Below are positions 1 through 64,000 of a DNA stretch of 64,000 nucleotides, piece after piece (the first letter of the stretch is position 1; every line of letters begins with the position of its first letter). The DNA is from Pelagomonas calceolata (taxonomy: Eukaryota > Sar > Pelagophyceae > Pelagomonadales > Pelagomonadaceae). A program made the position numbers and the translations under genes. The stretch covers positions 620,001 to 684,000 of the forward strand of contig CAKKNE010000001.1 of NCBI GenBank assembly GCA_918797485.1, read 5' to 3'. Under the pieces are notes generated by a model. The model made no database searches, had not been told where the DNA came from, and saw only the letters and a program-made list of their open reading frames with translations.

Positions 1-955
1 GCTCGTCCCGCGCGGCGCCGTCCGACGACGTCTCGAGCAGCTCCTTGACGGCGCAGGGCGTGCCTTTGAAGGACGCGGACCGCACACTGCCGGAAGCGCC
101 CTTGCCGAGGGCGACGGCGTCGCTGAAATCGATCCGGGCCATCGTCGTCTCGAGCGCGCTAGCCAGTTGGCCGAAGCCGACGAGCCGCGGGTTCCCGGCC
201 AGCGCGACCCAAGCTAATCTAGGCGCCCTCAGCACTTCGTCCGGCAGGGACTGCAGGTCGTTGTTCGCGAGGCGCACTAATTCTAGGGATGCTAGGTTTT
301 TTGAGGGGTTAGTGCCGCCAGTAAACGAAGTGAGCTTGTTGTTCGCCAACATGAGCTTTCTTATAGAAGAGAACTTGCGCCACGCTTCCTCATCGATTGT
401 CGTAATTTGGTTGTCCGTGAAGATGGCGTGGATTAAGTGCGGGGGTAACGCGTCTCCATGTAACTTGGTGAGGCCGTTGCTCTTGAGTCCCAGGCGCGTC
501 AGCGACGTCATTCGCGCGAGGACCTTCGGGACACTCTGCATGCGTCTGCTCCCCAGCACGAAGAGGATTTCGAGCCGCGTGCACTTTGCTAACGTCATCG
601 GTAGGTCCGTGAGGTCGTTGCCTCCTAAATCAAGTTTCTTGAGCGATGCGCACTGGCCGATGGCCGCCGGCAGCTCCGTCAGGCCGCAGTTCCTCAACGA
701 AAGCTCGACCAAAGAAGGGAGGCGCGGCGCCCAGCGGGGGTTTGTGAGGACGTCGCATGGTATTTCTTCATTATCCTTGGCCTCGTCTTGTCGTGAGAAC
801 GCGTATAGGACGGCGAACGCTACCAAAGCTCCAGCGAGGGCGACGCGTCGTTGCGAGAGTAGTACGAGCCACGGCTGCGGCTTTGGCATCTTTTTTTTTG
901 GCAGGCCTTGCTCGGCGGCTGCTAGCTTGTTGCTGCTGCTATTGTTACGGCGCAT
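1..955 (-). CDS. Leucine-rich-repeat protein kinase, N-terminal part (cut by window edge)
   Basis: Reading the minus strand from an ATG at 955 gives one open frame of about 318 residues that leaves the window at base 1. A basic Asn/Lys-rich start is followed by a hydrophobic segment (about residues 37-54, ending VLYAFS). Leucine-rich repeats follow (for example LVELSLRNCGLTELP, LKKLDLGGNDLTDLP, LVRLANNDLQSLP). The last 45 residues begin a protein kinase domain: glycine loop GKGASGSV and the lysine strand CAVKEL. The product is probably a signalling kinase, but HRD and DFG motifs lie outside. No second membrane segment separates repeats and kinase, so both would sit on the same side of the membrane, unlike plant LRR receptor kinases. 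A later ATG at 889 is an alternative start. Domain type is confident; ligand and pathway are unknown. Confidence 0.82.
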   Translation of the reverse strand, partial: MRRNNSSSNKLAAAEQGLPKKKMPKPQPWLVLLSQRRVALAGALVAFAVLYAFSRQDEAKDNEEIPCDVLTNPRWAPRLPSLVELSLRNCGLTELPAAIGQCASLKKLDLGGNDLTDLPMTLAKCTRLEILFVLGSRRMQSVPKVLARMTSLTRLGLKSNGLTKLHGDALPPHLIHAIFTDNQITTIDEEAWRKFSSIRKLMLANNKLTSFTGGTNPSKNLASLELVRLANNDLQSLPDEVLRAPRLAWVALAGNPRLVGFGQLASALETTMARIDFSDAVALGKGASGSVRSASFKGTPCAVKELLETSSDGAARDE

Positions 956-1179
956 GCAAGGCTGCAGCTGTCGTGCAGCGCAAGCCCCGTTGCCTTTTCC
1001 TTGTGCGCAAACTGTGTCGTCGGCCACGCAAACTCCACCCGACGACTGTGCGTCAAGGACGGCGCGGCGAATGGTCGTGTGCTCGGGGCGGTTGCTGAGT
1101 AGCAACGCTTGCACACCTGCGCTTGAGCTGTGCAACAATGCGTGCCTGCTCAGCTCTTTTGTGTCGACGCCACGACTAA

Positions 1180-1201
1180 CTAGCGTCGTGTAGACACTAG
1201 C
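1180..1201. promoter_or_regulatory. Palindromic CTAG-arm motif, copy 1
   Basis: Arms CTAGC and CTAGC enclose a centre containing GTAGACA. It lies 225 bp upstream of the LRR-kinase ATG and belongs to the window-wide family described in the findings. Its role as a promoter element is inferred from position only. Confidence 0.5.
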
Positions 1202-1393
1202 ATTTTTTTTGCACAGCCCCGATGAATCGGCGACGCGCGGTGTCTCCCCCCCAGGGACTACGCCCACTAGTCCTAGCACCGTAACATCGTCAAACCGCCA
1301 GGGGTCTGCTGCCCCTTCACGCCATCGAGGCAACGTGGTTCGTAGACGACCCAGTTCATCCAAAAACGAATTGATTACCCCCGCAAAAAACAC

Positions 1394-2218
1394 TCAGTCG
1401 TCGCAGCCGCAGTCGGCGGGCGGGAACGGCGTCGGGTCCTCGTAGAAGAGCAACGGAAACATGCCGAAGACGCAGCCCACGATGATGCCCAGCGCGCCGC
1501 CCAATGCATGGACGCGCGTCGCGCTCGCCGTCGCGCGCTGCGCGGCCGACAGGTTCGCGCACGGCAGCACGGGTCTCAATAAACGCTCGACCGTCCCGCC
1601 GGAGACCTGGCCCGTCGTGTCGGCCACGATGTTGCCCATGGCCGCGCAGGCCATCGCGCTCAAGCCTAGACTCATGCCGAGATGCGCCTCGATCTGCTCG
1701 CCGGCCACCAACATGATGGCGTTGTCCAGAAATCCAAAGGTAAAGCACGGCACCGCCGCCACTAAACCAAGCTTCATCAACTGCGATCTAGATGGAGGCT
1801 CCGTCGCGCGGCTCGCCGACACGGCGAGCAGGGTTGGCGCCCGCCGCCGCCACCAGGCGCTGAGCTCGGCTTCCGTGACGACGCCGTCGTGGTTCAGGTC
1901 CGCCTCCGCAGCTATCGCTTGGCCCGACATATTCGTTTCTTTCTCTAAACGTCTTCCGACGGCCGCGGCGAGCTTCTTGAACTCGGCCTCTGGTAGTGTT
2001 GCTATTTGATGTACCAATGGCGGCTTTTGGTCGGTAGCGAGGCTCCGCGCACGTGCTCTCGTTGCGCCGACAGCGTGTGGGTGGCAGCGGCGTGCTCTTG
2101 ACTCGCCGACAGCGTGTGGGTGGCTGCTCCGCAGACGTGCTCGCGCCGCGCCGGCAGCAGATGGGTGGCTGCTGCTGCCGGATCGCGCTCCCCGCATGAG
2201 CACGCGTGCTGTTCTCAT
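1394..2218 (-). CDS. EF-hand plus TMEM65-family membrane protein
   Basis: A 274-residue protein. Residues 107-118 form a canonical calcium-binding EF-hand loop (DLNHDGVVTEAE, acidic at positions 1, 5 and 12). Residues 149-258 match the TMEM65 family: KLGLVAAVPCFTFGFLDNAI, then MACAAMGNIVAD and a final hydrophobic GIIVGCVFGMFPLLF. Animal TMEM65 is an inner mitochondrial membrane protein linked to sodium-dependent calcium efflux. A calcium-sensing loop on the same chain fits a calcium-regulated transporter, but that is inference. The arginine-rich N-terminus (residues 1-60) could be a mitochondrial presequence and is built from tandem DNA repeats. The start at 2218 is the first ATG; the internal Met at residue 97 would remove the presequence. 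It is transcribed divergently from the thioredoxin gene. Confidence 0.85.
   Translation of the reverse strand: MRTARVLMRGARSGSSSHPSAAGAARARLRSSHPHAVGESRARRCHPHAVGATRARARSLATDQKPPLVHQIATLPEAEFKKLAAAVGRRLEKETNMSGQAIAAEADLNHDGVVTEAELSAWWRRRAPTLLAVSASRATEPPSRSQLMKLGLVAAVPCFTFGFLDNAIMLVAGEQIEAHLGMSLGLSAMACAAMGNIVADTTGQVSGGTVERLLRPVLPCANLSAAQRATASATRVHALGGALGIIVGCVFGMFPLLFYEDPTPFPPADCGCDD
2051..2177. repeat. Three degenerate tandem units of about 40-44 bp in the TMEM65 5' coding region
   Basis: Units start near 2051, 2091 and 2135, each with a CGTGCTC block, a CGCCG(A/G)CAGC block and TGGGTGGC. They encode an arginine/histidine-rich N-terminal extension. They may expand a targeting peptide, or the true start may lie downstream. 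Confidence 0.6.
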
Positions 2219-2321
2219 GCTGAGTGATTGCAGCCTTCAAGAGATTGTTTTCCAAGCCCCTTTTCTGCTATGTTATCACCGAGGGGCTTCCAGGGTTGCT
2301 CGGATAGAGCAGAGCCCAAAA

Positions 2322-2355
2322 GCTAGTGCGTCTTATGCGTCTTTTTTGCGCTAGC
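2322..2355. promoter_or_regulatory. Palindromic CTAG-arm motif, copy 2 (long centre)
   Basis: GCTAG and CTAGC arms with a longer centre that contains GTCTTATGCG. It sits between the divergent TMEM65 and thioredoxin genes, 104 and 136 bp from their ATGs. The centre is about 10 bp longer than in other copies. Confidence 0.4.
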
Positions 2356-2490
2356 TTCGACGCTTTGGCACATTGCCTCCATCGCTGCGTTTGTGGCGTT
2401 TGTGGACGTAAAGGAGCGAGCGATTGATTGCTTGCATCGCTGCGATCGCCCACAGTGCGTGCAAGGCTATAGCCAAGCTTACCGGGCAAC

Positions 2491-3534
2491 ATGCTGCTCG
2501 CCACTCTGCGTCGCCCAGCCGCAGTGCTGCGTACGCTGTCGACGCGGGCGCTCTCGACCGCAGCACCGTTCGCCGCGAACGCGGAGAACTTCATCGCACA
2601 AGTGCTACAAAACCCAAAGCCCGTCGTCCTCGACTGCCAGGCCGACTGGTGCGGCCCCTGCAAGACGCTCGCCCCCATTTTGGAAGCGGAAATCGCCAAG
2701 ACCCAGGGCAAAGTGTTACTCGCGACGCTGGATGTGGACGCGGAGCAGGAGTTGTCAGGAAGACTCGGCGTCCAGCAGCTCCCGACGGTCATGGGTTTTT
2801 GTGGCGGCACGGTCCCGAAGGACGGCGCCGGCAACCCGCTGGTTCTTATTGGTGCCGTGCCGCAGCCTCAGGTGGCGCAGTTCGTCTCCCTTCTCGCGTC
2901 GCTGGCTCCGGCCGAGGGAGAGCTCCCCGAGGACGCGACGCAGGCTAGGGTCCAGGCCTTTCAGCTGCTGGATTCTGGAAATGTGCCCGGCGCCGCCGAG
3001 GCCTTCCAGGGCGAATATACGAGATTAAGGACCATGGACGAGAATGATCGAGCAAAGGCCGCGGCGGACCCGGCCGCGCCGCGGAAGTCGCGGGGCGTCG
3101 AGCCGCTGGAATACGACTCCGACCGGCCCGAATCCATCGAAATGGCCTGGTGCCTGTACGGGCTCGCGCGGTGCGCTCTGGAAAACTCGCCGTCGGAGCC
3201 GGAGGCCGCCGATCAAATCTTGGGCGCGCTGCGGGATAAAAGAAGGAAGAACGTTATTGACAAGGAGCCGAATTTGAAGGCTGCTGTCAGTAGATTGGCC
3301 CTGGCGCTCGACGGCGACGCCGGCGACGGCGACGCGCTGTCGGTGGCTCGCAGAATATTCGCGTCGGGCGACGTCGAAGGCGCTCTGGACCACGCGCTGG
3401 ACGCCGTCAAGGCCGCGGCGGGCGACGACGAGCGCGAGGCGGCGCGGGAGCTCTGCGTGACGATCATCGACGCGATGGGCCCGGGCAAGGAGTCGCTGCG
3501 GGCGCGGAAGAAGCTCGCGAGCGTGCTCTTTTAG
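2491..3534 (+). CDS. Mitochondrial-type thioredoxin-TPR protein (YbbN/CnoX-like)
   Basis: A 347-residue protein with an arginine-rich, acid-free N-terminus (residues 1-25) typical of a mitochondrial presequence. A thioredoxin domain follows with the full active site WCGPCK at residues 53-58 and the cis-proline context LPTV. The C-terminal half is helical and TPR-like (AFQLLDSGNVPGAAEAF; later ARRIFASGDVEGALDHAL). This order, thioredoxin then TPR tail, is that of bacterial YbbN/CnoX, a chaperedoxin that protects substrates for the chaperonin. A similar role in mitochondria is likely but inferred. The start is the first ATG of the frame and gives the presequence. No intron is needed. Confidence 0.88.
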   Translation: MLLATLRRPAAVLRTLSTRALSTAAPFAANAENFIAQVLQNPKPVVLDCQADWCGPCKTLAPILEAEIAKTQGKVLLATLDVDAEQELSGRLGVQQLPTVMGFCGGTVPKDGAGNPLVLIGAVPQPQVAQFVSLLASLAPAEGELPEDATQARVQAFQLLDSGNVPGAAEAFQGEYTRLRTMDENDRAKAAADPAAPRKSRGVEPLEYDSDRPESIEMAWCLYGLARCALENSPSEPEAADQILGALRDKRRKNVIDKEPNLKAAVSRLALALDGDAGDGDALSVARRIFASGDVEGALDHALDAVKAAAGDDEREAARELCVTIIDAMGPGKESLRARKKLASVLF

Positions 3535-3555
3535 GCTTATTCTTAAATTAGTTGT

Positions 3556-4428
3556 TTACACAGTCTTCCCGTCAAGCGCGTCGAGGGCGTCCTCGAAGTT
3601 GCACACGGCGCAGATGCCCGGGTCCTTCCACTCGTACAGAAGCCCGCCCGCGCCGTCGCCGATGGCCAGGCCCCCGAGCTGCGTGAGCACGGCGAGCTGG
3701 TCGTCCCGCGGCCTCAACGCGTCCCAGTTCTGTAACGAGACGCCGATCATGTTCTGCAGGCGCAGCGTCGCGAGCTCGAGCGGCCGCCGGCCCCAGTCGC
3801 CGACGACGGGCAGCTCGTCGAAGGCGTATCCGGAGCCGCGACCCGTCTCAACCACCAGCCCCGTGCCCGGCCACCGGCCCTGCGCCGACCCCTGGGCCAT
3901 CGCGTCCGCGATCCAGGGCTGGGCCCTCCAGGGGTTGCCGATGTAGCCGCCGATGACTGCTGGTAATGTAGCCCAAGCTCCGAGACCGAGGAGCATGCCG
4001 AAGAGCTTGCCGTAGGCGTTTATCGGGATCTGACCGTCGAAGAGACTATCTTCGTCCGGCAGCCAGCCGCGGCCGCAGCCGAACGCGCGGCCCGCGGCGC
4101 CATTCGGATCGCAGTACACGTCGCAGACGCCCTCCAGACCGAGCAGCTCCACAAACTTCTCCGAAGCCGCCTCGTCGGCGTTCAGGATGAGATGCAGTGA
4201 CTCGACGCCCCGCTCCTTCAGCTTTGGGGCGTAGTGCCGCAGCCGCTGGCCGTACTCGATGGCGTTAAAGTCCGCAGCATACGTGCCGAAGATCACGGCT
4301 GCCTTCTTGTCGAGCAATGCGCCCACGTCGATCGATGCGGCGCCGCCGAGTGGTTTGACTCCTATGCCATTGAGAGGCTGCAGTGCTGTGACAGCTGTCG
4401 GTAGCGCTGCGAGGAGTGCTAGCTGCAT
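3556..4428 (-). CDS. AhpC/TSA-like (peroxiredoxin-like 2) protein, probably plastid targeted
   Basis: The open frame extends up to 4506, but the Met at 4428 starts a good signal peptide (MQLALLAALPTAVTALQP), so that start is chosen (290 residues). The body resembles the AhpC-TSA_2 thioredoxin-fold group: a strand AAVIFGTYAADFN, then LHLILNADEAASEKFVELLGLEG, then VYCDPNGAAGRAFGCGRGW. The first-strand CxxC of classical redox enzymes is absent. The C-terminus keeps the sheet GGLLYEWKDPGICAVCNFED with CAVC near the end. The Ala-Leu cleavage context fits plastid import in complex-plastid algae. The enzymatic activity is unknown. It ends 22 bp from the stop of the convergent thioredoxin gene. Confidence 0.72.
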   Translation of the reverse strand: MQLALLAALPTAVTALQPLNGIGVKPLGGAASIDVGALLDKKAAVIFGTYAADFNAIEYGQRLRHYAPKLKERGVESLHLILNADEAASEKFVELLGLEGVCDVYCDPNGAAGRAFGCGRGWLPDEDSLFDGQIPINAYGKLFGMLLGLGAWATLPAVIGGYIGNPWRAQPWIADAMAQGSAQGRWPGTGLVVETGRGSGYAFDELPVVGDWGRRPLELATLRLQNMIGVSLQNWDALRPRDDQLAVLTQLGGLAIGDGAGGLLYEWKDPGICAVCNFEDALDALDGKTV

Positions 4429-5063
4429 CCTGCCAGCTGTGTGCCCCTGTAATCGATGGCACAGAGCACAGAACTTCTCCAGTTGTCTCCGCAGCCGATG
4501 CAGCACCTATGCGAGGCTCCTGCACGTCGACTGCAGCGTGATTGCGGCGTGTAGCGTGCGTGTTGGTTCGATTTGTGCCAGGCTGGCACCTCGAACCCGC
4601 ACAATAGGAAAACCACCGTGGCCGTCCCCGGTGCTTGAAACCTGAGGAGAGCGGTCCGAAGAGCCGTATGCGGGCCCCGGGATGCGTGTAGGTCCGTTTT
4701 TCGACCAGCTTCGTAGGCAGGGGCTTGCAGCCCCGAGTCGCTCCGTATCGCCTGCCTACGGGCGCCCCGGGCGCCAAAAACCTACCTCGGGCGCGTGCAG
4801 AGAACACAGCTGGCCTCCCGAGCTCGGAGATTGCAGCGAAATCGCCGCGGCGGCGAGCGAGCCAGCGATTCCCAGGAGCCAGGGGCTGGCCTGCATACGA
4901 ATTGACGCGGCCGGCCGTGGCCGGCCCCGCTGGCGCAAGCGTCCCTCGGCTCTGACAGGCTGTCCCAAAAGGCGCGAGCCGCCGAAACCCTCAACCTGAC
5001 TCGTTTCCCGCGCCGACCCGAACGCTCTGAGCTCGCCTCTCGCTCGTAAAACCCGGCCTAGCC
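4429..5063. other. Divergent intergenic region, no gene recognised
   Basis: This is the 635-bp region between the AhpC-like and kinase genes. Short open frames here have no recognisable family. A short stretch near 4570-4590 resembles part of a tRNA T-arm but lacks a pairing stem. No CTAG-arm palindrome is present, unlike most divergent promoters in the window. Confidence 0.5.
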
Positions 5064-6506
5064 ATGGACGACTCGACCCAGTCCTTGAGAGCCGCGGACC
5101 CCCTCCAGCAGGCCGCCGCGGCGCGGCGCGCGCGGTCCGTCACGCCGTCTTCCACGGACGGCTCGCCGCGGCGCCGCTCGAGGCTGGGTACCCCACCACC
5201 GTCGCCGGCGCGAGCGACCCCATCACCCGCGCAAGGGTTTGACGACTCCCTCACGGCGGCGCAGCACAACAGCGCCGGCGGCGAGACGGCGTCGTCGCCG
5301 TCGCGCCACACGTCCGACGACGAGTTCGACCTCGACGAGATCTTCGCGAGCAATCCTTCCACTCCGAAGGGCCGCTACGCGAAGTGGCTGCGGGCCTCGG
5401 GCCCCATTACTATCCGCCGTAGCAAGGAGGAGCACCCTCCCTCTCCGTCCGTGTCGTCCTCGTCCTCCTCGTCACCGAGGCATTGGCCGGGCAGTTCTGA
5501 GCTCGACGAGTTGCATGGACGAGCCAAGACGCGGCGACCGTTGCCGGAACGTATTGTTGGAGACGGCTGCGCGTTGCCCGAATTTGATTATGCGACACTC
5601 GGCGAGGTCGACGAGCCGATGGCCTCCGGGAAACAAGCTTTCGTCTATGAGGTCACCGTTCATAGAAAACGAGCTGCGTTGAAGGTCATGCGGCGCGAAT
5701 TGGCGGAAGTTGTTGCTGAAAGGAGAGCCTTCGTGCGAGAATGTCACTTGCTCGCGCGCATCAAGCACGCGCACATCGTACCCTTGTACGGCGTGTCGAC
5801 GACTTTGAGCGGACTGCCCTGCGTTTTGTTAAGGTGGTGCGACAACACGGTCATCCGGTCCTTGCGTCTGGACGAGGTCGGCCACGACCCGGAGGTTAGA
5901 GCGACCGTCAAAAGGGAGTGGCCCTCTCGAGAAAGGTTACGACTCATGGGCGAGCTCGCCGACGCCCTGGACCACCTGCACACGCGCGCGATTTTGGGAG
6001 CCCACGTGGCACACAGAGACGTCAAGCCTCCCAATTTTGGCCTGACCGCCACCCGCTCTTTGGTGCTCTACGACTTCGGTCTCTCCGTCGCGTTGCTCGC
6101 CAAACATAGCACGAGGGGAGACACCTTCGAGCTGACGGGCGATACCGGTACCAGGAGGTACATGTCGCCCGAGGTCGCCGAGGGCAAGCCGTATGGTGTT
6201 AGCGTCGACGTCTACGGCTGGGCCATCTGCGCGCACGAGATCTTTCACCTAAGGGGCAAGCCCTTTCATGGGTTGTCGGTCTCGCAGCACACGGAGCGCG
6301 TCGTGCGGAACGGGGCTAGACCGGTGATTCCCTCGACCTGGGACCACCGGCTGATCGAGCTTTTTCCTTCCGCTTGGGCGACGGCCGATAGACGCTGCGA
6401 CGCCGCGCGGTGCCGCGACGTCTGTAGGGATATTGTCGCTCATCCTGGCCCCGAGGACCCGCTGTCGACGAAGCTCCTGCCGACGTGCCAGTGCGCCATC
6501 TCATAG
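5064..6506 (+). CDS. Serine/threonine (TKL-like) protein kinase
   Basis: A 480-residue intronless kinase. Residues 1-170 are Ser/Pro/Arg rich and low complexity. The catalytic domain runs from about 180 to 465: a glycine-loop region with weak consensus (EPMASGKQAFVYEV), lysine in RAALKVM, catalytic HRDVKPPNFGL, DFGLS, and the activation segment GTRRYMSPEVAEG. All catalytic residues are present, so the enzyme is probably active. The glycine loop is degenerate, with only one glycine. The APE-region spelling SPEVAEG and the DVYGWAICAHEIF helix resemble the tyrosine-kinase-like group common in algae. The domain family is certain; subfamily and substrate are not. Confidence 0.88.
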   Translation: MDDSTQSLRAADPLQQAAAARRARSVTPSSTDGSPRRRSRLGTPPPSPARATPSPAQGFDDSLTAAQHNSAGGETASSPSRHTSDDEFDLDEIFASNPSTPKGRYAKWLRASGPITIRRSKEEHPPSPSVSSSSSSSPRHWPGSSELDELHGRAKTRRPLPERIVGDGCALPEFDYATLGEVDEPMASGKQAFVYEVTVHRKRAALKVMRRELAEVVAERRAFVRECHLLARIKHAHIVPLYGVSTTLSGLPCVLLRWCDNTVIRSLRLDEVGHDPEVRATVKREWPSRERLRLMGELADALDHLHTRAILGAHVAHRDVKPPNFGLTATRSLVLYDFGLSVALLAKHSTRGDTFELTGDTGTRRYMSPEVAEGKPYGVSVDVYGWAICAHEIFHLRGKPFHGLSVSQHTERVVRNGARPVIPSTWDHRLIELFPSAWATADRRCDAARCRDVCRDIVAHPGPEDPLSTKLLPTCQCAIS

Positions 6507-6883
6507 TAGAATCACACGGAATTTGGAAACCACATGAACTAACTAGCCCTCGCTGTGGGCGCTGTGACCAAGGATACGCCTTGGAAACCACATGATAATG
6601 ATGCCCGCGCCGCGTGTGGCGCGGGGCTTACCATCACCACCCCCTGAAACACGATCATCTTCACCCCTCGCTGTACATATATACCGTTCGCCGTGGCGAA
6701 AAGAAAAAGAAAGCCAACGCCTCGCCGCGACGCCTCCCGTGCGTCGACGCCGCCACGGCCACCAACGAATCACCAGCACCCCAACGCGGCCATTTGAGCC
6801 GCGATGTGCCTCCGCGCCAGGCGTCTATGCTCACGCCTGCGCGGGGTTTAGTGATAACTTAACTACCGTAATGATAAATTGCC
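6507..6883. other. Intergenic region with a 15-bp direct repeat
   Basis: TTGGAAACCACATGA occurs at 6522-6536 and again at 6580-6594, 58 bp apart, with different sequence between. A TATA-like stretch (ACATATATACC) lies near 6676. No gene is supported here. Confidence 0.5.
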
Positions 6884-7120
6884 TTAGTAAAAGCCGGTGT
6901 GCGCCCAAAACTCGACGATACGCGGAACAATCTCCCCCGGGAGCTGCGGGAATTTTGGAACGAACATCGCTGCGAGGGACGCGCGGTGGGCGCGTTCGTA
7001 AGGAACGAAGCCTCCCGCGGCCACTACCTTCTGAATGTACGGAATCGTGCGATAATTCGGGCTGATGTGAGGTATCCTCGCGCCGGCCCTGAGAAGGTGC
7101 GGATAGGCACGCCTCCACAA
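6884..7120 (-). pseudogene. Tail fragment of an algal ankyrin-type family protein
   Basis: A 78-residue minus-strand frame with a coherent protein-like ending: AYPHLLRAGARIP, then a Tyr-rich stretch, VVAAGGFVPYERAHRA, LAAMFVPKFPQLP and IVEFWAHTGFY. From memory this style of C-terminus closes ankyrin-repeat proteins that form large families in pelagophyte-like genomes, but no ankyrin repeats are attached here. It is therefore either a short gene or the detached end of a decayed one. It overlaps the extended reading frame of the next plus-strand gene, which argues that the latter starts at 7140. Confidence 0.45.
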
Positions 7121-7139
7121 CTTGGGGTGATACGTATCA

Positions 7140-7627
7140 TGGGTTCACATGAAGTGGACATTCTGAATACGAGAGCCAACATAGCCGTTTCTTTATGCTG
7201 CCTCGGGCGACACGAGGAGGCTCTCGCGTTGCGTCGCGAGATATACGCCAGGAAAATTGCACTCGGACCGACTAAAGATACGCTCTTGTATGCCAGCAAT
7301 CTCTCCGAGTCACTGGTCACTAACGGCCTGTGGGCCGAGGCCAAGCAGTTCATAAATGACCAAATGCCATTGTTCGAGGAAGTACATGGACCCAACCACG
7401 ACCTTACGCTAAAGATGCGCTGGCGTTTGGCGATGGCCCTCTGTGACGACACCGACGCTACCCTCGGCGACTTGACCGAGGCGACTGCAATTTTGGAAGA
7501 TGTCTGTCGGCGGTTGCGACGCTTACTCGGGGACGCCCACCCGCTAACGGCGAGGGCCCTACGCGTGCTCGAGGACACTCGAGCAGACCTCGCCGAACGC
7601 CAGCGCATCCTAGAAGACCTATACTAA
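7140..7627 (+). CDS. TPR (kinesin-light-chain-like) repeat protein
   Basis: About 162 residues from the Met at 7140 (MGSHEVDILNTRANIAVSL). The frame stays open upstream to 6899 but that part overlaps a better minus-strand frame. Repeats of about 42 residues are visible: NIAVSLCCLGRHEEALALRR, NLSESLVTNGLWAEAKQF, WRLAMALCDD, and AILEDVCRRLRRLLGDAHP. The spacing and the G-HP motif are those of kinesin-light-chain-type TPRs, which mediate protein binding. Partner and role are unknown. The short length suggests a truncated member of a family. Confidence 0.68.
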
Positions 7628-7701
7628 GGCATATACTTGCTTGAATCTTAGGCCGGGTCGCCGAATAATGGGGAGGCGCGCGCAATCAGCCATGTGGGTG
7701 T

Positions 7702-10700
7702 CTAGTCGGAGTCCACGAAGCCGTCCGACTCGTCGCCCGAGTTCGCCCACTCGTCCTCCTCCGAGTCGCTGCCGGCGATGGCCGCGTAGTTGACGGCTTG
7801 CTTGGCCCGGCCGCCGCCGCGCGCGGCGCGCGGCGCCGGCGCCGCGACTGGCGCATCGAACTCGAATTCGTCCTCGGACTCGTCCTTGACGACGCGCTTC
7901 TTGGTCTTCTTCGGCTTCGCGGAAGGAGGAGCGGGGCTAAAGACGCACGCGCCGGGCGAATCCTCGACCTGGCGCGCCGCTCGTTTCTGGCCCTTGGCCT
8001 TGGGCAGCGGCGACCTGCGCGGGACGGCGTCGATGGCGGCGCGTCGACGGCGTCGCGTCGATGGCGTATGAAGTGCTCCAGGGACGCTGAGAGACGGACT
8101 CCTCGACCGGCGGCGGCTTGGTCGCCGCCTTCTTGGGCTTCGGCGGAGCCTTGGCTTTCGGAGCCGCGGCTGCTTTCTTCGGCGCCTTTTTCGGCTTCGG
8201 CGCGGACTCGAACTCGTCCTCGCTATCATCATCTAGGGAGAAGTCGTCCTCCGACGATTCCTCGTCGCTGTTCCACGCGCTCTGCTTCTTCTTCGCCGGC
8301 GGCTTCTTGGCCGGGGCCTTGCGCGCCGGCGCGGCCTTCGGCGCGGCCTTCGGCTTCGGCTTCACCGGCTCGGGCGCGAACTCCTCCTCGTCGGACTCCT
8401 CCATGGGCGCCGGCCGCGGCGCTTCGACGGTCTCTTGAGTCATCGGGAAGTCTCCATCGTCGTCCTCGGCGGCGTCGTCGTCCGAGTCGAACTGGTACCT
8501 GTGTGGGCGACCGTCGGTGGGAGCCGCCGTGGCGAACGTGCCGGTCCGGCGAGTTCGGACGCAGAGAGCCGCACGTCTTCTTGGTCGCTGCCGCGCGGCC
8601 GCTCCTCGCGCGCGGCGCGACGGGCGCCGACGACGCGAAGTTGTCGTCGTCCGAGTCGCTCCCGACGAAGCCGTCCGACTCCTCCTCCTCATCGGACCAC
8701 GCGGCCTTAGGCTTCGCCTTCGGCTTAGGCTTGGCCGCGGCTTTAGGCGCAGCCTTGGCCTTCGGCGGAGCTTTGGGCGCCGGGGCCGGCTTCGCGACTG
8801 GTTTCGGCTTCGGGGCCTGCGTGGATCGACGGGTGAGTCCACGCGGGGATACAATGTGAAATTTCCGCGCCGGTCGCTACCGCCTTCTTAGGAGCCGGAG
8901 CCTTCTTCTTTTGTTTCGCGCCTGTGCGACGTCGACGGGTGAGTCAGGTACCGAACGTGTGAATTCTACACCGCCGCGTGCCCCAGTCGTCCTCCGAGTC
9001 GTCGTCGTAGCCGTCGGACTCCTCGTCGCTGTCGTAGGTTTTCTTCTTCTTGGGCGCTCGTTTCGAGACGGCCTGCGCGGGATCGCGAGTCGCGGCACGC
9101 CGGCGGGCGGAATCACGGGGACGCCGTGAGGTGCCTTCTTGCCCTTCTTGTTGGCGTGGGCCTTGGCCTTCTTCGCCGCGTCGGCCTGCGCGCGCATGGT
9201 GTCGCGTCGATGGCGTGACGGAAGGTTAGAGACGCAGCCGACGCGCCTCGCCGGCCTCGCGCTTCGCGTCATCAATATCGAGCTGCTCCTCGAGCGCCTG
9301 GAGGTCCGTCAACCATAAATCAGTAGTGGCCGTGGCCTGGAGCGTGCGCAGCTCCGCGTCCTTCTCCGAGAGTTCGCCGCGCAGCGCGTCGACGCGCTCG
9401 CGCGTGAGCGCCCAGAGCCGCATCGACAGTAAGTAATCATAACCCTTCGCGAGCGTCCGAAGGTCGTCCGGCTCCTCAATCTGCTTAGGAGCCTCCTCGT
9501 CGTCGGACGCGTCGTCTTCGGCCGCGGCCGCAGTCTTCGGTTTCTTGGCGCTCTCGGGAATCACCGCGTCGTAGCCGTCCTCGACGAGCTGCGCGAGTAA
9601 CTCAGCCTTCTTTCTATTATGAACGACGAGCTCCTCGGATAAAACCGCTAAGATGAACCGGACCTTGTTGCGGAGCACGTTAACCTGGCCCTTTTTCTGT
9701 TTCACCAAATGAGCCTTGCGCTTCGCGTAGGTCTCGAGCCGCACCTTGTAGAACGCCTTGCAGATGTCGAAGGGCGTCGCGTAGCGCTCGATGGCCACGC
9801 CGCCGCTGTCGAAGAAGTTCATGTTCGACGTCGCCATCGAGGACTCGAGCTTGAACTTCTTGAGGAGCCCGCCCGGCGCCTTCTCGGCCTCGTCTAACTT
9901 AGCTCCCGATAGGGCCGTTACAGTAAACGACACCGTAGTATCCGTGTGGTTCTCCTTGAAGTCCTTGAGCCACGCCGTCGTCTTGTCGTCTCCCACAATC
10001 TGCTGCTCCAGCCACTGCTTGTAGTCGTGCGTCCACTTGCGCAGCGGCAACTCGTCGATGAGGACCTTCGTATCGTCCAAGCGCTCGACGCGACCCAACG
10101 CTTGGTACGATCCAGCTTTTTTTAGAATGACGTCTCCTTTAAAACCGCGGTACGACGGCGCCAAGCCATCGGCACCGACGTCCTCCGCGGCGCACGTCGC
10201 GAGTAGCGACGTCTCGTCGCAGTCGACGTCGTCGCCGGCGTGCGCGATCATCCGTCTCAGCACCGCTATGAGTTGTTTAGGGTCGTAATTGGGAACCGAG
10301 GTAGCCCAGCCCGTCCCGATACCGTCCGCCCCATTACATAAAGCCAGCGGCAAGACCGGCACGTAGTAGTTCGGCTCGATGCTTTGACCGTCGTCATCAA
10401 GGTACTTGAGGACAGCATCGTCGTCGGGATGAAACACTTTCCGAGCCACCGCCTCCAACTTCGTAAAAATATAACGGGAAGACGCCGCATCTTTCCCGCC
10501 CATGATTCTGGTACCAAATTGGCCGCAGGGCGCCAGCAGGTTCACATTATTGGAACCGACAAAATCTTGCGCCATGCCGACGATCGTCCCGGTCAGCGAG
10601 GCTTCTCCATGATGATATGCGCTGTGCTCCGAGACGTAGCCGGCCAATTGGGCCACTTTGATCTCGCGTTTCAACTTACGTTTGAAGCACGCGAACAGGA

Positions 10701-13167
10701 CCTTTCTTTGGGAGGGTTTCAGGCCGTCGACCACACAAGGAATAGATCGCTGGTTATCAGCTACCGAGAATAAAGATAACTCTTTGTGGACGAAGTCCTT
10801 GTACGCCAACGCGTCGACGCCGTAGTCGACAAACGCGCCGGGCTCCAAGGACCGCAGCCAGGTCTTCCGGTCCTCGACCCGTTTCTTGGAAAAGGCCATG
10901 TCCACCAAATCGCCGTCGCCTTCTCTCAGTAAATCGAAGTCCAACTGATGCGTCGCTAGGTCCGAGAAGTAGTCCCGCGCTTCCGCGGCTGTTGAGGTTC
11001 CTAAACCCTTGTAGTATTTTACAGAGAATTTGGACGCGTTGCTACCGATGGAGTCCTTCCAGGCCTCGTACTCGGGGACCTGCGTTGAACATGTGTCGCG
11101 GCGATGGCGTCGCGTCGCGACGGACGCCGCGATGAAACGGTGAAGAACGTCTTCGAGGGGCCCTTCTTGCTGTTGGAGGTCGCCTTGACGATGGGCGTGA
11201 TGAAGCACCGCAGGAAGCCCGGGATCTCGAGGAGCGAGGGCCAGAAGTGGTGGAGGCAGTTGATGAGCAGGCCCTTGATGTGGGACCTGCGTCGCGCGCG
11301 TCGACGGCGCGGCGCGTTGGGCGACCGAGGCCTCCACGCCGTCGCGGCGAGCGATCGTAGGGACGCCGCTCACAGCACCCGTCGTGGTCCTGGTCCGTCA
11401 TGATCATGAGGTGGCCGTAGCGCAGCGTCTTGATGTTCTCGGCCGTGTACTTCGTGCCGAAGCGCAGTCCTAAAATTTTGACGACGTTCTGGACCTGCGT
11501 TGCGGGACGCTCGTTCCAGGCGCGTCGGCGGCGTCAGCCTCTCGATGGACAACGAGCAAGCGTCCTCCCGCGACCGCGCTCTGACACGCCGCACGGCCCC
11601 GACGCGGCCCGAAACAGCTCAAAATCGGAAGATGGAGACGATTCATGAAGATGGCGTAAGGACGCCGCAAGCGCACTTCTTCATTCTTCATGATCGCCGC
11701 GTGCGACGCCTCGCGCACGTTCAGAGGTTTTCCTTTCAGAGGGAAGACGCCATATAAATCACGACCGACGACGCCCAACCCAGACACGGCCAAGGCCTTC
11801 GCCGAGTCGCCCTCCGTTAATATCAGAGTACAATCCTTGCCCTTCGCACCTCCAGCGCTATTAGCATCGTCCAACTTCGTGATGCCCGTCAGGCGCATCT
11901 TCTTCGACCCCCCCTTCCGCTTGAGCTGCTCGTCCTGCTTGAACTTCGTCCAGGCCAGGACGCGATCCACAACTCCCGACTTCTCGATGGCCTTCAGGAA
12001 CTTGTCCGGCAAGACAACTTTCGACCCGAAGGACCGTTCTTTGGTAGTGAGCGTCTCCTTCGTCTGCGAGTCGAACGCGGGATTCACGATCAACGCGTCC
12101 ACATAAACACAAAGGTGGGCTTTAATGAAGGCCGGCTTGACCTCCTGGCCCTTGTTCTTCTTCTTCACGGCTTTCGCGAGGAAGTCGCAGACCTTTTTGG
12201 CGACCGCGTCGACGTGCTGCCCTCCTTTTGAGGTACAAATACTGTTGACGAAGGATAGTTGCGTGAAGGTGCCGTCGGACGGCGCCACGCCCACGGTCCA
12301 GTTGTCGTCGAGCTTCTCCAGGGCCGCGGGGGGCTCGAGGCCGTCGTGCAGCTTCACGTACTGCGCAAAACTTTTAACTGGTACCCTTTCACCATTCAAC
12401 TCCACCTTCAAGCTCCCGTTGCCGTGGCACGACGACGACGCCGCGACATCATAAGCTCGCCGCGACAGCAGCCCCACCACGTCGTCATCCAAACAGTCCA
12501 TCTTGAACCGTTTGAGATCCGGCGTGAAGCTGACCCGGGTAAAGTCCTTCTTGCCCTTGTGTGTCGAAATCTGAGCTTCACCGACGGTCTTCGACATGTT
12601 CTTGACCCACGTCTGCTTCAGCTTCTTACCGGTCGAAGAGTCAGCCGTCTCGACCGTGAACGAGGTACTAAAAATGTTCGCGAGCTTGGCGCCGTAGCCG
12701 TTCCGGCCGCCCGTCGTCTTCTTCTCGTCGTCGTCAAAATTCGAACCCGTCAGCAAGTGCCCAAAGATCAGCTCGGGCACGTAGCAGTTGTGCTCGCTGT
12801 GGATCTGGACGGGGATGCCCTTCCCGTCGTTCGCCACGGAGATGGTATTCGACTCGCGGTCGATGTCGACCTTGATCGTCGTCATCGACGGGTCGCGCTG
12901 CTTGTTGTCCGCGGCGTTGACCATGATCTCGTCGAAGATCTTGAAGAGGCCCGGGACGTAGGTCGTCTGTTTCTTCACGATGCGCTTCGTTTTCGCGTCC
13001 AGGACCCACATGGGCTGCGTCGACTGCTCGATACTGCCGACATACGTGTCGGGCCGCAACAGAATGTGCTCGAGCTGCGTCTTCTTCTGGTAGGTCTGTT
13101 CTATTGTTTTCGTGCCCTTCTTCTTCGCCTTGGGCGCCTTGGGCGGCGGGCTGTTCGTGGCGTCGCC
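7702..13167 (-). CDS. TOP2: DNA topoisomerase II (ATP-dependent, eukaryotic type)
   Basis: Exons inferred: 13167-11677, 11495-11379, 11286-11139, 11079-9247, 9185-9123, 9072-8982, 8921-8881, 8816-8575, 8498-8100, 8014-7702. The ATPase part shows NAADNKQRD, DGKGIPV and GGRNGYGAKLANIFS. The TOPRIM part shows LTEGDSAKALA and DQDHDGSHIKGLLIN, the latter only after removing introns. The breakage-rejoining part has the catalytic tyrosine in SSRYIFTKL. The tail is long, Lys/Ala and Asp/Glu/Ser rich, with repeated S-D-E-E-S-D-G blocks. The introns at 9186-9246 and 8922-8981 use GC donors in this model (a GT donor at 8969 is possible for the second). The 5' end is open: GDATNSPPPK follows an acceptor-like CGCAG at 13168, and no in-frame ATG is found upstream before a stop. 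The enzyme relaxes and decatenates nuclear DNA. Confidence 0.92.
11496..11676 (-). repeat. Introner-like intron 1 of topoisomerase II
   Basis: This 181-bp intron has donor GTGCGCTTGCGGCGTCC and acceptor CGCAG before GTCCAG. The donor-proximal block recurs in the DNAJC7-like and dynein introns. Removal restores KNEE-VQNVVKILG, the conserved TOPRIM continuity. Confidence 0.65.
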
Positions 13168-13216
13168 CTGCGTGATGGGAGTGGTTGTGTGCTGCGGCGT
13201 TTGTCGGCGCGAGCGG

Positions 13217-13233
13217 TGTGTGTGTGTGTGTGG
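13217..13233. repeat. GT/CA dinucleotide repeat upstream of topoisomerase II
   Basis: A short perfect GT run on the plus strand inside the 5' flank of topoisomerase II. Flanking sequence to about 13550 is Cys/Arg-codon-like low complexity and defeats start prediction. Confidence 0.7.
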
Positions 13234-13934
13234 CTACGTGCGGCGGCGCGCTGAGGCGCTGCGCGCTGCGGCGGCGTGCCGAGGGAGGCCCGCTGCGTGC
13301 CGCGGCGGCGGCGTTTGTGTGTGTGCAGGCGGCCGCAGAGCTGTGCCGCCGCGGTTTCGGTTTGTCCGCGGAGATGGCTTTTGGGGTGCCAGCCGCGGTG
13401 GCGGCGCTGCGGCGCTTCGCTGGGGCGCTGCGCGGCGGCCGGGGAGGGCCACCGGCGCCTCGCGCCCCGTTTTTTGTTGAGCCAAGTGCGGATGGCGTTA
13501 CAGCGTGCGCGCGCCCGTTTTCGACGCAGTGAAGTACCAGAACCGCCGCCATGATGTCTGAGATTGCGTAGAGCGCTGCTCAACCGTGCGCGCTGCGCTG
13601 TAGCCGAGCACAGCCTGTGCTTCGTTTGCAACCGCAAAATCAATACCCGTCCGTTAGCAGCCGTCCTCAAACTCCCGGGACCCGTCTAGAATGCACCTAC
13701 AGGGCTCTACGAGAGGCCCTGGCGACGCCTGCTCGAAAAAATATCACGAGTCATCTCCGCAGCCAAAGCCGGCGACCCTGCCTTATTGGTCCCACGATAC
13801 GCCATCGCTGCGATCTGGACGACGAGACAGCTCTCAGAGACACGACAAACGAGTCCTGCGAACGCTAGCTGCATAACTGCGACGCGTAGTGCGAGCAGCT
13901 ACACGTATCAAAAAAGCGCTAAAAAAGCAGCAAA

Positions 13935-14651
13935 ATGGCGCTCAAATTCGCCGCGGGAGGCGCTCTCGCAGGAGTAGCGGCCTACGGCCTCTACCAGCTG
14001 AACCAGCCCAAGAAGGACCAGCTCAAGATGATTATTTCGGGCGGCCCCGGGAGCGGCAAAGGCACGCAGTGCGAGCTCTTAGTGAACAAGTACGGTTTGA
14101 AACATATTAGTACAGGAGACGCGCTCAGACATCACGTGAAGACGGGCACGGATTTAGGCCGAGAAGCCAAGGCCTACATGGAACGAGGCGACCTCGTACC
14201 TGATAGTCTCGTGATTGGCATCTGCAAGGCCGAGATGGAGACTTCTGAAGCGAAGAACAACGGCTGGCTCTTGGATGGTATGCCCCGGACGAAGGCCCAG
14301 TGCGACGCGCTGGAGGACATGGGTTTGGTGCCGAACTTGTTTCTGAGATTAGACGTTCCTGATGAGGTCATGATGGACCGCGCCTGCGGCCGGCGCCAGG
14401 ACCCCGTCACGCGCCAGATCTACCACGTCAAGTACAAGAAGCCTCCGACCGAGGAAATTGAAAAAAGGCTCGTGATTCGCAGTGACGACACGGTGGAGAA
14501 GATGACGAACCGCATCCGCCAGTACCACAAGAACACGACGGCCGTGTCTGGTTCGTACTCTGATAAATTGGTCGTCGTCGATGGCAATCGGGCGCCGAAG
14601 GAGGTGTTCCCGGCCGTGTGCGCCGCGATCGACAACGCGCTGGCGAAGTAG
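13935..14651 (+). CDS. Adenylate kinase, long form, membrane-anchored
   Basis: A 238-residue protein that interconverts ATP, AMP and ADP. An N-terminal hydrophobic helix (residues 4-20, FAAGGALAGVAAYGLYQL) could be an anchor or a targeting signal. The P-loop GGPGSGKGTQ follows. The AMP site is STGDALR and the NMP lid GDLVPDSLVIG. The signature DGMPRTKAQC differs from the usual DGFPR. The long LID insert CGRRQDPVTRQIYHVKYKKPP shows it is the long type. All catalytic arginines expected from the family appear present. The frame is intronless and the start is the only ATG giving the full P-loop region. Confidence 0.92.
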   Translation: MALKFAAGGALAGVAAYGLYQLNQPKKDQLKMIISGGPGSGKGTQCELLVNKYGLKHISTGDALRHHVKTGTDLGREAKAYMERGDLVPDSLVIGICKAEMETSEAKNNGWLLDGMPRTKAQCDALEDMGLVPNLFLRLDVPDEVMMDRACGRRQDPVTRQIYHVKYKKPPTEEIEKRLVIRSDDTVEKMTNRIRQYHKNTTAVSGSYSDKLVVVDGNRAPKEVFPAVCAAIDNALAK

Positions 14652-14718
14652 GTTGGGGTCTGCGTAAGGTAGAGGGGCTAGGGCACTTCTGTACAAATTA
14701 CGCTAACAACAACAACAA

Positions 14719-15939
14719 CTAGCAGCCACGCCGAAGATACCCGCGGTGCACGGCCTCGGCCGCGGCGCGGCTCGAGGCATACGCCCCGAGGAACGAGCTC
14801 TGCGTGCAGTAGTCGCCGGCGAGGACGAGCGTCGAACTATCGTCGCAGACGCATGGCCCGCGGTCGACCGGGTTGCGCGGCCGGAGCGCCTCGAGCGGGG
14901 TGATCATCTGCGCGCAGTGCCACCGCACCGTCTTCGAGGACACGACGAGAGGCCGAAGCGCCGCGGCATCGATGGCGGCGAGGACGTCGGCGACGCTGAG
15001 CTGCTGCGCTACGGCGGCGGCGGCTGCCGAATGGGCGACAACGGCGACGACGGGTCCACCGCGACCGTGGCGGTGCACAAGCTCAAGACCACCGAGTCCG
15101 TCGCGCTCGACGCTACCGCCGAACACTCGGTCGAGAACCCTCGACGCCTCACCATCATCGTCACGGAGGAAAACCGCGGTCGCCGTGCGCGCGTCGTATC
15201 TCGTGCGGCGAACGAGATCAGCGAGTTCCGACGGGAGCGCGTCGGCGACGCCGTCGATGGCGAGCGCGTCCGGCGCCGGCACCGCGAGCACGACCGCATC
15301 AAACGTCGCGCGAGCGGGAGTGGCGATGCCATCGCCGTCGCGCTGCGCTGCGGCGACGACGAACGTAGCATCGCGCTCGAGGCCATCGACACGGCGCCCA
15401 AAGTGCACCGCATCGGGCCGCGCGTCGGCGAGCAGGGCCGCGCACACGTCGCTCAGCGACCCGACGGCAGCGTATTGGCGCCAGAGCTCAGGCCAGAGCA
15501 GGCGCTCCTCGGTCGGCGCGAGCTGTTCGTCTCCTACCGGTTCGACGAGACCCCGCGCCGCGAGCGCCTGAACCTCGGCCCACGCGCCGTCGAGCGCGTC
15601 TCGCGTGATGCCGTGACCCGGCAACGCACGCGGATCCCGCGGATCGACGACCGAGAGCACCTGGGCACCGAGGTCGACGCGCAGCTCGCCTACCTTTGCG
15701 ACGGCGCCGAAGCGGCCCGCGGTGTAGGTCGCCCGCTCCCAGACGTGCAGCTCTGCCGAAGCGCCGAAGCGCCGTCGCAGCTCTTTGGCTGCGAGGCACC
15801 CGCCGAGGCCCGCGCCGACGACGAGGACGCGATACGGCTGCTCGTCCATGTTGCTGTCGCCGCGCGCTGCGTAAGTGGCGAGCGCCGCAGCGGTCGCGCT
15901 GCGGGCGCTGACCGCGCGCGCAAATGCCATCATTCTCAT
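14719..15939 (-). CDS. Renalase-like FAD-dependent oxidoreductase
   Basis: A 406-residue protein from the Met at 15939. The open frame continues to 16473, but that part is low quality and overlaps the divergent promoter. The dinucleotide-binding fold is VVGAGLGGCLAAKELRR followed by WERATYTAGRFGA and VDLGAQVL, closest to renalase and small amine-oxidase-like flavoproteins. The C-terminus carries a conserved flavin-contact ending (LVLAGDYCTQSSFLGAYASSR). Renalase oxidises aberrant dihydro-NAD(P) isomers. That reaction is plausible here but not proven, and other amine oxidoreductases share the fold. An arginine/alanine-rich leader (residues 1-25) suggests organelle targeting. Confidence 0.75.
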   Translation of the reverse strand: MRMMAFARAVSARSATAAALATYAARGDSNMDEQPYRVLVVGAGLGGCLAAKELRRRFGASAELHVWERATYTAGRFGAVAKVGELRVDLGAQVLSVVDPRDPRALPGHGITRDALDGAWAEVQALAARGLVEPVGDEQLAPTEERLLWPELWRQYAAVGSLSDVCAALLADARPDAVHFGRRVDGLERDATFVVAAAQRDGDGIATPARATFDAVVLAVPAPDALAIDGVADALPSELADLVRRTRYDARTATAVFLRDDDGEASRVLDRVFGGSVERDGLGGLELVHRHGRGGPVVAVVAHSAAAAAVAQQLSVADVLAAIDAAALRPLVVSSKTVRWHCAQMITPLEALRPRNPVDRGPCVCDDSSTLVLAGDYCTQSSFLGAYASSRAAAEAVHRGYLRRGC

Positions 15940-16315
15940 GTGCCTACGGCTGCGACGCACGCACAGCAGCCGTGGGTCCTGTGCATTTGTGGTCGCTCGC
16001 TCAGCCTCGCCTGCTGATCTATGCTGGCTCACCAACTGTGCGGAGTGCCGACGAGCGATTTTTGGATCGCTTCGACGGTCGGCGCCGAGAGCTAGGTCGG
16101 CGGACGCGCGGCAGAGACTGCTTGCTCCACGCTGCTGCAGAGCTTGGCTGGAGAGCTGCACCTGAAACGCCGTCCGTCTTGAACGCCACGAGTTTAACGC
16201 ATGCGCAGCACGAGTTATTGATCGATTGACGCTCGTGCGACGACTATTGGCAGGCAAGCGGGTGTACACAGCATTGCTGCAAAGCATTGCACATGCTCCA
16301 GAGCAAAAGCAAAAT

Positions 16316-17089
16316 ATGAAGCGCGCCCGGGACGACGGCGCCGCCGCCGCGGCAGCGAAAACCAAAAAAAAACGCCGCAAGAAGAAGAAAGCCGCGGACA
16401 GCTGGACGCAACCCACGGCGCGCCACGCCTTCGAGGTCACGCAGACGTCGGACCACGCCGAGACCCCGGTCAACGCCTACGAGGACCTGGCGCCCTTCAT
16501 GCGGGCCGTCGGCGGGCGCGTCTACGACCCCTACTATTGTGATGGAGGCGTGGTCCGGCGGCTCCAGGCACTGGGATTTCGCGACGTAATAAACGAGAAC
16601 CGAGACTTCTACGCGGACGTCTCGAAGGGCACGGTGCCGAGTCACGCAGTGCTCGTGACGAACCCGCCCTACAGCGGCGACCACGTCGACCGCTTGATTT
16701 CGCACGTCGTCGCCGCGAAGACGCCCTTCGCGCTGCTGATCCCGACGTACTACCTGGGCCGCGACGTCTGGCGCCGCGCTGCCTCGCAATTGTCGCCGCC
16801 GCCGTTCTACGTGTGCCCGCACCGGCGCTACGCGTACCTGCCGCCCGCGTGGGCCCGAGGGGCGGCGGCCGCGCGGACGACGGCGCCCTTCACGACGGCG
16901 TGGTTTTGCTGGCGGCCGGAGGGACCATCCGGCCTCGACTTCTCGGGCCGCGTCGACGTGTTCCGGAGCGTGGCGTCCGTCGCGTCCCAGTACCGCGACG
17001 TCACCGACTCCCTCAAAAAGCGCCCGAACCCGAAGGCCCGCAAGCGCCAGAAGGCGGCGCGCCAGGCGCGGGCGAAGGCGTACTCGTAA
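16316..17089 (+). CDS. NPPY-motif methyltransferase-like protein, nuclear/nucleolar type
   Basis: A 257-residue protein from the ATG at 16316, which starts a strongly basic Lys/Arg/Ala-rich tail (residues 1-30) resembling a nucleolar signal. The core contains YDPYYCDGGVVRRLQALGF, then NENRDFYADV, then VTNPPYSGDHVDRL. NPPY is the catalytic motif of N6-adenine (and some other exocyclic-amine) methyltransferases. The usual glycine-rich SAM loop is replaced by the DPYYCDG stretch. The C-terminus is again basic. The substrate may be rRNA or another RNA; that is inference. The longer frame from 16226 lacks support. Confidence 0.62.
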   Translation: MKRARDDGAAAAAAKTKKKRRKKKKAADSWTQPTARHAFEVTQTSDHAETPVNAYEDLAPFMRAVGGRVYDPYYCDGGVVRRLQALGFRDVINENRDFYADVSKGTVPSHAVLVTNPPYSGDHVDRLISHVVAAKTPFALLIPTYYLGRDVWRRAASQLSPPPFYVCPHRRYAYLPPAWARGAAAARTTAPFTTAWFCWRPEGPSGLDFSGRVDVFRSVASVASQYRDVTDSLKKRPNPKARKRQKAARQARAKAYS

Positions 17090-17103
17090 GTTGTTCACAT
17101 AAC

Positions 17104-17340
17104 TTAGTCCGGAGGTTTTCGCTTGAGCCGTCCACCACTCAGCGGCGCCGGCAGCGCGCCTGTCGCGACAAGAACAAGATAGGAAGATACGACGAAGCCC
17201 GTGTACGACACGAGGGCGATGACCTTCGAGGCCGTCGACAGCGGCCGCGGCGGCGGCCTTTTTTCCTCGGTCGGCGGCGGCGGCGCCCATTTCTTCCGGT
17301 GGCGCGCGGCGCGCGTGGCGAGGCGCCTTATCCCAATCAT
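17104..17340 (-). CDS. Small single-pass membrane protein, mitochondrial-type leader
   Basis: A 78-residue frame. It has a basic leader (MIGIRRLATRAARHRKKW), a Pro-rich linker, one transmembrane helix (VIALVSYTGFVVSSYLVLVA) and a basic tail. No family is recognised. Its ATG overlaps the TGA of the upstream ORF as ATGA, so either two proteins come from one transcript or an unrecognised intron links them. Confidence 0.45.
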   Translation of the reverse strand: MIGIRRLATRAARHRKKWAPPPPTEEKRPPPRPLSTASKVIALVSYTGFVVSSYLVLVATGALPAPLSGGRLKRKPPD

Positions 17341-17555
17341 GCCTTCTTCTTCTTGGTTCGCGCCTTCCGTCGCTCGTCCCACAGAATGTAGCCAAACACT
17401 AACACCTGCGCCGTGATCAACCCGAGCACGGCCGCGATAAATTTCGGCTCCTGCAGGATGGAGAGGTCGAAGAGCGGGTCCTCCTCTCCTTCCTTCTGCT
17501 CCGGGACGAGCTCGCTGTACCACCAGCCCTCGCCCTGCTGGCGGACGACTGGCAT
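17337..17555 (-). CDS. Small single-pass membrane protein (WWYSEL type)
   Basis: A 72-residue frame: GEGWWYSELVPEQ, an acidic stretch, one helix (FIAAVLGLITAQVLVFGYIL), and a basic Lys-rich tail. A hydrophobic, signal-peptide-like stretch (LLVLSALLCLLCLVP) lies just upstream in another frame, at about 17585-17635. A small intron could therefore join a leader to this mature part. No family is recognised. Plastid or mitochondrial membrane location is inferred. Confidence 0.5.
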   Translation of the reverse strand: MPVVRQQGEGWWYSELVPEQKEGEEDPLFDLSILQEPKFIAAVLGLITAQVLVFGYILWDERRKARTKKKKA

Positions 17556-17736
17556 TCGCGTCGCTGGCGTCGCGCTGGACAGGCACCAGGCAAAGCAGGC
17601 AAAGGAGAGCAGACAGCACTAAAAGCAGTGGTGCTGCCTCTCCAGTGCCAAGATTAGTGATAAATGCTATTACCAGAGACGTGCAGTAACCACTGGTTGT
17701 GCTGTTTGAGCGCCGTAAAGCCAAGCAGCTTGTTTT

Positions 17737-17760
17737 GCTAGTGTCTTACATTACGCTAGC
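17737..17760. promoter_or_regulatory. Palindromic CTAG-arm motif, copy 3
   Basis: GCTAG and CTAGC arms around TGTCTTACATTACG. It is exactly 182 bp from each of the two flanking divergent ATGs (17555 and 17942). Confidence 0.6.
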
Positions 17761-17941
17761 CTGCAATTTTTTGGCCTGCGCAAGGCGAGCTTGTAGAGCC
17801 GCTCCAGCCCACACGCCAGCACGCCTCGGCCCCGCTGCCACCGCTGACCCGTCCTGCCGACCACTTTTTGCAAAGCAAAGACGCACAGCTACCAGCACAA
17901 ATCAGACAGCCGACGCCGCCGCCGCGACCAGCTAGAAAACC

Positions 17942-18664
17942 ATGTCCTTCATCCTGAACTGCTTCTCGTCGCCGCCGAAGCCCCACGCTTTGATACTAGC
18001 GCGGGGCGGCAGCAAGGGCATCCCGCGCAAGAATATTAAGCCGATGAACGGCGTGCCTCTTCTAGTATATAACGTCAAAGCTTGTCTAGCGTCGGGCGCC
18101 TTTGAAAAAGTTGTGGTCTCGTCGGACGACGACGAGATTCTAGAAATAGCAGTCAAGGCCGGCGCCGTCGCCCATAAACGATCGGCCGAGTCGGCCAAGG
18201 ACACGGCCTCCTCCGAAAGCGGGCTCTTCGACTATTGCGACACGGTCCCCGAGTTGGTCTCGTGCGCGCTGGTGCAGTGCACGTCTCCGCTCACAACAGC
18301 GGAGGACTTCCGGAACGGCGTGATGAAGTTCCATTCTTCTGGAGCGGACTCGCTCGTGACCGTGGTCCGAGCCCATCGGTTTTTGTGGTCAATCAAAGAT
18401 GGCCAGGCCGTGCCCCAAAACTACGACCCCGTCAAGCGCCCGCGGCGCCAGGACTGGAATGGGGAATTGATCGAGAACGGCGCCTTCTACGTCTTCAAGA
18501 CCCAAGCTCTGAGGGATTCCGGTAGTCGCTTATCGGGCAAGATCGCGGCCTTCGAGATGAGCGAGGATACGTTGGCTGAGATAGACACCCCCACCGACTG
18601 GGCCATCATTGAAGGTTTGGTCGCGGCGAAGTTTGGAAAAACGCCGCGGACGTGGGGGTTTTAA
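17942..18664 (+). CDS. CMP-sialate/CMP-ketodeoxynonulosonate-type cytidylyltransferase
   Basis: A 240-residue enzyme of the N-acylneuraminate cytidylyltransferase family, which activates nonulosonic or related sugar acids with CTP. Diagnostic motifs are ALILARGGSKGIPRKNIK (nucleotide binding), the substrate-loop strand VVVSSDDDEILEIA, LVQCTSPLTTAEDF, and RRQDWNGELIENGAFYV. Length and motif order fit a single-domain synthetase without the C-terminal phosphatase of the vertebrate protein. Which acid is used (Neu5Ac, Kdn, Kdo-like) cannot be read from the sequence. There is no obvious targeting peptide; the enzyme could be cytosolic or nuclear. The frame is intronless. Confidence 0.88.
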   Translation: MSFILNCFSSPPKPHALILARGGSKGIPRKNIKPMNGVPLLVYNVKACLASGAFEKVVVSSDDDEILEIAVKAGAVAHKRSAESAKDTASSESGLFDYCDTVPELVSCALVQCTSPLTTAEDFRNGVMKFHSSGADSLVTVVRAHRFLWSIKDGQAVPQNYDPVKRPRRQDWNGELIENGAFYVFKTQALRDSGSRLSGKIAAFEMSEDTLAEIDTPTDWAIIEGLVAAKFGKTPRTWGF

Positions 18665-18682
18665 GTATGCTTCGGTGTGATG

Positions 18683-18755
18683 AGTTGTCGCGGCGATGGC
18701 GTCGAGAGAGGTGTCTCTGTTGCGGTGTCGAGAATAGTGGAGGGAGCCTCTCCAT
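18683..18755. repeat. Introner-like remnant downstream of the cytidylyltransferase
   Basis: GTCGCGGCGATGGCGTCGAG occurs here outside any recognised gene, followed by GTGTCTCTGTTGCGG. The same block forms the interior of several introns in the window. It may be a decayed copy or a 3' UTR insertion. Confidence 0.35.
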
Positions 18756-18776
18756 GGGATTATTTTTACGAACTTG

Positions 18777-18798
18777 GCTAGATCATAGACACACTAGC
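18777..18798. promoter_or_regulatory. Palindromic CTAG-arm motif, copy 4
   Basis: GCTAG and CTAGC arms with centre ATCATAGACACA, 144 bp upstream of the ClpS-like ATG. The upstream neighbour ends rather than begins here, so this copy serves one gene only. Confidence 0.55.
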
Positions 18799-18941
18799 CC
18801 AAATCATCGAGCTGCGCTGGCTTCGTCGTCTCCGCCACTGCGTGCACCTGGACTGTATAACTGCTCCTGAATAACTCCAAAGGCTTCCTTACCATCCGAA
18901 GCACCGGTGAAACCAGCCGCAGACCACGCGTCGGGCTCAAC

Positions 18942-19466
18942 ATGCTCTCTCTGCTTGTTTCCTTTCTCAGCTGCGGGGCGGCGCTGAGGCCAGCGGTGGC
19001 GCCGCGCATGGGCGCCATCCCCACCGTCGAGGAGCGCACGACGACGGCGCGCCCGAAATACAACGTCGGCTCCGCATCGACGCGCGGCTCGGCCGTCCGC
19101 CAGGGGCCGAGCGACTTCGAGTGGGCCATCGACGCCGACGCGTCGCGCAACGACGGCGACAACTTCCACATCCTTTTGTTAAATGAGACGTTCGCCAAGC
19201 CGCGCATGTCCGTGGCCTACGCCGCCGGCGCGCTCACGCTCGTCTTGGCCATGCCCGAGCCCGACGCCATCGAGCACGCGGGCTTCGCGCAAGCGCAAGG
19301 GTTTTCGTGTCTCGGGACGTGGCGCAAGGACGAGTGTTTGGAGCTGTGCGAGCAGCTCCGGGGGCGCGACCTGAGCGTGCGCGCGCTGCCGGGCGTGCGC
19401 GGGCGCCAGGCGTGGCAGGGGGAGCCGGCGAACACGTCGCCCGACGCGCTGCCGTCGGCGCCTTGA
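18942..19466 (+). CDS. ClpS-like protease adaptor, probably plastid
   Basis: A 174-residue protein with an N-terminal hydrophobic leader (MLSLLVSFLSCGAALRP) in an Ala-Leu cleavage context. The core resembles ClpS: DNFHILLLNETFAKPRMSVAYA followed by a long helix and AIEHAGFAQAQGFSCLGTW. ClpS hands N-degron substrates to the ClpC/ClpA unfoldase. In the canonical adaptor an Asn-Asp pair and a Met shape the N-degron pocket. Here NE replaces ND and the second helix differs, so binding specificity may have changed. Plastid location is inferred from the leader. Confidence 0.66.
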   Translation: MLSLLVSFLSCGAALRPAVAPRMGAIPTVEERTTTARPKYNVGSASTRGSAVRQGPSDFEWAIDADASRNDGDNFHILLLNETFAKPRMSVAYAAGALTLVLAMPEPDAIEHAGFAQAQGFSCLGTWRKDECLELCEQLRGRDLSVRALPGVRGRQAWQGEPANTSPDALPSAP

Positions 19467-19545
19467 TCTGTCAATTCGTGGTCCCTCTCGGAAGGGGTCG
19501 GCACTGTAAATTTATACGTAATAGACTTATATTCAAGGTGTCGCG

Positions 19546-19590
19546 TCGATGGCGTAGAAGCGGTGTGCACCGCCTCCTCCACGCCATCGA
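19546..19590. repeat. Nested inverted repeat in the gap between ClpS-like and UBX genes
   Basis: Outer arms TCGATGGCGT and ACGCCATCGA are perfect complements. Inside them GCGGTG-TG-CACCGC is a second perfect hairpin (19560-19573). The outer arms equal the internal stem of the introners. The preceding TCGCG and following GCAGACGCAG also match introner context. It lies between two convergent 3' ends. Confidence 0.6.
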
Positions 19591-19623
19591 GCAGACGCAG
19601 CGCCAGGGACAAAGGAGGTCCTA

Positions 19624-20784
19624 CTAGGCGTCGAGGTCGTGCACGTAGACGACCTCCCCGTTGAGGTGCGCCTCGGCGACCGTCCTTTCTAACAACTCGC
19701 CGTCCAGCTCGCGCATCGGGTAGTGCGTCGCCAGGCCGTAGTTCATCTGAGGTAAACCCGCGTCCTGGCGGTGGCAGTCGACGAAGTCGCGCAACAACGC
19801 CACTTGATCCGTCAGCAGGAAGCGCCGGTCGACGCGCGCGCCGTCGGGAAACTGCACGCGCACGCGCGCTGTACCAGAACCGGGAGGCGGCTCCGTGCCT
19901 AACCGAGCCCTCCGCAAGGACTCGGCCTGGGCCGCCTCGAGCTCGGCCTGCTCTCTCGCTTCCCTTTCGGCCCGCGCTACACGTTCCGCTTCCTCGCGCT
20001 CGGCCTGGCGCTGCGCCTCCCTCAACCGGTCGCGTTCCAGCCCCTCCTGGTAGTCCCGGTCCTGCTCCGTCCGCAACCGTCTCGCTTCTTGCCGCGCGCG
20101 CTGCTTGCGTCGCAACGCCTGTAACACACCTCTTTGTTGAGTCAGCGCCCCGTCGAGCGTCGCCACGAGCGCGTCACCATCCGAGGGCGCGCCGTGAATA
20201 CTCGCGACCACTTTTTCACCAGCCTCGTCGCAGATCACGATCGCTAAAAACGGGAACCGCGTCGCGCCCAGTGAATCCGATAAAGCGTGGCCGTCGGCCG
20301 AATTTACGGAAGCGCCCCACAACACGAAGCGCTGTCTACAAAAACCCTGGAACTGGGCGGACGTTAGGCCTCGGCAGAAGTCTTCCGAATCTTGATGTAA
20401 GGGCGAGTGGAGGTAGATCAGCAACAGTTTCGACTGCGACGCCGCCGACGACGCCGCCTGGCGGTAGGAGTCGGCGTAGAACGCCACCGGGGGGCACTCC
20501 AGCCGCTCGCACAGCTTCCTGTAGTCCTGTGCGAAGGCCCTCGCTGCACTTCTACCCACAGCACCCAGCCGCGGCTTCGTTAATAGTCGAGCGACCTTCG
20601 TGATCCAGCCGCGCGGGCCCTGTTCCTGGCGCCTTCTTGCCGCCGCCGCCTCCATCTCCCGCCGCAGCTCTTCCTCGAAGCGCCGCTCCGCCTCGGCCTC
20701 GTCGTCCTCTTCTTCTTCCTCCTCTTCCTCGCTCTCCTCCTCCTCCTCCTCCTCGTCCTCGTCGCGGTCGTCGTCGTCGTTCAT
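19624..20784 (-). CDS. UAS-UBX domain protein (FAF2/UBXD8-like)
   Basis: A 386-residue protein. It starts with a long acidic Asp/Glu run (residues 3-32). A UAS thioredoxin-like domain follows (LLLIYLHSPLHQDSEDFCRG, GATRFPFLAIVICDEAGE), then a charged coiled coil (about 215-290). The C-terminal UBX domain (about 300-386) includes VRVQFPDGARVDRRFLLTDQV and FPR-like surroundings replaced by THYPMREL. The UBX fold binds the p97/Cdc48 ATPase. FAF2 homologues recruit p97 to the ER for protein degradation. The ER hairpin of FAF2 is not evident here, and neither is a UBA domain, so localisation may differ. Confidence 0.82.
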   Translation of the reverse strand: MNDDDDRDEDEEEEEEESEEEEEEEEDDEAEAERRFEEELRREMEAAAARRRQEQGPRGWITKVARLLTKPRLGAVGRSAARAFAQDYRKLCERLECPPVAFYADSYRQAASSAASQSKLLLIYLHSPLHQDSEDFCRGLTSAQFQGFCRQRFVLWGASVNSADGHALSDSLGATRFPFLAIVICDEAGEKVVASIHGAPSDGDALVATLDGALTQQRGVLQALRRKQRARQEARRLRTEQDRDYQEGLERDRLREAQRQAEREEAERVARAEREAREQAELEAAQAESLRRARLGTEPPPGSGTARVRVQFPDGARVDRRFLLTDQVALLRDFVDCHRQDAGLPQMNYGLATHYPMRELDGELLERTVAEAHLNGEVVYVHDLDA

Positions 20785-21029
20785 TGTTGGGCTTGCGTGC
20801 GACCGGCCAGTCGCGTCGGGCTCCGTTTGGGGTTTTTGCGCGGGCCGCGTGCGTTCGCGTCTCTGGTGCTCTTTATGAGAGCCCTTTTTTTTGGCGGCTG
20901 TGCGTCCGCAGCGCGGGCGTTCTTTGCTGTCTGTCGGACCAGGCCGATGATATGGATCGGTGGCGGGTGCCTTTCGCTCGCGCGAGCTCTTGTATGCGCA
21001 GCGCGGTGCCTTTGGTGCTTTGCTGTAAT

Positions 21030-21048
21030 GCTAGTATGTCAAGCTAGG
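21030..21048. promoter_or_regulatory. Palindromic CTAG-arm motif, copy 5
   Basis: GCTAG and GCTAGG arms with the short centre TATGTCAA, between the divergent UBX (246 bp) and ferroportin-like (187 bp) genes. Confidence 0.45.
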
Positions 21049-21234
21049 GTGCAAAACATAATCACGGCCTTCTCGCGGGCGCGTGCCAATCCAGACAGTT
21101 CTCCGCGGTCAATCCACGCGAAAACGAGCAGTGCAGGGTAAGCATTGCGCCCGCAACGGCACGCATCACAGCCGCGAGCTATCATCTCAAGGACACAGCT
21201 CTCCCAGCAGCAGAGCCATCCAAACAAGCACCAC

Positions 21235-22934
21235 ATGGCTCCGCCTCAGAAAACGGACTACAACACCGTCGCCATCGAAGAAACAGGACAAGAAGAAGCC
21301 GCGAGCTACACAAATGAGGGCCGCTGGCTCGTCTGCAGCGAGGTCATCACCGTGGTGGCGGCACGCGCGTGGGAGTTCTCCGTCCCCTTAGCTCTCCTGG
21401 GCCCGCCGGGCCCGCACGCTTCATTAAGAGCACCGGCGGCGCTCGCCCTCGCCACGACGCTCGCGACGGCGACGCTAGCGCCGCGGACGGGCGCCTGGGC
21501 CGACCGGAGCGATAGGAGGAGGGCGTCGCGCGTCGCGCGCCTCGCGCAGATTTTGGGGACGGCGCTCGGTGTCCTCGGCGTGGCGTCGCTCGTCTACGAC
21601 GGGTCACGACAAAACTACGCAGCCTTAAGTCTCGTGCTCCTCGGCGGCGCCGTCGAGAGCGTCGCGGCCGTCGTCTCCAAGAACGCGCCGAAGAAGGACT
21701 GGGCGCCGGCGCTCTTCGACGGTCTGCGGCTCAGCGTCGTTGTCAAGGGACTTTCCGGGGGCATCGCGTCGACGGCGCGGGGGTGACGCCATCGCCGCGA
21801 CAGCGCGTCGCCTCGACGGCGCGAGCGTGACGCCATCGCCGCGACGGCGCTTACGCATGCATCGACGCAGGCGACGAACTGGTCGACGAGCTCTCGCGCA
21901 CGACGTCGGCGCTCGCCACGGCGGGCCAGGTCGCCGAGGTCGTCGGGCCGTTGCTGGGCGCGCTCTGCGTCTCCTGTTTAGGCCCTAGACGAGGCGCCTG
22001 CGCCGCCGGCGTTTTGAACATCGCGTCGTCGGCGCCGGCCCAGGCCGTTTTGGACTCTTTATATGCAAAGTGTTCGAAGCTAAGGACGCCGAGAGCCGTC
22101 CGCGAAGTCGTAGAGGAAGAAAAAGTCAACGCCTGGAAGCGCTGGGCCGCGCAGCCGTCCGGCACGTCCCTGATCACGCTGGCGTTCTGCTGTTTGTGGT
22201 TCACTGCTTTAGCCCCGCACGGCGCGGTCCTCACGGCCTTCCTGGCGACGCAGCGCGCGGACCCCGAGCTCATCGCGGTCTTCCGGATCTGCGGCGCTTT
22301 TTTTGGCTTTATTGGTATTGCCGTCTTCTCGCAATGCAGCCGCGTGTCCACTTCTGACGAAAGCGTGTCCGGCGCGCGGTCGGCGCGGCGCGTGTCTTCA
22401 TTAAGAATGGCGTCGTTGGGCGCTTTGCTGTTCCAGCTCACTTGTGCTTGCCTGGCGGTCTACGCGCTACGAGACGGCGACATGGTCCTCGTCTTCTGCG
22501 CGGCCGTGGCGTGTTCAAGGGCAGGATTATATGCGTTCGACGTGGGCTACGTCGAGCTCCAGCAACTGCTGGTGGACGAGAGAGATAGAGGCGCCTGCCA
22601 GGGCGTCGAGGCGGCGTTGTGCGGCGCCATGGAGCTCGGGCTGGCTTTGACTACTTTAGTGTTCTTTTCGGAACCTTCTTCCTTCGTGGAACTGGCGGAG
22701 CTCTCTTCACTATTTGTGTTGCTGGCCCTCGTCCTCTTCGCGGCGTGGCTCGCGCTGTACCGCATCTTCGACCACATCCACGCGGAGCGCGACCACGGCC
22801 ACGCGCACACGGCGCAGGATTTGAAAAGGTTGGCGGGCGACGGCCGCCACGTCCACGTCGCCTACGCGGGGGTCAAGGCGTGCGCCCGGTCGTCGCACGG
22901 GCACGCGCATCCGCACCCGCATCCCGTGCCCTAG
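21235..22934 (+). CDS. Ferroportin-like (SLC40) metal exporter
   Basis: Exons 21235-21721 and 21871-22934; the 149-bp intron has donor GTCTGCGG and acceptor GACGCAG. Splicing gives ALFDG-DELVDELSRTTSALATAG, which keeps the frame. The first helices read ARAWEFSVPLALLGPPG and GAWADRSDRRRASRVAR, the ferroportin pattern of a transporter with a short charged loop after helix 2. About ten hydrophobic segments follow. The tail is rich in His (HAERDHGHAHTAQD; HGHAHPHPHP), which could bind metal. Ferroportins export ferrous iron from cells or into organelles. Direction and metal are inferred here. The start at 21235 gives MAPPQKTDYN; an upstream ATG at 21145 is less likely. Confidence 0.8.
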
Positions 22935-23484
22935 GAGGGGTAAGTAGTGTACGCTAAATGACTTAGGTCATAGAGGAGAAGGGCAAGGGCAGGGCACGAG
23001 GGCCTACGGGATGCCGTTGCAAGTATACGTGTCGCCAGCATCCACCGTCACCGCCGTGCCGTAGCAAGTGAAGGTGACGTCAGATCCACCAGCAGCCTGC
23101 GTTTCGACTTCTTCCCGCGGGGGCGGGCAGGCGGGCGCAAGGACGCGGGTCGCGCACCTCGACGAATGCTTGGCCCGGCGTGCTCACCGTGATCTATGCG
23201 AGATGGGGCCGGCGGCGAAAAAAGTGCATCGTCAGGAAGGGGTCTAACGGGAAAATCCTCACCAGAAACCAGGAGCAGCCAGTTTGCAAAGACCCGAAAG
23301 CGGAGGACGTCGTCTTCAACTGCCCGAGCTACGACTTCTTACTGGATTTTTTCGTCAACCAAGATTGAAGGGCTCCGCAGAGCCGAGACGCCTCCCCCCG
23401 ATCCCAGGCGGTCCCCGTCCCAACTAACGACGACAAGGGCCTCCTCTGGCTCCCGCTTGGAGATCCACGCGTAAAAGTTTAACT
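22935..23484. other. Gap with two short unassigned open frames
   Basis: On the minus strand, about 23009-23150 encodes ACPPPREEVETQ, then VTFTCYGTAVTVDAGDTYTC and a stop after NGIP. On the plus strand, 23180-23368 encodes KKCIVRKGSNGKILTRNQ and DVVFNCPSYDFLLDFF. Both look more protein-like than random shadow frames, with spaced cysteines, but neither has a recognised family or a clear start. Confidence 0.3.
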
Positions 23485-25245
23485 TTAGATTAGGTCCCAC
23501 ACCGGCGAACTCTCGTCGGGCACCCGGTAGCCCGCGGGCGTCTCGGCCCTGCGCAGCGTCGACGCGTCGTGGGACGAGAAGGCGTTGCCCCCGTATCCTT
23601 TCAAAACCGCCTCGCGCCGCTTCTCGCGTACTGTATCAGACACCGCGTCCTTGCGCGCGCACGCCACGTACGCGACGAGCCTAGCTAGGGGCGGCTGCTC
23701 CGCCACGTTCCGAAGTTTTAACAAATTCGCCGGGTCCGACTTCGCGTCGAAGCCCGCCGAGCAGTGCACGACCCTTGAATCCCAGACCACTAAATCTCCC
23801 GCGGACAGGGGCGCGACCTGCACGGCGCGGTAGGCGCAGTAGTCCGCGTCCTTCTTGCCACTCATCCTGACGAAATTCCCCAGCGGGTTCCTTCCTCGAC
23901 AGTTCCGCTCGTAGTCGCGGTGCGAGCCGGGCAGGCAGACGAAGGAGCCCGTGTCATGATCAGCTTCGTACAACGTCACGAGACCCTGAAAACCTTTACG
24001 ATGGGGCGTCTTCCCGTAGAACTGGTCGATGTGGTACCACTTGCCGCGCGTCGCGACGCCCTCGCCATGAATGTGCGGGTTGAGCCACGCGCCGGCCCCG
24101 TCGAAGGACACGCTCAATTCATTTGAATCTAACACGGTGGCCCAGGCCTTCCGTACACCTTGCGCGCACCTAACCCCCCACATGAATGGCGACTGGGCGA
24201 TGCCCTGCTTGGCCACAATCCCGGTGTCGCCCCAGCCCATCTTACCGAGGTCGGCGTGCGTCTTCGGGTCACTTCGTTTCAGGCCCGGCGACGCCGTCTC
24301 GGCCCAGTCCCAGAACTTAGCTTCGGACGTCTTTATTTCATCTTTTGATAATACGTTGCGGAAGACGACGACGCCGTGGCGCTCCATGAGTTCTCCGCAG
24401 CGTTGAGTGTCTCCAATAGCACAGACGGGCAGCTCCTTCATGCAAGGCTGCCTCCTCAACCGTCGCGCCGCCAGGGCGTCGATGCAGTCCCAGGCCACGC
24501 GCGCCGCTCGTCGCGCGTCCAACCGGTCGTCCTCCCTCTTTATTGCTGATTGTAACTCCGACCCCGTCAGGACTCGTGGGTCCGAGACCCAGGCCGCGAA
24601 CGTACGCAACTCCTCCAAGGGCGTGACTTCGGACGCGTCCTCGTCGTCCGGTGGCACGAAGCCTCGAGCGTCGAAATCATAGTACGACGCGCAAAGAGCT
24701 TTGACGTCTTCGTCGAAGTAGACCTCGTCGACGCGCCACCGGATGCCTTCGTCCTCAAACACTTTACCTTCCAATGCTAATTCTGCTTCATTGGCTTCCG
24801 TTCGCGGGGGAGCAGGAGTGACGGCCACCGTGCACCCGGAGAGCTTCCACTTGACGAGCTGCGACCTATCTTTATCCTGGGTCTTGCGCTTCTTCGGCGG
24901 CGTCACGGGCCCGGTCTGGAGGATGGCTCTCCGGGCCGCGGGGGCGCTTCGATGCGCTTTGCCGGTCGGATCGACGTAGTATACCCTATCACCTCTATTC
25001 GGGCCGTCCTTGCGCTTTTCTGTCGTCCAATCTTTGAGGATGGAGGGGTCGGCCTTCTGGGCCACGAGTTCGTCGTGGAGGCGCTTTAATGAGGGGTCGA
25101 GGCGCAGCGGTTGTTGGGTCTTCGGCGCAGGCGGTGGCGGCGGCGTGGGCGTGGGCGCCGGCGCCGGCGCGGACGCGGGCGCGCCGCCCCAGAATGGACC
25201 CGGCGTGTTGTGCGCGGCGAGGCTCCTCGGCATTTGGCTTGCCAT
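23485..25245 (-). CDS. MBD-like domain fused to a PhyH-type Fe(II)/2-oxoglutarate dioxygenase
   Basis: A 586-residue intronless protein. Residues 1-45 are Pro/Ala rich. Residues 72-108 read DWTTEKRKDGPNRGDRVYYV then DPTGKAHRSAPAARRAIL. The W, YY, P-x-G-K and RS positions match a methyl-CpG-binding-domain-like fold. A basic linker (PPKKRKTQDKDR) and a small Trp-rich segment (GIRWRVDEVYFDED) follow. Residues 290-540 form a phytanoyl-CoA-hydroxylase-like dioxygenase: iron ligands HID (His405, Asp407) and distal His494 in RVVHCSAGFD, with GSFVCLPGSHRDYE in between. All three ligands are present. PhyH relatives hydroxylate diverse small molecules and proteins. The DNA-binding-type module suggests a chromatin substrate, which is inference. 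Confidence 0.75.
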   Translation of the reverse strand: MASQMPRSLAAHNTPGPFWGGAPASAPAPAPTPTPPPPPAPKTQQPLRLDPSLKRLHDELVAQKADPSILKDWTTEKRKDGPNRGDRVYYVDPTGKAHRSAPAARRAILQTGPVTPPKKRKTQDKDRSQLVKWKLSGCTVAVTPAPPRTEANEAELALEGKVFEDEGIRWRVDEVYFDEDVKALCASYYDFDARGFVPPDDEDASEVTPLEELRTFAAWVSDPRVLTGSELQSAIKREDDRLDARRAARVAWDCIDALAARRLRRQPCMKELPVCAIGDTQRCGELMERHGVVVFRNVLSKDEIKTSEAKFWDWAETASPGLKRSDPKTHADLGKMGWGDTGIVAKQGIAQSPFMWGVRCAQGVRKAWATVLDSNELSVSFDGAGAWLNPHIHGEGVATRGKWYHIDQFYGKTPHRKGFQGLVTLYEADHDTGSFVCLPGSHRDYERNCRGRNPLGNFVRMSGKKDADYCAYRAVQVAPLSAGDLVVWDSRVVHCSAGFDAKSDPANLLKLRNVAEQPPLARLVAYVACARKDAVSDTVREKRREAVLKGYGGNAFSSHDASTLRRAETPAGYRVPDESSPVWDLI

Positions 25246-25408
25246 GGCTCCTGTATGCAGGGAGCCTTGCTCTTTGCTGTCCGCCCTTTCTTTTCCCAGA
25301 CAAGGAACGCTGGGCTGCGAAAGTAGTTCTCGTGTAATTCTCGTGCAGAAAGAATGCCTTTTTTCACTGCTGCGGAGAGGACAAACGTGACTTAAAAGAG
25401 AGCTTGGA

Positions 25409-25430
25409 GCTAGTTCATAGACTTACTAGC
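25409..25430. promoter_or_regulatory. Palindromic CTAG-arm motif, copy 6
   Basis: GCTAG and CTAGC arms with centre TTCATAGACTTA, between the divergent dioxygenase fusion (164 bp) and ankyrin gene (233 bp). Confidence 0.58.
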
Positions 25431-25662
25431 AAGCATCAATTTTTCCCTGGGTGTGCTTACGGCGCGTGAGTGCTCACAGAGAAGCTGGAGGTTATTTTAT
25501 TATCGCATCTAAAGCGCTTCGCGGCGGAGCCGCAGATCTCTACCCGCTTGGAACCAAGGTTGCTAAATTACAAAATTTGAGTACAAAACGGTTCGCGTGC
25601 CGCGGCGCCGTGCGTGGCATCCCGCGCGCGGTTTGACATCAGCCGAGTCGTCGCATTGAACC

Positions 25663-26508
25663 ATGGGCGCCTGCTCCTCAAAAAGCGCCGTCAAGAAAGC
25701 GCCGAGCGACGACTCGTCGACGCCTGTGTGCATAAATCAAAATTTCACGGCGCCTTCGTGCTGAATCGTCGCGTAGACATCCACGCCATCGACGTGAAGC
25801 CTGCTCGATAGCGTGCGGTGCCTGTTCTGTTCCTCACGTGCGCTCGACGGAGTCAGCACGACGGCCGCATGAGCACCCGACTTGAGCACTGATTGATTTG
25901 CGCACAGGTCGACGGACCGTGAAAGCCTCTTCACCGCGGTGGAAACGGACAACACCCACCAAATCGCGAAACTCTTGAAGCGCGGCATCGACGTCGACGC
26001 GCGGGATGAAAATGAGTACACGGCGCTGCTCCTCGCCGCGGAGACGGGCGCCACGAAATCCGTCGGGACGCTCCTAAAGGCCGGCGCGGACCGCGACGCG
26101 CGCGACAGCTTCGGGCGGAGCGCCGTCTACGCCGCGGCCGTCGGCGGCAAGGACGCGGCCGTCGCGAAACTGCTCGAGGCCGGCGCGTCACCGAGGAACG
26201 CGGACCGCGACGGCCGCGGCCCCTTCTGGGCCGCCTGCGCGACGCGCGACACCAAAATTGCGGCGCGCCTGTTGCAGGCGGGCGCGGACGTCGACGAGCA
26301 GGACAACAACGGCGTCACGGCGCTGAGGTACGCCGTCGCCCACGGCAACGCCGACGTCGCGGAGTTCCTGCGCGCGCACGGCGCGGCGGAAGTCGACGGC
26401 GGACGGTTGTCCATGTCTCCTGCTGTGGGCGAGGAGGTCCCCGAGACGTTCACGAACCCGTCGCCGCGGAGCGCCGGCGAGGCGTCGGCCGGCGCCGCCT
26501 CGCTGTAG
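25663..26508 (+). CDS. Ankyrin-repeat protein with N-myristoylation-type start
   Basis: Exons 25663-25715 and 25908-26508. The first exon gives MGACSSKSAVKKAPSDDS, a typical N-myristoylation plus palmitoylation start (Gly2, Cys4, Ser6). Splicing with the GT at 25716 gives DDS-STDRESLFTAVE; a donor at 25728 is also in frame and would add four residues. About five ankyrin repeats follow, for example EYTALLLAAETGATKSVGTL, RSAVYAAAVGGKDAAVAKLL, and VTALRYAVAHGNADVAEFLR. A Ser/Pro-rich tail ends the protein. It is probably a membrane-tethered adaptor; the partner is unknown. The single intron is a clear introner (see next entry). Confidence 0.82.
25724..25907. mobile_element. Introner with TIR and 8-bp target duplication (ankyrin gene)
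   Basis: The left flank GTCGACGC (25716-25723) and right flank GTCGACGG (from 25908) are a 7/8 duplication. The left end CTGTGTGCATAAATCAA and the right end TTGATTTGCGCACAG are inverted repeats. The interior holds CCACGCCATCGACG and a diverged partner CTCGATAGCGTG. The right-end CAG serves as acceptor; the GT opening the left duplication serves as donor. Confidence 0.8.
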
Positions 26509-26522
26509 TAATGCTATAATTT

Positions 26523-27791
26523 TTACTCACTCTTCACAAGATCCTTGTCGAACCACAGGTTCCAGGGCAGGTCGCGATATCGCATAACAACGACATCGTG
26601 AAGCAGGCTGTCGAGCGCCACGAGGACGAACTCGTGCTGCTTTGCGGTCTTTCGCCACGCCGGTGTCACGGAAGAAAGAGCGACTTCCGACACCGCGACC
26701 AGGGTTGAGATGGTCCCCGCGATGGCGTCGCGACCGGGCGGCGCGGAGTGTGTGATGATGCTCCGTATCGTGTCAATTTTCTCCTGCGCGAGAACACCCC
26801 CAAGACGCTCCATGTCCAGGGCCCGATCCATGTGAACGCGCCGCGCCGCCCAGAGCGGCGCCACGAGCCGCCTACACCGTGTCGTCGCCGTCGCGAAGGC
26901 CACTTGATCGCGCCACGTCCAATACGGCAACAGGTGCTTGCGCTGGACGTCGTCCGGAACGCGCCTAAAGTTCTCAAACGCGCACGCCCGCTTCGTCCAA
27001 ATTATGAGTGCGGACCGCGCGCCGCGCGTCAACTCTCTGGCGCCGTGCTGGACTCCGCCGCCGTGGATCACTAGGGCGCCGCGGCGCGGCGTCACCTTCA
27101 AGGCCGGAACCTCGATCGCGTATCGATTTATTATGAACGTGAAGCCGTAGAGGAGTTGCGGGTAGCCCGCGAGGAGCGCGGAGACGCTTCTAATAACTTT
27201 GGGCGTGCCGATCTGCGCGGTCTTATAGGACTTCATGATACGCAGGAACTCATTATAGATCTCGGGCTCGTCGCGGGACTCGGCCTTGACCTGGTCGAGG
27301 TAGCGGAGGGCGTCTTCTTTATCTGCCTCCTTTCTCAATTGCGGCGCACTCGGAAACACCCGGACCATCAATTCTCCGCCCTCATACTCGTCATCCGGCG
27401 TGAGCGGGCAATTGATCGTGACATCACTGCCTGGGTCAACATGCTCGGCGTGCGACGAGCACTCGTGAGCGGCATCATAAGATATGACAAAGGCCTTGTG
27501 CCGCTCCAGACGGCACCACCGCGGCACGAACGCGCTGTCCTTCATCGCTGTCAGAATGCGGGCGACGCCATTGTCCACGAGCGCCCGCCCGGCGGCGTCG
27601 AAGTCCTCGTAGGCGACGTGGCGCGTGTCGTCGTCGTCGCGGCAGCGTCGGACCGCCTCCCGCAGACCGGCATACCAAGCGCTGTCCTCGTCCGTGTCGA
27701 GCCATTCGCCCGCGTCGACTCTGCAGGTGCCGCTGATGAGCTTGCGGAAGCGCATGATCCAAGCTCTCCTGAAATCGATCACAATTTCCAA
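26523..27791 (-). CDS. Prolyl-4-hydroxylase-like Fe(II)/2-oxoglutarate oxygenase
   Basis: A 422-residue intronless protein. The N-terminal half carries a P4H-type core: FVISYDAAHECSSHAEHVDP with an H-x-D pair, TINCPLTPDDEYEGGELMV, then IINRYAIEV and GALVIHGGGVQHGARELT, where the distal His and a following basic residue complete the metal and 2-oxoglutarate site. The C-terminal 150 residues are unlike known P4H domains (WTWRDQVAFATATTRCRR and later) and have no recognised family. There is no signal peptide, so a cytosolic or nuclear substrate is more likely than collagen-like wall protein. It ends 14 bp from the stop of the convergent ankyrin gene. Confidence 0.72.
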   Translation of the reverse strand: MEIVIDFRRAWIMRFRKLISGTCRVDAGEWLDTDEDSAWYAGLREAVRRCRDDDDTRHVAYEDFDAAGRALVDNGVARILTAMKDSAFVPRWCRLERHKAFVISYDAAHECSSHAEHVDPGSDVTINCPLTPDDEYEGGELMVRVFPSAPQLRKEADKEDALRYLDQVKAESRDEPEIYNEFLRIMKSYKTAQIGTPKVIRSVSALLAGYPQLLYGFTFIINRYAIEVPALKVTPRRGALVIHGGGVQHGARELTRGARSALIIWTKRACAFENFRRVPDDVQRKHLLPYWTWRDQVAFATATTRCRRLVAPLWAARRVHMDRALDMERLGGVLAQEKIDTIRSIITHSAPPGRDAIAGTISTLVAVSEVALSSVTPAWRKTAKQHEFVLVALDSLLHDVVVMRYRDLPWNLWFDKDLVKSE

Positions 27792-27887
27792 AAACTGTTC
27801 AGCGAGCTAAACGCATCGGTCGAATCTCACGTGAATTGCCCAGCAAGCTGCAGACGAGCGTCTTGGGCTTCGCGCGCGCGAGCGGAA

Positions 27888-27911
27888 GCTAGCGGCATGT
27901 AAGACACTAGC
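27888..27911. promoter_or_regulatory. Palindromic CTAG-arm motif, copy 7
   Basis: GCTAG and CTAGC arms with centre CGGCATGTAAGACA, between the divergent oxygenase (97 bp) and aminotransferase (172 bp). It is the reverse orientation of copy 3. Confidence 0.6.
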
Positions 27912-28082
27912 ACGAGGGCAGGCAACCTCCTTTCCGGCGCAGATCTGCAATACAAGGGCCATAGGGATACAGCTGTCACGTGAAAGCAGCTGTCCGAGAG
28001 CCCAGCTAGGCCGTCGCGCGAGTAATTGCTTCATCACTCGTGCCCCAACATCTCAAAGTAGACGACCTGCCAAAAAACAGCC

Positions 28083-29684
28083 ATGCGCCGCCGCGCCGGC
28101 ACGAACGCAAGACGCGCGGTGGCCGAGTGGCGCCTCCGCTGCGGCCGCCGCGCACCTCAGCCATTCGGCAAGCAAACGCGCCTGCAAAATGCGACTGCGC
28201 TATCAAAACGCCGCGCCGCACTAAAAACAGACGTGGTAGAAAGAGCCTTACGGCGCCCAACACCACAACACATTGAGGCCGACCGAGCCAAGCTCTGGCA
28301 CCCCTACGCCGCGACGCCCGGCGCGCCGTGCCTGCCCGTGCGTTCAGCAGAGGGCGTCCGCCTCGAGCTCGAGGACGGGACTCAATTAATAGACGGCATG
28401 TCGAGCTGGTGGGCCGCCGTGCACGGTTATAGGGTCCCCGAGCTCGACCGCGCCGTCGCGGACCAGCTCTCAAGCGTGGCGCACGTGATGTTCGGGGGGC
28501 TCACTCACCGGTTGATCTCGGCGTTTTGAAGTGTTGCGGTGCCTTCACGCCATCGACGCGACTCGTGTCCATCTCACGATGACGTGGGTGGTTTCTTTTT
28601 CGATTTTGAGCCAATTCATTCGTGTCGAGACCGCGATTCGCGCAGGCCGGCCGTCGCGCTCGGCGAGCTGCTGGTGAGGTGCACGCCGCCTGGTTTGGAT
28701 CGTGTGTTCCTGGCGGATTCCGGATCTGTAGCGGTAGAAGTTGCACTGAAGATGGCCGCGCAGTATTGGAGGGGACGCGGGCGGCCGGAGAAATGTAGAT
28801 TTGTGGCGTTAAGGGGCGGCTACCACGGCGACACGCTGGGCGCCATGAGCGTGAGCGACCCGGCGACGGGGCGCCACGAGGCCTTTGCGACGATCCCGCG
28901 TCATCATTTCGTGGCGCGGCCGCCGAGCCGCGGCGCGGACTTTACGAAAGCGATTGAAAGTCTCGCGGAAGTACTGGCAAGAGATGACGTCGCGGCCTTA
29001 ATACTGGAGCCGCTCGTGCAAGGTGCCGGCGGCATGCACTTTTATGATCCCGGTTATTTACAACAAGCACGTCAATTGTGCGACGACCACGACGTCCTAC
29101 TCATCTGCGACGAGATCGCGACGGGGTTTGGGCGGACGGGCCACTGGTTCGCCTGCGACGAGGCCCGCATCGCGCCGGACATTTTGTGCGTCGGCAAAGC
29201 CTTGACGGGCGGCTACGTGACCATGGGCGCGACGCTCGCGACGGAAAAGGTGGCATCCCACGTCTGCGCGGCGCCGCCCGGCTCCCAAGATGATGCATTA
29301 CCGCTCATGCACGGTCCCACGTTCATGGGCAACCCCCTCGCGTGTGCTGTTGCGCTGGCGTCAGTGTCGAAGCTCTTAAAGGGCGGCTGGTGGCGGCGCC
29401 GCGTGCGCGCCATCGAGGGGCAATTGTGCGCGGGGCTGAACCCCTGCGTTGGGCTTGATACGGTGGCTGACGTGCGCGTGAAAGGAGCCATCGGCGTCGT
29501 GGAAATGAAAGCACCCTTGGACGCGGCGAAGGTCGCGGCCGCGTGCCCCGCGCTGGGCGTCTGGCTCCGGCCCTTCGGGACGCGGCTCTACACGATGCCG
29601 CCCTTCGCCTGCACCGCGCGGGACGTCGCGCGGATCTGCGAGGCCGTGTGTTTTGTTGCGGCGAACGCGGGGGACTACCACTAA
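28083..29684 (+). CDS. bioA: Adenosylmethionine-8-amino-7-oxononanoate aminotransferase (biotin synthesis)
   Basis: Exons 28083-28510 and 28646-29684; the intron 28511-28645 splices HVMFGGLTHR-PAVALGELLV in frame. The N-terminus is Arg/Ala rich without acidic residues (residues 1-50), fitting a mitochondrial presequence. The body is a class III PLP transaminase: LIDGMSSWWAAVHGYRVPEL, DSGSVAVEVALKMA, LRGGYHGDTLGAMS, LICDEIATGFGRTGHWFAC, and the PLP lysine in CVGKALTGGYVTMG. GMSSWW and the HGP(T/P)FMGNP pair are typical of BioA rather than other family members. It converts KAPA to DAPA in biotin synthesis. A BioD domain is not fused here, unlike in some plants and fungi. Confidence 0.9.
28511..28645. 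repeat. Introner-like intron of the BioA gene (family B)
   Basis: It contains CACGCCATCGACGCGACTCG and a GTGGGTGGTTTCTTTTTCGA box followed by TTTTGAGCC. The same box occurs, in either orientation, in the DNAJC7-like and dynein introns. No clear TIR or target duplication remains. Confidence 0.6.
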
Positions 29685-29761
29685 TTTATTTGTTTGTTAC
29701 TCACCAGTACATACGTCGCGCGTTGTCGGGCGCGCGAGGGGGCGAACCCCCCCGCGCGCCG

Positions 29762-30637
29762 TCACGAGTGCACGACGTCGGCGAGCTCGAGGACGAGGGT
29801 GTGGCTCCCGTTTCCGAGGGACGCGCCGTGGCGCCCCTGCAGTACCCTCCCGTGCGTGCCGTCCCAGCGGCGGCGGACGCGGGCCTCGCCGTCGACGACG
29901 AGGCGCGACGGCACGCGGCCCACGCCCAGGTCGCGGATCGCCCTTTCATCCAACCAATAGTGCTCGAGGTGGGGCCAGCGCTTCGCCGCCGCCACGGCCC
30001 GGGCCGGCGACGGGTCGACGCAGCAGGCCGCGCACCTTATGGCCTTCTCGGCGAAGCCGTACGCTTGCGACACGCTCGCATCCTCCAACATCGCGGCGAG
30101 CGCGTCGAGCTCGTCGAGCGTCTCGCCCGCCTTGACCCGCGATCACGCGTCGACGGCGACGAGCGGCGGGATCCGCCGCGGGCCGTCCAGCGCGTGGAAT
30201 TCCAGTACCAAACACTGCGTCGGCGGGCGCAGCAGCTCCCAGAGCCTCGTCGTGCCGCCCTGGCCGACGGGGCCCCGCAGCGTCGCGTTCGGGAGCTGCG
30301 CGCTCTTGTCTCGCAGGGGCTTTGGCGGTGGCCGCGGCTTGTTCGTCGCGTCCTCCGGCGTCCCGGTCGGTGGAGGCGGCGGTTCTGGCACCGCCTGCAG
30401 CGCATCTGGCGCGGCCGTCTCGGCCGGCGGCGTCGGCGGCGGCGGCTCGACGGGAGGCGGCGGCGATTGCGAGGGCGGTGGCGCGTCGGTAGGCGGCGGA
30501 GGTGATTGCGGCTCAGCCAGCGGCGGCGGCGCTGAAAGGGCTGCCTCCTCGCGCTTCTGCCGCTGGCGCCGCGCCACCTTCTTCCACGCGCGCAGGCACA
30601 GGGCGACGTCGATGACGAGGCGCAGCTCCTTGGCCAT
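29762..30637 (-). CDS. Thioredoxin-fold-like protein with one in-frame TGA
   Basis: Minus-strand frame from MAKELRLVIDVALCLRAWKK (start 30637), through a Pro-rich linker, to a C-terminal domain. One TGA at 30143-30145 interrupts the otherwise open frame: PPLVAVDA, stop, SRVKAGETLDELDALAAM. Downstream are IRCAACCVDPSPARAV and a thioredoxin-like ending VGRVPSRLVVDGEARV with a probable cis-proline. The frame is the same on both sides, so no frameshift is needed, and a canonical intron would have to be under 35 bp. Explanations are selenocysteine (TGA), a nonsense mutation or assembly error (TGG Trp is one base away), or tiny-intron splicing. No SECIS-like element was evident in the 60 bp before the next gene. 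The start at 30754 is possible but lies close to the promoter motif. Confidence 0.5.
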
Positions 30638-30781
30638 GGCACTACCTACACTGGCAGTCAAGCATGGATGCGGCAGCGTGCTTAGTCCATGGGGCCTGGC
30701 CCAGGTTCTACTCAAGTTGGGGCAGCCAACGACTCCCGCTCTGTCGGCCAGCAACGGATTCGAGTTGGATTATTTTTTCAG

Positions 30782-30801
30782 GCTAGCGTGACATACTAGG
30801 C
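30782..30801. promoter_or_regulatory. Palindromic CTAG-arm motif, copy 8
   Basis: GCTAG and CTAGG arms with centre CGTGACATA, between the divergent TGA-containing gene (145 bp) and the 31016 gene (215 bp). Confidence 0.45.
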
Positions 30802-31015
30802 ATCTCGATGCACGCCTTTTTTTGGCGCATCCAAGCGCGTTGAGGCTCGTCGCGACGGCTAACTTTGTTCTGTGCTTGTTTTCTCGATCTCTGCGCGCTG
30901 TGCTCCGCCTTCGTCGTGAGGCCGTCGCCTAACAGCCAACAAAAAGCTCTTGGATCTTTGGGCTGCAGCACGCGCGCGGAAAGGACGCGCGCGGCTGGAC
31001 AAAAGGAACAAAGCC

Positions 31016-31876
31016 ATGCGGCGCTCTCTAGCCGTGCTGGCGCTCTGCGTCGTCGAAGCGCTCCGACCGTCTCCACCATTGACGCGCCGCCAAAGCACGA
31101 ACAGCCCGGACCTAGAAGAAGAAGCCCGCATCCGCGCGAAGCTCGAGGACCACGCGGCCCAGCAGCGCGGCCGCCACGCGAAGAAAAAACTAAGCCCGGC
31201 AGCCCAGCGCCGCCGGGCGAAGCGCGGCGCGTCCTTCGAGGCGGCCCAAGATATTGGAAGAGAACTCGCCGAGCAATTGAGGGATAAGAAAACGTTGGAT
31301 AATGAGGCAAGGGAGCTGCTCCAGGATTTAGTATCGACGACGTCGGGCGCGCGCGGCTGGTTCGTGTCCCTGCTCACGGACGACGACCTCGCGCAACTGT
31401 TCGTGCCACCGATCGATGATGCTTTGTTAGAACCCATCGCCGCGCGGCCCGAGCCGAACTTGCGGTTATGTGTGATGAACGTGGCCATGAGCGCGGCGAC
31501 GGCGGTGGCGCACGAGCGCGACGGGCATCGGGACCTGGCCGCGGCGTCGCGGGCGACGTCGTTACGATCGGCGGCTTTGTGTACCGCGCTTTTGGAAAGA
31601 GACATGATGGCGGGTCTGGCCGAGGCGCTGCGCGCGTTGTACGAGGCCGCGGCGCCGCGCGACGACGACTTGGGGGAGCTGGGCGAGATTCTCGGGCTGT
31701 CGTCGGACGCGGCGCCGTCTCACGTGGACGAGGACTGGGCCGCGTTCCTCGACAAGTGGCGCTACGGCCCGGACCAGCGCGCGGCGATCCGGCGGACGTT
31801 GTATGAGAACTGGGCGCCGATCGTCCGGAGGGAGGTCTCCTCGGTCGCCGCCGCCCCTGAGGACGAGCCTGAGTAA
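31016..31876 (+). CDS. Conserved hypothetical protein, probably plastid targeted
   Basis: A 286-residue protein with a signal-type leader (MRRSLAVLALCVVEALRP, Ala-Leu context) and a charged, Lys/Arg-rich helix (residues 35-75). A compact helical region follows: SGARGWFVSLLTDDDLAQLF, VPPIDDALLEPIAARPEPNL, RLCVMNVAMSAATAVAHERD. The last part seems familiar from other algal genomes with complex plastids, but no named family is recognised. Function is unknown. The start at 31016 is chosen for the leader; the frame is open upstream to 30950. Confidence 0.68.
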   Translation: MRRSLAVLALCVVEALRPSPPLTRRQSTNSPDLEEEARIRAKLEDHAAQQRGRHAKKKLSPAAQRRRAKRGASFEAAQDIGRELAEQLRDKKTLDNEARELLQDLVSTTSGARGWFVSLLTDDDLAQLFVPPIDDALLEPIAARPEPNLRLCVMNVAMSAATAVAHERDGHRDLAAASRATSLRSAALCTALLERDMMAGLAEALRALYEAAAPRDDDLGELGEILGLSSDAAPSHVDEDWAAFLDKWRYGPDQRAAIRRTLYENWAPIVRREVSSVAAAPEDEPE

Positions 31877-31948
31877 CAACTACTCCATAGATCGAGGACG
31901 GAGGACACGCAATGGCCCACATCACAGCGCTATGGCATGGAGTACAGA

Positions 31949-33517
31949 CTACTTGATATTATCCCCCTCCGGCGGCGCGCCGCGGGGTGGGTTTCTGAAA
32001 CTACTGTCATCCAGCGTGTCCGAGCCCGGGAAGTGGAGGACGCCGCCCCGCGGCGGTTTTTTGTCAGGAATCTCCAGTTCTCGGCGCCCGAAGGTGATGG
32101 CCGCAAGAGCGCCGTCTTCGCGGGCCACGTCCGCGTCGAGCTCGGTCCTCCCGGGCCGCCAGACCGTCGGCGCCGCCGCCGGGCGCGCGATGTCCGGAGA
32201 GGCCCAGACCGACTTTTTCGTAGGAGCCGCCTCCTCCTCCACGGGATCTACTTCATCAGAAGCGAAGAAGGGGTTCCTTTCCCCGACGTCGCCGAAGGCC
32301 CAGTCGAGGTCGTGCGACACTTCGGGCGGCGTCTCATTCACAAAACCTTGGATCCGCTGGACGTGCGCGTGCCACCTGACAGCTCTTCGCGTCAATGCCG
32401 ACGCCTCGTCATCCCTCCCTTCCTCCAGGTATCTTTCAGCTAGATAGAGCGCGGCCTCGGGCTCGAACAGAACTAAATCACGCTGCTTTGCGATCTCATA
32501 CGCTTGTTTTTCGTCGCCGTGCTCTAAATACAAATTCATGCGTTCCAGTTGGATGCGCCGCCAGCAGTCGTCAAAATCGTTTTTTACAGAATGCTTCTCG
32601 ATGGCTTGTAAAGCGCGATCCAAATATGAGTGAATAATCTGCAACGCGCGGGCCTTCCGTCTTTTTCTGTATTGGGTCCCCGGCGCCGCGATGGCGGCAG
32701 CGAGCTCCTTCTGAGCGACTGCAACCATCGGATCCACAAAAGCCGCGGGCGCCGGCGCCGGCGCCCGTCCCAATCCAAGCCGCGACAGGGCCTTCGCGGC
32801 CGACGCGAAGCTTGGTCTTTTCTTCCGCGGCGCGTCTCCCAATGACACGGGGCGTTCGTCCAAGGATTCGTCCTTCCTGGAACCGAAGCTCCCGAAGGTC
32901 CGCATCTTCGTCCTCACGGAACTCAGTCTTTCCCTCATACTTGGCGGTCGTTCTTCGTCCAGCCACGCCGCCGCCGGCCAGTTTTGCGCCTCGTCGCGCC
33001 GCATGCGACAGAGCGAGACCTGGGCCATGCGAAATAGCGCGTCGGGGTCCTCGCGGAAGGGCGCCTTGCGATCGTACTGGTCCGTGAGCGGCTCGAGTAA
33101 TGCTGCCGCGCCCTCATAATCGTTCTGCGCGAGGCATAGCAAAGCTTCGTTGTAGAGTCGCCACTTCTCGGCCGTCCGCTTGGTCGTGTGCGGTCTACAA
33201 GATTTGACCCACTTGGCGTCGCCGGGTATCGAGGGCGCGGGCGCCTCCGCGGTGCTGGGGCGCCTCCGCGTCGGCGCGATCGGCTCCGGCTCGGGGCTCT
33301 GCGGCCTCGAGGGCGCGGCGTCGTCCGGACCCGGCGCGGGGCTCCGGACGCCAGTCAAGTGATCTGATGAAGGCGGCCGGTCCGCGGTGGGCGGCCGCCG
33401 CCAGACGTCCGCGCCGCCCGCCTCTTGGTATACGTCCAGGATCGCCTCGTCGTCGCGGAGCGCCGCGGCGATCGCCGCGTCGTCGGCGACGTAGGCGTCG
33501 CGGTCCTCGGCCTGCAT
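31949..33517 (-). CDS. TPR-like hypothetical protein
   Basis: 522 residues from the Met at 33517 (MQAEDRDAYVADD); an ATG at 33622 would add 35 residues of low-complexity sequence. A disordered Pro/Ser/Arg region occupies residues 50-115. Helical repeats follow: RLYNEALLCLAQNDYEGAAA, then DALFRMAQVSLCRMRRDEAQ, DDCWRRIQLERMNLYLEHGD, and EAALYLAERYLEEGRDDEAS. These are degenerate TPRs. The C-terminal 120 residues are acidic and disordered. There is no catalytic motif; a scaffold role is inferred. Confidence 0.66.
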   Translation of the reverse strand: MQAEDRDAYVADDAAIAAALRDDEAILDVYQEAGGADVWRRPPTADRPPSSDHLTGVRSPAPGPDDAAPSRPQSPEPEPIAPTRRRPSTAEAPAPSIPGDAKWVKSCRPHTTKRTAEKWRLYNEALLCLAQNDYEGAAALLEPLTDQYDRKAPFREDPDALFRMAQVSLCRMRRDEAQNWPAAAWLDEERPPSMRERLSSVRTKMRTFGSFGSRKDESLDERPVSLGDAPRKKRPSFASAAKALSRLGLGRAPAPAPAAFVDPMVAVAQKELAAAIAAPGTQYRKRRKARALQIIHSYLDRALQAIEKHSVKNDFDDCWRRIQLERMNLYLEHGDEKQAYEIAKQRDLVLFEPEAALYLAERYLEEGRDDEASALTRRAVRWHAHVQRIQGFVNETPPEVSHDLDWAFGDVGERNPFFASDEVDPVEEEAAPTKKSVWASPDIARPAAAPTVWRPGRTELDADVAREDGALAAITFGRRELEIPDKKPPRGGVLHFPGSDTLDDSSFRNPPRGAPPEGDNIK

Positions 33518-33733
33518 CTTGGTTCGCCGCCGTCGAGCAGGCGTCACGGAGGTCGCGCCGACGGCGTGTCGGCGTGGGGCTGCCAAACAAGCCCAAACAG
33601 GTGGGGGAGTGTGGTCACTCACCTCGCCATGCTGCGGCGCATAGATCGGGCAGCCGGGAGGACGTTTGCAGCGTAATGTGCGCCACGCCTGGGCCCCAGC
33701 CGGATTGTGGACTGCCCACGCCGCTGTGCATGT

Positions 33734-33753
33734 GCTAGCGTCGACACTCTAGG
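33734..33753. promoter_or_regulatory. Palindromic CTAG-arm motif, copy 9
   Basis: GCTAG and CTAGG arms with centre CGTCGACACT, between the divergent TPR-like (217 bp) and EF-hand (140 bp) genes. Confidence 0.48.
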
Positions 33754-33892
33754 AAACCGGCAAACGTTGGGCAGCCTCCGGCAGCCTGTAGCGGCTGCCC
33801 TCCCACACAAGAAGTCGGTCTCCGTGCCTCAAGGGCTCGTCGCGGCCAGGCGCCTATCGTCGTCACGAAGGCAGCCCGAAGACATCAGCGTC

Positions 33893-36592
33893 ATGGCCAG
33901 CACCGCCCACACGGTAGAGAACGCCTGCCGCGTCGTCCGCGCGGACTTGGACGCGCGGCAGGAGGATTTGAGGACCTTGAGGGAAAGATGTGAAAGGGCC
34001 TTCGCCTACTGCGACAACAACGGCCGCGCCGACGCGGAGGCTTTGGAAATCTGGTGCGGCGCCGTGGGCGTCACTTTGGATTCGACGCTCGCGGCCAAGG
34101 CGCGCATCGCACCTATTATAGAGGCGGCCGCTTCCCTAAGAGTATTGCGGGGCCAGCCGCAGGAGCGGGGCGTGACCTTTGATGAATTAGCCGAGTTGGT
34201 ATTGGTGAAGGAGGCGCGCGACGTCGAGCCTCTCGTCCAGCGCGCCAGGGCGTTCTTCGCCGAGAAATGTGACGACGGCCAGGCCGTCATAGCGTGGTTC
34301 CAGGCCAAGGGCTGCGGCGACGAAGTCACGAGGACGGACGCGAGCGCTTGCTTACTAGATCTCGAAGAGCTCCCCATGTCGAGCCTGGGCGCTTTGATTC
34401 TCGCGGAGCGCCTCGATATCAATAGAGATGGCATCATCGATGAGAAGGACGCCCTGGCTTGGCTCGTCGTGCCGAGGAAACACGAGGAGTTGAGGGAGCA
34501 ATTGCAGCGCTGGTGCGTCGCGAGTCACCAATCCCAACCAAAGGTGTGCTTCGACGCCCTGGACCGGAGGGGCCGGGGATTGGCCTCGAGAAGGGACCTC
34601 GAGAAGGTTTTATGTGCGAAGAAATTCTTCGAGCGGGCTTTTACGAGAACAGAGCTCGACGTCGTCCTCACGCAGCTAGACGCGGACGGCAGCGGCTGCG
34701 TCGATGTAAACGAGTTCACGACGTGGCTGTCGCAGGGGCGGAGCGACTTCGTGGACGAAGAAGCAGTTACGGGTGGCGAGGAAGATTCTACCTCATTGTT
34801 CCAGGCCGCGGCGCAGCAATTGCGGGCGGCGCTGCTGGAACGGTGTGGACTCACAGGAGGCATTGGGTCGGCGGACGACTACGGCAAGGCCCAGGAGGCG
34901 CTGGCAGATGAATTCCGGAAGGTCGACACAGATCAATCGGGTGTTGTAGATGAGAGCGAGTTTGGGGCGTTAATCGCGTCGATCGTCGACGTCGTCGATG
35001 CGGATCAATTGAGCGTGGGCGAGACGGACGTCATGGTCTCGGTCGAGGCTGACGAGAGGACGTGGGAAGGCTTGGGATGCGAGCTCCTCGAGTCGTGCGA
35101 AGGGTTACGGACGCTGTCGCTGAAGAGTAGTCGAGTGGAGGGGTTGAGAGCTGGTGACATCATAAAAAGTATCTGTGGCCAGTCGGTGAACGAGATGGCC
35201 GCGACTTTAGATTCGGAATTTGTGGAGAACAATCCTCTGGATGCATTAACGAAGCGTGCACAGTTCGCTCTACAGACCGGTCCTCTGGTCTCGCTGGTCG
35301 TGTCGAGGAAGTCTCTCTACAAACTCGCGAAGAGGCACGTCGCGGCGTTGTGGCGGGCCGTCGACGCGGACGCGTCCGGTTCTGTTGAAAGGGAGGAGGT
35401 CGAGCGCTTCGTTTTAGATGACGCGCCGGAGGCCGGGGAGCACGAGTTCGCTGTGGTGTTGGAAGCGTTAAGAGAGGCGGCTCGGAAGACGTTCGATCCC
35501 TCTGATACCTTGGCGCCGGTGGCCCAGGCCTTCCGGAGTGTGGCGCGGTTGACCGAGAGACCCTTTGTTGGAGACAGCCCGCACTCATTACCGACGCACG
35601 TGTTGGGCGTCTGGGCGCGGCAGGTATCGAATTGTTCTAGAAGGCAGGGCACTTTATTTCAAGAAAGATTAGATCGCAACTGTGATGGTGTGGTCAGTAG
35701 GTCGGAGTTCGGGGCGTGGCTCTATCCTACGAGACCAATAGACAAGCTCAAGGAGCTGATCTGCGACGTTGTTGATAGGCACTTCCAGGGCAAAATGGCC
35801 AAGCTGTGGGCTCGAATGCTACCACAAAACCCCAACGGGTCCATACAACGAGAACACCTCCAATCTAAGTTGAGACAGGCTGGTTTAGGATATGTGGGGC
35901 CGGGCGAGGTCGATTGCATCCTAGAAGCGACCGGGGATAAAAAGTCGCTGCGGTTTTTTAGGTTGTGCGCCTTTTGCGGGCGGGAGCCCGAGCGGCTGCC
36001 GCCGCCGTCTCCCGTCAAAAAGAGGAAGAAGCGCGTCTCAATGCCGCGCCCGGCGACGGCGCCGCCTCGGATACAACGCAAGGCTGTAGTCAAACCGCCG
36101 CCGCCGCCACCGGATGACAATGAAGACGCCAGCGACGCCGACGTCGACGAGCAAATGGACAAGGTCGCTTTGACGGCGTTACAAGCGAGATTTCGCGCCG
36201 CGCCGTGCAGGGGCACCCTCGACGCGTTGCGAAGTCGAGACGCGGCCGTGCTCGAGCTGGAGGAGGCCTACGCGCGCGAGGCCGCGCTTAAAGTGGACGT
36301 GGCCCACGCGAAGGCGCTGGTGCGCAAGGCCGTCGCCGCGGCGCTGCGAAAGGCCGAGGCCGAGCGCGTTGACGTTGAGAAGGCGCGAGACGAGGAAAAC
36401 AAAAAACTGGCCCTCGAGAACAAGAAGCTCCTTCAACAAGTCGAGAAGCTGAAAACGCAGCTCCGGGCTGCGGTGGTTGCGAAGCAGCACGCGGTCCACG
36501 AGGCCGAGCTCAAGGTGACGGACCACTTCCGGAAGAAGCTGGCGGCGGCGGCGAAGAATGAGAAGAGGGACCCGCTTAAGACAGTATCATGA
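33893..36592 (+). CDS. Large multi-EF-hand protein with PDZ-like segment and C-terminal coiled coil
   Basis: 899 residues from the Met at 33893 (MASTAHTVENACRVV); the upstream extension to 33707 is poor. At least five EF-hand loops are visible: DINRDGIIDEKD, DADGSGCVDVNE, DTDQSGVVDESE, DADASGSVEREE, and DRNCDGVVSRSE. Most keep acidic residues at positions 1, 3 or 5, and 12. A segment around GLRTLSLKSSRVEGLRAGDI and IKSICGQSVNEM has the look of a PDZ fold. The final 150 residues are a charged coiled coil (ENKKLALENKKLLQQVEKL). The architecture resembles EFCAB6-type or flagellar calcium-binding proteins; a calcium-sensing cytoskeletal role is inferred. The frame is intronless. Confidence 0.82.
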   Translation: MASTAHTVENACRVVRADLDARQEDLRTLRERCERAFAYCDNNGRADAEALEIWCGAVGVTLDSTLAAKARIAPIIEAAASLRVLRGQPQERGVTFDELAELVLVKEARDVEPLVQRARAFFAEKCDDGQAVIAWFQAKGCGDEVTRTDASACLLDLEELPMSSLGALILAERLDINRDGIIDEKDALAWLVVPRKHEELREQLQRWCVASHQSQPKVCFDALDRRGRGLASRRDLEKVLCAKKFFERAFTRTELDVVLTQLDADGSGCVDVNEFTTWLSQGRSDFVDEEAVTGGEEDSTSLFQAAAQQLRAALLERCGLTGGIGSADDYGKAQEALADEFRKVDTDQSGVVDESEFGALIASIVDVVDADQLSVGETDVMVSVEADERTWEGLGCELLESCEGLRTLSLKSSRVEGLRAGDIIKSICGQSVNEMAATLDSEFVENNPLDALTKRAQFALQTGPLVSLVVSRKSLYKLAKRHVAALWRAVDADASGSVEREEVERFVLDDAPEAGEHEFAVVLEALREAARKTFDPSDTLAPVAQAFRSVARLTERPFVGDSPHSLPTHVLGVWARQVSNCSRRQGTLFQERLDRNCDGVVSRSEFGAWLYPTRPIDKLKELICDVVDRHFQGKMAKLWARMLPQNPNGSIQREHLQSKLRQAGLGYVGPGEVDCILEATGDKKSLRFFRLCAFCGREPERLPPPSPVKKRKKRVSMPRPATAPPRIQRKAVVKPPPPPPDDNEDASDADVDEQMDKVALTALQARFRAAPCRGTLDALRSRDAAVLELEEAYAREAALKVDVAHAKALVRKAVAAALRKAEAERVDVEKARDEENKKLALENKKLLQQVEKLKTQLRAAVVAKQHAVHEAELKVTDHFRKKLAAAAKNEKRDPLKTVS

Positions 36593-36916
36593 GGTTAGCC
36601 ACGCGGTGCCCCAGTCCTGTTGCGTTTAGACCACGCCTCTCGAGCCGCTGACGCGTACTTTGACGCATCTAGGTTGCGACGTAAATTCGGGTTTACTCCA
36701 TTTCTCGGAGCGGAGGGGTCGTGCCAGTTGTCTACTCGACAGCCTGAGCTCCCGAGCCGAGGATGGCACCTCCGAAAAAAGAAAATGGCCGGCGCCATAC
36801 CGTCGAACTTGGGGGACGAAGTCGAGGGGTCCGACCCGCTAAGACAGATCATAAATAAATAAATAAATAAATAAATTAAGGTCATAAAGTTAGGCACACG
36901 GCATACAAATATCGGG
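36593..36916. other. Gap between convergent genes with an (AAAT)n repeat
   Basis: AAATAAATAAAT repeats occupy about 36851-36876. No gene is supported. Confidence 0.6.
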
Positions 36917-37339
36917 TCACGAGTCGAGGTTGCGCGGCGAAGGGTCCGTCGAGAGGCGCCCCCGCGGCGCCTTCCGCGGCGGCGGTGGTGGCTCCTTCGG
37001 CGTTTCTGGGGGTGGCGGCGGCGGCCCGCGCCGCTGGATGCGCTCCAGGTGCAAATTGCGCAGCACCGAGTTGATCTGCCGGAAGTCGGGGTCGGCCTCG
37101 TCGTCGTCCGGTCCTATTGATCGTCGCGGCGTGAGCGCGCGCGTCTCCATGGAAGGCGACGGCGACGGCGACGAGGGCGACTCCTCCTCCATCGACGAGA
37201 CCCGTAACCTCTTCACGCCGCGGTCGAGGCGCGCCTCGAGCGTCTCGGAGCGCGAGCGCTTGCCCGTCGCCGTCGAGCCGGTCTCGCTGAGGTCCTCGTC
37301 GTCGGCGTCGGGCAGGGGCGGGGGGTACTGGCGGTCCAT
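36917..37339 (-). CDS. Small acidic/basic hypothetical protein
   Basis: 140 residues from the Met at 37339 (MDRQYPPPLPDADDEDLSE). Low-complexity and probably disordered: an acidic start, a basic KRSRSETLEARLDRGVKRLR, a Ser/Pro run, and a short predicted helix FRQINSVLRNLHLERIQRR that is the only candidate conserved motif. A Pro-rich end follows. The basic cluster could be a nuclear localisation signal. No family is recognised. Confidence 0.55.
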   Translation of the reverse strand: MDRQYPPPLPDADDEDLSETGSTATGKRSRSETLEARLDRGVKRLRVSSMEEESPSSPSPSPSMETRALTPRRSIGPDDDEADPDFRQINSVLRNLHLERIQRRGPPPPPPETPKEPPPPPRKAPRGRLSTDPSPRNLDS

Positions 37340-37602
37340 TGTGTCGCTCTGGTTCGTTTGCGTGTGTGCGCAGTCGTGCGCTGCTACGCTGGTAGGGCTG
37401 GCGGCGACGCCGCGGCGGCTGGCGCGGCGCTGACCCAAGATGACTCTTGCAGTGGGATTGGTCCCTGCGACGCGTGGGCGCGCAGCGCTCGAGCCGGCCG
37501 GACAGCTGGTGCGCTGGAAGCCGTAAGGACGAGAAACGTTCCCCGCGCAATCGCTGCGGCTCCAGACGCTGTAATTTTGGCAATCAAGCCGAACCTGGAC
37601 TT

Positions 37603-37625
37603 GCTAGTGTCTTACAGCCGCTAGC
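37603..37625. promoter_or_regulatory. Palindromic CTAG-arm motif, copy 10
   Basis: GCTAG and CTAGC arms with centre TGTCTTACAGCCG, between the divergent small hypothetical (264 bp) and bystin (330 bp) genes. Confidence 0.6.
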
Positions 37626-37954
37626 TCGGTAGTCACGGCCGGATTTCTACCGGCGACGCGTTCTAATCGGTGCTCTACGGCGTCTCGTGGCGCCAGCGTT
37701 GTCCGGACGCCAAAGAGCAGCATTCAGTGATAAATTGCCATTGCGAGCCTCGTACGCGACGCAAACTTATCACTGGACAGCGCACGTTGCGGCATAGCAC
37801 CGCCGGACATCCCGGCACGCGCCCTGCAAGCAAGCTCGGTTGAAAAAGGCTCTCCTGGCGTGAACAACGCGTTGCTGTGCAGAGCAGTGCAAAACGCATA
37901 AATACTCGTAGAGTTACAAACGCGTGCCGTGAACGAGCGCAGCGCATCGCAGCC

Positions 37955-39349
37955 ATGCCCAAGCAAAAGCGGGCCGACAAGCTCAAACACAAGGGCGACA
38001 AGCGCCGGAAGACGGACAACCTCGAGGTCGTTTTGAGGGAGGACCTAGCACAATCATCAGGAATCGTGCAGCCGAAGCCGCCGCGCGCGCCGAAGCAACG
38101 AAGTCGAGCGGACTCAGACGACGAGCTCGACCCTGAACAACAAAAAAAGATCGAGACCATGGCGCGGGCCCAGGCCTCGGATGAATTACAAAGAGAGGTG
38201 CAAATCATGAGAGACGACTCGTCCAGTGACGACGAAAGTGAAGACGATTTAGGACTAGACGACGACGGCGAGGATATAGATGGTCTAGATTTCGGCGCGG
38301 AGGCGCTGTCGCCCTCACAAAGTGCATTAGTAGACTCCTTCCTGAACCCGGGCGGGCGGACGCGAACGCTGGCGGACCTGATCATGGAGAAGATCGCCGA
38401 GAAGGAGGCCGCGCAGCACGGCGACGACGATGAGGACGATGATGATCAATTGCCAGACAAAGTAGTAGAAGCTTATACCGGCATGGTGCCCTTGCTGCGG
38501 CGATATAGGTGTGGCAAATTACCGAAGGCCTTCAAGGTCATCCCGGCCTTAGAGAGGTGGGAGGAGATCCTCTGGATGACCCGTCCAGATGAATGGAGCC
38601 CGCACTGCGTGCACGCCGCGACTCGGGTCTTCGCTTCGAATTTAGACCCGAAACGGGCTCGTACCTTCTACGGGGACGTGTTGCTGGAAAGGTGTCGGGA
38701 CGACATCCGAGAGCACCGTCGTCTCAACTACCACTTGTATCAGGCGCTGCACCGCGCGTTGTTCAAACCGGCGCCCTGGTTCAAAGGGGTTTTGCTACCT
38801 TTAGTGAAGAGTGGCGACTGCACTTTAAGGGAGGCGTTGGTGTTTGGGTCGGTACTGGCCAAGGCCAGTGTCCCCCAGGCGCACGCGGCCGTGGTCATAA
38901 TGAAATTGGCGGAGCTGCCCTACTCGGGCGCGCAGTCGGTGTTTCTGATAGTGTTATTGAATAAGAAGTACGCGCTGCCCGTGCGCGTCGTGAGCGCCGT
39001 CGCGCGCTGTGTGGAAACCAAATTTCGGGCGCCCCACGCCATCGACGCGATGTTGTCTCCGTAGCTGCATCTGCTCGATGGCGTGGACCTAACTCACTGG
39101 TTGATTACCACACAGGTCGCGAAGGCGTTCCTGGCGCACGCCGACGACTCGTCCGAGCGGCCGGTGTTGTGGCACCAATCTCTACTAGTGTTCGTGCAGA
39201 GATATAGGGGCGACCTGTCGGACGACCTCTCGGGCCGGATCCTGAAATTGCTCAAAACGCACCGCCACCACACGATCACGCACGACATCCGGCGGGAGTT
39301 GACGGCGGGCCACCGGCAGCGGGCGGCCGCGGCGGCGGCGGCGCGGTAG
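37955..39349 (+). CDS. BYSL: Bystin / ENP1 ribosome biogenesis factor
   Basis: Exons 37955-38998 and 39116-39349. The N-terminus is Lys-rich (MPKQKRADKLKHKGDKRRK) then acidic, as in bystins. The helical core reads PKAFKVIPALERWEEILWMT, DEWSPHCVHAATRVFASNLD, and LNYHLYQALHRALFKPAPWF. The second exon supplies LPVLWHQ-like VLWHQSLLVFVQRYRGDLS and ends in a poly-Ala stretch. Splicing of the introner gives VVSA-VAKAFLAHADD in frame. Bystin is a nuclear/nucleolar factor of 40S subunit maturation. The match covers the whole protein. The ATG at 37955 removes an upstream extension without family similarity. Confidence 0.9.
39007..39115. mobile_element. Introner in bystin with TIR and target duplication
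   Basis: Flanks GTCGCGCG (38999-39006) and GTCGCGAA (from 39116) match at 6 of 8 bases. The left end CTGTGTGGAAACCAA and right end TTGATTACCACACAG are inverted repeats with two mismatches. The interior stem CCACGCCATCGA...TCGATGGCGTGG is perfect. The intron is 38999-39115. Confidence 0.78.
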
Positions 39350-39434
39350 GCGTCGTCTAAGATTGACCAACTCCTCCATTGCGTCACATACGCGGCGGCG
39401 ACGGCGTCGAGGGCTCTTGCGTTTAGGAAAGCCT

Positions 39435-39458
39435 GCTAGCGGCCCGTAAGGCACTAGC
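39435..39458. promoter_or_regulatory. Palindromic CTAG-arm motif, copy 11
   Basis: GCTAG and CTAGC arms with centre CGGCCCGTAAGGCA, 131 bp upstream of the PI3-kinase ATG. The upstream neighbour (bystin) ends here. Confidence 0.58.
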
Positions 39459-39588
39459 AAAAGCAAGCCTGGTGAGCCTTGCTGCGGACGAGGAACGGCA
39501 AAGAGATGCCAGGCTGACGCTGCGCCTTCCTTTCGCGTGCAAAATGATGCGCGCGACGGCTGCCCCATCGCTCTGATGGTCCGAGCAA

Positions 39589-42500
39589 ATGTGGCAGCCT
39601 AGCACCCCGGCGCCGCCGCCGCGCGAGCGCGCCGAGAATGTGCGCGCGATGAGGAATGCGCGCGTGGAGAGGCTCGGAACTGACGGGGCCGTCGACGCCT
39701 CGACGACGACGTTCTTACGGTCCATTCCGGCTTTTCAAGGGTTCGGCGAGAATCAACTAAGGAGAATCCGGGCCGCGTTGCGGCGGCGGGCCTACGCGGC
39801 GCACGAGATTTTAATAGAGCAGGGCGCCGCGATCGGGAGCGACGCGTTCTTCGTCCTCGCGTCGGGCCGCGTGCGCGTCTTCGTTGATGGGAGGCAGGTA
39901 GCTGTATTATCTGCTGGCGACTACGTGGGTGAGCGCGCCCTGGTCCTGCGGGAGCCGCGAGCCTCGACCTGCGTCGCCGACGCGGAGGGCTGCGCCTGCC
40001 TCGTGCTCGACGCGGAGGCCTTCGAGGACGCCGTGCTCGCCCGGGGAAGCGAGGACCTGTCTCCTTCGAAGCGGACGCGGCGCCGGTCGTCGTGGGTCCG
40101 TTCGTTTAATGCTTATGAGCACGACGCCCGGGACGAGGGCGCGGGCCGCCTTGGGGCCTTCGCGGCGGACTACGCGGCGCTATTGTCGGAAACGAGCGGT
40201 GACGGGGATTTCTCGTCCGCGCTTAATGGTGACGCGCTGTCTCCCGTCAAAGCCGCGGAGCTGCGTCTTTTACTGCTCGCGGAGCTGACGCCGGAGCTGT
40301 CCGCGGAGGAAGCCGTCGATCGTATCATCGGCCTCGCGGAGCGCGTCTTTCCTGGGACCGTGGCGGTCCGCGACCCCGTCGCCGGCGAGGCGCATCGAAT
40401 CGTCGTCGCGGATTCCGCGCTCGCGGCGCCCGTCACGAGCCGAGGCCGGCTCCTCGCGATCTTGGAGCTGCGGGGCGGATCCATCCCGCCGAGCTGGGTG
40501 CCGGCCGCGACCATCTTCGCCGAGGCCCTCGCCGCGCCGTTGGCTTCTTCCCGGACCGCGCGCCGCGATAGCGTACACGCCGACGACCCGCCGCCACCAC
40601 CACCACCACCCGCCGCCGGGCTCGAAAAACTCATCGCCGCGCACGTGCTCCACCGGCCTTCAAAGGAAGAGAAGCGGCTCCTCTGGGCCGCGCGCGAGGC
40701 GCTCGTAGGTGAACCACGCGCGCTGCCCAAGGTCTTGCTCGCCGTCGACTGGAGCGTGAAGAGTCAGGTCCGCGAAGCTTACCGTTTGCTAGGAAAGTGG
40801 GCACCGCTGCCGCCCCTGCACGCGCTGCAGCTCTTGAGTAAGCGCTTCCCGGACGCGAAGGTCCGCGCCTTCGCGGTGCGCTGCCTCGAGCCTTTAGGTG
40901 ACGCGGACCTTGCGGCCGTGACGCTGCAATTGGTCCAGGTCGTCAAGGCCGACCGGTGCCACGACACGGCCCTGAACCGCTTCTTATTGAGGAGGGCGTT
41001 GCGGAGCCCGCTCGTCTGCGGCCACGCCTTGTACTGGGCCCTCGCGGCGGAGATCGATAAAGAAACCCACGCGTGCCGCGTCCTGCACGACGTCTATGCT
41101 CGGAGCTGCGGCGCGTACCGCGCGAAGCTCGGGCACCAGGTCTTGCTGGTGAAGCGCCTCGCGGCGATCTCGGCCAAACTAGCCTCCGTCAAGTCGAACC
41201 GCGATGATAAATTGCGGGTGTTGCTTTCCGAAGTCGTCCTCGCGCCGACGTTCCAGCTGCCGCTCTCGCCCTACATGGTCTGTGCCGGCTTGAATATTGA
41301 GAAGTGCCGCGTCCTGGGGTCCGCGAAGAGTCCGCTCTGGCTCGAATTTACGAATGCGGTCGTCGGCGCGGCGCCGCACGTCGTCATCTTCAAAACCGGC
41401 GACGACCTGCGCCAGGCAGTGCATAAATCAAATTGTCGCGGGACATCCGTCGCTGTTGAATCATGGCTTCCACGCCATCGACGCGACGTCAACACGAAGG
41501 CGTGGCGGTGTGGTGCGCGCCCGACTCACAGATTGATTTGCGCACAGGCGCCAAGACCAGCTCACCTTGCAACTCTTGCGGTCGATGGACGCGCTCTGGC
41601 GCGCGCGGGGCCTGGACCTGCGCATGTCGCCTTCGGTGTGGAAATCAAAATTTTACGGCGCGTTCGCTGAATCATCGCGTCGTCCTCCACGCCATCAACG
41701 CGACGCCTGCTCGATGGCGTGGCGATGCCGGTTCCTCACCGCTCGACCGAGCCAGGACGGCCGCGCACCCGACGCACTGGTTGATTCCCACACAGGTCGC
41801 CTTACGGCTGCGTCGCGACGGCTAGGCACCAGGGCTTCATCGAGGTCGTGCCGAACGCCTCCACTTTGTCCGAGATCACGCGCGACGAGCGCTTCCGGCA
41901 TGGAGCCCCCCTGCTCAAGTCGGTGCGGAACAGTGCACAAATCAAATTCCGAACGCCCGCTCACTGGTTGATTTGCGCACAGGTGCGGAAGCTCGCTGCG
42001 GCAAAGGAGGCCTACTACGGATCCGATGCATTATTGAAGTGGTTGGCGCGGGCGGCGCGCGAGCGAGCTCCCGCTGTAAGCTTCGGGCCGCCCGGCTCCT
42101 TCCGGCACGCGGGCCTCGCGCCACCGACGACGCTGCCGCCGCCGCCGAAGTGGCGCACCGCGCGGAGAAGGGAAGAAGTTAATCCTCTCCAAGAAGGCTC
42201 GCGGGTGTATAGCGTGCTGGATCACTTCGTGCGCTCACTCGCGGGGTACAGCGTCGCGACGCGCGTGCTCGGTGTGGGCGACCGGCATAACGATAACATC
42301 ATGGTAGCCACGGATGGGCGTTATTTTCACGTGGACTTCGGGCATTTTCTAGGACATTTCAAGTCCAAGTTCGGTGTGAAGCGCGAGTCGGCTTCGTTTG
42401 TGCTGACGCCCCATATGGAGACAGTGTTGGGCGGGCGCGGCGCGGGCTACCGCTTCCGGCGCTTCGAAGAGTTGTGCGTCGAGGCGTTTGTCGTCCTTCG

Positions 42501-42726
42501 GGACGAGGCAGACCACCTCATGATTCTATTGATGCTCATGGTCGACGCTGGCATCCCCGAGCTATCTAATTTGGAGGACGTGGCGTGGGTCCACCGCGCC
42601 CTGATTCTCAACGAGCGCGACAACGCCAAGGCTGCCGCGAAGTTCCTGGCGCTCGTCGACGCGGCGCTCGACGACCGACGCACGCGAAGCATGCACGCGA
42701 TCCACAGCCTGGTGCATACGTCCTAG
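39589..42726 (+). CDS. Class I-like PI3-kinase with N-terminal cyclic-nucleotide-binding domain
   Basis: Exons 39589-41408, 41548-41625, 41796-41922, 41983-42726. Residues 40-150 form a cyclic-nucleotide-binding domain with a phosphate-binding cassette (GERALVLREPRASTCVA; Glu115, Arg125). A GAF-like segment (AAPVTSRGRLLAILELRGGS) lies near 280-300. A PI3K accessory helical domain runs from about 345 to 530. The kinase domain follows: VVIFKTGDDLRQ-DQLTLQLL across the first intron, SPYGCVATARHQGFIEVVPN, catalytic GVGDRHNDNIMV, and FHVDFGHFLGHFKSKFGVKR. The activation loop KSKFGVKRE resembles class I enzymes, which phosphorylate PI(4,5)P2, rather than Vps34. No C2, Ras-binding or adaptor-binding domain is seen. 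Control by cAMP or cGMP is an attractive inference. The first intron has a GC donor, required by the frame. Confidence 0.88.
41417..41547. mobile_element. Introner with GC donor (PI3-kinase intron 1)
   Basis: Flanks GCGCCAGG (41409-41416) and GCGCCAAG (from 41548) match at 7 of 8. Ends are CAGTGCATAAATCAA and TTGATTTGCGCACAG. Only a donor at the GC that opens the left duplication keeps the conserved DDLRQDQLT frame. The visible GT at the TIR would shift the frame. Confidence 0.8.
41634..41795. mobile_element. Introner with perfect 8-bp duplication (PI3-kinase intron 2)
   Basis: GTCGCCTT lies on both sides (41626-41633 and from 41796). Ends are CGGTGTGGAAATCAA and TTGATTCCCACACAG. The interior has CCACGCCATC and GATGGCGTGG stems. 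Splicing at the two GT/AG points restores RMSPYGCVA. Confidence 0.85.
41931..41982. mobile_element. Minimal 52-bp introner (PI3-kinase intron 3)
   Basis: A perfect duplication GTGCGGAA (41923-41930 and from 41983) flanks an element that is little more than its two ends: CAGTGCACAAATCAA and TTGATTTGCGCACAG with 22 bp between. The whole intron is 60 bp. The internal stem found in longer copies is missing. Confidence 0.85.
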
Positions 42727-42790
42727 TAAATTTTTGTTGGTTGTTGACTCCCTAGTCCTTAGAGAGCCGCAGCGAGCATGCAATCAATAC

Positions 42791-42811
42791 CTAGCGTCTC
42801 GACATTCTAGC
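42791..42811. promoter_or_regulatory. Palindromic CTAG-arm motif, copy in gene-poor gap
   Basis: CTAGC and CTAGC arms with centre GTCTCGACATT. It lies downstream of the PI3-kinase with no recognised gene starting nearby, so it may mark an unannotated transcript. Confidence 0.4.
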
Positions 42812-43248
42812 AAATCCAAAGATACGCTTCGATAACGTCAAAAGAATGACCCAAAGTCAGAATACATCCTAGTCGTTCGCCGAGACCAAATATTTCAGAG
42901 TAGCGTCCCGGGAACATACCCTCGCGCCTCCCGGAAGGCACCGCCCGCGACATTCGCGGATGAGACTTACGGGTTGCCAAAGTACACCAGCGATTGACGC
43001 CGCCATCTACCGTCCAAATAGTACATTATATCAACTCCAGCCTAGTTTTCATACACAATCGACGGAACCGGAGCCGACGGCCCGCGCTCGGAGGGCGGGA
43101 AAAGAATTCTACTAAACAACTCCCGAGTTTATGTTCGTTTCCTTCCGTTTGTTGGAGGTAGAGTCCAACTAGGCCAAATCAGCGGCTACTGAGCTATTTT
43201 AGATGACCCGTTAGAGCCGCGCGATTCGTCGACTTCGCGACCCCACCT
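42812..43248. other. Gene-poor, AT-richer gap
   Basis: No protein-coding frame, tRNA or snRNA was recognised. Base composition is visibly less GC-rich than neighbouring coding DNA. Confidence 0.5.
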
Positions 43249-43617
43249 TTATGTGAAGATGGCCAAATAAGCTAAACCCGCGAGTATCAGCGACGCCACC
43301 ACCCAGATGGACCATAACGCCGTTGTTCTATTCACGATCGACCGACTTGCCCGTTCTCCGCGGACGACGGTGCGTACGCGGAGCACCGGAAAGGCCCCAG
43401 ACCGGTGGTTTGTAAAATAAATTTGCGTGTCAGGCGCTTTAGTAGTGGGACGGGCAAGATAACCGGGCTGAGTGACTACTACATTGCTCCGAGACCCAAA
43501 GATGCTCGGCGCGGGTCGTCGGTCTCGCGAGCCCATCATCTGGCGTAAAGGGGCCACAATACCCAGACCTGCGGCCATCAGCGCGTGTACCATCACCATG
43601 GACCATAACGCGATCAT
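43249..43617 (-). pseudogene. ORF within a tandem duplication, two membrane segments
   Basis: A 122-residue frame with hydrophobic ends: ALWSMVMVHALMAAGLGIVA and ALWSIWVVASLILAGLAYLA. Both are preceded by ASRS, counting the codons upstream of the Met. The underlying DNA is a diverged direct repeat offset by about 290 bp (CGACCGACTTGC at about 43341 and 43632). The upstream copy carries in-frame stops (for example after FALPTLGT), so this is probably a decaying duplicated gene; an intron-split gene is the alternative. No family is recognised. Confidence 0.35.
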
Positions 43618-44279
43618 TTGTTCCGTGACCGACCGACTTGCGCGAGGTCCAGATCAAGATGTTCACGTCCCGAGCGTGGGCAGCGCAAAGTACCCTTCTC
43701 GGCGTGTAGATGTCATATACTTGTAATTGACTATCGCTGGGGTAGTATGGGGTCCAACGAGACCGCTATTACGATTCTTGGGGGCCCTCGGGTAATTGGC
43801 GTTTTTGACGGGAACGGGGCGCCATCGGGCCCAAATTGCTCACTTTTTTCGGGTGCAGATCGGCTCCTGGAGGCCTCTCGGGGTAGGTCTGGTGGTGGGT
43901 AGTCGCCTGTACCGCATACGCCGTCGATGCGGCAGCCTAGAGCTCTCGGGGAGCTCTGGAAGCAAACCTTAGCCTAAAGATGGCTAAACCGAGTGCTCTG
44001 CTGAGAGAAATCGACCAAAAATGCTTGAAGCGACGGCGCGTGCGGTGTAGGCGCTTGCACGTGTATAGTACCGACCCTAGGCGACCCCAGGGAGACCTGT
44101 TTGGCAGGGATTGACAGGATTCCACAGGCGCGGCCGCCATAGACCGCAGGGCGCCCTCGGCCGCGAATTAAAAAAATTCCTTTTTCGGCCCCTAGTACGT
44201 GTCCCATTGGTCTCTTTGGACCATTAGCGAACTGAGCGATACTCAAATAGCTGCATGGCGTGGGTTTGTGCTCCGGCAT
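43618..44279. other. Gap with remnant of the duplicated ORF, otherwise empty
   Basis: 43618-43760 holds the decayed upstream copy of the membrane-segment repeat. No gene is recognised between about 43760 and the BEACH gene promoter. Confidence 0.45.
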
Positions 44280-44303
44280 TCTAGTGTCTTACATGCCGCT
44301 AGC
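44280..44303. promoter_or_regulatory. Palindromic CTAG-arm motif, copy 12
   Basis: TCTAG and CTAGC arms with centre TGTCTTACATGCCG, 164 bp upstream of the BEACH-WD40 ATG. Confidence 0.58.
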
Positions 44304-44466
44304 TCGACTCGGCCGCGGCTTATTCGCATTTTTTGCCTCCTGTGGCGCGCTGAGCGAGCAGAAGGCGGGTTGGAGTCATCACACATATCTCTCGCGAACA
44401 TACGAGGCCGAAAACCGCTGGTCTAAGCGCTTGACAGCCGTAGCGGCAGGCCTGCGCATAGCAGCC

Positions 44467-47400
44467 ATGCAAGCCGCGCAGCACATCGCGCAGCAGTTCT
44501 CCGTGCTCGCCGTGCCGACGCGGCGGCGGGGCACGAGCCGTTTCTCGCTCTATCTCCTCGAGCACGGCGAGCTCTTCCTCTACGACTTCGGCGGCACGCT
44601 CGACGACGCGCGCGGCCGCCTGCGCTGCTGCAGCCGCTCGCTCGTGTTCGAGCCGGCCGACGCGCGCGCGCCTCTTCTAAAATTTCCGCTGAGGAATGTA
44701 GAACGCCTCGCGCACGATAATGACGGCGTCGCCTTCTCCACAACTTTATATTATGAGCTCCTCGCGAACAACATCGCCGCGCCCTTTGTGAAGCGGACGA
44801 CGTTCACCGAGAGGCGGTTCCGGCCGGACCACGCCGACCCGACGGAGTTGGTAAAGAAAATCGAGCGGATCCAAAAAATTGCCGAGCGAGTAGCGAAGGA
44901 GGGCCCGCACGTCGAGTTTGAGTTACTACAACCGGTCACCTCCCCATTAAAGACGGCGCGCTTCGACGCGTCGATGTTGGAAGATTTCGACGAGGACGTA
45001 AGAGGGCGCTTCGTCTGCGAGAGAATAGCACCGTTGACGAAGCTGCCGGGCGTCCTCGCCATTACTTCAAAACGAGTCTACTTCCAGCCCGCTCCCCTCA
45101 ACGACTGCGGCGACGGGCGCGTCACTTTATCATTGAATGACGTCGTCACGATAACGCCGGGCCGGCATTTGCTGAGGGATACGGCGCTGGAAATTAATGC
45201 AAGGAGAACCTTGTTAAGAATCGCCTTTTCATCGACGGAGGCGCGGGACGCGTGTCTGGACGTGCTGCCACAGCTTTCACCGCCCTCTTTAGTGGATGCG
45301 ACGCGGGCCTGGCAGCGGCGGGATCTAGATACCTTTTCCTATCTCGCAATCCTGAACCAGCTTTCAGGAAGGTCCGTGCACGACCTGAGCCAGTACCCGG
45401 TGTATCCGTGGGTCCTCGCCGACTACGCGTCTAGAACTCTTGATCTGGAGGACCCGTCGTCCTTTCGGGACCTCTCGAAGCCGGTCGGCGCGTTGAACGC
45501 GAAGCGCCTCGCGACGTTCCGGGAGCGATATAGGCACATGGCCGCGCCCCCTTTGCCAGTGGAGGCACCGAAGGACACGAGCTACGAGACCAAAATCAAA
45601 GAAGGTTTTTCTGGCTTGATCGCGCAGACGGCGTTCGGCCGTAAATTAGTACAACAACCGTCAAAGCCGCCGCCGCCACCTCCAGTGGAACAGAGAGATG
45701 AGGATGCCCCATTCTTGTACGGCACGCACTACAGCACGCCGGGCTACGTCCTCTTCTTTTTGGTGAGAGTGATACCGGAGTTCATGCTCTGTTTGCAGAA
45801 CGGGAAGTTTGATGCGCCGGATCGGATGTTCGATTCGGTCCAGGATGCTTTTGATAGTGTTTGTAATGCCCCAACAGATGTGAAGGAACTGGTTCCCGAG
45901 TTTTATAGTGGAGACGGGTCCTTCCTGAAGAATGATAGGAATATACCCCTCGGAAGCACGCAGTCCGGACGACGATTACATGATGTGACACTGCCGCCGT
46001 GGTGCGCCTCGCCGGCAGATTTTGTCAAGAGACATAGGGAAGCCTTGGAGAGCGATTATGTCAGTCAGCGCATCCATTTGTGGATCGACCTGATTTTCGG
46101 TCGGAAACAACGATCTATTGAAGATGACAACGTGTTCCATCCGCTCACGTACGAAGGTATCGATTTGAATAGTGTTGGTGATCCGCGACGGCGCGCGGCC
46201 TTTTCATTACAGATCGACGAGTTCGGCCAGACGCCGCGGAGGCTCTTTGGGGAGGCGCATCCACCTAGGGACGGGCCCCTTGCAGTGGACGTGAAGCCGC
46301 CTCCGGTGAAGAAGCCTCCTCCCGTCGTGAAGCGGGCGCCGACGTTGGCGCCGACTCCAGTGAAGAAGGCGGCCCCAAAACCAGTGATGAAGCCCGCGCC
46401 GCCGCCGGCACCCGTCCGGTCTCCGACCGCGTTTTTAACGAAAGCGCCGGCCCCTTCCCTGAAATTGAGACCCTTCCCGCGGGCCTCCGTCGATCGAAGG
46501 CGGCCGCGGCTCCCGACGAAACCCATCAAACTCGCCCTGAAGAAGACGGCGCGGCCCCACCGCGACGCGCCGACGGACGTGTCTTCTGCTGCGGGTAAAA
46601 TAGCGACGGCGGCGCGCGACGGCACGCTCCGCGTTTCCAGATTAAGGGACGACGGCGCCCTCGTCAGCGTGAGGCAGCTCGTCGCGGCGTCCAAGAAAGC
46701 GCTGACAGCTTCGCAACTCACGGACGACGGAAATTGTGTGATCTGCTGCGGCTGGGACTGCGCTATTTCTGTATATGACGCGGCCACCGGTTCCCTACTG
46801 AGGCGCTTGGACGACGCGCACGACGCGGCCGTCGCCTGTGGACGCCTGCGAGGTTCTGTGTTTTGTACGGGTGCCTGGGACGCGACCGTCAAACTGTGGT
46901 CCGTGTCCGATTTGTGCGGTGACGGTGAGTGCGGCCCGTTCCTCGAATTAGTCGACCACGAGGCACCCGTGACCTGCATTGCGTTATCGTCGAACGCGTC
47001 GCTCGTCGTAGCGGGCGCCGACGACGGCGCGCTCCTGGTCTGGGACGCGCGGCCGGCGTCGAAAATAGATCGTGCGCCCGTCGGCGACGCTATTATATCA
47101 ATCGCGGCGCCGGTCGTCTGTGTTGATATATGCAGCGACCGCATCCTCGCGGCGGCCGAGGACGGTCTCATGAAAGAAGTTGCCTTGGATGGCGGCGAGC
47201 TGCGGCGCTTCGATTTATCAGGAGAGCCGCGGTGCCTCGTCGCGGCCGAGGCGGCGCGCGGCGCGTTGTATCTTGTCGCGGGCCGCGCCGACGGGTCGCT
47301 CGCGCTGGTCGCGTGGGATGAACATGAGGCGCCCGAGGAGCGCTACGTTGTTGAAAAGGCGCACGGCGCGGCTTTATCAGCAGTGACCGTGGCCGAGGGC

Positions 47401-47484
47401 GGTGCGCTCGTGTCCTGCGCCGACGACTGCTCGGCGGCGACGTGGGACTTTGTTTCTGACGACGTGGACGGCGTCGCCGTGTGA
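44467..47484 (+). CDS. GRAM/PH-BEACH-WD40 protein (FAN/NSMAF-like)
   Basis: 1,005 residues from the Met at 44467 (MQAAQHIAQQFSVLAVPT); the upstream open frame overlaps the promoter motif. A GRAM/PH-type region comes first (KLPGVLAITSKRVYFQPAPL). The BEACH domain starts at TRAWQRRDLDTFSYLAILNQ and includes VYPWVLADYASRTLDL, FRDLSKPVGALNAKR and LWIDLIFGRKQR. A Pro/Lys-rich linker follows, and then a WD40 propeller (VFCTGAWDATVKLWSV; VVAGADDGALLVWDAR). This order is that of FAN (NSMAF) and close BEACH proteins, which act in membrane trafficking and receptor signalling. The frame is intronless. The propeller has at least six recognisable blades. Confidence 0.9.
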   Translation: MQAAQHIAQQFSVLAVPTRRRGTSRFSLYLLEHGELFLYDFGGTLDDARGRLRCCSRSLVFEPADARAPLLKFPLRNVERLAHDNDGVAFSTTLYYELLANNIAAPFVKRTTFTERRFRPDHADPTELVKKIERIQKIAERVAKEGPHVEFELLQPVTSPLKTARFDASMLEDFDEDVRGRFVCERIAPLTKLPGVLAITSKRVYFQPAPLNDCGDGRVTLSLNDVVTITPGRHLLRDTALEINARRTLLRIAFSSTEARDACLDVLPQLSPPSLVDATRAWQRRDLDTFSYLAILNQLSGRSVHDLSQYPVYPWVLADYASRTLDLEDPSSFRDLSKPVGALNAKRLATFRERYRHMAAPPLPVEAPKDTSYETKIKEGFSGLIAQTAFGRKLVQQPSKPPPPPPVEQRDEDAPFLYGTHYSTPGYVLFFLVRVIPEFMLCLQNGKFDAPDRMFDSVQDAFDSVCNAPTDVKELVPEFYSGDGSFLKNDRNIPLGSTQSGRRLHDVTLPPWCASPADFVKRHREALESDYVSQRIHLWIDLIFGRKQRSIEDDNVFHPLTYEGIDLNSVGDPRRRAAFSLQIDEFGQTPRRLFGEAHPPRDGPLAVDVKPPPVKKPPPVVKRAPTLAPTPVKKAAPKPVMKPAPPPAPVRSPTAFLTKAPAPSLKLRPFPRASVDRRRPRLPTKPIKLALKKTARPHRDAPTDVSSAAGKIATAARDGTLRVSRLRDDGALVSVRQLVAASKKALTASQLTDDGNCVICCGWDCAISVYDAATGSLLRRLDDAHDAAVACGRLRGSVFCTGAWDATVKLWSVSDLCGDGECGPFLELVDHEAPVTCIALSSNASLVVAGADDGALLVWDARPASKIDRAPVGDAIISIAAPVVCVDICSDRILAAAEDGLMKEVALDGGELRRFDLSGEPRCLVAAEAARGALYLVAGRADGSLALVAWDEHEAPEERYVVEKAHGAALSAVTVAEGGALVSCADDCSAATWDFVSDDVDGVAV

Positions 47485-47500
47485 TAGTAATTTAACTGTT

Positions 47501-48547
47501 TTAGTCTTTACCCAGGTATCCCGACACGTCCCGATACATCGCCGGCGCCGCGCCGTCCTCCTCCGTTATTTTTTTGAACGACGCGTCGTAGAGCGCCGCG
47601 CAGGACGCGTCCAGAGCTTTCGAAAACGTCGCGTCGTCCATATCTCTAGAAAGCCCCTCCGTTAAAGCGCGAGAAAAGGACGCAATCACCCCACTCTGGC
47701 GCTTGAGTCGCGCACACGCCTCGGCGCGGTCAAAGCCGCCGGACAAGGCCAGCACCCGGACCACATTAGGATGCGCGACACAAGAGGCATACAAGTCGTC
47801 GATGTCCGGCAGCGTCAGTTTGAGCATGATGAGCTCGCCCGGTTGCAACAGATGCAATTCCGCGTGCAAGGCATTGAGCAGAATCTCCTCGGCGTGGCCC
47901 TTGTCCCCAATGAACGCGTCGACCTCGGGCTCGACGATCGGGACCAAGCCGCACCGACAGATGCGCTTCGCGAGCGCAAACTGCTGCTTCACGACGCTCT
48001 TGATGCCCTCTTCATTGGCTGCTCCAATCCTACTCCGCATCTTCGTGCCCGCGATTCCTAGGAGTTTTGCCCTTGCTAAAGTCTTCTCGAGCCCTGGAAT
48101 CTCCTTCATCACCTGGCAGCCGTCCCTTTCCGCCTCCAAACCCTTGTCGCACTTGAGCAGGGGCACGATTCGCTTCGACCAGAGGTACGCCGGCGCGGGC
48201 CTTCCTTCAAATTTGCGGTCCATCGTATCTTCGAAAAGGATCGCGCCGACGCACCGCTCGTCCAAGCCGGTCGCGACGCGCTCGCGCATTTGGTGCACGA
48301 GGTCGAACATCTCGGTTTCATCATTATAAGCGCTCTCGGGGACGCCGTAGGCTTCCAACGCGCCGGGCGTCGAGCCGCCGCTCTGGTCGAGGGCCGCGAC
48401 GAAGCCCTCGCCGCTTCGGAGTCGCTCGAGCATGTCGCTTTGGGACGCGGCGCCGCCGCGGACACTGATGCCGCCGCGGTACCGCATCTCTGCTGGCCTC
48501 GCGCCGGCGCTGGCAAGGAGAGCAGCAGCCACTGCAAATGCAATCAT
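47501..48547 (-). CDS. Class I fructose-bisphosphate aldolase, bacterial type, plastid leader
   Basis: A 348-residue protein with a signal-type leader (MIAFAVAAALLASAGARPAE). The body matches the bacterial-type class I aldolase: GEGFVAALDQSGGSTPGALE, GAILFEDTMDRKFEGRP, LVPIVEPEVD, LIMLKLTLP (candidate Schiff-base lysine), VLALSGGFDRAEA and VIASFSRALTEGL. It cleaves or forms fructose 1,6-bisphosphate. Enzymes of this type in diatoms are plastid or pyrenoid proteins, so a Calvin-cycle role is likely, though location is inferred from the leader. It ends 17 bp from the convergent BEACH gene. Confidence 0.9.
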   Translation of the reverse strand: MIAFAVAAALLASAGARPAEMRYRGGISVRGGAASQSDMLERLRSGEGFVAALDQSGGSTPGALEAYGVPESAYNDETEMFDLVHQMRERVATGLDERCVGAILFEDTMDRKFEGRPAPAYLWSKRIVPLLKCDKGLEAERDGCQVMKEIPGLEKTLARAKLLGIAGTKMRSRIGAANEEGIKSVVKQQFALAKRICRCGLVPIVEPEVDAFIGDKGHAEEILLNALHAELHLLQPGELIMLKLTLPDIDDLYASCVAHPNVVRVLALSGGFDRAEACARLKRQSGVIASFSRALTEGLSRDMDDATFSKALDASCAALYDASFKKITEEDGAAPAMYRDVSGYLGKD

Positions 48548-48776
48548 GGCTTGGAATGGCTGCGTTTTCTGTGTGGCACTTGGACAGTCGTGCAGTCAAG
48601 TCAATCAGACGAGTCCGAACCGATGCGTAACTGCAGCAGCGCTGCCTGCTTGGCTGCGTTTACCTCGCCTGCAGCCTCCCAAGCTTGGCTTGGACCATCC
48701 GGGCGGGAGGCGAGGCGCGCGCTGCAGTTCGTGTATGACCTTAGACACGTATCCAAGGGCGGAACCCTCGGGTAAA

Positions 48777-48799
48777 GCTAGCGGCTGTAAGACACTAGC
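48777..48799. promoter_or_regulatory. Palindromic CTAG-arm motif, copy 13
   Basis: GCTAG and CTAGC arms with centre CGGCTGTAAGACA, between the divergent aldolase (230 bp) and beta-propeller (154 bp) genes. It is the exact reverse complement of copy 10. Confidence 0.62.
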
Positions 48800-48952
48800 T
48801 TTCAAACCAGTCTCAAACGGCAGGGCAAAATCAGTGCCACGCGAGCTCCGCACACCTGTGCAAGTTCGCGTATACGGGCACTGACAGCCTCGCCGCAGCA
48901 AGGAGCCGCGCGCGCTGCGCCAACAAACACCAAGACGACAAAAGCAGCGGCC

Positions 48953-50608
48953 ATGGATCCAGCAACCAACGATGCGCCGCCCGCGAGCCCCGCAACAACA
49001 ATTCAGTTAGAGGGCGCCCGGCGCCGCCTGATAACAGCCCACGGCCAGCGCGTCTCATTAGAACTCGCGCCGACGTCCGTGGCTATAGCAAGGACGGGCG
49101 CGTTCGCGTTAATTGGATGCACGGACGGCTCGATCCGACTATGCGCCATGGGCAGTAAACTGCCCCCGGCGAACCTCGGCCAGTTAGTAAGCCGGGGCAT
49201 GAACAACACGCTGCTCGTGACCGTAGCGATCACGGAGGACTGCCGGACCGCATTTGCCGGAGCGCAAAAAGGAGCCACGGAAGTGCTGGCCTGGACCTTC
49301 GGCGCGTTTCCTGCGAATGCGTCTCCACTACAGATCGTATCCACCACAATTCAGGAGTCGCAATCGGAAGCTAAATTACGAGGCTTCGTGAGCTGTAGTC
49401 GGAAAGGCGCCGACGACTATAGGCTCCTGTGTGGGCGGGGCATCAAGAGCGCCCACGTCTGGAAAGTGTGTCGAGCGACGCCGGGGGCGGCTTTAGACTG
49501 GTCTTTACTGTATGAACTACCGACGCAATCGTGCGGCTCGTTAGTGACCGGCGGTTTCCTCGACGCGGCGTGTGCGGTCTGGGCCAAGGCCGAGCAGGGT
49601 ACGATCAGGTTGTGGCGCATCGATGGGGATGACAAACCTCATGAGGATCTGCGGCACGCGCGGACGGCGCTGGGCGTCGTGGCGGTTGCTTCGACGGAAG
49701 GTGGTGTTTGTGGCGCGCCTTCGGTATGTAGTCGTAATATTGTGACGGTGGGCGGCGCAACTTTAATAGAAGTTGCGGCGCCGGACGGTTCCATGAGGGC
49801 GCCGCTCGCGCCGCCCCCGAAGCCGGGGGCCGGCCGACGGTGCGCGCCGCGGACGGTCGCGTCGGTCGGGTGCGGCGTCGGGTCGGCGGCCGTAGCGTTT
49901 GCGGACGGCGCCGTGGCCTGGTACGACGGCGATTCTCACAGACTGCTGGAGGTCGACGCGACTTCCGGGGCGCCGGCGCACGTGGCCTGCGTCGCCGTCC
50001 CGCTGGGCGGGGCCTTGGTGGGCGCCTGCCACTGGGACGTGAAGAACAGGGAGGGCTGGGTCTCGTTCTTCGTGCCCGAGAAGATTGAGCGAGCAGCGAC
50101 GGCGGAGGAGGTCTCCGCGTCTGCGCTCTGGCCGGCGTTTGTCGAGGCACCGCCGAAGCCACAAAAGCGCAAGTCCTCCACAAAAGTGACGCCGCGCGGC
50201 GCCAAGCAGTCCATGCCGTCGCCGGGCGTCCCCGTCGTCACGACGCAGCGCAAGCGGCCGCGCGAGCAGAACCCGCAGACGCCCGTGGAAGTCGCCTTCG
50301 ATGCTTCATCAGATGACGAGTCCGTCGAGCACCCGCTGAACGCGGCAGCACCATTACGTGTCCCGTACGAGGCCCTGCCGCCGCCGGGCCACGCGCTGCG
50401 GTTGGTGACGGCGTCGGCGCGGCGCGCGAACGTACAACCGCCGACGTGGCACTACGCGTCGCGCGACGAGCGCGAGCGGGCGACGCTAGAAAGATTGCGT
50501 CAGCTGCCGCCGGGCAACGAGGACGTCGTCGACGCGACGCTCGGGCGTTTGCGGCTCGAGCGGCAGGTCGCCGAGGCGCTCGCGGCGATCGGCATGCAGC
50601 AGCCCTGA
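48953..50608 (+). CDS. WD40-like beta-propeller protein with basic nuclear-type tail
   Basis: A 551-residue intronless protein. The first 380 residues form weak propeller repeats (ALIGCTDGSIRLCAM; AAFADGAVAWYDGDSHRLLE-like strands; CAVWAKAEQGTIRLWRI). A basic linker (KPQKRKSSTKVTPRGAKQS and QRKRPREQNPQ) suggests nuclear import. A final helical domain ends AEALAAIGMQQP. No specific family is recognised. A WDR-type scaffold in the nucleus is a reasonable inference. The start at 48953 is the first ATG after the promoter motif. Confidence 0.68.
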   Translation: MDPATNDAPPASPATTIQLEGARRRLITAHGQRVSLELAPTSVAIARTGAFALIGCTDGSIRLCAMGSKLPPANLGQLVSRGMNNTLLVTVAITEDCRTAFAGAQKGATEVLAWTFGAFPANASPLQIVSTTIQESQSEAKLRGFVSCSRKGADDYRLLCGRGIKSAHVWKVCRATPGAALDWSLLYELPTQSCGSLVTGGFLDAACAVWAKAEQGTIRLWRIDGDDKPHEDLRHARTALGVVAVASTEGGVCGAPSVCSRNIVTVGGATLIEVAAPDGSMRAPLAPPPKPGAGRRCAPRTVASVGCGVGSAAVAFADGAVAWYDGDSHRLLEVDATSGAPAHVACVAVPLGGALVGACHWDVKNREGWVSFFVPEKIERAATAEEVSASALWPAFVEAPPKPQKRKSSTKVTPRGAKQSMPSPGVPVVTTQRKRPREQNPQTPVEVAFDASSDDESVEHPLNAAAPLRVPYEALPPPGHALRLVTASARRANVQPPTWHYASRDERERATLERLRQLPPGNEDVVDATLGRLRLERQVAEALAAIGMQQP

Positions 50609-50731
50609 GCTAATTATATCTTTAAAACGTTAGATCGCGGTCGACGACGAATCGAACGAAATACCGTCGCGGTCGCGTCCGTGGAAGGACGGTCATCAGG
50701 CAACAGTGAACCGCACAGCAGACCCCTAGCC

Positions 50732-53609
50732 TCAGCCCCGCCGAAACCCGCCAAAAGGAAAGCCGCCGCCGCGGTACTGCTGCTGCTGCTTCTGCATCTC
50801 CAGTTGCTGCTCGATCTCCTCCCGATCATACCCCTGGTCCCACAACCTTTTTCGTTGAGCGTCCGTCAAAAACTCGTACGCGTCATTGATCTTCTGGAAC
50901 TGCTCTTCCGCCTCCTTCTGCTGCTTCTCGCCCTTGCAGGAGAAGCGGTCGGGGTGCCACCGCATGGCCGCTTTTTTGTAGGCCTTTTTTATCGCGCTTT
51001 CGTCCGAGTGCTCGTCGAGGTCCGGGCCAATCAACTTATATAAATCAGGTCTTTGCGCTTTTTTCAGGAGTCGTTGGGCGGTCTTGAACTTTTGAACGAG
51101 ATCCCTATCCGACTTACCGTCGGGTAACGTGTTTAGCGCCGTCTCGAGCAAATCGACCGCGTCGCCATAGCGATGCATGCCCTGCAACGCTTCACTTCCC
51201 AACAAATACGCCGTCTTTAGAGGGGATGGAGCGTGATACAACGCTGCCGACGAGTCGGCGTGGACGCGCCGCCAGTGCGGCAACGCTTTGTCTTGGCGCT
51301 GGTCTCTATCGCCGTTACTCCTCAGCACCTTCAAGGCGAGGAGCTGGTGGCACTTCGCCCTCCTGACATGCATGGCCGCCGTGAGCTTCTTGTCCGATGG
51401 ATCTACTTTTAAGCCTTCGGACGCGGCTTGACTGGCCTTGTCATATTCACCTCGCCTCACGAGACTCTCAATATCAGACTTGATCCGCTCCGCGTCCTTC
51501 GTCGACCGTCTTAAATGCTTCAGTCGCGTCTTGATGTCCGAATTGTCCGGATCCAATTGCAAGCAAGCCGCTAGATGTTGCTCGGCTCGACTGCGATCAC
51601 CTTGGGCTAGTAGAGCGTCGGCCCGCACGCCGTGGGCTTCCACCAAGCTTTTACCGCGTAATTTCTTCGTCGCCAAGGCACTCAACGCTTCTCTACTCCC
51701 GTCGGCGTACTCCTTCAAATGGACCTGCGCGTGTCGCGGTTCGGCGGTCGCGCGGCGGCGAGAGACGGTCGACGCGCGTCGTGTCCACCTCATGATGAAG
51801 TGGGTGGTCTCTTTGTCGATTTCGAGCCGTTTCGAGGCGAGACGGAACTTCATTGTGCGATGGCCACGAGTCGCGTCGACGGCGTGGGGACGCCGAGATC
51901 GCACGTGGCAGGCCGCGAGCTTGACCCTCGCGTCGGCGTCGTCGGTCACGTTATAATCATCCCTAAGCTTCACGAAGCATCGTTTCGCCCGCGAGTACTC
52001 CTCGCCCTCGTAGGCTTCGGTGGCTTGCTTTTGTGTACTTTGGCACTGTTCCAACTGATTCCGTTTCTCTGTTAATGAAGGGTCGTCCTGTATCACTGAC
52101 AAAGCCTCGTCGATCCGCCCCAGCCGTTGCAACGACGACGAGAGACGCGCGGCGACCTTGCTCCGCTGGGACACGAGGCGCTTCCTTTCATCATCATCAG
52201 CCTTCGGAAGCTGCTCCGCAATCACTGAAGAAGCCTTCCGGCAGTCGTCGACCGCCCGCTCCGCTTGGTCGACCATGAGCCAGCAGGCCGCGCGGTTCGC
52301 GAGGACCGCATCCGCTTCGGCGCAATCAGTAGCGAGGCACTTCGTATATAACGAGAGTGCCTCCTTGTACAGGCCGCGCTTATACGCCGACGTCGCCGCG
52401 TCTCTCAGCTGTCGCGACTGCTGTCGCGGCGGCGCGGCCGGCGGTCTTACGGTGCGTAATTCCTGCAGCAGTTTTTCGAGCGCCGACACGTCCGCGGGAC
52501 CTGCGTGTGATATATATCGAGTCGCGATCTCGTCTGATGGAGGCGAATTCATGAAGATGGCGCATGATCTCGGAAAGGCCCCGGGACGCCGCGATCGGAC
52601 CGTCCTCGATGCCCTCCTCGAGCACTTCACAAGCCTCTAACTTGCGGTCGAGTCTCACGAGCGACCGCGCGAGATGCAGGTGGCCCTTCGCGAAGTCCGG
52701 TTTCAATTCAATAACTCTACGGGCATCGTCCGCGGCGCGCTCCCACCTCGACAGCGCTTGCAGACAGGCCGACCGGTTCGAGAGATAGACGTGTCGTTGG
52801 CCGTCCGTCAACTCGACAGCTAAAGTGTACAACGCCAGCGCCTCCGGGAACTTCTTCCGTTGGAACAACGCGTTGGCTGATGCTTTGGCTGCTTCGGGTA
52901 TCGTATCGGTACCTAGTACCTGTAACTCTTCACTAGACTCTAGGACATCGTCCGGCGCGTTCCCCAGGGCCTGGGCGGCCTGTTGCACGTCGCCTTGTTC
53001 GAGTAACGCAGTGACGAGTAAAGAGTGAGCTTCGGACGCCTGGACGTCGAGGCGCGCCGCCCTCCGCGCATCACTAATACACGCCGGCCAGTCTTTGAGT
53101 TGCGACGCTGATCTAGCTTTGCCTAGTAACGACTCGACGTCGTCCGGCGCGAAGCCCAGAGCCGCGGCGTACGCGGCATACGCGGCGTCATATTGTTGAG
53201 AAGCATACGCGTCATCACCAGCTTCTCGCCTTTTAACACAAGCGCCTTGCACGGCGTCCTTCAATTCTAGAGAGGCGTGCTCGATGGCCTGCTCGAGCTT
53301 CTCGCAGCGATCTAACAATGATTTTTTCTCGGAAGGCGGTTTTTGACTGGAGTCGATCTGCGCCGTGAGCTTCGCTTGGGCCCCGAAGAGTTTTGACAAA
53401 GCGTCCCGGGCCTTCGCTAATGTGGTGCGCGACGCGTCGCTCGAGATGTGTGTGGCGCAGGCGGCCATGGCCTCTTCTAGGGCGCTACAACTTCCTTCGA
53501 GGTCGTGGCCGTTGGTCTTGCGGTAGGCGGCGGCGGGGCTCGTCTTCGTGGTGGAGCCATTCGTGGGTGTCGTGGCGCCGTCGCTGCCGGTCTCGGTCTC
53601 GGCAGACAT
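50732..53609 (-). CDS. TPR-DnaJ co-chaperone (DNAJC7-like)
   Basis: Exons 53609-52601, 52500-51905, 51724-50732. Tandem TPRs fill most of the chain (AGDDAYASQQYDAAYAAYAA; ASANALFQRKKFPEALALYT; AATSAYKRGLYKEALSLYTK). A J domain closes it: LYKLIGPDLDEHSDESAIKK, then AAMRWHPDRFSCKGEKQQ with the HPD triad, then FQKINDAYEFLTDAQRKRLW. TPR array then J domain without a signal peptide fits cytosolic DNAJC7, which links Hsp70 and Hsp90. Introns 52501-52600 and 51725-51904 splice to EDG-PADVSALEKLL and AACH-VHLKEYADGS. The 54143 extension upstream of 53609 crosses the promoter and is not used. Confidence 0.88.
51725..51904 (-). repeat. Introner-like intron of the DNAJC7-like gene (family B)
   Basis: A 180-bp intron with donor GTGCGATCTCGGCGTCC and acceptor CACGCGCAG. 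The sense strand holds CGAAATCGACAAAGAGACCA followed by CCCAC, the reverse complement of the box in the BioA intron. The same element thus occurs in opposite orientations. Confidence 0.65.
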
Positions 53610-53781
53610 CGTGCTGGCCCTCCTCTCCGAGCTCCCAGGGGCGCCTCGGCGGCTCAGCGGTGCCGAAAACGAGCTGGACTGCTTGATGGGCTGGCTCAGG
53701 GATCCGAAAGCAACACAGATACCCTCGAGGCCACAGCTACGCTGAGCCAACGCGATACAAATCGAGGGATGTCTTAGCCGA

Positions 53782-53801
53782 CTAGTATGTCTAGCATCTA
53801 G
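53782..53801. promoter_or_regulatory. Palindromic CTAG-arm motif, copy 14
   Basis: CTAG and CTAG arms with centre TATGTCTAGCAT, between the divergent DNAJC7-like (173 bp) and RidA-like (401 bp) genes. A more degenerate copy with a third CTAG inside. Confidence 0.42.
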
Positions 53802-54064
53802 AGCGCTGAAGTTTTTCACGCGTTCATCGAGTATCAAGGCCGCGAAAAGACTGCTGGCAGGCGTTAGGAGGAGTTTGCTTGCACTCTTTTTGCCTGCTTT
53901 TTGCAGGCTGCCTCGGAGCAAAAAGAGGCGGGAGTGCAGTGAAGAACACAATTCGCATTCGTTTTCAATTGTTTTCGAAGCGTCACATCCAGCAGCAATC
54001 GCGCCCTGACTCGTTTTGCCCTTTCCCGCTCTGCACAGCACAAGAGCACCCCAGCAGCAGCAGG

Positions 54065-54200
54065 GCTCAGAGCTCTCGCATAACTCATCGCACAACTCAT
54101 CAGTCGAGCTAAAAGCACAGCTCAGAGCTCCCGCACAACTCATCAGTCGAGCGAATAGCAGAGCTCAGAGCTCGCGCACAACGCATCAGCCGAGCCAAGA
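54065..54200. repeat. Three tandem units upstream of the RidA-like gene
   Basis: Units begin GCTCAGAGCTC at 54065, 54120 and 54163 (55, 43 and about 38 bp). Each continues with CGCA(C/T)AAC and CATCAG(T/C)CGAGC. They occupy the presumed 5' UTR immediately before the ATG. Confidence 0.75.
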
Positions 54201-54201
54201 A

Positions 54202-54801
54202 ATGGGCCTGCGCCTGAGCATCGTCGGCGGCACGCTCGTCGCACGCTCCGCGAGGGCCTTCATGCGGCCAGTCGCGCGCCGCGCCATCACGACGAAGCGC
54301 ACGGACTGGGCCGGCGAGGCGCGGAGCGTCTGCCAGGGCGCGACGGAGGATAAACTAGAGGCGCTCGGCTACGCGCTGCCGCCCGCGTCGACGCCGAAGG
54401 GCTCGTACGCGATGTACTCGCGCGCGGGCGACATGTTGTTTCTCGCGGGACACATCCCCGTGCGCCCCGACGGCTCGATCTGCACGGGCGTCGTCGGGAG
54501 AGACCTGAAGAAAGCTCAGGGCACGGACGCGGCGCGCCTCTGCGGCCTCGCGCTGCTGCGGACCTTGAGTGATGCGGTCGGGCTCGACAACGTCAAGCAG
54601 GTCCACAAATTGGTGGCCTTCGTGGCGTGTTCCGACGACTTCGAGAACCAGCCCGGCGTCGTCAACGGCTGCTCGGATCTCTTGTTCGAGGTGCTCGGCG
54701 ACCGCGGCGTGCACGCGCGTTCCGCGGTGGGCACGAACGCGCTGCCGCTCGGCGTGCCCGTCGAGATCGAGGCCATCGTCGAGGTCGAGGCGGGGTCGTA
54801 G
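54202..54801 (+). CDS. RidA/YjgF-family protein, mitochondrial-type leader
   Basis: 199 residues from the Met at 54202 (MGLRLSIVGGTLVARSAR), an Arg-rich leader without acidic residues. The body is a YjgF/RidA fold: LPPASTPKGSYAMYSRAGDM, LFLAGHIPVRPDGSICTGVV, LRTLSDAVGLDNVKQVHKLV, FVACSDDFENQPGVVNG, and ARSAVGTNALPLGVPVEIEA ending in IVEVEAGS. The catalytic Arg of RidA proper (in SRA-x-R contexts) is not clear; RSAVGTNALP is the subgroup seen in plants and fungi. RidA proteins deaminate reactive enamines; this subgroup is less well defined. The longer frame from 54016 translates the tandem repeats and is rejected. Confidence 0.85.
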   Translation: MGLRLSIVGGTLVARSARAFMRPVARRAITTKRTDWAGEARSVCQGATEDKLEALGYALPPASTPKGSYAMYSRAGDMLFLAGHIPVRPDGSICTGVVGRDLKKAQGTDAARLCGLALLRTLSDAVGLDNVKQVHKLVAFVACSDDFENQPGVVNGCSDLLFEVLGDRGVHARSAVGTNALPLGVPVEIEAIVEVEAGS

Positions 54802-54918
54802 GAGCTCGGGGTTTGTATATAGTAGTAATAGTCGATAGGAGATGGCGTGCATGCCAGCGCGACTGGTTTGACGCGCGCGAGGGATACGCTTATCGTCAAG
54901 CACGCGGGGGGCGCCCAA

Positions 54919-54937
54919 CTAGCACGAAAACCACTAG
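54919..54937. promoter_or_regulatory. Palindromic CTAG-arm motif, copy 15
   Basis: CTAGC and CACTAG arms with centre ACGAAAAC, 222 bp upstream of the dynein ATG. The weakest copy; the GTCTTAC-like centre is missing. Confidence 0.35.
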
Positions 54938-55158
54938 GGCGAAACTGCCCGACTCTAGCAAAAAGCAAGCGCTGGGCCGATAAAGGGCTGCTAAAAAGCA
55001 CCGCCCGCGAGCCGAGAAGGCTGGGCGAGGCTTCGACAGCACCGCTCGAAGCTCCAACGAGCGACGGCCCGCAGAAAGCTGCTGCCGGGCAGCCCCACTG
55101 TGCTGCCCCAGCTAAAAAGCTAGCCTCAGCGGCGCCGAGCGGAGCAAACTAGACAAAG

Positions 55159-58100
55159 ATGGGCCGCGCCAGGGGCGCCGCCCGCGCCAAGAAGCCCAAA
55201 GTGGCCGACATGCCCTTCGACTGGACCGACCAGCTCATCAACGAAGTGATGGAATCGACAAATTCGACGAGCGCCTTGATGGAAAAGTACGCGTCCGACC
55301 CGCCGTCGCCGGGCAAGTCCCAGCGCGAACGGCGCTGGGCGCCGCCGACGGCCGCCGCGCGCAAGAACCGGAAGCCGCGCACGTTGGCCGAAAAGCGTCT
55401 TGCTGCGGACCGCGCGACGAATCCCCTCGCGGAGGAAGCGTCCGCCGACGCGTTGTCGTGGCGGCTGGATGCGTGGTTTGCCACGCCCATCGGCAAGCGC
55501 GTCGCTGGCAGTACGCCTCAACTACCGCTCGGTCCTTATGTCGATGAGGTGCTACGTGAGCCGATACGGAAGCGCTTTTCAAGGTTCGATGCGACGCGCC
55601 TTGCTAATTTACGAGCGATTGACGAGACCAATAAGGCCATTGAGGAGTGGCATTCCACCAATGAAGAGGAGGGCGCCGAGTGCCCTATTACTCAGATCGA
55701 AGAAATTGGTGTTGAGGAAAATGCCGTCGCGTTACTCACAGATGAAGTCAGTTGCGCTTCGTGGGTTTCATGTACGGTCATTGGTGGATTCACGGGCGCG
55801 AAGACGTACACTTGTATCTTCGAGGATAAGACAGAAACGAGGGATAGTTGTCAGGTCGCGTTCCCGGCCTGGAGCGATACGGGAGAGACGCTCGCAGCCT
55901 TGACCTCCGCCCTGAAACGGAGGAGAGACGCCGAGTCGTTGTTGGCCTTCGCGCATACTATACAAAACGTCCCGGTCAATGAGATCAGCGTGACGCTACC
56001 GGTCCGAGCGTCGTGGGAGCGTTTGTTGAGAATTGGACTTAGTAGAGCCCCTTTCGACTCCGATATTATCAGGGGAGAAGCCCTTGCACAGCTCGAGTCG
56101 CGATACAACTTTGGTAGAAGTGCGTTAGCCCTGCCGCCGCCTCCATCAGACATCACCGAGAGTGATGCACGACTAGCTTCAGCAACAACATCACTATGTG
56201 GCGAAGTCTGTTCTCTCTACCATAACGCGATGAACACGGTCATCTTCAACGCTGACTCCCTGAATCCCTATCACCTCCAAGCTTATTTAGCGAGGGATCT
56301 GCCGCTGCCGCCGCCGTTCCAAGGACCACCTGGTTGTGGTGTAGCAGACAATCCAAGGGAACAAGTGCAGCCCAACAAACTTAAGTTTAGAGATAAAACG
56401 TTCCTCGAATGCCCGGAGGTCGTCTCAGCCCTGGCCACGGCGCTCAACGCCGCGCAAGAGGTGAAAACAACTAGATTGTTGACGACGTCGCACCAGTTCC
56501 CGCGGACGCCCTCGACCTTCACGGAGGACCAGGACAAGCATATAAAAGATACGGTGCGTAAATTGAGGGAGGGCTGGGTCATGCGTACTAGTACGTTAAT
56601 TAACGCCGACCTCCGGACCGCCGACCAGTCCGTATACAATCTTGGTGAATCGTCAATAGCAAAGCACGAGTCCAAGACGAACAAACTCCATCTGTTGTTG
56701 ACGCGTATTAATTACGCCATGGTCCAGGACCTACTTGACCTCACGAAGACGTCTTTGCAAGAATATGCGGAGTACGTCCAATCGCAGTGCGAAGGTACTG
56801 TGACCGTGAATTCTATCGCTGACGTCACATGCGACTACCCTATCAGAAATAAGGGCGACCCGCCGCGCCTGCAGCCTTTATTTCGGATGACTGTAGTGTC
56901 CACACCGGAAAGACGGGTGCTGAACCGAGCTGCGGTGGACGAGGCCAATCGGCGCATCGAGGAGTGGCAAGCTACGGCGGACGAGGGCGAGGAGTGCCCG
57001 ATATCAAAAGTCGAGCCGGTCGAAGGGAGAACTTTTGATTACGAAACTCCACTAAACGAGTCAGTGGAATGCGTCGTTTCTGCGTTCACGAAGGCGATCC
57101 AAGAATGCCGCAACATCCGGCAGGCGCAGAACTACGTCATGGAGCGGCTGTTCTGGCCGAAGCCCGCGCTCATAAAAGCGGTGGCCGGGGACGAGGCGTG
57201 GATCGGTGCACTCATTGATAGCATTACTACTAACATCAAGAAAGCGTTGGAGCCCTGCGAGGCCTACCTCGAGTGCTTCAAGCAGTGGGAGCAGTTCCTG
57301 AACCTCGACGTCGACGAGTACGTTGCATCCCTAAAACACGCGGTGCCGATCCGCGTGGAAATCAAAGTTACGACGTCGGCCCCGTGGCCGCGTCGGCTCG
57401 ACGGCGTGGAGCGTCGCGGTCGCTCGACTCGACCTCGTCTGATGGCCGCGAGTCGCGTCGACGGCGTTGATGTCCGCGCAGGTGCCCAACGACGAGGACT
57501 ACGAGGAGGACCAGGAGCCCGACGCTCCCTCCATCCAGGTCGACCTGGCCATGCTCCGGAAGACGCTGACGAGTCACGTCGACGCCAAATTACGTATAGA
57601 GGCCGACATCCCGGCCGAGGCCATCACGGCCGGTGCTTGTGAATTAAATGCCTTCGCATTGCGAACCGAGTTGGGTGACAAGCACATGGCGATCATCAAC
57701 AAAGTGCTGGAGACGCATTCCGAACACATCCTCGAGTTCTCCGACTTTTTAGATTCGAGGTACAAGTCCATGATGCGCGAGCTCTGCAAGCAGCCCGAGG
57801 ACATCGAGGGTGCCGTAAGCGGCGTCTGATGCCATCTTCATGAATGCGTCTCCATCAGAGATCGTGGAGGGTGGTCTTTTTTTCGAGTTTGAGACTCGCA
57901 GGCACCGCGGCCCTCGAGGAGTACATTGGGAACATGAGCAACGATTTGAGAGCCAACCAGGAGTTGATTGATGAGATGCGCGCCATGAATTCTGTGTTGG
58001 ACGAGTACTTCTATCGAGTAGAATACTCGCACTTCGAAAGACAAACGTCCGTCGCGTTGTGGCCCGTGAAAGTTGGAGACCAGGCGGAGAAGGCCAAGGA

Positions 58101-61100
58101 ATTTTGTGAAGCCATCCGAGCGAAGTACTTGCAAGCGCAAATAGGGGAGCAGGAGGCCTTTGCTGACAGTTTGAATGAGCTGCAGGAGTTCGCGCTGTCT
58201 TTTGACCAGTATACTTCTTTATCAGTATGTGAGGAGGCCGCCTCGAAAGCACGAGATTGCATGCGCCAAGTGGAGGAAGCGGGCGAGCAGGCTCGGCTCT
58301 TCAACGCCCGCGAGTTGCTCTTCGAGCGGGAAGTCACGGTGCCGACTCGGCGTCTGTTGTCCACGCGCCTCGCGAGTGAGTCGTTCCCGCGCAGGACTAC
58401 CAGCAGCTCGCGAACGTAAAAAAGAGGTTCGAGCCCTACTTCCAGTTGTGGGATACTTCTGAGCAGTGGTTAACTGCCTCGGCAGAGTGGCACAATCAGT
58501 CCTTCCTAACGCTGGAAGCGGAGCAAATCGAAACCGACGTGAATTTGTACAAAAATGCGATCCAAAAGGCCTTCAAATTTTTCGATAGAAACAATTTGAG
58601 CGACCAATCGGCGATCGCCAAGGCGATCAGGGACCAGGTCAAATCATTTGAGCCCTACGTGCCGATCATCGTCGCGCTGCGGAACCAGGGCATGCGCCCT
58701 AGACATTGGAAGCAAGTCGGTGCGGCGCTCGGCTTGGAAGATTTTGAGCCTTCGGACGACTTTACATTAACTAAATTGCTCGAGCTCGACCCCGCTTCCC
58801 AAGAAGAATTGATTACGAAGGTCCGTGCCCGCGTCTCACTTCCCTGAGAGTGGTTTCATGTCCGAAGCGGTTCGTTGAAGGACCCGAGGCCTTCTCTGGT
58901 GGAGACGAGTCGCGTCGACGGCATATCGTTCCTCGCAGGTCTCCGAGGCCGCGGCCAAGGAGTACAACATCGAAGTAACGTTAGATAACATGCTGAGCGA
59001 CTGGACGGGCCTCGAATTGCAGATATTTCCTTATAGGGATACGGGGACCGGTGTCCTCAAAGGAGTGGATGAGGTCCAGGCCATCCTGGACGAGCACGTG
59101 ACGATGACGCAGGCGCGCTCGCGGCGTCCCTTCACGCCGTCGACGCGCGTCGTCTTCTGGAGAGGAGGTCGTGGGTGGTTTGTTTTTCGAGTTTGAGGCG
59201 ATTTGGGCCGCGTCGAGCGACCGCGATGCTCACGCAGTCGTTCCGCACAGGCCATGCAGTTCTCGGCGTTCAAGGGGCCCTTCGAGGAGCGCATCGAGGC
59301 CTGGAACCACAAGCTGTTCATCATTGGCGAGGTCTTGGACAAGTGGCTCGAGGTGCAGCGCAACTGGATGTACCTCCAGCCCATCTTCGAGAGCCCCGAC
59401 ATCAACAAGCAGCTGCCCGCCGAGGGCAAGAAGTTCGCGACCGTCAACAAGAACTGGTGCGCGACGGTCACGGCCGCGAAGGCGCGGCCCGTGCTGACTC
59501 AGTGTGAAAAACTTCAACTTCGCGTCGACGGCGTCTGAGAGAGTCGTCGAGCCCTCCACGCCATCGACGCGACGCGTTCCTCGCTTCTCGCCGAGTGAGA
59601 GCGGTCGCGTCTCGCGATCTCGGCACCGCGGCCCTCGGAGCGGCCCAAACTCGGACACGACCTCCGAGAGACCGTATCCAGAGAGCAGAACCTCACCCAG
59701 ACCGCGACACACCCAAAGTTGAAGCACAAGTTGAACTTTCCACGCAGGTCGTCATGGAGTTCTGCGACGACGAGAAGCTCCTCAAGAAATTGAGCGACAG
59801 CGCCGTGCTCTTGGATCAGGTGCAGAAAGGTTTAAATGACTACCTCGAGACGAAGCGGGGCGTCTTCGCGCGCTTTTATTTCCTCTCGAACGACGACTTA
59901 CTTTCTATCTTGTCAGAAAGTAAAGATGTGATGAGGGTCCAGCCCCACTTCAAGAAGTGCTTCGAAGCCATCGATGCCGTGAAGTTCGAACCGCTGGAAG
60001 ATATTAGCGAGTTAGCGATCACGCAGATGGTTTCCCCGGAAAAGGAGGTCGTGCCGATGATGGCGCCCGTCGACCCCGTGGAGAAGAGCGTCGAAGTTCG
60101 TGGTGCGGTGTCCTTCTTACTTCATTGATACGACTCGTATGGATCAGACGAGGTCGTGGGCGGTTTTTTGAGAGATTTCGAGCTCTTTCGGACCGCGTCG
60201 GGGCCGTCGCGTCTCGACGCGGTCCGAGACGGCTCAAAATCGACGAAAAGACCACCCACGGCCTGCTCTCCCCCAGACGCCATCGACGCGACCCGCCAGA
60301 CACGCGTCGCGCCGCGCAGGTCTGGATGGTCGAGGTCGAGGACATGATGCGCCTTTCCGTAAGACACGTCATGCACCTGGCGATCCAGGACTACGCGAGG
60401 CAGGAGCGGACGGTCTGGATGCAGAAGTGGCCAGTGACTCAGAGCAGAAAATGAACTTGAACTTGACGTTGTTGTGAAGATGGCGTCTTCACGAAACCGC
60501 ACCGCCTCGATGGCGTCTTCATGATCACATGAGAGTCTACGCGCCTCGGGAGTGCACGGAGGCAGTTTCGTGACGCCGTCGTTCCGCGCAGGCCCTCCAT
60601 GTGCGTGTTAAATGGAAGCCAGATGTACTGGACGTCCGAGACCGAAACTCTGATAAAAGAGAAGGGTGAAAAAGGACCTCCGGAAATGCTGGAGCACCAG
60701 ATCGAGCAGTTGTCGGCCATGGTTCTTTTAGTGAGAGGTGACCTACCAGGAGCGGTCCGGAACCAGGTCGGCGCTCTCGCTGTGATCGACGTGCATGCGA
60801 GAGACGTCATGATTCGACTCACGAAGGAACGAGTGAGTGACATTTCGGACTTTACGTGGACGTCGCAGTTGCGCTATTACTGGCGCGACGACGATTTGTA
60901 TGCGCAGATGGTGGCGGCGGACCGGAAATACGGCTATGAGTACCTCGGGAACTCGTTTCGATTAGTTATAACACCTTTAACAGATAAATGCTATCTTACA
61001 TTGATGGGCGCGCTACAAATGATTCTGGGCGGCGCGCCGGCCGGTCCGGCGGGCACGGGCAAGACCGAGACCACGAAGGACCTCGCGAAGGCCGTAGCGA

Positions 61101-64000
61101 TGCAATGCGTCGTGTTCAACTGTAGCGACGGTTTAGACTACCAGGCGATGGGCAAGTTCTTTAAAGGTTTGGCGTCGTGTGGCGCCTGGGCCTGCTTCGA
61201 CGAGTTCAACCGCATCAACATCGAAGTTTTGAGCGTCGTGGGCCAGCAGGTCATGTCGATCCAATTGGCGATCAAGGTGCTGACTCAGCGTCAAATGCAA
61301 CTTGAAGTTGCGTCGACGGCGTCGATGCGACCGCATGAGCGTCTACGTTACGCGACGGTGTCGTTCCCACGCAGGGCAAGGTCGACAAGATCGAGTTCGA
61401 AGGGTCTACCATAAGAGTCCTGCCGGGCTTCGGCGTTTTTATAACCATGAATCCCGGCTACGCTGGAAGAAGTGCACTGCCCGACTCCCTATCAGCTTTA
61501 TTTAGACCAGTGGCGATGATGGTCCCCGACTACGCGCTGATCGGGGAGATCATGTTCTTTGCGTACGGGTTCGCGAACGGCAAGGAGTGCGGCCAGAAGA
61601 TGGTCACGACCTTCCGGTTGTGTTCGGAGCAGTGTTCTTCCCAACCGCACTACGACTATGGCATGCGGGCCGTGAAAACGGTCATTACCGCGGCCGGTAA
61701 TCTGAAGCGGAAGGAGCCCCAGGCCGACGAGTTGGTACTACTTTTGAGAGCCTTGCAGGACGTGAACATCCCGAAGTTCCTGGACGGTGACCTGCCTCTC
61801 TTTCGAGGCATCATCTCGGACCTGTTTCCCGGGAAGAAGCGTCCCGAATTAGATTATGGAGCCCTCGTTTCCGTCATGCAGCAGACCATCGATGCGCATG
61901 GGTTACAGCCGCACCCCTGGTTCATGGGCAAGGTCATCGAATTGTATGAAATGATCGTGGTCCGACATGGTGCTGACTCGGCGTCCTTTTCTTCGAGTTT
62001 CTCAACTTCAAGTTGGTGAAGACGGCGTCAATGCGACGTTCCGACACCGTGACGCCGTCGACGTGGTCGTGAGAGAGTCTACGGGTCGCATGAGAGAGCT
62101 GCGGCCGTGTCGCGACGGCGTCGTTCCGCGCAGGCCTCATGCTCGTCGGCCCGACGGGCGGCGGCAAGTCGCGCAACTTACACGTCCTAGAAGACACTTT
62201 GGGCCAGCTCAAAGTCCTCGGCGAGCAGGGTTTTGCGTATGAGAAGGTGAAGATCTACCAACTGAACCCGAAGAGCATCACGATGGGTCCGCGACGCGGC
62301 GTTGAAGTTGACCTTGAACTTGAACTTTTTGTGAGAGCGGCGATGGCGTCGTGGCATCGCGTCGACGCCGTCTTCATGATCATCAGAGCGTCGACGCGTC
62401 TCGCGAGGGGAGTGTCGCGACGCTATCCATCAAACGCAGGTCAAATGTACGGCGAGTTCGATCCCAATACAAGAGAATGGCAGGACGGTATTATGAGCAC
62501 GATGTACCGCCACGCCGCGACCTCGACGACTTCCGATCGGAAGTGGGTCATGTTCGACGGGCCCGTCGACGCGATCTGGATCGAGAACATGAACACGGTC
62601 TTGGATGATAATAAGAAGTTGTGTTTGGTGAGTGGCGAGTCGATAAAGATGAGCAACGAGATGACGATGATGTTCGAAGTTGAAGATTTGCTCGTGGCGT
62701 CACCTGCCACCGTTAGTCGTGTTGGTATCATCTACATGGAGCCCAAAGCGTTAGGATTGGACGTTTTACGAGAATCGTGGGTCACGAGAACTTTAAACAA
62801 GTGCCCCTGCTTCCGGGACACGTCCTTCACAAGTATTATGGCCTTATGTTTTGATAGATATCTATTCACGGCGATCAATTTCATGCGGGGGCAGATGGCT
62901 GAATTGCTGCCGACGATGGACAACAACCTCTGCGAAAGTCTCACGAGGCTGTTGGACTGTTTTTTGGAGCCGTTCTGCGACAAGGAGGGTCGGGATACTC
63001 CTAAGAAGGAAGTTGTGGCGAAGGCCGTGGCGCAGCTCGAGGCGCGGTTCATTTTTTCATTGGTGTGGAGCGTGGGCTGCACGGGGCCGAACGAATCTCG
63101 AGCTCGATTTGATTTATGGCTGCGGTTGCAGTTGGCGCAGTTCGGCATGAAAGATGCCTTTCCAGCTGAGGGATTAGTGTACGACTACGTGCGCGCGCGG
63201 CGTCCCGTGAGCGTGGTTTCTTCTTTGCTGAAGAGGCCGTTCGGACCGAACCGCGATGCGCCACGCATGGCGTGGTCGCCGCGATCCCACGAGAGTCCCC
63301 GCGAGACCGCGATGCGCCGCGCAGGTCTACGACGCCGACGAAAGCAGGTGGGCCGGCTGGATGGCCACGATCGACGACTACAAGGTCGACTCCAAATTAT
63401 CTTTCGCGGAGCTCATCGTGCCGACGCCCGACTCTGTCCGATCTACTTTTATCCTAGCTAAATTGCTACAGAACAGATACCACTGCATGCTCGTGGGCGA
63501 GACTGGTACTGGTAAAACGGTCAATATCTCGCAGTACTTGCAGGGCGTGTCGAAGTGCGAGGGCAAATCAGCTCCCTCAGAACTCATGCCGCTGACGATG
63601 ACGTTCAGCGCGCAGACCTCGGCCAACATGACCCAGGACACGTTGGACGGGAAGTTCGAGAAGAGACGGAGAGGCATCTTCGGGCCGCCGGCGGGCAAGT
63701 TTCAAGCGATCCACGTCGACGATTTGAACATGCCCAAACGGGAGACGTACGGCGCGCAGCCGCCGATCGAAATTCTGCGGCAGTGGTTCTGACTCAGTGT
63801 TTTTCTCGGAACGTTTCCGAACTTCAAGTTCGCGTCGATGGCGTCGGCGCGACGTCACGCCACCGCGACGCCGTCGACGTGGTCGTGAGAGAGTCTACGG
63901 GTCTCGCGAGCGAGCCTCGGGACCGCGGAACGCCTCGAAACGGCTCAAACTCGACAAAGAGACCACCCACGGCCTCGTCTGATGGAGACGACGCGCGTCG
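55159..64000 (+). CDS. Axonemal dynein heavy chain, N-terminal to AAA3 part (cut by window edge)
   Basis: Exons inferred: 55159-57366, 57482-57809, 57902-58338, 58395-58820, 58939-59112, 59251-59490, 59748-60095, 60320-60429, 60592-61276, 61375-61969, 62134-62286, 62440-63188, 63325-63785, then an intron leaves the window. The tail and linker include [20 protein letters not shown] and [19 protein letters not shown]1 has [20 protein letters not shown] and [12 protein letters not shown]2 has [10 protein letters not shown] and [23 protein letters not shown]3 has [12 protein letters not shown]. Motor Walker A sites are intact. The single long tail without cytoplasmic-type features suggests an inner-arm axonemal chain; DNAH subtype is not assigned. 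Thirteen introns lie in the window; those at 59113 and 60430 need GC donors to keep the frame. The gene implies a motile flagellum. Confidence 0.9.
57810..57901 (+). repeat. Introner-like dynein intron, family B box
   Basis: A 92-bp intron with GAGGGTGGTCTTTTTTTCGA followed by GTTTGAGACTCGCAG at its acceptor end. Splicing restores [13 protein letters not shown]. Confidence 0.6.
59113..59250 (+). repeat. Dynein intron with GC donor and family B box
   Basis: The donor GCGCGCTCGCGGCGTCCC parallels GTGCGCTTGCGGCGTCC of topoisomerase intron 1 except for GC in place of GT. The box GTGGGTGGTTTGTTTTTCGA lies at 59171-59190. Splicing gives [16 protein letters not shown]; no GT donor fits the frame. 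Confidence 0.65.
59491..59747 (+). repeat. Dynein intron, family C (GTGCTGACTCAG start)
   Basis: A 257-bp intron, the longest complete one here. It starts GTGCTGACTCAG, then an AACTTCAACTT block, and near its end AAGTTGAAGCACAAGTTGAA. It splices to [13 protein letters not shown]. Confidence 0.65.
60096..60319 (+). repeat. Dynein intron with inverted family B boxes
   Basis: The box occurs forward (60152-60180, GGTCGTGGGCGGTTTTTTGA) and reverse (60229-60268, CTCAAAATCGACGAAAAGAC). The intron can fold into a long hairpin with GGACCGCGTC and GACGCGGTCC in the stem. It splices to [14 protein letters not shown]. Confidence 0.65.
60430..60591 (+). repeat. Dynein intron with GC donor, family C
   Basis: Donor GCCAGTGACTCAG; acceptor CGCGCAG before GCCCTCC. 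Only this GC donor keeps the [16 protein letters not shown] frame with its conserved Trp-Pro. Palindromic AACTTGAACTTGACGTT follows the donor. Confidence 0.6.
61277..61374 (+). repeat. Dynein intron, family C
   Basis: Starts GTGCTGACTCAGCG, then CAACTTGAAGTTG (a perfect palindrome core), and ends TTCCCACGCAG. It splices to [14 protein letters not shown]. Confidence 0.65.
61970..62133 (+). repeat. Dynein intron, family C, with 37-bp block shared with the last intron
   Basis: Starts GTGCTGACTCGGCG with CAACTTCAAGTTG. A 37-bp block at 62051-62087 (starting GACGCCGTCGACG, ending TCTACGGGTC) is identical to 63867-63903. It splices to [15 protein letters not shown]. Confidence 0.7.
62287..62439 (+). 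repeat. Dynein intron with AAGTTGA palindrome cluster
   Basis: Donor GTCCGCGACGCGGCG, then GTTGAAGTTGACCTTGAACT. The interior carries GCGATGGCGTCG. It splices to [13 protein letters not shown]. Confidence 0.55.
63786..64000 (+). repeat. Dynein intron, families B and C combined, runs off the window
   Basis: Starts GTTCTGACTCAGTG, holds GAACTTCAAGTTCGCGTCGA, the shared 37-bp block (63867-63903) and the box CTCAAACTCGACAAAGAGAC near 63945. No acceptor before base 64000. The preceding exon ends QPPIEILRQ plus the first two bases of a Trp codon. Confidence 0.55.

Follow-up and report, generated by a model that had tools for sequence, protein, structure and literature searches.

MITE-type introners of Pelagomonas calceolata: evidence for acceptors drawn from element ends and donors drawn from target-site duplications

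We analysed a 64-kb stretch of the Pelagomonas calceolata genome (C1:620001-684000, referred to as the window), which contains six introns that are very probably copies of one non-autonomous, cut-and-paste introner family of the MITE type, with a full length of about 203 bp. The AG acceptor of these introns would come from the end of the element and the GY donor from the target-site duplication (TSD), with restoration of the old mRNA upon splicing. The sequence evidence consists of the TSDs, the inverted ends, a rule that the duplication begins with GY, restoration of the host reading frame, an orientation that depends on the availability of AG, and empty sites. The family is real and well supported at this level; it is of a known kind but new as a family, the Aureococcus family being compared by description only.

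According to the mechanism we propose, a MITE-type element, about 203 bp at full length but with internal deletions in many copies, would insert with an 8-bp duplication of its target. Each element end, read outward, would act as a 3' splice end (TTGATTtccACACAG), so that an AG would be present at the downstream boundary in either orientation, provided that the downstream end has kept it. The upstream duplication copy would provide the donor with its two leading bases, for which GT or GC may suffice, and splicing would remove the element together with one duplication copy to restore the old mRNA. Movement would depend upon a transposase acting in trans, a hAT-type enzyme being the best guess.

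Introners of the window and of the genome

Five introns with short inverted ends and 8-bp flanking duplications had been predicted in the window, and direct re-reading of their borders bore out all five (Table 1). In each of them the left duplication opens with the donor dinucleotide, and the right end closes with the acceptor AG. The original prediction also described the elements as intact, with 15-bp terminal inverted repeats. This holds for the ends but not for the interiors, since elements of 52-184 bp, compared to a full-length consensus of 203 bp, are internally deleted. The inverted ends are indeed short, but most pairs mismatch at 2-3 of 15 positions, and one left end, at 25724, measures 17 bp. 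The count of five also fell short by one, a sixth and decayed introner having been overlooked; we found it by a pattern scan. Right-end patterns with no more than 2 mismatches occur 15 times in the window, compared to 1.7 expected. The right end of subfamily 2 is present on introns 1, 3, and 5. The donor of intron 3 is GC, making this a GC-AG rather than a GT-AG intron. Retention of intron 2 would introduce an in-frame stop into the bystin gene. Introns 3 to 5 place three introners within 600 bp of a single gene (41409-41982), and a comparable cluster was observed in the sampled region L150.

Table 1. Predicted introner introns of the window, all on the + strand, with their target-site duplications and elements (window coordinates).
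Intron	Coordinates	Length (nt)	TSD, left / right	TSD match	Element	Element features	Host gene
1	25716-25907	192	25716-25723 GTCGACGC / 25908-25915 GTCGACGG	7/8	25724-25907 (184 bp)	subfamily 2 right end TTGATTTGCGCACAG	small ankyrin-repeat-like gene, ATG at 25663
2	38999-39115	117	38999-39006 GTCGCGCG / 39116-39123 GTCGCGAA	6/8	39007-39115 (109 bp)		bystin/Enp1 gene, CDS about 37955-39349
3	41409-41547	139	41409-41416 GCGCCAGG / 41548-41555 GCGCCAAG	7/8	41417-41547 (131 bp)	left end CAGTGCATAAATCAA	PI3-kinase-like gene, CDS about 39589-42726
4	41626-41795	170	41626-41633 / 41796-41803, GTCGCCTT on both sides	8/8	41634-41795 (162 bp)	subfamily 1; 95-97% identity to full-length consensus where aligned	same PI3-kinase-like gene
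5	41923-41982	60	41923-41930 / 41983-41990, GTGCGGAA on both sides	8/8	41931-41982 (52 bp)	subfamily 2	same PI3-kinase-like gene
6 (decayed)	57343-57481	139	57343-57350 GTGCCGAT / 57482-57489 GTGCCCAA	6/8	57351-57481	ends CCGCGTGGAAATCAA ... TTGATGTCCGCGCAG	dynein heavy chain gene

The whole assembly (32,445,274 bases in 8 contigs) was searched for the right end, and flanking 8-bp duplications were looked for in sampled copies, along the lines of a check that had been proposed with the original prediction. Right ends numbered 1022 on one strand and 1019 on the other, compared to 2 on each for the reversed pattern; the family has roughly a thousand copies in the genome. Regions around the listed right ends on C1 were cut out and, together with the window, yielded a first set of 66 paired copies; addition of subfamily 2 loci from C2-C5 under uniform detection increased the sample to 107 distinct copies. 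The sample was thus chosen by one well-kept end and comes mostly from C1, with subfamily 2 drawn from C2-C5. The duplications are perfect in 54 of the 107 copies, with one mismatch in 39 and two in 14; two unrelated 8-mers at these spacings would agree with no more than two mismatches in 0.9% of cases by chance. Some copies (such as L043, L044, L068, L022, and L058) have perfect or near-perfect ends and poorly matching duplications, which could be due to gene conversion, rearrangement, or decay of the flanks.

The full-length consensus measures 203 bp and has 15-bp inverted ends (CTGTGTGGAAATCAA...TTGATTTCCACACAG). Most full-length copies of subfamily 1 differ from it by about 2-8%. Most copies of subfamily 2, characterized by the right end given for intron 1, differ by 18-29% and by this divergence look older than subfamily 1. 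Many similar introns are found at different positions of unrelated genes, as is typical of introners, and the elements have the inverted ends, TSD of constant length, short size, and lack of coding capacity that are typical of MITEs.

Host reading frames and empty sites

The duplication starts with GT or GC on one strand in 106 of the 107 copies, compared to about 31% expected; in the first set, all 66 duplications were splice-compatible against the same expectation. Among the sampled copies, only L101 (C2:2259560; left TCCCTCGA, right GTCCTCGA) lacks GY at the beginning of its left duplication, and it looks as if its donor had mutated. The gene strand of the sampled copies was taken from the TSD dinucleotides, with ties broken by open frames, rather than from annotation. 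For the frame test, the element and one duplication copy were removed and a 240-nt frame was checked in the 48 unambiguous copies of subfamily 1 and the 18 of subfamily 2. The frame was open at the exact junction in 96% and 100% of these copies, respectively, compared to 62-78% for shifts not divisible by 3.

Alignments of the spliced host proteins point in the same direction. The spliced bystin matched PDB entry 6g18_w (E 1e-93) with no gap at the junction, and the spliced PI3-kinase matched PI3K beta (4bfr_A; E 8e-68) with no gaps across the junctions. Excision of intron 3 restores GDDLRQDQL, and the restored GDDLRQDQLTLQLL aligns without gaps to the same PI3K beta structure.

We also searched the whole genome with the joined flanks of 13 sites in a duplicated region and of further sites on C1. 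A paralogue at C5:2113.7 kb lacks both introners of the sampled region L021; GTGGTGGC and GTACTGGC are present there once each, and identity around the two empty sites is 96/128 and 89/128. Another paralogue, on C2, lacks the introner of L065 and matches its TSD at 6 of 8 positions. Insertion would thus have created the intron at three sites with empty paralogous counterparts, two of which carry an exact single copy of the TSD. A fourth candidate, on C3, was too diverged to count. The published assembly of strain RCC100 comprises six nuclear contigs of 32.4 Mb and two organelle contigs, and its contigs 1 and 5 share a near-identical terminal duplication of 393 kb (PMC9481584), which our C1/C5 sequence matches fit. 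Between these duplicated ends no presence/absence differences were found at the sites checked, and hence no polymorphism.

Taken with the intact host frames and gapless alignments, the paralogous sites with one TSD copy uphold the original proposal that splicing restores the pre-insertion sequence, and together with the genome-wide copies and their matching TSDs they make DNA-transposon-type introners the best reading. From these sequence comparisons we infer that the predicted junctions would be used for splicing in vivo.

Acceptors, donors and rival explanations

Among subfamily 1 elements, the interior runs with the gene in 25 copies and against it in 19. Where an AG is available at both ends of the element, the copies divide 24:23 between the strands. 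Where it is available at one end only, the AG end is downstream in 28 of 28 copies, the strand here being taken from the TSD alone. These one-sided copies comprise 23 of subfamily 2, which offer no AG in reverse because their left end is usually CAGTG, and five others with a changed end, all five of which follow the rule. Subfamily 2 copies that have AG at both ends are split 3:3. An earlier and smaller tally of orientation gave a Fisher p of 1e-5. Of all the sequence features, this dependence of orientation upon AG argues most strongly that the acceptor comes from the end of the element. The motif TTGAT is kept in 83 of 89 acceptor-side ends and its A may serve as branch point, although the motif is about equally conserved on the donor side (76 of 89).

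The donors of the 89 gene-oriented copies are GT in 64 and GC in 25 (28% GC). Their flanks from -10 to -1 and from +3 to +8 are near background except for an A at +7; at position 7 of the duplication, A is found in 28 of 89 copies compared to 16.5% (p = 0.0004). Donor match to U1 was 3.5 of 11 in 78 introner copies, no better than the approximately 3.9 expected. An altered U1 was considered as the cause of these weak donors and rejected, as two U1 genes, both marginally below the Rfam gathering threshold, have the canonical 5' end AUACUUACCUG. In 74 of 75 copies, another GY that could serve as donor follows the predicted one in frame at a distance of 12 nt, so that alternative splicing with addition of four residues is possible from the sequence.

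The second GY bears upon a different reading, in which both splice sites belong to the element. The donor would then lie inside the upstream end (CTGT/GTGG or CAGT/GCAT), and each insertion would add to the mRNA 12 nt, made up of the 8-bp duplication and four bases. Bases 5-6 of the end are GT or GC in the 74 of 75 copies just mentioned, this mode is reported for one family of an Aureococcus species (PMC9860276), and the frame test is compatible with it because an addition of 12 nt stays in frame. The reading nonetheless leaves the GY start of nearly all duplications unexplained, and the bystin and PI3-kinase alignments contain no four-residue insertion at the junctions, including the one inside GDDLRQDQL; we therefore consider it very unlikely. 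Still less credible, to the point of being negligible, is that these are old, ordinary introns of a family that spread through reverse splicing or segmental exon duplication, with direct repeats due to chance or left over from the splice consensus. Chance can indeed produce direct repeats at the borders of an intron, and a shared splice consensus yields partial ones. The 8-bp repeats seen here, however, vary from copy to copy, are perfect in half of the sample, and stand directly outside the inverted ends, while the empty paralogues carry one TSD copy and the presence of interiors in both orientations would be unexpected from reverse splicing of an RNA.

Another concern is whether the GY rule mainly reflects the target preference of a transposase instead of a constraint by splicing. 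Some target preference does exist, as the A enriched at position 7 of the duplication is not needed for splicing, and 23 of the 28 one-sided copies belong to one subfamily, the ends of which a transposase might read asymmetrically. Preference of this kind would not account for the exact restoration of the frame; nor does it fit the five one-sided copies outside subfamily 2 that obey the rule, or the even split of the two-sided copies within it. We regard target preference as an improbable main cause, and retain the reading in which the duplication supplies the donor and the element end the acceptor.

Candidate movers and relation to known introners

No autonomous element or transposase with introner ends was found among the listed part of the approximately 2,000 ends, and no partner end turned up in four stretches, roughly 7-9 kb each, that were examined for long elements starting from unpaired ends. 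Two unusual ends on C1 (5508130/5512840), separated by 4.7 kb, proved to belong to separate introners. The genome does contain an intact-looking, single-copy hAT transposon on C4 (region C4:4499541-4503207, L010 3042-6708; element 4499880-4501643), with a transposase frame of more than 588 aa, perfect 14-bp ends CAGGGCAGCAGAAG, and the 8-bp duplication TTGCTCGC. It was rejected as the introner mobiliser, its ends being unrelated to those of the introners. Another open frame of hAT type (DUF659), 832 codons long and on the minus strand at C5:1222172-1222657, fell below the family cut-off; it is the best lead, as a possible mobiliser of the introners. The MULE transposase domain had no match in the genome; the P-element and KDZ/Zisupton domains had none either, in searches whose controls were likewise silent.

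A hAT-type mover is suggested by the 8-bp duplication, the short ends, and the A at +7. hAT elements have a target bias of nTnnnnAn, with which the A at position 7 of the introner duplications is consistent, and their ends start with (C/T)A..G. The left end CAGTG of many subfamily 2 copies resembles such ends, but the main introner end starts CTGTG and not CA. The inverted ends of hAT elements measure 10-25 bp (PMC3942097). MITEs of the hAT type share the 8-bp duplication and short inverted ends with the P. calceolata introners, although duplications of 8 bp also occur in other superfamilies.

Introner elements of Aureococcus anophagefferens were reportedly treated by Huff, Zilberman and Roy in 2016. 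This alga belongs to the same class and has introners of similar intron length, about 210 bp, as far as described by Guerin et al. 2022 (PMC9481584); our likening of the two families is by description. In P. calceolata itself, a peak of intron length at about 210 bp is tied to introners in the same study (PMC9481584). The introns of the window are almost certainly these published introns, given the match of the assembly in size and contig count, the match of the terminal duplication on C1 and C5, and the sum of element and duplication (203 + 8 = 211). Introners had therefore already been suspected in this species, which is not new territory (PMC9481584). The main text of that study covers only intron length and the comparison with Aureococcus (PMC9481584); we describe, beyond the length peak, the ends, duplications, subfamilies, GC donors, and orientation. 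The system in Fig. 2B of PMC9860276 resembles the present one in how element and duplication divide the work between them, in its inverted ends, and in an mRNA left unchanged after splicing; it differs in species, and the ends in P. calceolata are specific to the family.

The P. calceolata introners extend what is known of such systems by a test of orientation and by statistics on the donors. They provide a natural experiment on the conversion of a transposon into an intron, in which copies with one usable end lie one way only and copies with two lie both ways. Aureococcus and Micromonas pusilla are the two classic introner algae. GC-AG introns make up 39.6% in the former and 22.2% in the latter in the presence of a normal U1, an excess that Iwata and Gotoh termed an enigma (PMC3033335). 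Donors borne by duplications could account, in a way that can be tested, for the many GC-AG introns of introner-rich algae. We tentatively suggest, as a possibility with the odds against it, a combination of an end that works as a 3' splice module from either side, a spliceosome that needs only GY in the donor, a hAT-type mover with a target bias of T2/A7, and a single change from CAGTG to CTGTG that would have turned a hAT end into an acceptor. If this is true, GY-only donors would be supplied almost at random by the duplication, and the excess of GC-AG introns in introner-rich algae would be explained.
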